Shown here: positions 1-25,185 of the stretch, in pieces
How positions within the stretch are numbered: the stretch's first letter is position 1
Layout: every line of letters starts with the position of its first letter
Source: a virus
Direction: 5' to 3' (one strand)
Length of the DNA stretch: 25,185 nt
Virus record (IMG/VR): IMGVR_UViG_3300048433_000215
Coordinates: 1 to 25,185 of that record
Program-made: the position numbers and the translations under genes
The notes under the pieces: generated by a model
Told to the model about the DNA's origin: nothing
What the model saw: the letters and a program-made list of their open reading frames with translations, nothing else
Databases searched by the model: none

Positions 1-449
1 CCCGCACCACCTAAGTCCATATTCTCATATGCAACGTTATCACGGTATTGTAGACCAACAGGTAGATACATCGATACTTGTCTATCAAGTTTAATTAATG
101 GTCTTTGTTTAATAATAGGAACGTTATCTTCACCTTTGTGAGATTTAACTGCTTTTGCAACTTCTTCAGGGTTTTCAGTTTTAAGTGCATTCTTTAAACC
201 CGCCCCAACAGACTTTGCAAAAGAAGTTGCTGCTTCTGAAATATTACCAAGGTCAGTCTCAGGTTCTTTCATTACGTTAAAGATTAAACGACCTTTATAT
301 TCGTCAGGATTGTTAAGTGGATACTCTAAGTCTTTTCGACTTTTGTTTTCTTCGATGCCAGGCTTTCTACCAGTTGCTGCTTCAACTATTTGTGCAGAAG
401 TTAAAGTATCTCCTACCTGTACGTCTTGAATGTTTGTGACTGTCGGCAT
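1..449 (-). CDS. Probable baseplate tail tube cap protein (gp48-like), partial
   Basis: The gene runs leftwards out of the window, so only the first 149 codons are visible. It starts at the ATG at 449, preceded by a weak AGAG-type ribosome site and by a minus-strand late promoter box at 489-496. The visible protein has a polar N-terminus, an alanine-rich stretch around residues 75-95 and then a segment reading RPLIKLDRQVSMYLPVGLQY followed by YENMDLG. This pattern of a YLP motif followed by an aromatic-Asn-x-Asp-Leu-Gly motif is what I associate with tail-tube-cap (gp48) proteins of marine T4-like phages, which cap the baseplate end of the tail tube. The position beside gp4 and other baseplate genes agrees with that. 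The identification rests on motif memory and context. Another baseplate or tail structural protein remains possible. Confidence 0.5.
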   Translation of the reverse strand, partial: MPTVTNIQDVQVGDTLTSAQIVEAATGRKPGIEENKSRKDLEYPLNNPDEYKGRLIFNVMKEPETDLGNISEAATSFAKSVGAGLKNALKTENPEEVAKAVKSHKGEDNVPIIKQRPLIKLDRQVSMYLPVGLQYRDNVAYENMDLGGA

Positions 450-460
450 TGTAATTTCTC

Positions 461-468
461 TATAAATA
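461..468 (+). promoter_or_regulatory. T4-type late promoter box, plus strand
   Basis: An exact TATAAATA lies 36 bases before the gp4 start codon. T4-like late promoters consist of this single -10-type box recognised by the gp55/gp33 system, and gp33 is encoded in this window. It would launch the rightward virion operon. Confidence 0.7.
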
Positions 469-488
469 GGTTATAAATCAGTTATCTT

Positions 489-496
489 TATTTATA
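489..496 (-). promoter_or_regulatory. T4-type late promoter box, minus strand
   Basis: The plus strand reads TATTTATA here, so the minus strand has an exact TATAAATA about 39 bases before the ATG at 449. It would drive the leftward gp48-like gene. It lies inside the leader of gp4, and the plus-strand box lies inside the leader of this gene. Confidence 0.7.
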
Positions 497-504
497 AGGT
501 TTTT

Positions 505-981
505 ATGGCATATTCGGGTAGATACAGAGTAAAAAACACAAAGAAGTACGAGGGAGACCATACTGTTGTGGTATATCGTTCTCTGTGGGAGAAACATGCA
601 TTCAAATGGTGTGATAACAACCCCAAAGTAGTAAAATGGTCTTCTGAAGAGGTTATTATACCATACTTATATGAAGTTGACAAGCGTTATCATAGATATT
701 TTATGGATTTAAAAATGGTCATGGAAGATGGTAAGACTTGGTTGGTTGAGATTAAACCAGATAAAGAGACTAGAATTCCTACAGGTAGTCGCAGAACTAA
801 AAAGTTTATATCTGAAAGTATGACTTACGTAAAGAATATAAATAAGTGGGAAGCGGCAAATGAATATGCAAAAGACCGTGGATGGAGATTTGTTATCTGG
901 ACTGAAAAGAATGAACCACTCAAGTCTCTTATTCCTAAATCAACAAAACCACTGAGACCTTTCACCAAAAGAAAAAGATGA
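505..981 (+). CDS. 4: Head completion protein gp4 (nuclease fold)
   Basis: This 158-residue protein matches T4 gp4 (also called 50/65). The N-terminus MAYSGRYRVKNTKKYEGD closely resembles the T4 protein, and the length is similar. In T4 it is a minor head protein needed to finish DNA-filled heads before tail joining. It has the PD-(D/E)xK layout of a TnsA-like endonuclease: E29, D68 in YFMDL, and E82-I-K84 in LVEIKP, which fits a role in trimming or protecting packaged DNA ends. It is the first gene of the rightward late operon, 36 bases after a TATAAATA box. Its stop overlaps the next start (ATGA at 978-981), so the radical SAM gene is translationally coupled to it. The family call is firm; catalytic activity is inferred from the motif. 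Confidence 0.9.
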   Translation: MAYSGRYRVKNTKKYEGDHTVVVYRSLWEKHAFKWCDNNPKVVKWSSEEVIIPYLYEVDKRYHRYFMDLKMVMEDGKTWLVEIKPDKETRIPTGSRRTKKFISESMTYVKNINKWEAANEYAKDRGWRFVIWTEKNEPLKSLIPKSTKPLRPFTKRKR

Positions 982-2708
982 AACACCATGGATTAATAAT
1001 AACTGGTGCGTCCTTTACATACCCGATAGGTAAAGGATTTGTTCCAGAACATGCAGTTTATGATTCTGGTAATTGGGAAGAAATGCCAGTTAGGGGAACG
1101 GGCGCTCATAGAATTGCAACCCATTTAAGAAATACTGGGAAGTGGGACATTGAAGTTGTAGACTTTCTTGAGGCATGGGACGATAGTGAACTACATGAAT
1201 TTTGTGAAACTCGAATCACTAAGAATACCAAATGGATAGGGTTCAGTGTGTTCTTCACATATTCAATTCACGAAGCACCACCTATAGTAAGAAAACAAAA
1301 CAGACTCATAAAACACATTAAGGAAAGATACCCTTGGGTAAAAATCGTAGTAGGTGCAAATAAACTAGTTAATGTTATCCGACACGAAAATGTCGATTAC
1401 TTTTGTATAGGTAATGGAGAACATGCAATTGTCGCTCTGTGTGATTATTTTACTGGTAATGCAAAACACCCTAAAGTAAAAGTCAAAATTAATCCTTTCA
1501 ATCAAATAGACATGGTAGGAAAGGAATTTGTTATTATGGATTGTTTTAATGACTATCCCGCATTTCCTCATAAGAATCCACACACATCATACGAAGAAAG
1601 AGATTTTATACAAAAGGATGAAGTATTGACCATGGAGTTGTCTAGAGGATGTATATTCAAATGTACATTCTGTGACTACTCCCCGTTAGGTGTTAAGGGT
1701 GACCATAGTAGACATGCAGAAAACTTTGAAGAAGAACTAAGAGAGAACTATGAGAAATGGGGTGTAACACATTACTGTCTTGCAGATGAGACCGCTAATG
1801 CAAGTTCTGAGTACATATCAAAGTTTGCAGACGTTGTAAGAAAACTTCCCTTTCAACCTCAGTTCCATGGATTTATTCGTGGTGACTTGTTAATAAGACG
1901 AGCAAAACAAGACTGGGACAATATGATTGATATGGGATTCACCAGTCAGTCTATGGGTATTGAAACATTTAACCATGCATCTGGTAAATCTATTAACAAA
2001 GGTTTTTCTCCATTACAGATGCAAGAGGGATTACTTGCATCCGCAGAGTATTTTAAGAAGAATAGACATACTGGTAATCATTACAATCAAACATTGACAA
2101 TGATTGCGGGATTACCTCACGAAACATTTGAAACTTTAGATAAATCTGGAGAATGGTTGAATAAGTATTGGTGGAATCAAGTTACAATACATCCATTGTA
2201 TATATCACAACATGTCTCAGATGGTGTTGATGCAGTTTCAGATATAGAAAAAGACCCGTCCAAATATGGATACACGTGGAGAGATAAAACTCTTTTAGAT
2301 AAAGCTATAGAAAATTACTATTATCAACACTGGGAAGTAAAGAGAGTAATAAACCCAAACCCCTCTTTACGACAAATGGTAGATAATTTTCCAAAAGATG
2401 CTGCTCTAAAGGAAGAGTTAAAAAACCGTGCAGAAAAAACATTTCAACAAGTATGGGTACATCCAAGTGGAAATTACGACCAAATTGACATGTTAGAATG
2501 GACTACTAAGTATCAATCAGACAGAATAATCAAACTAGGAAGACCAGAAAGTCTATCTGGATGGCATATGGGTTGGTACAAACAACTAGGATATGACTTG
2601 AGAGAGACTTACGAAGAAAAACTACCCGATATAACAAGAAAAGACGTAAAGAAATATTTCAAAAACCTCGAAAGATATAAGAAAGATAAGTTAAATTGGT
2701 ATAAATAG
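978..2708 (+). CDS. Radical SAM protein with B12-binding-like N-terminal domain
   Basis: This 576-residue protein has the radical SAM signature C225-x3-C229-x2-C232 within LSRGCIFKCTFCDYSP, which would bind a [4Fe-4S] cluster and S-adenosylmethionine. Residues about 1-165 look like the Rossmann-type cobalamin-binding domain that precedes radical SAM cores in the class B (B12-binding) group: GAHRIATHLRNTGKWDIEVVDF, then WIGFSVFF, WVKIVVGA and VDYFCIGNGEHA as successive strands. The DxHxxG cobalamin ligand motif is absent, so B12 may not be bound through a histidine, or at all. The C-terminal third has no motif I recognise. It is coupled to gp4 by a 4-base overlap and is therefore expressed with virion genes. 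The substrate is unknown; methyl transfer or oxidation on a peptide, sugar or RNA are all possible. It appears intact and seems to be an accessory gene placed among structural genes. Confidence 0.85.
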   Translation: MKHHGLIITGASFTYPIGKGFVPEHAVYDSGNWEEMPVRGTGAHRIATHLRNTGKWDIEVVDFLEAWDDSELHEFCETRITKNTKWIGFSVFFTYSIHEAPPIVRKQNRLIKHIKERYPWVKIVVGANKLVNVIRHENVDYFCIGNGEHAIVALCDYFTGNAKHPKVKVKINPFNQIDMVGKEFVIMDCFNDYPAFPHKNPHTSYEERDFIQKDEVLTMELSRGCIFKCTFCDYSPLGVKGDHSRHAENFEEELRENYEKWGVTHYCLADETANASSEYISKFADVVRKLPFQPQFHGFIRGDLLIRRAKQDWDNMIDMGFTSQSMGIETFNHASGKSINKGFSPLQMQEGLLASAEYFKKNRHTGNHYNQTLTMIAGLPHETFETLDKSGEWLNKYWWNQVTIHPLYISQHVSDGVDAVSDIEKDPSKYGYTWRDKTLLDKAIENYYYQHWEVKRVINPNPSLRQMVDNFPKDAALKEELKNRAEKTFQQVWVHPSGNYDQIDMLEWTTKYQSDRIIKLGRPESLSGWHMGWYKQLGYDLRETYEEKLPDITRKDVKKYFKNLERYKKDKLNWYK

Positions 2709-2721
2709 AACTATGAGTAAT
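2698..2721 (+). repeat. 24-bp direct repeat, copy 1
   Basis: These 24 bases recur exactly at 12969-12992. The unit contains GG, the late box TATAAATA, GAACT and the first codons ATGAGTAAT of the downstream gene. Confidence 0.85.
2700..2707 (+). promoter_or_regulatory. Late promoter box abutting a start codon
   Basis: TATAAATA overlaps the last codons of the radical SAM gene and is followed by GAACTATG, so the ATG begins only 5 bases after the box. T4-type late transcripts start about 6-7 bases past the box, so the message would have almost no leader. No purine-rich ribosome site is visible before this ATG. Confidence 0.6.
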
Positions 2722-3306
2722 ATATTCAACAGACTAGAATTACAGGCATTCCGTGCGGGAGTTACTCCCCGTACCAAAGAATCCCGTGAATGGTTCAGAA
2801 AGAAAGCATCTAACATGCGGTCTATCAATCGTGAAGCATTGATGAAAGAAGACCAGATAAAACAAAGAGCGAATCGTGGTATTATTGGTTCTATGCAGAT
2901 GTTTTTCTATGACCCAAAGACTAAAGATAAACTTCCATACTATGATGCATTCCCATTGATTATTGTAGTCGGGCCAGCAGAGGGTGGATTCTATGGAATC
3001 AACCTTCATTATCTTCCACCTATCCTTCGTGCAAAAATGTTGGATGCATTGATGGAAGTTGCGTCCAGTAAGAACTCTGACGATGCAAAGTTTAATATTA
3101 CTTACAAGAGATTACAGGGTATTGCAAAGTTGCGATACTACAAACCATGTTTTAAACACTACTTGAATTCACATGTCAAGAGTAAGTTTGCAGAAGTTCC
3201 TGCTCCAGAGTGGGAGATTGCAACATTCTTACCGACTGCACAGTTCCGTAAATCGAACTCACAGAAAGTATTCTATGATTCAAGACAGGCAATAGGTAAA
3301 GACTAA
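2713..3306 (+). CDS. Conserved marine T4-like phage protein, function unknown
   Basis: This 197-residue protein is not one I can name. It has a basic, helical N-terminus (residues about 1-55). A core follows, with MQMFFYDPKTKDKLPYYDAF, then a hydrophobic strand (LIIVVG), then GGFYGINLHYLPP, and a C-terminal part rich in Lys and Tyr. I have a memory of very similar FYDPKTKDKLPYYD...GFYG-NLHYLPP proteins among hypothetical genes next to gp4, gp26 and gp54 homologues in marine myoviruses, so it is probably a virion or assembly protein. It does not resemble T4 gp53. It sits between the radical SAM gene and the tube-initiator-like gene; its stop overlaps the next ATG (TAATG at 3304-3308). It seems to have its own late promoter box directly before its start. 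Confidence 0.75.
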   Translation: MSNIFNRLELQAFRAGVTPRTKESREWFRKKASNMRSINREALMKEDQIKQRANRGIIGSMQMFFYDPKTKDKLPYYDAFPLIIVVGPAEGGFYGINLHYLPPILRAKMLDALMEVASSKNSDDAKFNITYKRLQGIAKLRYYKPCFKHYLNSHVKSKFAEVPAPEWEIATFLPTAQFRKSNSQKVFYDSRQAIGKD

Positions 3307-4007
3307 TGAGTATTCGTATTGACGATTTTAAATCATCTGTAGGTGCTGGCGGGGGAATCGCATTAGGAAGTCTATATAAGATTTTCTTACCACCTATCAA
3401 AGGTGACGCACGTAACTTAAACTTGTTATGTAAAGCAGCGTCATTGCCTGGCAGACAAATTCTTTCTACAGAAAGACCAATGGGTATTGATGTTACTAAA
3501 GTTGCATATGGTTATGCAGTAGATGACGTAACACTCACGTTCCATTGTTTGAATGATATGGGTATCAGAGAATACTTTGAACTGTGGCAAGAACAAGCAG
3601 TAAATGCAGAAACAAAAGAAGTTGGATATTACAACGATTACACACATCCTGTTATTATTCAACATATTAAAAAGGGTATTTCTTTCCCTATAAAGAAAAA
3701 GAAACTATTTGACTCTGGTAAAATTCCTTCTGCAATTAGAGGAAGATTACCAAGACTAGGCCCGTTAGACCTCGCACAAGGTGAGTTTGATTTAAATGCG
3801 GTGTTCGGTGACGATATCACATATACGTTACTCCTAGATAAAGCATACCCAACAACATTGAATGCAATTGAGTTGAGTGATGACGGACAATTACTTGAAG
3901 TGACGGTACAACTGTCATATAAGAATTGGAAGTCAAAAAAGGGTGACCGTGTAGGAAACGATTTTGTCGAAGGACTTGCGGGTGAACTGATTAGGAAATT
4001 TTTATAA
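3306..4007 (+). CDS. Tail tube initiator-like protein (gp54/gp19 fold)
   Basis: The 233-residue product shows the pattern of the T4 tail tube family (gp19 and the baseplate tube initiator gp54). There is an early strand then NLLCKAASLPGRQI (gp19 has FQCKATALPAG), then DDVTLTFHCLNDMGIREYFELWQE (compare gp19 WTVTVMNDEAHDARQKFVDWQ), then a late segment ELSDDGQLLEVTVQLSYKNW corresponding to the final tube-domain strands. Tube proteins stack as hexameric rings around the tape measure. At 233 residues it is longer than gp19 (163) and shorter than T4 gp54 (320). Since gp26 and the tape measure follow, a baseplate-end initiator is the best reading. The main alternative is the major tube protein itself. 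The start ATG overlaps the preceding stop codon. Confidence 0.7.
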   Translation: MSIRIDDFKSSVGAGGGIALGSLYKIFLPPIKGDARNLNLLCKAASLPGRQILSTERPMGIDVTKVAYGYAVDDVTLTFHCLNDMGIREYFELWQEQAVNAETKEVGYYNDYTHPVIIQHIKKGISFPIKKKKLFDSGKIPSAIRGRLPRLGPLDLAQGEFDLNAVFGDDITYTLLLDKAYPTTLNAIELSDDGQLLEVTVQLSYKNWKSKKGDRVGNDFVEGLAGELIRKFL

Positions 4008-4022
4008 TATTTGGAGAATATA

Positions 4023-4730
4023 ATGGCACTACCTAAGTTAAATGATAATCTAAAGTATGAGATGGTAATCCCATCATCTGAAAAGGTTGTCACATATAGA
4101 CCATATTTGGTCAAAGAAGAGAAACTTCTTCTCTCTGCTTTTGAGTCGCAAGACCAGAAACAGGCAATGAGGGCAATGGTCGATACCGTTGTCGCATGTG
4201 TGAATGAAGATATTAAAACAAGTGACCTTGCAACGTTCGATGTTGAATACATGTTCACTCAGATTCGTAGTAAGTCGGTTGGTGAGACATCAACCTTACA
4301 CTTTAAATGTGAGGCTGAAGAATGTGAGTTAAGGACAGAGGTTGATATTGACTTATCGTCTCTTGAAGTTACAAAATCAGATGCAAACAATGTGGTTGAG
4401 ATTACAGATGATATCTCTATTGAACTAAGATATCCTACTTATGATGGATTCGTAAAGAACTTCCGTGAAGGTGTTTCTGAAGCGGAGTTTGGATTCATGA
4501 TGTTAGAAGACTGTATGGTTGCAATCATGACAGAAGACGAACATCATCTTGTATCAGACGTAAGTAAAAAAGAACTGAATGAATTTATAGATTCAATGAC
4601 AAACATACAGTTTACAAAGGTTGGTGAATACCTAAAAACTGTACCAGTCATGAAAAAAGAAGTAGAGTTTAAATGTACATGTGGTCACGAGAATAAAGTG
4701 ACTCTGGAGGGTCTTCAAGATTTTTTTTAA
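4023..4730 (+). CDS. 26: Baseplate hub assembly protein gp26
   Basis: This is a T4 gp26-family protein (T4 base plate protein family), which acts in assembly of the baseplate hub. I chose the ATG at 4023 because GGAGA lies at the right distance before it; an in-frame TTG at 4011 sits inside that ribosome site. The 235-residue product opens MALPKLNDNLKYEMVIPSS. It has two cysteine pairs, C96-x4-C101 and C218-x-C220, which could form a zinc-ribbon-like metal site. The gene ends in GAT TTT TTT TAA with a T8 run at 4721-4728. An open -1 frame continues past the stop to 4912, and the arrangement strongly suggests a frameshifted longer product of 296 residues (see the slippery-site entry). The tape measure gene follows directly. 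Confidence 0.85.
   Translation: MALPKLNDNLKYEMVIPSSEKVVTYRPYLVKEEKLLLSAFESQDQKQAMRAMVDTVVACVNEDIKTSDLATFDVEYMFTQIRSKSVGETSTLHFKCEAEECELRTEVDIDLSSLEVTKSDANNVVEITDDISIELRYPTYDGFVKNFREGVSEAEFGFMMLEDCMVAIMTEDEHHLVSDVSKKELNEFIDSMTNIQFTKVGEYLKTVPVMKKEVEFKCTCGHENKVTLEGLQDFF
4706..4727 (+). promoter_or_regulatory. Probable -1 ribosomal frameshift site at end of gp26
   Basis: The heptamer T TTT TTT (4721-4727) is an allowed X XXY YYZ slippery sequence in the gp26 frame, with the gp26 stop TAA immediately after it. GGAGG at 4706-4710 resembles a Shine-Dalgarno site and lies exactly 10 bases upstream, the spacing known to stimulate -1 frameshifting in E. coli dnaX. A small hairpin (ATGC 4732-4735, GCAT 4741-4744) follows. 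The -1 frame is open from 4697 to 4912. RNA polymerase slippage on T8 is an alternative mechanism with the same product. Confidence 0.7.
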
Positions 4731-4912
4731 TATGCCTCTCGCATGATAATTTGGTCAATCATTTTAAGACCAACTTTGCGTTAATGCAACACTTTAATTA
4801 TTCATTGTATGACATAGAACATATGATGCCATGGGAGAGGGAGATTTACCTAGTATTACTAGAGGAATATCTTAAAGAACAAGAAGAACGAATGAAAAAC
4901 CAAAACGGATAA
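4727..4912 (+). CDS. Frameshift extension of gp26 (gp51/lambda T-like position)
   Basis: This is 61 codons in the -1 frame relative to gp26, running to a TAA five bases before the tape measure start. The peptide reads on from the T run through HDNLVNHFKTNFALMQHFNY, then YDIEHMMPWEREIYLVLLEE, and ends in a charged helix. It lacks a credible independent start: the nearest in-frame ATG (4784) has no ribosome site, and the ATG at 4732 is in a third frame and closes after four codons. The short helical sequence with a PWEREIYL motif is like the small hub-assembly proteins that follow gp26 in marine T4-like phages, and it occupies the place of the T part of the lambda G/GT chaperone. Coordinates cover only the extension; translation would begin at 4023. 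Confidence 0.7.
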   Translation, partial: LICLSHDNLVNHFKTNFALMQHFNYSLYDIEHMMPWEREIYLVLLEEYLKEQEERMKNQNG

Positions 4913-4916
4913 GACA

Positions 4917-6599
4917 ATGGCAGAATTAACCATATCACACCTCACTGAAGCAGTTCAGATTGAAGGTATTAAAAGTGAAAAAAGAGACGAGAAACAGATT
5001 AGCGAACTTGCTAGTCTGAATAAATCTTTTGCACAATACTTTAAATCTATGGCAAATCAGGCAGGCGACAATCTTGAAAAGGAACGTGAAAAGAAGAAAG
5101 AAAAGAGTGGTGGCGACCAACCTAGATTTGGACAGATGGTAGGTGATGCAAAGGGGATGGGTTTCCTTGGAGTAATTGGTGCTATTGGTGCGGCACTTAC
5201 GGGACTTGTTGTTGGTTTTCTTGATGGTATCAAAGACTCTTTCAAATTAATAACTCCAAAGTTTATAAAAACTGCCTTTAGTAACAGAGTAATCAAACCA
5301 ATTACAATGTTATTTGATGCACTAGGAGATATCTTCCGTAAAGCTGGAACAGGACAAATCTTAAAAGGTGATACCTTTAAAGTGTTTGGTAGATTTACCA
5401 CAACTCTAGAAAGTATTGCAAAAAGGTTTAAGAGTGTTATTGCTAGTGTTCGTTCTGGTTCAACTAAGTTCTTTGAGTTCTTTGGTAAGATAGGTGACTT
5501 TTTTAAATCTATCGGTAGAAATATAAAAGCGTTTTTTCTAAGTTCAGATGTCATAAGGAATCAACTCAAGAATTTTTCTAAACTGGGAGAGACATTTAAA
5601 ACAATTACAAAAGGTGCATCTGAAGGGGGAAGTATCTTTGCTCGACTTGGTGAAGTCGTTAAACCATTCTTTAATGTGTTCAAAAGAATAGGTAAGTTCT
5701 TAGGTGGGCCGATTACAGTTGCAATCATTAGTATCATTGATGGGTTTATTGGTTCATTCAAAGCGTTCACTGATACTGAGGGTGGAATCTTTGCAAAAAT
5801 TAGTGCCGCTATTAGTGGTTTCTTTGCGGGAATTACATCTGGTTTTATTGGTGGTTTACTTGACCTTGGTAAAATGGTAATTGGTTTTGTTGCGGGTCTA
5901 TTTGGATTCGACTCCTTCAAAGAAAAACTTGCTGAGTTTTCATTCCAAGATATGATTTTTGATGGATTGATGTTCCCATTCAGAGCAGTCATGTCTCTGT
6001 TTGATGGTAAAGACGGTAACATGTTCTCAACCCTAGCGTCAGATTTGATAGAGGGTATCAAAAGTATCTTTAGTGGTATTACTGGATTTGTCAAACAGAA
6101 GTTTAAAGCTATTGGTAGTTCAATAGCAGGATTCTTTGGATTTGGTGGTGACGAAGAACCAGAAGTAAAAGAAATTAAAGAAGGTAAAGTAGTTCCTAAA
6201 GTAGAAAAACAAGTTGTTACACCACCACAAGACGATGATTTCCATGAAGTTCGAGGTACAGACGAAGACGGATTCAATTATACAGAAACAAAAAGAGCCC
6301 CTAAGTCTGAACAAGATATGATGGCGGCAGAAGAAGAACGTTACAAGAGACACCTAAAACTTAATCAAGACCGTATGGTTAAGTATAATGAACAAGGTAA
6401 GGGTGGTAGTAAAGGTGCAATGTATACGGAAGAACGTATAATGAAATTGCAAGCAAAACTAGATGAATTACAGGCAAAACAATCTGCGGGTAATACAGTG
6501 ATTGCACCATCAACAACAACTAACACAACCAACTCAAGTAGTCAAGCAGTATATGGTGACGCTTCACCCGCTACAGATGACTTAGACAGGGTTGCATAA
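4917..6599 (+). CDS. Tape measure / baseplate hub protein (gp29-like)
   Basis: The 560-residue product fits a tail length tape measure protein; T4 gp29 has 590 residues. It starts with a polar helical, charged region (residues 1-70, ending KEREKKKEKSGG), followed by repeated hydrophobic segments. Examples are FLGVIGAIGAALTGLVVGFL at about 79-98, FLGGPITVAIISIIDGFIG in the middle, and ISGFFAGITSGFIGGLLDLG with VIGFVAGLFGF later. Phe-Lys rich amphipathic helices lie between. From about residue 430 it becomes polar and coiled-coil-like, and it ends in a Thr/Ser-rich tail. Hydrophobic segments of this kind are thought to enter the host inner membrane during DNA ejection. The position after gp26 and its frameshift extension agrees. 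The stop overlaps the IscU start (TAATG at 6597-6601). Sequence identity with T4 gp29 is not obvious to me, so the call is mainly from composition, length and order. Confidence 0.75.
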   Translation: MAELTISHLTEAVQIEGIKSEKRDEKQISELASLNKSFAQYFKSMANQAGDNLEKEREKKKEKSGGDQPRFGQMVGDAKGMGFLGVIGAIGAALTGLVVGFLDGIKDSFKLITPKFIKTAFSNRVIKPITMLFDALGDIFRKAGTGQILKGDTFKVFGRFTTTLESIAKRFKSVIASVRSGSTKFFEFFGKIGDFFKSIGRNIKAFFLSSDVIRNQLKNFSKLGETFKTITKGASEGGSIFARLGEVVKPFFNVFKRIGKFLGGPITVAIISIIDGFIGSFKAFTDTEGGIFAKISAAISGFFAGITSGFIGGLLDLGKMVIGFVAGLFGFDSFKEKLAEFSFQDMIFDGLMFPFRAVMSLFDGKDGNMFSTLASDLIEGIKSIFSGITGFVKQKFKAIGSSIAGFFGFGGDEEPEVKEIKEGKVVPKVEKQVVTPPQDDDFHEVRGTDEDGFNYTETKRAPKSEQDMMAAEEERYKRHLKLNQDRMVKYNEQGKGGSKGAMYTEERIMKLQAKLDELQAKQSAGNTVIAPSTTTNTTNSSSQAVYGDASPATDDLDRVA

Positions 6600-7021
6600 T
6601 GGCATACTCACAAAAAGTAATAGACAGATTCGAGGGTGTATTAAATGCACCAGAACAATTTAGTGTTGGTAGATTTGACCCTAATGACCCAGACATTGCA
6701 ACAGGAATGGCAGGCGCTCCCGCATGTGGAGACGTTATGAAACTGCAATTGAAACTAGACGAAAACGAGATGATAGTAGATGTCAAATTCAAAACCTATG
6801 GATGCGGAAGTGCGATTGCATCAAGTTCAATGTTCGTTGACTTACTTAAAGGCAAAACAATTGACGAAGCAAAACAGATTAAAGATAAAGAAATTGCAGA
6901 TGCTCTTGACTTACCTCCAATCAAACTCCACTGTTCAGTCCTCGCAGAAGACTCTATAAAAAAAGCAGTAGAAGATTGGGAACAGAAAAATAATAAATTC
7001 GAACGGGCAATGTTTCCGTGA
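6599..7021 (+). CDS. iscU: Fe-S cluster scaffold protein IscU
   Basis: The 140-residue protein is a full-length IscU. It has the three conserved cluster-binding cysteines and the modulating aspartate: GAPACGDVMKLQ (C43, D45), KTYGCGSAIASSS (C69) and KLHCSVLAEDSI (C112). It also has LPPIK (105-109), nearly identical to the LPPVK motif through which the HscA chaperone binds bacterial IscU. IscU builds [2Fe-2S] and [4Fe-4S] clusters with sulfur from the cysteine desulfurase IscS; no desulfurase is seen here, so the host's would be required. The start ATG shares a base with the tape measure stop, so it is translationally coupled to a virion gene. It ends in a 4-base overlap (GTGA) with iscA. The family call is very secure; what the phage uses it for is inference. 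Confidence 0.95.
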   Translation: MAYSQKVIDRFEGVLNAPEQFSVGRFDPNDPDIATGMAGAPACGDVMKLQLKLDENEMIVDVKFKTYGCGSAIASSSMFVDLLKGKTIDEAKQIKDKEIADALDLPPIKLHCSVLAEDSIKKAVEDWEQKNNKFERAMFP

Positions 7022-7347
7022 TTGAATTGACTGACGCTGCTGTACAGAAATGTATTCAGAGAACTGAAGACAGACATATGAAGATGATACGTCTTGGTGT
7101 TACTTCAGGGGGATGTGTTGGTTTTGAATATGTTATTGAGTATGCGGATGAGTCTAAAGACGATGATATTGCTTTTGACTATGGTAAGTTTACTATAGTT
7201 ATTGATGAGATGTCATTACCTTACTTAGAAGAATCTACTTTAGATTGGACTAAGCAAGGTCTTAACGAGTATTTCAAGATAACAAACCCTAGAGAAGTAT
7301 CATCCTGTGGATGTGGGACTTCTATAGGATTTGACCCTTTACCATAA
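7018..7347 (+). CDS. iscA: A-type Fe-S carrier protein IscA/HesB
   Basis: The 109-residue protein carries the A-type carrier signature: one cysteine in TSGGCVGFEY (C33) and a C-terminal CGCG (C97, C99). Its length is that of bacterial IscA (about 107). A-type proteins receive clusters from IscU and pass them to target enzymes, or bind iron. Translation starts at a GTG (7018) that overlaps the iscU stop, so the two are coupled. The gene is the last of the rightward operon, and its end overlaps the end of the leftward TonB-dependent receptor gene by 9 bases. I see no terminator hairpin between them. ErpA or SufA would be alternative names within the same family; pairing with IscU favours IscA. 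Confidence 0.93.
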   Translation: MIELTDAAVQKCIQRTEDRHMKMIRLGVTSGGCVGFEYVIEYADESKDDDIAFDYGKFTIVIDEMSLPYLEESTLDWTKQGLNEYFKITNPREVSSCGCGTSIGFDPLP

Positions 7348-8814
7348 AAGATTCCAACTAAGTCTAAAGATACGTCCACCAGCCGCATAGTCTGGAATAT
7401 ACTCATACGAGTTATCTAATGCGTCTTCTATCTCAAGTTTGTAAGTACCTATTGCACCATTAGTGAAACTATAACTGATATTAAATGTACTGACATCGTC
7501 AATTAGTCTACCATCAAAGTCAACACCTTTATCAAACTCTCCTAGATACTCAATAGTAAATCCATAGTCTGTATATGCAATCTTTGTTCTATAGTTTGGA
7601 ACTCTTAGTTTATCTGAATCTGTAATCTCACCATATACAAATACCTTACCAATGTTCTTTTCTAATCTAATACCTCTAGACCTATATTCACCAGTGTTGA
7701 TATAAGAATAAGCATTCATATCAAAATCTATTCCTTCATCAAACTTATAGTAATACAGAGATAATCCTTTGTATCCTAATTCAGTTCCACGTCCTTGTTC
7801 TGGTAACAAGTTAGGATTTGCTGATACCCAAGAATCACCAAACTGTTCGTATAGATTAGGTAGTCGATAACTATTACCCATAGAGAATCTATATCCATTG
7901 TTTTCTAATCCTAGTCTTACAATACGTTCACCTTCTTCATACCTATATCCAAGACTTACATTGTCATTAGACCAAATATAGTAAGCAGCGTTTGTATATC
8001 TTTTTCTCTCACCGTAAGTTTCTTTCTGTGCAGTGACACCTAGTTCATGACCATTGTCATCATATAAAAGGATATCACCATAAGTTCTATCGGACTCAAT
8101 TACAGTTCCAGTATTATAGATTGATTCATTTGTAGTATGACCTAGAGTAAATCTATCATGGTCAATTGAAACATTAATCTTCTGACCTTCAACATTACAA
8201 TCGTCAGTCAATACAAAGTATTCATTATAACAACCGTCATAATCATACGAGTAGTCTACAACTTCTAGATTGTAGATATCATGTCCTAATTTAAATGTCT
8301 TGTTTTCATACCAATCGACTTCATCGTTGTCTGTCTTAACTGAACCAGATGTTCCACGATAAGTTGCGATTTGAAAGAATTCATGCTCTACCATCATCTT
8401 AGTTTTATCTGTCGATACTGTGGTATAGAATCCTTTTCCAAAGTCATCCTCTAATAGAACAACTCCTGCCATTGAACCACTACCATATCTAACACTGTTT
8501 GCACCAGATATAATTGTAACCCTTTGATTAGTTGATAGGTCTTGACCAAAGTCATACCATCCAGAACTAGGGTCATTTACTGGGATACCGTTCTTAAAAA
8601 CACCAGTATGTTTTGTATCTGTTCCAGACAATTGAAGACCATTAAATGCCCCAAGGACGAATGGTTTGGTAGGTTCGATTGTTGTTAATATGTTGTCTGA
8701 GGTAGGGTCTGCAACACCTTGGTATATTTTTGCACCTACTACAACAACTTCTTCGATTTCATTTGCATTAACGTTAAATGACATCAACGCTAATATTAAT
8801 ATTATTTTTTTCAT
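7339..8814 (-). CDS. TonB-dependent outer-membrane receptor, BtuB-like
   Basis: The 491-residue product has a signal peptide (MKKIILILALMSFNVNA, cut near residue 17) and then IEEVVVVGAK, a typical TonB box. A plug domain follows, with NGIPVNDPSSGWYDFG and RVTIISGANSVRYGSGSMAG, equivalent to the RVExIRGPxSxxYGSxAxGG motif of the family. The rest is a beta-barrel of alternating hydrophobic/aromatic strands ending in an aromatic residue (RLSWNLLW), as outer-membrane barrels do. The segment NSYRLPNLYEQFG...NPNLLPEQGRGTELGYKG recalls BtuB (SYKAPNLGQLYG...NPNLDPEKSKQWE). BtuB imports cobalamin using TonB energy. It is shorter than usual (about 590-700), with a reduced plug N-terminus and compact loops, but it is uninterrupted. 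AAGGA precedes the ATG. It follows gp32 after a strong terminator. The substrate may be cobalamin, a siderophore or something else. Confidence 0.88.
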   Translation of the reverse strand: MKKIILILALMSFNVNANEIEEVVVVGAKIYQGVADPTSDNILTTIEPTKPFVLGAFNGLQLSGTDTKHTGVFKNGIPVNDPSSGWYDFGQDLSTNQRVTIISGANSVRYGSGSMAGVVLLEDDFGKGFYTTVSTDKTKMMVEHEFFQIATYRGTSGSVKTDNDEVDWYENKTFKLGHDIYNLEVVDYSYDYDGCYNEYFVLTDDCNVEGQKINVSIDHDRFTLGHTTNESIYNTGTVIESDRTYGDILLYDDNGHELGVTAQKETYGERKRYTNAAYYIWSNDNVSLGYRYEEGERIVRLGLENNGYRFSMGNSYRLPNLYEQFGDSWVSANPNLLPEQGRGTELGYKGLSLYYYKFDEGIDFDMNAYSYINTGEYRSRGIRLEKNIGKVFVYGEITDSDKLRVPNYRTKIAYTDYGFTIEYLGEFDKGVDFDGRLIDDVSTFNISYSFTNGAIGTYKLEIEDALDNSYEYIPDYAAGGRIFRLSWNLLW

Positions 8815-8825
8815 TATTTTTCCTT

Positions 8826-8851
8826 AAAAAAAAGGGAGACCGAAGTCTCCC
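8826..8851 (-). terminator. Rho-independent terminator after gp32
   Basis: On the minus strand a perfect 7-bp stem GGGAGAC/GTCTCCC (8851-8834) with a UUCG tetraloop is followed by eight T (8833-8826). It lies between the gp32 stop and the start codon of the TonB-dependent receptor, 11 bases before that start. Confidence 0.92.
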
Positions 8852-8856
8852 CTTCC

Positions 8857-8875
8857 AACGTTACTAGTAAACGTT
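8857..8875. repeat. Imperfect palindrome at the gp32 stop
   Basis: AACGTTACT and AGTAAACGTT form an inverted repeat with one bulged base, just upstream (minus sense) of the terminator hairpin and touching the gp32 stop codon. It may add to 3' end structure; no protein site is recognised. Confidence 0.45.
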
Positions 8876-9792
8876 TAGTCTTCAGCAGCTAACTTTGCGA
8901 AGTATGATAAAGTATCATCTTCGTCAGTCGATGCTGTGATATTAGGTTCTGGTGCAGATGCAAGAACTTGTGGTTCTTTTTCTTTAGCAGCAACTACTTC
9001 CGCAGTCTGTGTTAAAGAATCATTCTTTACCGTTGAACCCGACCCAGTTGATTGACCCAGTACAACCTCTAAACGACTTTTCAGTTCGTCATAAGATTTG
9101 TATGAACCAGTATCAGCAAACTCACTTGAATCATGTAACTGATTGTATGTTGCTTCGAGTTTAGTTTCGTCACCTTCAAACAATGCAGAAGCGACTTTGA
9201 ACTCCGATTTATCATAGTTTCTGTAACCCGCAACATTACGAATCTTCAGTTGAAAATCCGCACCAGTCCAAAAGTCAAATGGATTGATTGGTTCTTCGCC
9301 AGGAAATTCAGGTTGCATCTTATCCATAACCTTATCAAAGATTTTCTTACCGAAGTCATAAAGGAATACTTTACCTTCGTTAGTAGGATTAGATGGGTCA
9401 CTAACAACTAAGATGTTTGCAACATAGTGAAGTCTACGCTTCTGTCTACGTGCAGTTTCTTTGTCTTCATCGATACCTGTGTTCCAAAGACGTGAGTTAT
9501 ATTCACTCACTGGGTCATTGTTACCTAGAGTAGTCAGAGACTTCTCAACGTACCATTGACCTGTTGGCCCTTTAAAGAAATGGTCAAAGTATCTTACCCA
9601 TGGTAATTCTGACCCTTCTGCGGCAGGAAGAAAACGAACAACTGCATATCCGTTACCACTGTCATCAACAGTTGGTTTCCAGAAACGAGTATCTTCGTAT
9701 TTGTTAGTTTGTTTTGTACCAGACATTTCCTGTGCGGCAGATGCCAGTTTGGACACATCGGTACGATTGGTTTTTAAGTTTGCAAAAGACAT
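8875..9792 (-). CDS. 32: Single-stranded DNA-binding protein gp32
   Basis: The 305-residue protein is T4 gp32, which coats single-stranded DNA in replication, recombination and repair. The N-terminal basic region (residues about 1-20) and the core are recognisable: GYAVVRFLPA, HYVANILVVSDPSNPTNEGK (T4 has YWANILVVKDPAAPENEGK), FLYDFGKKIFDK, and NPFDFWTGADFQLKIRNVAGYRNYDKSEF. The last part is the usual acidic, Ser/Thr-rich tail ending YFAKLAAED, which contacts other replication proteins. The zinc-binding cysteines of T4 gp32 are absent; the equivalent stretch reads GNNDPVSEYNSRLW, as I recall for marine relatives. Expression fits a perfect sigma70-type promoter at 9856-9884, with GGAG before the start. 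Confidence 0.95.
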   Translation of the reverse strand: MSFANLKTNRTDVSKLASAAQEMSGTKQTNKYEDTRFWKPTVDDSGNGYAVVRFLPAAEGSELPWVRYFDHFFKGPTGQWYVEKSLTTLGNNDPVSEYNSRLWNTGIDEDKETARRQKRRLHYVANILVVSDPSNPTNEGKVFLYDFGKKIFDKVMDKMQPEFPGEEPINPFDFWTGADFQLKIRNVAGYRNYDKSEFKVASALFEGDETKLEATYNQLHDSSEFADTGSYKSYDELKSRLEVVLGQSTGSGSTVKNDSLTQTAEVVAAKEKEPQVLASAPEPNITASTDEDDTLSYFAKLAAED

Positions 9793-9855
9793 ATTTATAT
9801 TCTCCGTATATTTGCGTATTTTAGTTTATCCACTTTATTCATAATATAGTTTCGT

Positions 9856-9884
9856 ATTATAACACTACAATCAAGTAATGTCAA
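9856..9884 (-). promoter_or_regulatory. Sigma70-type promoter for gp32
   Basis: On the minus strand TTGACA (9884-9879) and TATAAT (9861-9856) are both perfect consensus with a 17-base spacer. TG at the -14 position (GTGTTATAATAC) makes it an extended -10. It would start transcription about 60 bases before gp32. Confidence 0.9.
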
Positions 9885-10156
9885 CCTTTATTTAGGGAAA
9901 GGTCACCACCCTTTTCGAGAAAGTTAAGCTTCATTGCTTCAAACTCAATCTTCTCTTTGACAGATGTCGAAATATATTTCTTGACATCCTCAATCTCTAA
10001 GTTGTTCTGTTCACACAGATAAACAACCGTATCCATGTATGACATAGACTTTGTTCTCACACAGTCTTCAACCATACGTGTAAATTTCTTCTTGTTCATG
10101 AAGTTAGATTCTTCTTCCGAGGAATCTACTCCACCCATAATCATATCAACTTTCAT
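9881..10156 (-). CDS. 33: Late transcription coactivator gp33
   Basis: The 91-residue product resembles the marine form of T4 gp33, which bridges RNA polymerase, the sliding clamp and late promoters marked by TATAAATA. Typical stretches are KKFTRMVEDCVRTKSMSYMD, VVYLCEQNNLEIEDVKKYIS and KEKIEFEAMKLNFL. It lies next to gp32, as in T4 (59-33-32). The ATG at 10156 overlaps the end of the upstream gene and has GAGGATATAGAAG before it; a later in-frame start at 10136 (MGGVDSS) is possible. A minus-strand late box at 10178-10185 lies just upstream. Many late-type boxes in this window support the presence of this factor. Confidence 0.8.
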   Translation of the reverse strand: MKVDMIMGGVDSSEEESNFMNKKKFTRMVEDCVRTKSMSYMDTVVYLCEQNNLEIEDVKKYISTSVKEKIEFEAMKLNFLEKGGDLSLNKG

Positions 10157-10796
10157 CTTCTATATCCTCTTCCTCATTATTTATAACTTCTGGAACTGGA
10201 GGTTTTTCCAATTTAAATTGATTAGCATAGTCTGAATCCTTTGCGAACTCTTCTTCAAGTTCACGAGTCCAGACTTGTGCGATATCAGGATACCAACAAT
10301 TGTATTGACGTTTGGGAGTACCATCAGGATAGTATGCCATTGCGACACACACCTTCTGGATACGTCCCTCACGTTGTTCACCATAACGAAAATCTAACCA
10401 AACACCTTGAGACAGATATCTCTTCATGTTGGTTATGTAAGTGTTTAAGTCTATATATTCAGAACGTTCTTTCGCATTCTTAGAATTCTTATAACTTCTC
10501 ATTCCCTTTAGTTGGTCTTGATTACACTTCAACCACTCTTTGACTTTCTTCCAATGCAAGAAATGGTCTTCAGGTAAATCTCGAATGTCCTTGTGGACAG
10601 ACTTACTACCATCTGCACCTCTAGCTGCACGTGCTTTTGCAAGACGTTCAATCGCTGCTTCCCTTTGTTCTTCAGTCATAGGTTTGCGTGTGCGTTTGAC
10701 TTTCTTACGTTCGTAACCGAGTTCCTCTAAGGCACGTTTCTTATTCGCTTCCCTAGTCTTCTTCGCTTTTTGTGCTGCTGTTAGTTTCTTAACCAT
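10146..10796 (-). CDS. Conserved T4-like marine phage protein, unknown function
   Basis: The 216-residue protein begins with a strongly basic, helical region (residues 1-65: repeated KK, KRTRKPMTEEQREAAIERLAKARAA) that may bind nucleic acid. The core has HWKKVKEWLKCNQDQLKGM, YITNMKRYLSQGVWLDFRYG and VCVAMAYYPDGTPKRQYNCWYPDIAQVW. The C-terminus is acidic (NNEEEDIEDES). I recall very similar proteins next to gp33 and gp32 in marine T4-like phages, always as hypothetical. In T4 the helicase loader gp59 occupies this neighbourhood, but I cannot see a sequence match. It has its own TTGACT/TATACT promoter and overlaps the gp33 start by 11 bases. Confidence 0.8.
   Translation of the reverse strand: MVKKLTAAQKAKKTREANKKRALEELGYERKKVKRTRKPMTEEQREAAIERLAKARAARGADGSKSVHKDIRDLPEDHFLHWKKVKEWLKCNQDQLKGMRSYKNSKNAKERSEYIDLNTYITNMKRYLSQGVWLDFRYGEQREGRIQKVCVAMAYYPDGTPKRQYNCWYPDIAQVWTRELEEEFAKDSDYANQFKLEKPPVPEVINNEEEDIEDES
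10178..10185 (-). promoter_or_regulatory. Late promoter box before gp33
   Basis: The minus strand reads TATAAATA (plus TATTTATA) inside the last codons of the upstream gene, 21 bases before the gp33 ATG. Spacing suits a short leader, which would let the late coactivator feed its own late expression. Confidence 0.5.
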
Positions 10797-10805
10797 ATCT
10801 TATAT

Positions 10806-10834
10806 AGTATAACTTATACTGCGTTAAAAGTCAA
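10806..10834 (-). promoter_or_regulatory. Sigma70-type promoter
   Basis: On the minus strand TTGACT (10834-10829) and TATACT (10811-10806) are separated by 17 bases. The initiation point would fall very close to the ATG at 10796, giving a leader of only a few bases. Confidence 0.75.
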
Positions 10835-11068
10835 GAGCGAATCTACACGGAATGAACGCCAGTCCTGTAAATCCAAATCAAATACACGAACCGCAAGTTG
10901 GTTCTTTTCAGTATTTGCGTTTGCATCTGTCTTAGGCATTTTATCCTGTGGTATCTGTTCGGATACCAGTGTTGCTCTCATATTACGAACTTCTCCATCC
11001 TTTACTTTCGTAAACGATAAGTTCACTACACCTTCCCGTAAGGTGTCAACGATTTCTTGGTATTTCAT
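10814..11068 (-). CDS. Small phage protein, DUF2693-like
   Basis: The 84-residue protein starts MKYQEIVDTLREGVVNLSFT. I chose the ATG at 11068 because GGAGAAAG precedes it at the right distance; a longer reading would run back into the upstream gene. The pattern LREGVVNLSFTKVKDGEVRNMRATL followed by a C-terminal VFDLDLQDWRSFRVDSL looks like DUF2693, a small beta-rich (SH3-like) phage family of unknown role. The end of the gene contains the promoter for the next one (10806-10834). The match is from memory of the motif. Confidence 0.75.
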   Translation of the reverse strand: MKYQEIVDTLREGVVNLSFTKVKDGEVRNMRATLVSEQIPQDKMPKTDANANTEKNQLAVRVFDLDLQDWRSFRVDSLLTFNAV

Positions 11069-11081
11069 TTCTTTCTCCATT

Positions 11082-11639
11082 TTAAAATCCACCGACTGCT
11101 TGTTGATACCACCATGGCATTGCACGGTTAGTCCACTTCGCAAAGTCTTTCTTTTCATTGATATAGTAGTAGCGATATGCTTCTACAGGGTCTTCACGTT
11201 TGCAATACTCAGGCATTGCTTGTGCGAATTTGGTTGTGGTCACTGTCTGTTTGATATTGCGTGGTGCAAACCATAACTGACCACTAAGTTTGTCATCGGT
11301 CATATGTATCTTACCGTAACGATGGGTGTACTCTTTACACAACGCTTTGAAGTGTTTATACAACCATCGATAGTTCTTGTCATTATCACGTACCCAAATA
11401 TTAGATGGGTGATTGACATGAGATGCTTTGTACAAGAGTTCTTCTTGTGCAGTTGGTTTTAGTCTCCATCGTTTGATGTTACGACCATTCTTGGTCTTGT
11501 CCAAATACAATTCACCATCTAGTACACGATGTGCAGTAGACAGTAGCTGTCCGTATTCGACAACCATCTTGACCACGTGTTTGTCACACATCATCTGTGC
11601 GGCAATTGTAGGGTCTTGGTCTAAATGGAATATGTTCAT
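11082..11639 (-). CDS. Conserved phage protein, unknown function
   Basis: The 185-residue protein starts MNIFHLDQDPTIAAQMMCDK, then HVVKMVVEYGQLLSTAHRVL, later HVNHPSNIWVRDNDKNYRWL and KWTNRAMPWWYQ. Conserved histidines, aspartates and tryptophans suggest an enzyme or a metal-binding protein, and I recall similar MNIFxLDxDPxxAAxxxCDKHVVKM proteins in many phages, annotated as hypothetical. The layout of early Cys-Asp-Lys-His and Glu-Tyr has a loose resemblance to pyrimidine-dimer glycosylases but I would not assign that. The ATG overlaps the stop of the upstream gene (ATGA), and a perfect promoter lies 78 bases upstream. Confidence 0.75.
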   Translation of the reverse strand: MNIFHLDQDPTIAAQMMCDKHVVKMVVEYGQLLSTAHRVLDGELYLDKTKNGRNIKRWRLKPTAQEELLYKASHVNHPSNIWVRDNDKNYRWLYKHFKALCKEYTHRYGKIHMTDDKLSGQLWFAPRNIKQTVTTTKFAQAMPEYCKREDPVEAYRYYYINEKKDFAKWTNRAMPWWYQQAVGGF

Positions 11640-11911
11640 AGATGTGATATCTCCACAAGTAATTTATCGACTTCACCCATTGTTAGGTGACCGACAACAT
11701 CTTCAGTTATACCAGTATTATAACACAACGCACCTTCATTGTCAAGTACTGCAAGTTCATATAGACCTTTCTTACCACCGTAAGAGAAGTCATGTTTGAC
11801 TACAGATGCACCATAACCATTATCAAATTTGTAGACGAGTTGATACCCATCTACTTCAGGCATCTCGAATTTCTCGACCATACACCCACCATTCATAAGT
11901 CTATCTGCCAT
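11636..11911 (-). CDS. Small hypothetical protein
   Basis: This 91-residue protein starts at 11911 after GGGAGGCGGCATA, a good ribosome site, and the ATG overlaps the stop of the upstream gene (TAATG). The sequence includes FEMPEVDGYQLVYKFDNGYG, VVKHDFSYGGKKGLYELAVL and DVVGHLTMGEVDKLL. It looks like a small alternating-strand domain with a C-terminal helix. No family is recognised. The gene contains the promoter of the following gene. Confidence 0.75.
   Translation of the reverse strand: MADRLMNGGCMVEKFEMPEVDGYQLVYKFDNGYGASVVKHDFSYGGKKGLYELAVLDNEGALCYNTGITEDVVGHLTMGEVDKLLVEISHL
11717..11745 (-). promoter_or_regulatory. Sigma70-type promoter inside a gene
   Basis: On the minus strand TTGACA (11745-11740) and TATAAT (11722-11717) are perfect consensus with a 17-base spacer and TG before the -10 (GTGTTATAATAC). 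It lies within the coding region of the 91-residue gene and would drive the gene starting at 11639. Confidence 0.88.
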
Positions 11912-12390
11912 TATGCCGCCTCCCTATACTGGTCACTGGTCATAACTCTACCATCGGTTAGATGTAGGTGATACTCACCAGACTCGTCATCACCCAAGAC
12001 CCAAGTTCTTTCGGTCTTTGCGATATCGGATTTCATGTAACCATACTCACCATTTATGGTGGTTCTAGTCGCATGGAACTTAGTACCAGAAAAATTCCTT
12101 AACATAATAGGAGTCTCCCACTTCTCAACGTGGTTGGTGATATCGAAATCAATATCATCTATTACTTCTGCACTAATGACATATTCTTCACATGCCTCAT
12201 TACTGAACTCAATTTTAGAATACAACTCTTCGTAGTATCCTTCAGATTGAGCTTGTTCTATGGACACATAGTCCACAATGTAGGTGCTACCACCCTTGTT
12301 CTTCCAATAGGATTCGGAGACACCGTGGACATAATCCTCATTATGTGCGGCATAGTTCTCTTTATATTGGGTTTGAATAACTAATTTCAT
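11911..12390 (-). CDS. Hypothetical phage protein
   Basis: The 159-residue product starts MKLVIQTQYKENYAAHNEDY. It is rich in acidic and aromatic residues, with GGSTYIVDYVSIEQAQ and a Trp-rich second half ending in HLTDGRVMTSDQYREAA. I recall MKLVIQTQYxENY proteins as hypothetical genes of marine T4-like phages. GAGAGGAAATT gives a good ribosome site. A perfect sigma70 promoter lies 36-64 bases upstream. No catalytic motif is clear. Confidence 0.78.
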   Translation of the reverse strand: MKLVIQTQYKENYAAHNEDYVHGVSESYWKNKGGSTYIVDYVSIEQAQSEGYYEELYSKIEFSNEACEEYVISAEVIDDIDFDITNHVEKWETPIMLRNFSGTKFHATRTTINGEYGYMKSDIAKTERTWVLGDDESGEYHLHLTDGRVMTSDQYREAA

Positions 12391-12425
12391 AATTTCCTCT
12401 CATAGTTCTCATTATCAATACAAGT

Positions 12426-12454
12426 ATTATAACACTATTTACGCAAGTTGTCAA
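12426..12454 (-). promoter_or_regulatory. Sigma70-type promoter
   Basis: On the minus strand TTGACA (12454-12449), a 17-base spacer and TATAAT (12431-12426) are perfect consensus, preceded by TG (GTGTTATAAT-type extended -10). The -35 overlaps the last codons of the 52-residue gene, whose stop lies in the spacer. Confidence 0.9.
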
Positions 12455-12593
12455 GCAAAAATTGATTATTTTTTTCAACGTACTCGTCAAAGGTAAGTAG
12501 AGGTTCGTTATAAATGTCTCTTTCACGACAGTTTTCTTGATACATCTCACGAGCAAATATCTCGAATTCATCACGTTCATCTTTGGGTAACAT
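12435..12593 (-). CDS. Small acidic protein (52 residues)
   Basis: This short gene opens MLPKDERDEFEIFAREMYQE and ends in DEYVEKNNQFLLDNLRK. AGGAAAATAACT before the ATG (12593) is a proper ribosome site. The reading frame matches the spacing of its neighbours, whereas the other open frame here (12362-12580) lacks a ribosome site and overlaps the next gene. The protein is highly charged and helical. No function is known. The end of its coding region contains the -35 box of the following promoter. Confidence 0.7.
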   Translation of the reverse strand: MLPKDERDEFEIFAREMYQENCRERDIYNEPLLTFDEYVEKNNQFLLDNLRK

Positions 12594-12595
12594 AG

Positions 12596-12892
12596 TTATT
12601 TTCCTATATGTTTAACGTCACCACGGGGGATGACTTGGTATGCACCTTTATTGTATGCGGGTGCGACAGTAAACTTCTTGGACTCTTCTAATTTATAAGA
12701 GTTGTCTTTTTGAGGGACATAACCCATGTCACTAGCGGACGGGTATTTCTTACGATGGTCTTCACCATTACCTATAGAGTAGTTTTCAAGAGGTTTGAAC
12801 TCAGGTTTGCGTTTGGGGGTCTTCTTCCATGCATTCGTCTTACGTTTACGACCATGCATGTCGTATTTCATTGAACCGTGAAATGTTTGCAT
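12596..12892 (-). CDS. Basic small hypothetical protein
   Basis: The 98-residue product is very basic in its first 35 residues (MKYDMHGRKRKTNAWKKTP), followed by a polar segment with NYSIGNGEDHRKKYPSASDM and a C-terminal TVAPAYNKGAYQVIPRGDV. GGAGATATAG precedes the ATG at 12892 and a sigma70 promoter lies 26-54 bases upstream, so it is the first gene of the leftward early-type group. I do not recognise a family; nucleic-acid binding is possible from the charge but unproved. Confidence 0.75.
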   Translation of the reverse strand: MQTFHGSMKYDMHGRKRKTNAWKKTPKRKPEFKPLENYSIGNGEDHRKKYPSASDMGYVPQKDNSYKLEESKKFTVAPAYNKGAYQVIPRGDVKHIGK

Positions 12893-12908
12893 CTATATCT
12901 CCAGACTA

Positions 12909-12916
12909 TATAAATA
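12909..12916 (+). promoter_or_regulatory. Late promoter box upstream of coiled-coil gene
   Basis: An exact TATAAATA on the plus strand, 67 bases before the ATG at 12984. It lies just downstream of the opposing leftward sigma70 promoter's -10, so leftward early and rightward late transcription start in the same short gap. Confidence 0.5.
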
Positions 12917-12917
12917 C

Positions 12918-12946
12918 ACTATACAGGATAAAACACACTTTGTCAA
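12918..12946 (-). promoter_or_regulatory. Sigma70-type promoter
   Basis: On the minus strand TTGACA (12946-12941), 17 bases, TATAGT (12923-12918). It would start transcription near 12911, about 20 bases before the ATG at 12892. Confidence 0.85.
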
Positions 12947-12968
12947 GTGTTTTTTACAATTATTTAAA

Positions 12969-12992
12969 GGTATAAATAGAACTATGAGTAAT
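12969..12992 (+). repeat. 24-bp direct repeat, copy 2
   Basis: Identical to 2698-2721: GG, TATAAATA, GAACT and ATGAGTAAT. Sequences on either side differ, so the repeat is confined to promoter and first codons. Confidence 0.85.
12971..12978 (+). promoter_or_regulatory. Late promoter box abutting a start codon
   Basis: TATAAATA is followed by GAACTATG, the same arrangement as at 2700. Initiation would fall on or beside the AUG. AAAGG lies upstream of the box, too far for a usual ribosome site (about 14 bases). Confidence 0.55.
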
Positions 12993-13256
12993 TCAAACGA
13001 ACTATTTGATTTCGGATTCACCCTTGTAGATGAGAATGAACTAGAGGTTGTGCAACAAGCACAAGCGTCAGTTGCTTCTACTACTGCATCTGTGTCCGAA
13101 ACTCAAGAAAAACTAGACACGTTGTTTAATGCGGTTCAACCCCTATTGAACAATCTAAAACAGAATCCAGAGAAAGAATACATTCTCTGGCCAAATCGTC
13201 TCGAAAAGATAGAACAATTCGAAGACCACATTCAAAAGATTTATAAGGGGACATAA
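12984..13256 (+). CDS. Small coiled-coil phage protein
   Basis: The 90-residue protein opens MSNSNELFDFGFTLVDENEL, then has an Ala/Ser/Gln-rich helical stretch (residues about 23-50) and LFNAVQPLLNNLKQNPEKEY followed by ILWPNRLEKIEQFEDHIQKI. Proteins ending in PxKxYIxWPNRxxKIxQF are, as I recall, common small genes in marine T4-like phages. A coiled-coil virion or assembly factor is likely. It opens a rightward, late-type operon and overlaps the next start by 1 base (TAATG). Confidence 0.75.
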   Translation: MSNSNELFDFGFTLVDENELEVVQQAQASVASTTASVSETQEKLDTLFNAVQPLLNNLKQNPEKEYILWPNRLEKIEQFEDHIQKIYKGT

Positions 13257-14053
13257 TGTTATTATACAAGACACAACCTAAAGGGATAGATACGAACAAT
13301 CTCATCAACCTTGATACAAAGACTAAGTTGATGGAATCTCTCGGAAAGATATCTGTTTTTAATAACAAGAATGTCACAAGAAAAGATTTTGTACCATTGA
13401 TAACAGATGCATCTATTATAGATGGAATGATTGTGTCTGGTGGATATTCAAATATTCTTGTAGTAACTTCATTCGAAGATTCTAACTATGAACGACTAAG
13501 AGATAGAAACTATCGTCCAATCAATAGTGCGGGTGACCATCTACTTCCTATCGTTCATGCAGTAAATGAATCTGAAGGTAACATATATGTAACTATGCCA
13601 AAGAATGGTGATAATTACATGAAAGATTTATATGACCATTACGAAGTAAATCAAATAGAGTGTGATTCATATTTCAGACTTGACCACGATTTTAAAATTC
13701 AAACTGACGTAAAATTTGATTGTATTGTTCTATTAGGTGTTGAAGCGGATAAGAAAGGTACTTACCAGATTGATGATATCAAGAAGAAATTTGCACCATA
13801 CTGTATTTCACCTAATGTTGACTTGATTGATATTCGTAGATTATCAGAGACTAATATTAATGGTAGTACTAGAGACATAGAACTTTATAAAGATAGAATG
13901 TATACTTGTGTTAATACTCCTAAGAAACTTATTGACCTAGAAAAACGTGTTGTAGACTCTGAACCTTACATGTTAAGTTTAAAACAAAAACTGAATTATT
14001 ACAGAGTTGCATTAAATATTGAAGAAATAAACGATTATTACAAGGTATACTAA
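13256..14053 (+). CDS. Unknown protein, first of two tandem paralogues
   Basis: The 265-residue product is not recognised. Its middle has SNILVVTSFEDSNYERLRDR, NYRPINSAGDHLLPIVHAVN and GNIYVTMPKNGD. Then comes VKFDCIVLLGVEADKKGTYQ followed by DDIKKKFAPYC and DLIDI, a pattern of alternating hydrophobic strands and helices that may be a Rossmann-like fold. The next gene shares these blocks in the same order (FDAVFLAGF...TYNAQDIKDDFASYC...DLIDD), so the two are diverged duplicates. Both end in KVY, with the last codons AAG GTA TAC TAA overlapping ATG. No catalytic residues can be assigned. Confidence 0.8.
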   Translation: MLLYKTQPKGIDTNNLINLDTKTKLMESLGKISVFNNKNVTRKDFVPLITDASIIDGMIVSGGYSNILVVTSFEDSNYERLRDRNYRPINSAGDHLLPIVHAVNESEGNIYVTMPKNGDNYMKDLYDHYEVNQIECDSYFRLDHDFKIQTDVKFDCIVLLGVEADKKGTYQIDDIKKKFAPYCISPNVDLIDIRRLSETNINGSTRDIELYKDRMYTCVNTPKKLIDLEKRVVDSEPYMLSLKQKLNYYRVALNIEEINDYYKVY

Positions 14054-14883
14054 TGTCTACTCATTACGAGTCATCCAATAATGTAGTAATATCTGCGAAC
14101 GGAAACCTAAACACATTATTTGTTTCGGATGAAGCTGATACTGCATTAAAGACAAAGATTCGTGGTATTATAAAAGGATATACAACTGATAGTTTGACCG
14201 ATAAAATTATTGGAACAGAAAGACATGTCGTTGCTGGCATAACATACAGTAATTTTTTAACATCAATGAAGTATCAAAACGTCTTGTTTGTTCCTTCTTT
14301 TAGAAACGGTAGGTTTCCAAAACTAATGGATGCCAACTACGAGACAATGCAAAGTAATGCGAGTCAACATATGACTCCTATTATTAATAAACATTTTAAT
14401 TGTTCTCCTAACATATATGTTCCATATCCAGACGGACATACAAGTTTATATCAAGACCTTCATCTAGACTTTGGTGTAAACATTATATCTTCTAATGGAA
14501 TGTATGAGATGGGTGCGGATAACTACAACGTTGTACCACCAGAAGATGTCAAATTTGATGCAGTCTTTCTTGCGGGATTTAGTATTCCAGAAGGTACTAC
14601 ATATAATGCACAAGATATCAAAGATGACTTTGCATCATATTGCACCGAAGATTTTGATTTAATAGATGATTTTCAAGACCATAATATAAGAATGGAAATA
14701 CGTAGGGGAAATCCTATACCAGAACGCCCGACTCGTTTAACGGGAACACCAAAGGATGTAAATGACGTGTTACATTATTTGGGTAGTAATACCGTACACG
14801 AAAACTACGGAGACGATAATTTTAAAACAAATATTGCAACACAGATGACTTCTATTTTGCAAAAAGTAATTAAGGTATACTAA
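14053..14883 (+). CDS. Unknown protein, second of two tandem paralogues
   Basis: The 276-residue protein is similar in length and block order to the preceding one. It has YQNVLFVPSFRNGRFPKLMD, ANYETMQSNASQHMTPIINK and NIYVPYP, then VKFDAVFLAGFSIPEGTTYN, DIKDDFASYC and DLIDD. It has an extra C-terminal region (residues about 215-276) and also ends in KVY. The AAGG inside the KVY codons provides the ribosome site for the downstream kinase gene at about 8 bases. Function unknown. The pair precedes a P-loop kinase and may act with it, but nothing in the sequence shows how. Confidence 0.8.
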   Translation: MSTHYESSNNVVISANGNLNTLFVSDEADTALKTKIRGIIKGYTTDSLTDKIIGTERHVVAGITYSNFLTSMKYQNVLFVPSFRNGRFPKLMDANYETMQSNASQHMTPIINKHFNCSPNIYVPYPDGHTSLYQDLHLDFGVNIISSNGMYEMGADNYNVVPPEDVKFDAVFLAGFSIPEGTTYNAQDIKDDFASYCTEDFDLIDDFQDHNIRMEIRRGNPIPERPTRLTGTPKDVNDVLHYLGSNTVHENYGDDNFKTNIATQMTSILQKVIKVY

Positions 14884-15563
14884 TGATTAAGTTTAAAAAG
14901 TTTATGACAGAGGGTGTGGATGACCCCGCAATCTTTAAAGCAGTTTTCCTAGCAGGCGGGCCAGGCAGTGGTAAGTCCTTCATTGTCGGGAAAACGGGTC
15001 TCCCCGCCCTCGGTCTGAAGGTAGTTAATTCGGATGACGCATACGAATCTGCAATGAAAAAAGCAGGACTTGAAATGTCTCCTGAAAACATCTTCTCAGT
15101 TCAAGGTCAAGATATTCGTGGACGTGCAAAGGCATTAACAGGTAAGAAACAAGCAAGATACCTTATGGGTAGACTTGGTGTAGTTATTGATGGTACTGGT
15201 AAAGATTTTCCAAAGGTTAAGAAACAAGTACAGTCAATGGAAGCGTTAGGTTATGATACTGCAATGATATTTGTAAACACTGACCTAGAAACTGCAATCA
15301 AACGAGACTCCGAACGTGACCGTACTATTGGTGAGAAAGAAGTAACTTCATACTGGAAGACTGTTCAAAAGAACATCGGTGCATTTCAACAGATGTTTGG
15401 TAAGAAGGATATGTTGATTGTCGATAACTCAGACGGTAAAGACTACAAGGCAGAAACTCTACGTGCATATAGAGATATTCAGAAGTTCTTACGTAGTCCA
15501 GTAGATAATAGTAAAGCGAAGAAGTGGATTAAACAAGAGAGAGAAAAGAAAAAGAGGACATAA
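14883..15563 (+). CDS. P-loop kinase (zeta toxin/polynucleotide kinase-like)
   Basis: The 226-residue product has a Walker A motif GGPGSGKS (residues 25-32) after a strand AVFLA, followed by VVNSDDAYESAMKKAG (an acidic substrate-site segment), VVIDGTGKDF (Walker-B-like/switch), and a lid with arginines in KRDSERDRTIGEKEV. This is the layout of the AAA_33/zeta-toxin/T4 polynucleotide-kinase group of small-molecule or nucleic-acid kinases. The basic C-terminus (KKWIKQEREKKKRT) may contact nucleic acid. Conserved proteins of this type occur in marine T4-like phages. It closes the rightward operon; its stop sits in the loop of a terminator hairpin. The substrate is unknown. Confidence 0.8.
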   Translation: MIKFKKFMTEGVDDPAIFKAVFLAGGPGSGKSFIVGKTGLPALGLKVVNSDDAYESAMKKAGLEMSPENIFSVQGQDIRGRAKALTGKKQARYLMGRLGVVIDGTGKDFPKVKKQVQSMEALGYDTAMIFVNTDLETAIKRDSERDRTIGEKEVTSYWKTVQKNIGAFQQMFGKKDMLIVDNSDGKDYKAETLRAYRDIQKFLRSPVDNSKAKKWIKQEREKKKRT

Positions 15564-15573
15564 AGTCCTCTTT
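15551..15573. terminator. Bidirectional terminator between convergent operons
   Basis: A 9-bp perfect stem AAAGAGGAC/GTCCTCTTT with a 5-base loop ATAAA. The minus-strand side is followed by T-rich sequence (TTTTTCTTTTC); the plus-strand side by TTTGTTCG. It serves the kinase gene and the leftward gene at 15598-15810. The kinase stop codon is in the loop. Confidence 0.8.
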
Positions 15574-15597
15574 GTTCGTAATCAATTAAGCAATTAA

Positions 15598-15810
15598 TTA
15601 AACATACTTATCATAAATATCGACACAAGTCATTGCGACTAGAACCAAACCAGAGACAATCAGTAATGATGCTCCTTGGAATATTCCTACAACTAAACTT
15701 AATGTTCCGATAACAAGACCGACTTCGCCCTTGTACTCTTCCCATAGGTCTACTATTGGGTCTACCAATATTCCTCTAAGGTTGTTAATTATTTCTGTTA
15801 CTTTATCCAT
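15598..15810 (-). CDS. Small membrane protein
   Basis: The 70-residue protein has a polar, amphipathic N-terminal third (MDKVTEIINNLRGILVDPIV), then EVGLVIGTLSLVVGIFQGAS and LLIVSGLVLVAMTCVDIYD, which form one or two membrane-spanning segments with no positive charge between them. GAGGAGTAACTCA gives a strong ribosome site. A short tail (DKYV) follows. No family is recognised; small inner-membrane proteins of phages can affect lysis timing, exclusion or host physiology, but nothing here decides. Confidence 0.75.
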   Translation of the reverse strand: MDKVTEIINNLRGILVDPIVDLWEEYKGEVGLVIGTLSLVVGIFQGASLLIVSGLVLVAMTCVDIYDKYV

Positions 15811-15814
15811 TGAG

Positions 15815-16009
15815 TTACTCCTCTATGTATATGAAAAGACTTTTGTTATTGACTACTGCCATTTTTTGACCCTCGTCTAACTCAGTCTTACTAAAAAATG
15901 ATAGGTCTGAATCAGATAAATCTCCGAAATCATATCCATCATTCATTTTAAATATTCTATAATCCGAAGATTCTTCATCTTCTAGATTAATTTTCATAGT
16001 CTGTAGCAT
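15815..16009 (-). CDS. Small acidic protein
   Basis: The 64-residue product is strongly acidic (MKINLEDEESSDYRIFKMND, DFGDLSDSDLSFFSKTELDE). The ATG at 16009 has AAGG eight bases upstream; a second in-frame ATG at 15997 gives MKINLEDEE. Between AAGG and the ATG lies a TATAAATA that could be a late promoter or just the spacer. No family is recognised. It is co-directional with two tRNA genes upstream and with the small membrane protein downstream. Confidence 0.65.
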   Translation of the reverse strand: MLQTMKINLEDEESSDYRIFKMNDGYDFGDLSDSDLSFFSKTELDEGQKMAVVNNKSLFIYIEE

Positions 16010-16017
16010 TATTTATA
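16010..16017 (-). promoter_or_regulatory. Possible late promoter box next to a start codon
   Basis: Minus-strand TATAAATA directly abuts the ATG at 16009. A transcript from it would start inside the gene and could use the second ATG (15997). Since AAGG precedes it, the box may be only the ribosome-site spacer. Confidence 0.35.
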
Positions 16018-16035
16018 CCTTTTTAGCTCTTAAAC

Positions 16036-16110
16036 TGGTGCCCCCGCATGGAATCGAACCACGAGTTGTCCGTTCGTAGCGGACTGTTTTATCCGTTAAA
16101 CTACGGAGGC
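16036..16110 (-). tRNA. tRNA-Arg (anticodon ACG)
   Basis: A 75-base cloverleaf on the minus strand. Acceptor GCCTCCG pairs with CGGGGGC (one G-T), D-arm GTTT/AAAC, anticodon stem GTCCG/CGGAC with loop CTACGAA, T-arm CGTGG/CCATG with loop TTCGATT, and an encoded 3' A-CCA. Anticodon ACG reads CGU (and CGC/CGA if deaminated to inosine). Confidence 0.92.
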
Positions 16111-16120
16111 AATCGTTGAT

Positions 16121-16196
16121 TGGCCGTCCCACAAGGACTCGAACCTTGAACACAAGTTTAGAAGACTCGGATGATATCCAGTTTCACCATGAGACG
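16121..16196 (-). tRNA. tRNA-Arg (anticodon TCT)
   Basis: A 76-base cloverleaf on the minus strand. Acceptor CGTCTCA pairs with TGGGACG, D-stem GTGA/TCAT, anticodon stem CGAGT/ACTTG with loop CTTCTAA, T-arm CAAGG/CCTTG with loop TTCGAGT, discriminator G and encoded CCA. Anticodon TCT reads AGA, a codon used often in the phage genes here. Confidence 0.9.
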
Positions 16197-16214
16197 TTTT
16201 CCAATCAATAAGAT

Positions 16215-16243
16215 ATTATATCACTATTGATATTAAATGTCAA
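16215..16243 (-). promoter_or_regulatory. Sigma70-type promoter before tRNA genes
   Basis: On the minus strand TTGACA (16243-16238), 17 bases, TATAAT (16220-16215): perfect consensus. It lies about 20 bases before the first tRNA gene and overlaps the end of the gene at 16240-16869. Confidence 0.9.
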
Positions 16244-16869
16244 GTATTATCATGCATGGATTTTGTGTGAATCTCTACATTTTTTGATACAGGGATTTTA
16301 ATGTTTTTGTGACTATGATATAAATGAAACTTGACCTCTTTAAATTCTTTGAACATCTCTGTCCATATAGGTCTCCAGTTTCCCGCAAGTCTTACTGTAT
16401 TGTTTGTAGAACGGTCACTTTCTAAAATTAGGTCAGTGAAACTACCCAGATTCATATCAAAGATACTATCGAATCCATAGATGTGAACTTCGGTTGCTCT
16501 CATCTTTGCACATGCATAGTGAACTGCCATGTGACCACAGTTAAAGTTAGTTGCGGCATACTTTGGGTCTCCCGCATACTTAGGGATATGTGAATAGAAT
16601 CCCTTGATAAGGTGAGAGTATTTCATATAGAAAGTACCAGAATTCTCCATCCAGATTTTAGGTCTAGTTCCAAGAATCCAGTCATACATGTCTAACTTAA
16701 CATGACCTTCTTGTAGTGCCTTCATCATCTTGAAGTCCACCATACAGGTTGCGTGAACTTCTTTGCGTGGGATTTCAAATGGTGGCATATTACAAACTAA
16801 CAGTTTGCCAGGCGTTCCCCTTTCGAACAATCCCGCATTGTCACCGTTACCCAATACATTAACTCTCAT
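16240..16869 (-). CDS. Hypothetical phage protein, possible nucleotide-sugar/Rossmann fold
   Basis: The 209-residue protein opens MRVNVLGNGDNAGLFERGTP, a start reminiscent of GNGxSL-type proteins related to DUF115 and phage glycosyl/sialyltransferase-like families. Later segments are KLLVCNMPPFEIP, HATCMVDFKMMKALQ, FNCGHMAVHYACAKMRATEV and HIYGFDSIFDMN, giving alternating strand-helix order. The family call is weak. It lies between a thermonuclease gene and two tRNA genes. A sigma70-type promoter inside the thermonuclease gene (16941-16969) points to separate expression. Confidence 0.7.
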   Translation of the reverse strand: MRVNVLGNGDNAGLFERGTPGKLLVCNMPPFEIPRKEVHATCMVDFKMMKALQEGHVKLDMYDWILGTRPKIWMENSGTFYMKYSHLIKGFYSHIPKYAGDPKYAATNFNCGHMAVHYACAKMRATEVHIYGFDSIFDMNLGSFTDLILESDRSTNNTVRLAGNWRPIWTEMFKEFKEVKFHLYHSHKNIKIPVSKNVEIHTKSMHDNT

Positions 16870-16877
16870 AATTTACT

Positions 16878-17285
16878 CTACAGTTGTACTAATTCTCTAT
16901 TTGCCAAATGTTGGTCTGCAATAATATCTTTAGACTGTCCATTATACTCCACTGCGTGGTAATTGTCAACCAAATATTGATTAATATTAATACGACTACC
17001 GTCATCAAAATCAACAAGGAATTCACCAAGAATACGTCCGAACTTACCTTTACCATCCTTTGTTGTTTTAAGAATAGGAGAAGTACCTAAACTCTTCTTT
17101 AGAAATGCTTTTGCAGCTAATCCATATTTCTTTTCTACGAGGTCACGTGTTCGTGATTCTGGGGTGTCCACGCCAAGAAGTCTGATTCTTGACTTTCGAA
17201 GCCAAACACCAAAACCCAAATCGATGTCAACGTCAACGGTATCACCGTCAACAACACGTACAACTTTTGTTCTATATTCATACAT
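16878..17285 (-). CDS. Thermonuclease-family protein (SNase-like)
   Basis: The 135-residue protein has the staphylococcal nuclease fold signature: VVRVVDGDTVDVDIDLGF (D13-G-D15-T), RIRLLGVDTPES (R35, E43) and KFGRILGEF (R84), matching the catalytic Arg-Glu-Arg of the family. Those residues and calcium cleave DNA or RNA phosphodiester bonds. No signal peptide is seen, so it would act inside the cell, for example in host DNA or RNA turnover. Such genes are common in marine T4-like phages. It overlaps the upstream small gene by a few bases. Confidence 0.9.
   Translation of the reverse strand: MYEYRTKVVRVVDGDTVDVDIDLGFGVWLRKSRIRLLGVDTPESRTRDLVEKKYGLAAKAFLKKSLGTSPILKTTKDGKGKFGRILGEFLVDFDDGSRININQYLVDNYHAVEYNGQSKDIIADQHLANRELVQL
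16941..16969 (-). promoter_or_regulatory. Sigma70-type promoter inside the thermonuclease gene
   Basis: On the minus strand TTGACA (16969-16964), 17 bases, TATAAT (16946-16941), perfect consensus, within the last third of the thermonuclease coding region. It would transcribe the gene at 16240-16869 and the tRNAs. Confidence 0.85.
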
Positions 17286-17499
17286 TCTTCTTTCCTTTAT
17301 TCCATCCGAAATGAGTATGAATTATATTCATCTTATCTTCGGCTTCTGCGATTTTACTAATCTGTGTTTCAATAGATTCTACGATATCAGGATGTTCTCC
17401 TATACCAGCAGCGTTTTTCATGTACACGTCAACATTTGCTTTTGCAACGGCAATATCACCGTCTAATTTTCTTACTAATGCTTCAAGTAGATAATTCAT
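17278..17499 (-). CDS. Small helical protein
   Basis: The 73-residue product (MNYLLEALVRKLDGDIAVAK, NVDVYMKNAAGIGEHPDIVE, then IETQISKIAEAEDKMNIIHT) is mostly alpha-helical. I recall similar small proteins with NxAGIGEHPDIV in marine T4-like phages, without function. It overlaps the glycosyltransferase upstream and the thermonuclease downstream. Confidence 0.75.
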   Translation of the reverse strand: MNYLLEALVRKLDGDIAVAKANVDVYMKNAAGIGEHPDIVESIETQISKIAEAEDKMNIIHTHFGWNKGKKNV

Positions 17500-18148
17500 T
17501 TATCTGTCTCCTTATTACTTCGTTCCCTTTTTTTCCAGTGTGATGGATTATTTTAGGGTTCTTTACTTGTATGTTATCTATATAGTCCAACCGTAAAGTG
17601 TTGTACACATGAGGTATAGGTTTAATATACGACATCTTCGTAATCTCATCCCCTCCCATCATTATATAAAGAACCTCTTGGTCTCCTTGAACAGGGTTTC
17701 GAATACATTCGTCTGCCCAACTCTTCAGGATATTTGGAGTGTTTTCCACCAGAACAACTCCAGAGTTATACCAACTTCCAAGTTCACTTCTACGTGTACT
17801 CCAAGGTCGGTCTTTTACCATACCCAACTTACCATATTCTGATAGATTGAATATTGGTGATATGTCATCGGTTACTTCACAATCAGTATCCAACCAACAA
17901 ACTTTCTTTACACCATCTAACTTAGTTGCATCTAGAATCGCACGAGGTTTCTTAAACCATCCCTGTGCTTCACTCTTAACTGTTATTACTAAATCAAAGT
18001 CTTCTTCTGCTTTTGCACGTGCCTCTTTAGACATACCAAAATCTGCAAGAACAATAGGTATAGTATTGTGTTTTTTATAGTTTTCTAAAAACCATGGTAA
18101 TTGCCATTCTGTGTTATTATCACATCCTGTCAAAAAAACTTTAAGCAT
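17483..18148 (-). CDS. Glycosyltransferase, GT-A fold (GT8-like)
   Basis: Read from the ATG at 18148 (MLKVFLTGCDNN), the 221-residue protein has a DxD motif (D87-T-D89 in VCWLDTDCEV) that binds metal and nucleotide sugar, then SWYNSGVVLV, GDQEVLYIMM and a late IIHHTGKKG, the order seen in family 8 and related GT-A enzymes. The upstream gene ends in the same bases (GATGCTTAA), so the overlap is 8 bases. It is the last large gene of the surface-sugar cluster. Sugar donor and acceptor are unknown. A longer start further upstream (MTLSMLKV) is possible. Confidence 0.85.
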   Translation of the reverse strand: MLKVFLTGCDNNTEWQLPWFLENYKKHNTIPIVLADFGMSKEARAKAEEDFDLVITVKSEAQGWFKKPRAILDATKLDGVKKVCWLDTDCEVTDDISPIFNLSEYGKLGMVKDRPWSTRRSELGSWYNSGVVLVENTPNILKSWADECIRNPVQGDQEVLYIMMGGDEITKMSYIKPIPHVYNTLRLDYIDNIQVKNPKIIHHTGKKGNEVIRRQINELST

Positions 18149-18788
18149 CGATAATGTCATATCCTTCTTTCCAATTGTGTTTTGCAAGACATCCTTCTTC
18201 TACTTGAATGGTAGTAAATGTGTCCCGTGCTTCTGCAACAAATGGATGACATTCTTGTAACCAAGGGAAGGTATCTAAATTTAAATATACATCGGTAGGT
18301 TTTGCATACAATGGTGCATTCTCTACTAATAGTTTACCACCTTTGGGAGTAACCCAATACGCATGAGCGCCAGGAAAATATCTTTTGGTGGTTAAAGGAT
18401 TAAGTCCCAGAAAGTTTGGTTTGTTCCATTTACCGTAAGATGGATGACCTATGTTCATTACATAGTTAGGAAACAACATTGGTAAAGGTGTAACCATAAC
18501 TGCATCATGTTCAAAGATAATAAAGTCTTCGTTACCCTTAGAACAAGCTTCCCACAATGCGTAGTGTGATAAGAATGCAGAAATACAATTTAAATTACGA
18601 GAATATTTCTCATCAAATTGTATTGGGTCAATACCTCTTGTCTGTAATAGTTCTACAGGATTATCTGCGGGGGTGATTGCATCAAACTTTTCAATCGTTA
18701 GTCCATGACGTTTACCCGATTCAATACACCTATCAGCAACTTGAACAGACGATGGATTATCTTTTATTGTAATTACAAATGCTTTCAT
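18141..18788 (-). CDS. Glycosyltransferase family 25-like protein
   Basis: The 215-residue protein starts MKAFVITIKDNPSSVQVADR, the opening of LPS glycosyltransferases of family 25, with CISAFLSHYALWE (residues 68-80), an EHD in IFEHDAVMV (93-95) and AYWVTPKGGKLLVENA. GT25 enzymes add galactose or glucose to lipopolysaccharide in bacteria. The gene overlaps its neighbours by 4-8 bases. A GT25-like paralogue lies two genes upstream. Confidence 0.85.
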   Translation of the reverse strand: MKAFVITIKDNPSSVQVADRCIESGKRHGLTIEKFDAITPADNPVELLQTRGIDPIQFDEKYSRNLNCISAFLSHYALWEACSKGNEDFIIFEHDAVMVTPLPMLFPNYVMNIGHPSYGKWNKPNFLGLNPLTTKRYFPGAHAYWVTPKGGKLLVENAPLYAKPTDVYLNLDTFPWLQECHPFVAEARDTFTTIQVEEGCLAKHNWKEGYDIIDA

Positions 18789-18970
18789 ATTAAAAAACTC
18801 AATTGACTAGTATTAGTTGTAGTCGTTATTCTCCCTTTATTATCATATGTAGTAACATAATAAGTTGTACTTTCAACTTTATAATCTCCGCCTGCAACTT
18901 TATTGACTCGTTCAACAGTATACGAACGGTCTGTTACCTTGGGTATTGATGATACGGGTGGTATTTCCAT
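18785..18970 (-). CDS. Small hypothetical protein (61 residues)
   Basis: Starting at the ATG at 18970, which overlaps the stop of the upstream gene (TAATG), the product begins MEIPPVSSIPKVTDRSYTVE. It continues KVAGGDYKVESTTYYVTTYD and ends in a Thr-rich stretch. It looks like a beta-rich, repeat-poor domain. There is no visible ribosome site, so expression would depend on coupling. It overlaps the next gene by 4 bases. A longer frame to 19039 is open but would lie inside the glycosyltransferase gene. Function unknown. Confidence 0.6.
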   Translation of the reverse strand: MEIPPVSSIPKVTDRSYTVERVNKVAGGDYKVESTTYYVTTYDNKGRITTTTNTSQLSFLI

Positions 18971-19683
18971 TATTGTGTTGTAGTTGACTTCAACCCTTTC
19001 TGTATTGTGGTGTAATATGGATATACGACTTGTAACCAAGGAAACAATTGTTTACACATTAGTGCATCGTTTGGCCACATTCCGATTTCTTTCACCTTAT
19101 TTATCAGTTTCTTAGCTGCCTTAGGTGATATCATATATGCAGAGTTACCCGCAAGACCTTGGGGTACATCCCAATCATCTACTGAAGGAACACCCTGTAG
19201 TCCATGTATTTTTTTCACTTGTGCATCAAATACGTGCGCTCTACGTGTCGCACCTATTGGATTATTTAAGCCTATTATACCACCCTTCCACTCAGAAGTC
19301 AAGTCCTCTGGTAAAAGAGAATCTGTAAATAATGCATCGTGTTCCAGTACAACAATAGTCTCATCAAGGTCAATCGACTTCTGCCAACATCTCATATGAG
19401 ATATTAGACATGCAACACGATTACTATGATTCGCAGTTTTGTAGTGAGTAAGACGTAGTCCTGTTTTCATATCAAGACCGTCTTGGTGTTCATCTAGAGG
19501 ATACGTCCATGCAACACCATTCATATCCAACTGGTCTATCCCTTCACCAATAGTCTTTGGTGTGGTAGCGGGTAGAATGATAGGTTCTAGTTTTGTTCCA
19601 GTTTTCTTTATTGATTCAATAACATGTCGAGTCGCAACTGTGGACTCGTGATTGTTTATCATACTAATTATGAAGGCTTTCAT
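18970..19683 (-). CDS. Glycosyltransferase family 25-like protein
   Basis: The 237-residue protein starts MKAFIISMINNHESTVATRH (ATG at 19683; an ATG at 19689 adds two residues) and shows the GT25 pattern: NRVACLISHMRCW (residues 88-100), VVLEHDALF (EHD 114-116), GIIGLNNPIGATRRAHVFDA and AYMISPKAAKKLI. It is a diverged paralogue of the gene at 18141-18788. A sigma70-type promoter at 19274-19302 lies inside it. Confidence 0.85.
   Translation of the reverse strand: MKAFIISMINNHESTVATRHVIESIKKTGTKLEPIILPATTPKTIGEGIDQLDMNGVAWTYPLDEHQDGLDMKTGLRLTHYKTANHSNRVACLISHMRCWQKSIDLDETIVVLEHDALFTDSLLPEDLTSEWKGGIIGLNNPIGATRRAHVFDAQVKKIHGLQGVPSVDDWDVPQGLAGNSAYMISPKAAKKLINKVKEIGMWPNDALMCKQLFPWLQVVYPYYTTIQKGLKSTTTQ
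19274..19302 (-). promoter_or_regulatory. Sigma70-type promoter inside the sugar cluster
   Basis: On the minus strand TTGACT (19302-19297), 17 bases, TATAAT (19279-19274). It would transcribe the downstream part of the cluster (18970 towards 16878) separately. Confidence 0.75.
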
Positions 19684-20416
19684 CAACATCTCTTACATAC
19701 TCCCATCTCTCTGATAGGTAACATCCACCATGATAACTTTCATGATAAAATCCAAACGGTTCAGATAGTATTTGATACCATCCCTCTTCTGCACTTTTTA
19801 ACTTCTTATCTTTATATAGTGAGTCCACTAAATCGGTATCCCAACATTCTCTGGGATGGATTATCAATGCATCATTGATGTAGTAGGTAGTCTCTTTTCC
19901 CATACCTTTAATCTTATTGAAGTCATGTGTACCATAGTAATTCATACAGTTGAATCCCTTCGGAATTAACCTGTCATATGAATCCTTAATCATATCTTTC
20001 CAAGGGAGTTGGTCAGACACGATTACGTCAAACCTTGTTCGAATAATCATATCATATTCTTTAGGTATCGACTTCATCATCTCATTGTGTATGAGAAGTT
20101 GTTTGTGCCAGTTCGCACTTGCGTATGCGTGTCTTAACTGACTGTTGTGATAGGTAGGGTCTTCTTTATGTCTCTCCAAGTAATGAGGAAAGATATCTCT
20201 CCTTAGTGTACTTGCGTCATCGGGATAGGGTTCGGTGTCGAATACTGGATGGTACAGATTCTCAGGGTCATCAAAGTAGTAGTCAGCATCATAGTCTTGA
20301 CCCTTCCATGTACCCGTGAACATCTTGTCGTGAGGAATTATCTCTTGTGTTCTATCCATCCATTTCTGGTGACAGTATTCATTCCATCTACCAGACAAAC
20401 ATAATGCAGTCTTCAT
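19664..20416 (-). CDS. Glycosyltransferase-like surface carbohydrate protein
   Basis: The 250-residue protein opens MKTALCLSGRWNEYCHQKWM. It contains RHAYASANWHKQLLIHNEMM, then YDMIIRTRFDVIVSD, a pattern (CLSGR at the start, then IIRTRFD) seen in the surface-carbohydrate group of uncharacterised glycosyltransferase-like proteins in bacteria and large viruses. The RTRFD motif would serve as an acidic metal/sugar site. The ATG directly follows the upstream stop (TAAATG). Family membership is recognised, activity is not established. Confidence 0.7.
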   Translation of the reverse strand: MKTALCLSGRWNEYCHQKWMDRTQEIIPHDKMFTGTWKGQDYDADYYFDDPENLYHPVFDTEPYPDDASTLRRDIFPHYLERHKEDPTYHNSQLRHAYASANWHKQLLIHNEMMKSIPKEYDMIIRTRFDVIVSDQLPWKDMIKDSYDRLIPKGFNCMNYYGTHDFNKIKGMGKETTYYINDALIIHPRECWDTDLVDSLYKDKKLKSAEEGWYQILSEPFGFYHESYHGGCYLSERWEYVRDVDESLHN

Positions 20417-21754
20417 TTACCAACTCAATAGATATCTTTCTAGGTCTTCTGGTGTTCCCAGACCCCACATTTGTGATGCGGTGAATGTTGCAATATGTTT
20501 TCCATCTTTAATTGCTTCATTAAATACAGGACAAACATAGAATTCGTTGTTAACTCTAATATCATCTTCAATCATTTTCTCTGCGTATTCGCAATAATCA
20601 CTACCCTTTTTCCAGTAATAAAATCCTACGGTTGCGTTATCACTGATTGGATTTTTCTCTGCAACTCTATAAACTCTTCCAGAATTATCTGTCTTTGCAT
20701 AACTCCACTTAGGGTGTGTTGATTTGAAAGTAACAATACCACCATCTACTGAGGTTGATTGCATTTTATACATGAAATCTAGAGAGTTCCATTCTACGTA
20801 CTGGTCTGAGTTTGCAATAAACAATTGTTGGTCATTATCAATATACTGTTTTGCAAGTAGTGTTGTACATGCAGCACCTTCAGTGATACCATCTACTTCT
20901 ACAATAGTACAGTCAGGTGCAATTAGATTTAACATAGAATCTAAGTTATACTTTTCTCTGTGTTCCTTCTGTACAATAAAGATATAGTTTGCATCAAGAC
21001 CTAGATTTTCAACTACATGTTGAATCATAGGTTTACCATTAACATCAATCAATGGTTTTGGAAAAGTATATCCTGCCTTCTGAAAACGACTACCCGCACC
21101 CGCCATAGGAATAAGAACATTGAGTTCTTTATCTTCCCATTTAGGTATTGTATTTTGGGGTTCTTTTATTCTATCAAGTAACTTAACGTTGGTGTCTGCG
21201 GGAGAACCAACTCTTATTACATTTGCACCAGAACCATATGCAGAAGTTAATCCTGTCGGAGAATCTTCTACTATCACGGTTTCATCAGGATAGACTCCCA
21301 TCTTGGACATTGCTTTCCAATAAATTTCTGGATGAGGTTTGTTGTTTTCAACATCCCAACTACTTAATACAATGTCACACCATGGAGTTAACATGAGTTG
21401 TTCTAAACAATTCTCTACGGTCTTTTCAATTGCATTGGAACATACACCAATCTTATATCCTTCACCTCTAAGTTGTTCGAATAACTCTATAATATCATGG
21501 TTTGGTTTAATCGTATTCAGAGTCATATACGTATATGCCTGTTTACGAGTATGAATTTTTCTTTTATCTTTATCAGGGATTTCTAAAATATCCAACTTCT
21601 GGTCAGTTGTCAATCCATCGAATCTTAAAAGATGTTCATTTAGAGTTATTGGAAGGTAATCATTCTTTTCCAATGCTTGATTCAATGCATCAAAATGCAT
21701 TTGTTTGGTGTCTACAAGAACACCGTCTAAATCAAATAAAACTAATTTTATCAT
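20417..21754 (-). CDS. HAD phosphatase-sugar nucleotidyltransferase fusion
   Basis: The 445-residue protein joins two enzymes. Residues 1-205 form a beta-phosphoglucomutase-type HAD domain: DLDGVLVDT (D8, D10), CSN (S106), NKPHPEIY (K139) and VEDSPTG (E163, D164). Residues 212-445 form a sugar-phosphate nucleotidyltransferase: VLIPMAGAGSRFQKAGYTFP followed by KPL, then IFIVQKEHR, NSDQYVEW (metal site), and GTPEDLERYL at the end. Such enzymes make NDP-sugars and the HAD partner removes or moves a phosphate, so the fusion could carry out two consecutive steps in activating a sugar for the glycosyltransferases of the cluster. All key HAD and GxGxR residues are present. Confidence 0.92.
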   Translation of the reverse strand: MIKLVLFDLDGVLVDTKQMHFDALNQALEKNDYLPITLNEHLLRFDGLTTDQKLDILEIPDKDKRKIHTRKQAYTYMTLNTIKPNHDIIELFEQLRGEGYKIGVCSNAIEKTVENCLEQLMLTPWCDIVLSSWDVENNKPHPEIYWKAMSKMGVYPDETVIVEDSPTGLTSAYGSGANVIRVGSPADTNVKLLDRIKEPQNTIPKWEDKELNVLIPMAGAGSRFQKAGYTFPKPLIDVNGKPMIQHVVENLGLDANYIFIVQKEHREKYNLDSMLNLIAPDCTIVEVDGITEGAACTTLLAKQYIDNDQQLFIANSDQYVEWNSLDFMYKMQSTSVDGGIVTFKSTHPKWSYAKTDNSGRVYRVAEKNPISDNATVGFYYWKKGSDYCEYAEKMIEDDIRVNNEFYVCPVFNEAIKDGKHIATFTASQMWGLGTPEDLERYLLSW

Positions 21755-21766
21755 GCACTTGCTATC

Positions 21767-22384
21767 CTAGTTTTTTATTGCAATTATATATGTATCACCG
21801 CATTTAGTTTCTTTTCTGCGGTCATAGTGAGTTGTGTTATAACTATCTAAATGATTCATAAACCTAATGTGTTTTAACATATCATATCTTTCAGACTGTC
21901 TTAATAACCATGGGTTGTCTAATTCACTACGACTCATTTTATCCATAGGCCAGACATCTTCGACAAAGTATGTTCCATCTTCTTTCATAAAAGAAACACA
22001 GTTCTCAAAAGTTAATCTATTTGCTTCTGGCCAATGAGCGCCATCGTCAATAATAAAATCAAACTTTACATCACCCCAAGTTTCTCGTATTTTCTTTCCA
22101 AGTGCTGCGTCAGTAGAATCCCACTTTAACCATTCAACTCTATCTTTGTGTAGGATGTCTAGGTCTTTTGGGTTTGTCCTTGCAAATATATCAATCGTAT
22201 AGATTGTTCCATTAGGAAAATATTCATGAAATGCACGAGTAGACGCTGCTTTAAATGTTCCAATCTCCAATAGATTGATGGGGTCTTCTCTTACAGACTC
22301 CATGTAGGGTTCGTATTCTTTATAATAATGGTGTTTCTCTGTACCCTTATCACAATCGTATTTGTCAAATAGTTGTTTTAACAT
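21767..22384 (-). CDS. SAM-dependent methyltransferase
   Basis: From the ATG at 22384 the 205-residue protein reads MLKQLFDKYDCDKGTEKHHY, then INLLEIGTFKAASTRAFHEY (motif I, ExGxxxGxS type), TIYTIDIF (acidic residue after strand 2), VKFDFIIDDGAHWPEANRLT and GTYFVEDVWP. This is class I, close to the Methyltransf_24/sugar O-methyltransferase group (as in macrolide sugar methylases). A longer start at 22459 would overlap the sulfotransferase gene much more, and GAGGAATT supports 22384. In this cluster it probably methylates a sugar; that is inference. Confidence 0.85.
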   Translation of the reverse strand: MLKQLFDKYDCDKGTEKHHYYKEYEPYMESVREDPINLLEIGTFKAASTRAFHEYFPNGTIYTIDIFARTNPKDLDILHKDRVEWLKWDSTDAALGKKIRETWGDVKFDFIIDDGAHWPEANRLTFENCVSFMKEDGTYFVEDVWPMDKMSRSELDNPWLLRQSERYDMLKHIRFMNHLDSYNTTHYDRRKETKCGDTYIIAIKN

Positions 22385-23075
22385 TCCAATAATTCCTCGT
22401 TGCACCACTATCGAAATCGAATCCCCAATAGTCAATGTCTTTCTTATACCAGTCAGCAATTATCTGAATAGTATCTTTAGTGTATATATCCCTATAAGAA
22501 GTACCGTATCCTGTCTTACCTTTGTCATTAGGTACACGAGTAATATTTCTTGCTTCTGGATTCTCTAACAATCCAAAATATAGTTTGACATCTTCGTTAT
22601 AGTTTTCAAACCGTAGGATGTCACAACGGTTTTTCCCCTCTTCATCTGATACATGGTCATATGCGGGATACCATCCACGTATCGCACGATGCCATAAGTA
22701 TTCTTGTCCACCCCATATGTGACGTTCCTCTAGGAATGCCTCAAATGATGAAGTGTCTGCATATTTTTCTGGTTGAGTTCCTTCGTATTCCATTACCTTC
22801 TTTGCGAACATATAACGAGAACATACTCTGTCCCACGGATTACGAACAATTGCAACTGCTTTATGTGTGTCTTTTAAATCTTGTTTCCAGTCTCTCCAAC
22901 GTGCATGTTCATATCCTTGGTGGTCTTTTGTTTGTGACATCTTTTCCTCAAGACCTTGAGTATATGCTCTGTTCTTATGATTGTCAGGTGTTGCTAATAA
23001 CACTTGTTGACGAATCTTATGATTCTTTCTTATTGTCATCCCACCATTTTTAGGGATGTGGACAAACAGCTTCAT
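22365..23075 (-). CDS. Sulfotransferase family protein
   Basis: Read from the ATG at 23075 (MKLFVHIPKNGGMTIRKN), the 236-residue protein has the PAPS 5'-phosphosulfate loop HIPKNGGMTIR (residues 6-16) and the 3'-phosphate-binding stretch AIVRNPWDRVCSRYMF (75-90). These are the defining motifs of the Sulfotransfer_2 family, which transfers sulfate from PAPS to sugars. The ribosome site is within the end of the upstream gene (GGGAAAGAGA). The acceptor is unknown; neighbouring glycosyltransferases suggest a carbohydrate. Confidence 0.9.
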   Translation of the reverse strand: MKLFVHIPKNGGMTIRKNHKIRQQVLLATPDNHKNRAYTQGLEEKMSQTKDHQGYEHARWRDWKQDLKDTHKAVAIVRNPWDRVCSRYMFAKKVMEYEGTQPEKYADTSSFEAFLEERHIWGGQEYLWHRAIRGWYPAYDHVSDEEGKNRCDILRFENYNEDVKLYFGLLENPEARNITRVPNDKGKTGYGTSYRDIYTKDTIQIIADWYKKDIDYWGFDFDSGATRNYWNVKTTI

Positions 23076-23617
23076 TCTCTTTCCCACTTGACATAATAAC
23101 GATTCAAGTCTTGCATAAATTCTGTTATTTGGAATCCGTTTTGTTTTGATAACAAGAGGTGGTCATCTAGTGACCAGTGCCAAAAAGGTACATCCTGTAC
23201 CTTATCATTACCATGGTCACGGTGTGCGGGATTACATCTCCAATAGATACGAGACTTCTGTTTCAATGCATTACACATTGACTTAGTCTGTTGTTGAATT
23301 AGTTCCCAATCACCAAAATTAATACTACCCAATGCAAATGCAACATCAAACTTCTTATCTGTGTGGTAGTCTTCTATTGCAACCTGTTCGTCAGAACCTA
23401 TGTTTGTAATATCGATTCCATGAAGATTGGTAATGTGACGCTTAAGAGGATTGAGACCACAACCAACATCCAGAACTGATTCTTCTTCTTTGATTTCTTC
23501 AATTAATCTAAATCCCGTCCAGTAATACCTATCAAGTCCCGCAGTGCGTGAACTTGGCCAATCGTAAGTGAAATAATCTTTTAAAAAATCCATATGTGGA
23601 TTAAGGTTGGTAGACAT
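23072..23617 (-). CDS. SAM-dependent methyltransferase
   Basis: From the ATG at 23617 the 181-residue product starts MSTNLNPHMDFLKDYFTYDW and has the class I motif VLDVGCGLNPLKRHI, then LHGIDITNIGSD (acidic after strand 2), FDVAFALGSINFGDWELIQQ and IYWRCNPAHRDHG. It appears complete but short. A GTG a few codons earlier is another possible start. It sits between two sulfotransferase-like genes and overlaps both. The target is unknown. Confidence 0.85.
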   Translation of the reverse strand: MSTNLNPHMDFLKDYFTYDWPSSRTAGLDRYYWTGFRLIEEIKEEESVLDVGCGLNPLKRHITNLHGIDITNIGSDEQVAIEDYHTDKKFDVAFALGSINFGDWELIQQQTKSMCNALKQKSRIYWRCNPAHRDHGNDKVQDVPFWHWSLDDHLLLSKQNGFQITEFMQDLNRYYVKWERE

Positions 23618-24179
23618 ATACACTCACATCCTTTTTATTATATTCATCTCTCTGCACATCTTTAGGGTGTGCATTTAATCCTAGAGTATCAAGTACTTCA
23701 AAGTTATCTTTACATTTAATTACTTTGTCCTTCTTATTATATATGAATGACATTATAGCAGTATTTTGTAATTGTATCTGTGTGAACATGTTATCTTGAT
23801 TCTTGTACCATTCATAACTAGGATATGGAATATCAAAACCACCACACTCGTTCCACCACGTCCAACACTCATAATCATTTCTTATTACCATAACAATAGG
23901 AAACTTATCAAAGTAATGTAAACATGTAGATAAGGTATGTGACTTTATTAGTCTAATACCTTTACCAGAAAAAGGTTTGTCCCATTCACCTCTATGTAAT
24001 CCAAATTCCATCATAGGGTCAAAGTATGCACCCCCATGTACTAATCCATTATGATGAGAGAATGACCTCTCTTCTGTGTTATCAGTCTGGTCAAAACTAC
24101 TAGATGAGTGAATGTTATTTGCAACTCCAGACCATCTACTGCCTGGCGCTCCTGTCATTAATAAATAATTATCTTTCAT
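23601..24179 (-). CDS. Sulfotransferase-like P-loop protein
   Basis: The 192-residue product starts MKDNYLLMTGAPGSRWSGVA, a P-loop-like 5'-phosphosulfate site at residues 8-18, and has FPIVMVIRNDYECWTWWNEC, which corresponds to the 3'-phosphate site (VxRNPxxxxxS) with aromatic substitutions. I recall such short proteins next to true sulfotransferases in marine phages. The divergence at the second motif leaves activity uncertain. It overlaps both neighbours. Confidence 0.65.
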   Translation of the reverse strand: MKDNYLLMTGAPGSRWSGVANNIHSSSSFDQTDNTEERSFSHHNGLVHGGAYFDPMMEFGLHRGEWDKPFSGKGIRLIKSHTLSTCLHYFDKFPIVMVIRNDYECWTWWNECGGFDIPYPSYEWYKNQDNMFTQIQLQNTAIMSFIYNKKDKVIKCKDNFEVLDTLGLNAHPKDVQRDEYNKKDVSVYVYQP

Positions 24180-24807
24180 TTTTTGGTTTTATTCCGTTCC
24201 ATACCTGTTCATCTAACCAGTGTTTCTTTACACGTTTCACGTACTTCTCGTTCTGATTGTCTTTTAGAGTATCTTCTATTCGTTCATCAAACCATGCAAT
24301 AGGAAAGTCAAGAACCTTAGATAACCACTTCAAGTATTTTGCTTTGTATAGATATAGAGATTCAACGGAGAGAAACTCTGTCTCTGCATCTAGATTATAA
24401 TAGTATTGTAGTGCAGTCTGTAAAGTTATTTCCTTACGGACTCTAAATTGTTGCATTCTATTAATGTTCTCATCTCGTACCACAATACAGACGCTTACTT
24501 CATATCCCGCTTCTTCTGCTTCATAAACAACTTCTTGTATTTGAGGGACTTGTTTGACACCATCAAAGACAAACGGTACACTGACATTCGCAACCATGTA
24601 TTGTTGAGTCAACATACTCTTTGTTCTAGATGGGTCAACCCAACACTCTGCGAAGGGTTCTTCGTCAGATGGTATCCAGTACTTATCTCCAAAGTTCCAA
24701 CCCTCTACTGCGGGATGGAAACCAAAAACTTTACTGAATAGATGATTTCCAGAACCTTGCGGCCCTGTAATTATGATTAGTTTCTTAGACTCTTGTTTGT
24801 CCGACAT
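24169..24807 (-). CDS. P-loop protein, sulfotransferase-like
   Basis: The 212-residue protein begins MSDKQESKKLIIITGPQGSG, with the P-loop at residues 14-22 (GPQGSGNHL). The Asn-His after the glycines resembles sulfotransferases rather than kinases (GKS/T). It continues VFGFHPAVEGW, then VSVCIVVRDENINRMQQFRV, a possible 3'-phosphate site with VRD in place of VRN. AAGGTGAGAACTT is a good ribosome site; the start overlaps the cupin gene by 23 bases. A small-molecule kinase is an alternative. Confidence 0.65.
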   Translation of the reverse strand: MSDKQESKKLIIITGPQGSGNHLFSKVFGFHPAVEGWNFGDKYWIPSDEEPFAECWVDPSRTKSMLTQQYMVANVSVPFVFDGVKQVPQIQEVVYEAEEAGYEVSVCIVVRDENINRMQQFRVRKEITLQTALQYYYNLDAETEFLSVESLYLYKAKYLKWLSKVLDFPIAWFDERIEDTLKDNQNEKYVKRVKKHWLDEQVWNGIKPKNER

Positions 24808-25177
24808 AAGTTCTCACCTTCAATGGGTTAATTTCATCTGTCGGCCCTGTACCAGAGTCAGGACTGAACACGAATAGGGTGACATCTTCACCTTGATTAC
24901 ACATAAAGTTGTGTAATACATTTCTTTCCATCACCCAACAGTCACCTTCTTTGATAGGAAACATTACACCATCGTCAAGTTCAATCTCACCTTTACCAGA
25001 AAGGATAAGAGCAATACGTTGACTTGGATGGGTGTGTAGGGTTTGTTTCATCCCTGCGGGGAAATGGACATAGTTGATAACAGGTAATCCTAGTCTGCCT
25101 GGATTTACTGCGGTAGTATTTGTACCACCATCCATGTACGATAGATTACCTTTTGAATTCCCATGAGGTATAAACAT
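24785..25177 (-). CDS. Cupin-fold protein, start uncertain
   Basis: The 130-residue reading has a cupin core: VHFPAGMKQTLHTHPSQRIA (HxH metal ligands), LSGKGEIELDDG, PIKEGDCWVMERNVLHNFMC (second motif with G, P-like turn and H) and VTLFVF. Small cupins in sugar clusters are epimerases, isomerases or metal-binding regulators. The ATG at 25177 has no clear ribosome site and the frame stays open to the window edge, so the true start may be outside. It is the first visible gene of the leftward sugar cluster. Confidence 0.8.
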   Translation of the reverse strand: MFIPHGNSKGNLSYMDGGTNTTAVNPGRLGLPVINYVHFPAGMKQTLHTHPSQRIALILSGKGEIELDDGVMFPIKEGDCWVMERNVLHNFMCNQGEDVTLFVFSPDSGTGPTDEINPLKVRTYVGQTRV

Positions 25178-25185
25178 ACGTTCAT

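Follow-up and report, generated by a model that had tools for sequence, protein, structure and literature searches.

The closest described counterpart of the receptor reported here is BtuB of E. coli (PDB 1NQE, 1NQH and 2GSK), whose calcium site is a five-aspartate cage (PMC7360065, in excerpt). The BtuB1 and BtuB3 proteins of Bacteroidetes (PDB 8BLW, 8P97, 8P98 and 8BMX) are B12 transporter barrels as well and, going by the PDB entry titles, are partnered with surface lipoproteins such as BtuG; we noticed no such lipoprotein gene among the annotated neighbours of the phage receptors. Annotations of TonB-dependent receptors (TBDRs) have also been published for phages. The marine megaphage Mar_Mega_1 carries a SusC-like TBDR, of a different class from the receptor described below (PMC9723777, in excerpt); the pelagiphage Skadi-1, which unlike the phages considered here is of the HTVC010P type, has a gene annotated ‘TonB-dependent receptor protein’ between its tail tube and capsid genes (PMC10504331, in excerpt); and further annotations come from hot-spring phages (PMC6302217, in excerpt). 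Among the open-access matches listed in our searches (on phage-borne receptors, B12, pelagimyophages and BtuB residues), no paper describes a phage-encoded BtuB-type receptor. What is new here is thus not a phage TBDR annotation as such, but a BtuB-type, virus-only and syntenically conserved family. Phage-borne metabolic genes mostly encode cytoplasmic enzymes. The cobS gene occurs in cyanophages, and together with other B12-related auxiliary genes it ties phage genes to cobalamin by annotation; cobS-type genes concern synthesis, whereas a phage receptor would serve uptake. B12 limits many marine microbes.

The window, by which we mean the whole analysed stretch of 25,185 nucleotides from virus record IMGVR_UViG_3300048433_000215, contains the following features:

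978..2708, plus strand: radical SAM protein; best NCBIfam relatives, far under their cut-offs, are B12-binding radical-SAM enzymes
6599..7021, plus strand: IscU/NifU_N Fe-S scaffold (PF01592, E 7e-41)
7018..7347, plus strand: IscA-like Fe-S assembly protein (PF01521; TIGR00049 above cut-off)
7339..8814, minus strand: BtuB-related TonB-dependent receptor gene, complete ORF of 491 aa
7342..8433, minus strand: 22-strand beta barrel in the predicted models, residues 128-491
8446..8733, minus strand: shortened plug domain, residues 28-123 (Pfam Plug, conserved columns)
8734..8757, minus strand: TonB box IEEVVVVG, residues 20-27 (sequence motif)
8764..8814, minus strand: signal peptide, residues 1-17, with cleavage after VNA judged by eye
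8835..8852, minus strand: intrinsic-terminator-like hairpin with a T run, in the gap that separates gp32 from the receptor gene
8875..9792, minus strand: gp32 single-stranded DNA-binding protein, upstream neighbour (PF08804, E 4e-38; phrog_224)
9856..9884, minus strand: sigma-70 consensus promoter-like site with extended -10, ahead of gp32

A preliminary description of this DNA had proposed that 7339-8814 encodes a complete TonB-dependent receptor with a terminal aromatic residue, and that the gene belongs to the phage. We confirm both points, and the reading frame is intact. Its N-terminus, MKKIILILALMSFNVNA, is signal-peptide-like (judged by eye from the translation), and the TonB box is followed by the plug motifs GTDTKHT..NG.PVND...GW.DFG and GANSVRYGSGSMAG. 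Pfam Plug (PF07715) matches with E 8e-7 and 30.0 bits against a cut-off of 23.9, over profile positions 44-107 only, and also matches 23/23 members of a wider alignment (A2). The protein does end in W, a position at which F, Y or W is found in only 29 of the 55 members of our family alignment (55 rows from 67 distinct proteins, 486-548 aa in length). The TonB-box pattern [IVL]EExxV[VIT] occurs in 49/55 members; the six misses include L091, L092, L099 and L103, which were aligned with 57-63 N-terminal residues removed. The distance from TonB box to GTD, measured in 45 members, is 48 residues in 40 and 44 in five, against ~64 in BtuB.

The receptor gene starts 60 nt past gp32 on the same strand and is convergent with the IscA-like gene, which overlaps it by 9 nt; the IscU-like gene comes next in the direction of the tail genes. 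The window's gp32 is closest to those of phage C48C1 (67%) and Pelagibacter phage HTVC008M (54%). Since the source records are uncultivated contigs, a host gene misjoined to phage DNA during assembly, or a non-functional passenger, has to be weighed; one of 79 ORFs taken from match coordinates (L080) has an internal stop as extracted, though a 561-aa open frame is present there. Against this, the window's flanks recur in other records at 99.94-99.95% nucleotide identity over 16.8 kb (L003, 103 kb; L006, 149 kb), and phage genes lie on both sides in conserved order. Because other records' contigs share its flanks, the locus is not chimeric and the gene is the phage's own. Purifying selection (below) and the outcome of the homolog searches, in which no close cellular homolog appeared in pattern scans (plug-level matches only) or in 694 sampled genomes, likewise make an artefact extremely improbable.

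Structure prediction, which had been suggested as a check, returned a plugged barrel. The model built on 55 phage sequences has a pLDDT of 87.6 and a pTM of 0.86, with pLDDT below 50 at residues 1-23 only, a stretch that includes the signal peptide. By our own count of long strands assigned by DSSP, the barrel has 22 strands both in this model and in a first one (23 sequences, pLDDT 75), which had a poor plug and was replaced; in that weaker model the preference for BtuB was less clear, its lower BtuB rows being tied with OprC and ZnuD. The 55-sequence model matches E. coli BtuB with Z of 33.2-36.5 (at best 2.6 Å over 472 residues), residues 15-491 align to BtuB, and residue 18 or 19 falls opposite BtuB residue 7 or 8, in the TonB-box region. 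B12 transporters occupy the first 15 of the best 50 structural matches, rows 12-15 being the Bacteroidetes BtuB structures (B. theta, Z 31.8-32.5), and Foldseek likewise places B12 transporters at ranks 1-14. The only clear viral structural match is a SusC entry, BFVD A0A8D9FQQ5 (E 4e-11, with the first model), which has 805 residues and 11% identity and is of a different receptor class.

The phage protein thus shares with E. coli BtuB a plugged 22-strand barrel, a TonB box, plug motifs and the C-terminal region, and differs from it in several respects: identity in the structural alignment is ~19%, its length is 491 aa, signal peptide included, where BtuB has 614 aa, its plug is ~16-20 residues shorter on the N-terminal side, and all 55 phage members carry a cysteine pair, C195/C206. 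As BtuB-type receptors go it would be unusually small and, with its shortened plug, of interest to structural biologists.

Profile comparisons point the same way. A profile of the 67 distinct phage proteins scored E. coli BtuB at 87.5 bits, with model positions 29-508 out of 510 covered, and the other six of seven E. coli K-12 TBDRs at 18.5 (CirA), 14.4 (FepA), 11.9 (PqqU), 5.5 (FecA), 5.3 (FhuA) and 0.5 bits (Fiu); the A2 profile had E. coli BtuB as its top match among PDB sequences (E 8e-19). Counting matches at E 1e-3 rather than at the family cut-offs, the NCBIfam model TIGR01779 (TonB-B12) matched 36/55 members, more than any other family, NF007926 matched 25/55, and heme/transferrin receptor models matched 20/55 weakly. 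A SusC-type receptor was rejected, as the 55 members matched seven NCBIfam families and none of these is a SusC/RagA model. At the same threshold the window's own protein had no match to TIGR01779, NF007926 or PRK10641, and its family-model matches were weak ones to heme receptors over ~30 residues; having no match to TIGR01779 or NF007926, it was filed as BtuB-related rather than as BtuB. In a quick tree (every second bacterial homolog and 20 generic rows, with L168 and L255 omitted and 3/25 named phage representatives absent from the non-redundant set), the phage receptors form a single clade with a stem of 1.71. That clade belongs to a 46-row group (SH-aLRT 91) together with BtuB, 22 bacterial rows resembling BtuB and a single generic row whose branch is very long. 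Of the TBDR classes, BtuB is the one to which the family is closest, and the gene product is a virus-specific, compact relative of bacterial BtuB.

Homology to BtuB does not settle the ligand. We tested conservation of the BtuB ligand sites as a proof of substrate and found it not significant: over 43 sites, the calcium and cobalamin contacts show no higher conservation than the rest of the aligned positions (permutation p = 0.45), nor do the 29 barrel contacts (p = 0.20). Among the residues that we take to be the BtuB cage positions (D179, D193, D195, D230 and D241, each an Asp in the sequence), D195 is retained in 67/67 proteins and D193 in 54/67, D179 is lost (0/67) and D241 is present in 2/67 and gapped in 64. 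D230 is found in 12/67 in that alignment, whereas in other alignments a Tyr-Asp that is invariant or nearly so falls at this position. Y579 (66/67), D95 (64/67) and R497 (64/67) are also retained.

The nearest bacterial relatives were examined for regulation by cobalamin. From two phyla, with 398 and 296 genomes sampled, we kept the 50 homolog loci that matched the profile best, and 47 of these carry a cobalamin-class riboswitch (10/12, 20/20 and 17/18). The riboswitch is upstream of the gene and in the gene's own orientation in 43/43 loci compared by coordinates, the comparison omitting the four of the 47 with no clear ORF (L167, L168, L172 and L178). Riboswitch control is common in bacterial btuB and is not required. 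Of 30 generic TBDR loci 20 were scanned and none of the 20 had such a riboswitch, nor was one found in 12 phage loci totalling 247 kb; among low-scoring profile hits 2/8 had one, and 0/6 of those under 33 bits.

These results bear on the nutrients, cobalamin or siderophore, that had been put forward as possible cargo. Cobalamin is the better supported, by profile, structure and riboswitches, and siderophores less so. A TonB-dependent importer of some other scarce ligand (a ferric siderophore, heme or a metal complex), supplying iron for Fe-S and radical-SAM genes, would fit the IscU and IscA-like genes that adjoin the window gene, NifU_N in 9/20 receptor-bearing records, a gene with a FecR domain in the 149-kb relative, the weak heme/transferrin matches and the unexceptional conservation of BtuB ligand sites; the heme receptor ChuA is also the next structural match after the B12 transporters, its Z of 31.1 being tied with the last B12 row. 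NifU_N is present in phage C48C1 too, where the receptor was not found, and Fe-S genes were rejected as receptor-specific partners for that reason. The IscU/IscA pair adjoins the receptor only in the window's lineage among 79 loci compared, and profile, structure ranking and riboswitch test each point to the B12 branch. We consider an importer of another ligand unlikely.

The preliminary description had treated a phage carrying such a receptor as very unusual, and this view did not survive: in addition to the published phage TBDR annotations, relatives are encoded on at least 105 IMG/VR contigs, three of which bear IMG numbers of a kind not used for metagenomes (2786546798, 2788500184 and 2778261681). 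They sit in several T4-like gene neighbourhoods, and many uncultured marine T4-like phages carry the receptor. A tblastn search of 50,697 GenBank phage records with four members gave no credible match, the sole hit being a Salmonella fragment (13% coverage, E 0.01). With BtuB as query 50 records of the phage collection matched, and the 25 listed include bacterial contigs that had been filed as phage, as well as fragments from the human gut and short ones lacking annotation; a bacterial BtuB-like query matched 73 records, and those listed are of similar sorts. The family is under purifying selection, with a median dN/dS of 0.128 over 93 non-independent pairs.

Neighbours and proteins were extracted for 79/80 loci (L002 was omitted). 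Adjacency to gp32, which the preliminary description had noted, holds for the window and its closest relatives and is lineage-specific, not family-wide. In group D (40 loci) the receptor gene is instead accompanied by a helicase and an ATPase-like gene: a UvsW-type helicase is next downstream in 35/38 loci having a neighbour there, and the ATPase-like gene next upstream in 35/37. This arrangement tells against a receptor kept for the phage's own ends, whether by replacing a blocked host receptor or by altering the surface so as to aid adsorption of progeny to sibling cells. That idea gains something from the window gene's place between gp32 and tail genes, and from Skadi-1, whose TBDR was taken by its authors as a receptor clue (PMC10504331, in excerpt). 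The 40 group D loci, however, do not pair the gene with tail genes, and a product made after entry would be useless for that entry; we regard this explanation as very unlikely.

The altered BtuB-like protein might alternatively exclude superinfecting phages or act as a decoy, competing with host receptors for TonB or for insertion, or titrating colicin-like agents and those rival phages that use BtuB. Phages and colicins do enter via TonB-dependent transporters (PMC7360065, in excerpt), and a complex of FhuA with the exclusion lipoprotein Llp, present among the structure matches, shows only that such exclusion exists. An added phage-type receptor would, however, normally promote superinfection. 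The TonB box and plug are retained, needless as they are for a passive decoy, and we therefore prefer active transport, as had been argued before. Genes for exclusion tend to be short and to change quickly, whereas this one has fixed synteny in group D and a median dN/dS of 0.13. Exclusion or decoy is in our judgement improbable.

Several neighbouring genes have annotations connected with B12 or with the methyl cycle. In group D, 26 loci extend 5.5 kb or more downstream; counted by sequence cluster with annotation taken from L075, 16 of them have MetK, 22 an adenine phosphoribosyltransferase and 12 an MTA/SAH-nucleosidase-like gene. In group C a B12-binding-type radical SAM gene is next downstream in 3/17 loci (L053, L054 and L056; annotation from L054 and L056), the other 14 having a gene of the phrog_459 cluster there, and a CobS-like gene (phrog_249, ‘porphyrin biosynthesis’, annotated on L050) lies within 6 kb downstream in 16/17. 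Such genes are not peculiar to receptor carriers, since cobS is also present in cyanophages, and this tells against the B12 reading. The radical SAM protein at 978..2708 of the window is a potential cobalamin consumer, judging from its sequence relatives. B12-binding domains occur in 7/20 receptor-bearing records, above cut-off in two. PF02867 occurs in 12/20; the 149-kb relative has a class I ribonucleotide reductase with a separate small subunit, not B12-dependent, and a B12-dependent reductase was rejected as the reason for import in that phage. TonB_C was not found in the 20 receptor-bearing records or C48C1 (21 records), so that host TonB would be needed.

We conclude that the receptor is probably a TonB-driven cobamide importer acting during infection; what it transports, when it is expressed and what the phage gains by it are our inferences. 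The protein would be exported, the assembly machinery of the host would insert it into the outer membrane, and host TonB-ExbBD would drive it through the TonB box. Cobalamin or a related cobamide would then be moved into the periplasm, from which host transport would carry it on to the cytoplasm. As cofactor demand rises in the phage-making cell, the extra B12 could feed the methyl/SAM cycle by way of methionine synthase and then SAM synthetase, and could also supply B12-dependent radical-SAM enzymes. A conserved, phage-made active transporter of the outer membrane would mean that some marine phages alter the infected cell's uptake, and viral control of B12 import, if true, would tie infection to vitamin competition.

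More tentatively, these virus-only, miniaturised importers may descend from a bacterial B12 transporter that was captured once, long ago, and may now be stably kept in the replication-and-metabolism region of several marine T4-like lineages. Infected cells might then be B12 scavengers for B12-dependent radical-SAM enzymes and for a phage-boosted methyl/SAM cycle, in which the host would provide MetH and the phage MetK, the nucleosidase and the adenine phosphoribosyltransferase. Should this be so, phages would act directly, at the outer membrane, on competition for B12 in the ocean.

Terminator-like sites number two in the stretch against 1.7 expected in shuffles, a count no better than chance, and sigma-70-like sites number 13 against 15.1. 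The site at 9856..9884 is the only one with a 12/12 match, and it may drive early or middle transcription, of gp32 directly and of the receptor by read-through.

The record, of 25,185 bases and from an uncultivated virus, is T4-like, as marked by genes for gp2 (DNA end protector), the tail tube, gp26, a tape-measure protein and gp32. The complete TonB-dependent receptor (TBDR) first proposed from the sequence is borne out: its reading frame has a signal-peptide-like start, a TonB box (IEEVVVVG), a Plug domain above the Pfam cut-off (30.0 versus 23.9 bits) and a barrel, and it begins 60 nt downstream of gp32.

Receptor gene and nearby signals in the window
7339-8814, minus strand: receptor open reading frame, intact, 491 amino acids
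Between gp32 and the receptor gene: terminator-like hairpin
Before gp32: sigma-70 consensus site, 12/12 with an extended -10

From its position, the sigma-70 site points to early or middle expression of the receptor, in a window where such promoter and terminator sites are no more numerous than in shuffled sequence. The receptor flanks recur in two longer contigs (103 and 149 kb) at 99.94-99.95% nucleotide identity over 16.8 kb, which excludes a local assembly artefact and disposes of the chimeric joining considered in the preliminary description. On the side away from gp32 the receptor gene converges with an IscA-like gene, before which lies an IscU-like one; these Fe-S assembly genes stand in tandem (6599-7347, plus strand) directly after the tape-measure gene. 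NifU_N was found in 9 of 20 receptor-bearing virus records and also in C48C1, the phage with the closest gp32.

We then compared the receptor with characterized transporters. A profile of 67 distinct proteins, extracted from 79 loci, gave E. coli BtuB a score of 87.5 bits (E 4e-28; the match spans positions 29-508 of the 510 in the model), versus at most 18.5 bits for six other K-12 receptors (CirA highest), and the profile of a second, 23-member alignment ranked BtuB first among PDB sequences (8e-19). Structure prediction, suggested earlier as a check, gave a confident AlphaFold2 model from 55 sequences (pLDDT 87.6, pTM 0.86) whose top 15 structural matches are all B12 transporters, with E. 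coli BtuB taking 11 places (Z 33.2-36.5) and Bacteroides BtuB four (Z 31.8-32.5); the next match, ChuA (31.1), ties with the last of them. BtuB was also in the top 11 rows for a first, weaker model (Z 27.1-29.5), its lower rows tying with OprC (27.0) and ZnuD (26.9). A tree of 72 rows unites all 22 phage rows in a single clade (SH-aLRT 100, stem 1.71) inside a 46-row group (support 91) that also holds BtuB, one generic row whose branch is very long, and 22 of 23 BtuB-like rows from bacteria; as a quick tree whose branches are long, it does not fix the exact sister of the phage clade.

The profile was also run against 398 and 296 genomes sampled from two phyla, those to which a Marinospirillum and a Flavobacteriales genome belong. 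For the best matches 50 loci were retained, and 47 of these carry a cobalamin-class riboswitch (10/12, 20/20 and 17/18); in all 43 riboswitch loci whose coordinates were compared, it is upstream of the receptor gene and shares its strand. Generic TBDR loci, picked by PF00593 in the first phylum only, had none (0/20), and among eight low-scoring matches two had one, the higher scorers (49 and 58 bits). The contrast of 47/50 with 0/20 (Fisher's exact p = 1e-14, for non-independent homologs and a control from the first phylum only) places the phage family nearest to receptors that bacteria keep under B12 control. No cobalamin riboswitch was found at 12 phage loci scanned.

The calcium site of BtuB is a cage of five aspartates, and cobalamin contact positions were taken from simulations, both according to PMC7360065. 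In the phage proteins these positions show no more conservation than the rest (p = 0.45 over 43 sites; p = 0.20 over the 29 in the barrel). With what we take to be the numbering of the cage aspartates, confirmed only as Asp in the sequence, BtuB sites mostly kept are D195 (67/67), Y579 (66/67), D95 and R497 (64/67 each) and D193 (54/67), and those mostly lost are D241 (2/67), D230 (12/67, alignment-dependent) and D179, kept in none of the 67. The window protein matched no curated B12 model at E 1e-3; of 55 relatives, 36 match TIGR01779, 25 the BtuB model and 20 a heme/transferrin model. In BtuB about 64 residues separate the TonB box from the plug motif that comes first; in the 45 family members measured this distance is 44 or 48, so the plug is shortened in its initial part. 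No TonB gene was found in the 20 receptor-bearing records. On these grounds, which weigh against a simple BtuB, we name the window receptor BtuB-related.

Scanning IMG/VR with the first alignment gave 33 loci and with the second 101 stretches (80 loci among those listed), and a divergent member used as query gave 39 loci; as 25 of the 39 contigs in the last scan are absent from the 80, there are at least 105 distinct contigs, some of them near-copies of one another. Best-segment identity to the window protein is 29-100% among the 80 listed loci. The final 55-row alignment is invariant at a cysteine pair (C195, C206) and at residues of the plug, among them N75-G76 and N80, and dN/dS has a median of 0.128 and a maximum of 0.396 (93 non-independent pairs, 80-99% identity). 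Four family members tried gave no credible match among 50,697 GenBank phage records, and predicted viral protein structures offered a single clear match, to a SusC-type receptor that an uncultured marine phage encodes.

Phage TBDR annotations already exist: three papers describe SusC in Mar_Mega_1 (PMC9723777), a TBDR interpreted as a receptor clue in pelagiphage Skadi-1 (PMC10504331) and TBDRs in hot-spring phages (PMC6302217). 'TonB' is absent from the main texts of a pelagimyophage survey (PMC7029224), the Melnitz paper (PMC9004378) and a global-ocean AMG catalogue (PMC11360552), and the open-access literature matches listed included no report of a phage-encoded BtuB-type receptor.

Gene-neighbour clustering over the 79 loci revealed several settings. 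The position beside gp32 is confined to the window's lineage, where the two adjoin; at L004, L037, L038 and L039 the receptor is found upstream of gp32 at a distance of about 2.7-2.9 kb, and L057, L061, L062 and L064 present a further, distinct setting. In group B (12 loci) the preceding gene encodes an uncharacterised protein of ~450 residues in nine, with membrane segments by eye; the copy on L047 (8644-9996, plus strand), which also has a coiled coil by eye, had no PHROG match and sub-threshold Pfam matches.

Group C (17 loci, annotated on L050, L054 and L056) has a ClpP-like gene at most two genes upstream of the receptor in 17/17. Next downstream is the phrog_459 'peptidase' cluster in 14, whose product we read as CobT-like, or a radical-SAM cluster in three (L053, L054, L056), of B12-binding type with scores below cut-offs. 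A CobS-like gene (phrog_249, 'porphyrin biosynthesis') follows within 6 kb in 16/17, scoring 76 bits against TIGR01650 PD_CobS, far under its cut-off of 558. Next upstream in seven loci is a secreted-looking protein (by eye; 9336-9932, plus strand, on L056, where searches gave no Pfam or PHROG match), a possible periplasmic or surface partner of the receptor.

Group D (40 loci) places a phrog_16 helicase, UvsW-type by our own reading, directly downstream (35/38) and an ATPase-like gene (phrog_1250, function unknown, P-loop by eye) directly upstream (35/37). Among the 26 loci with at least 5.5 kb downstream, SAM-cycle genes annotated on L075 recur: MetK in 16, adenine phosphoribosyltransferase in 22 and an MTA/SAH-nucleosidase-like gene in 12. 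On L075 (14345-16489, plus strand) and in relatives the three stand in a row, a SAM recycling module.

The receptor probably imports a cobamide. It would be made during infection, exported and inserted by host machinery and coupled to host TonB, bringing cobamide into the periplasm for host uptake. In group D, host methionine synthase, using B12, could then feed phage MetK; possible users in the window lineage, and in part of group C, are B12-dependent radical SAM enzymes. The B12-binding domain PF02310 occurs in 7 of the 20 receptor-bearing records (above cut-off in two) and was not found in C48C1. The idea that import serves a B12-dependent ribonucleotide reductase (RNR) does not hold in the 149-kb relative, which has a class I RNR: a large subunit with a C-terminal glutaredoxin domain, then the small subunit (L122, 16143-19136, plus strand).

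The window itself carries a B12-binding-type radical SAM gene (978-2708, plus strand) between a head-closure-like gene (505-981) and gp2, and the 149-kb relative has a second gene resembling it by eye (946-2592, 548 aa). That relative also clusters CsgG curli-pore, FecR-domain and CHASE2 plus adenylate/guanylate cyclase genes (L121, 8228-13032, plus strand), the last a putative sensor-like cyclase in a phage; CsgG is already known from pelagimyophages, according to PMC7029224. A long run of genes in the window (16240-25185, minus strand) resembles glycosyltransferases, sulfotransferases and methyltransferases by eye, perhaps a surface-sugar modification island, and includes a HAD-phosphatase/nucleotidyltransferase-like fusion (20417-21754). 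Two adjoining tRNA-Arg genes with anticodons TCT and ACG lie at ~16036-16196 (minus strand), a position transferred to the window from the corresponding part of the 149-kb relative, where they were detected.
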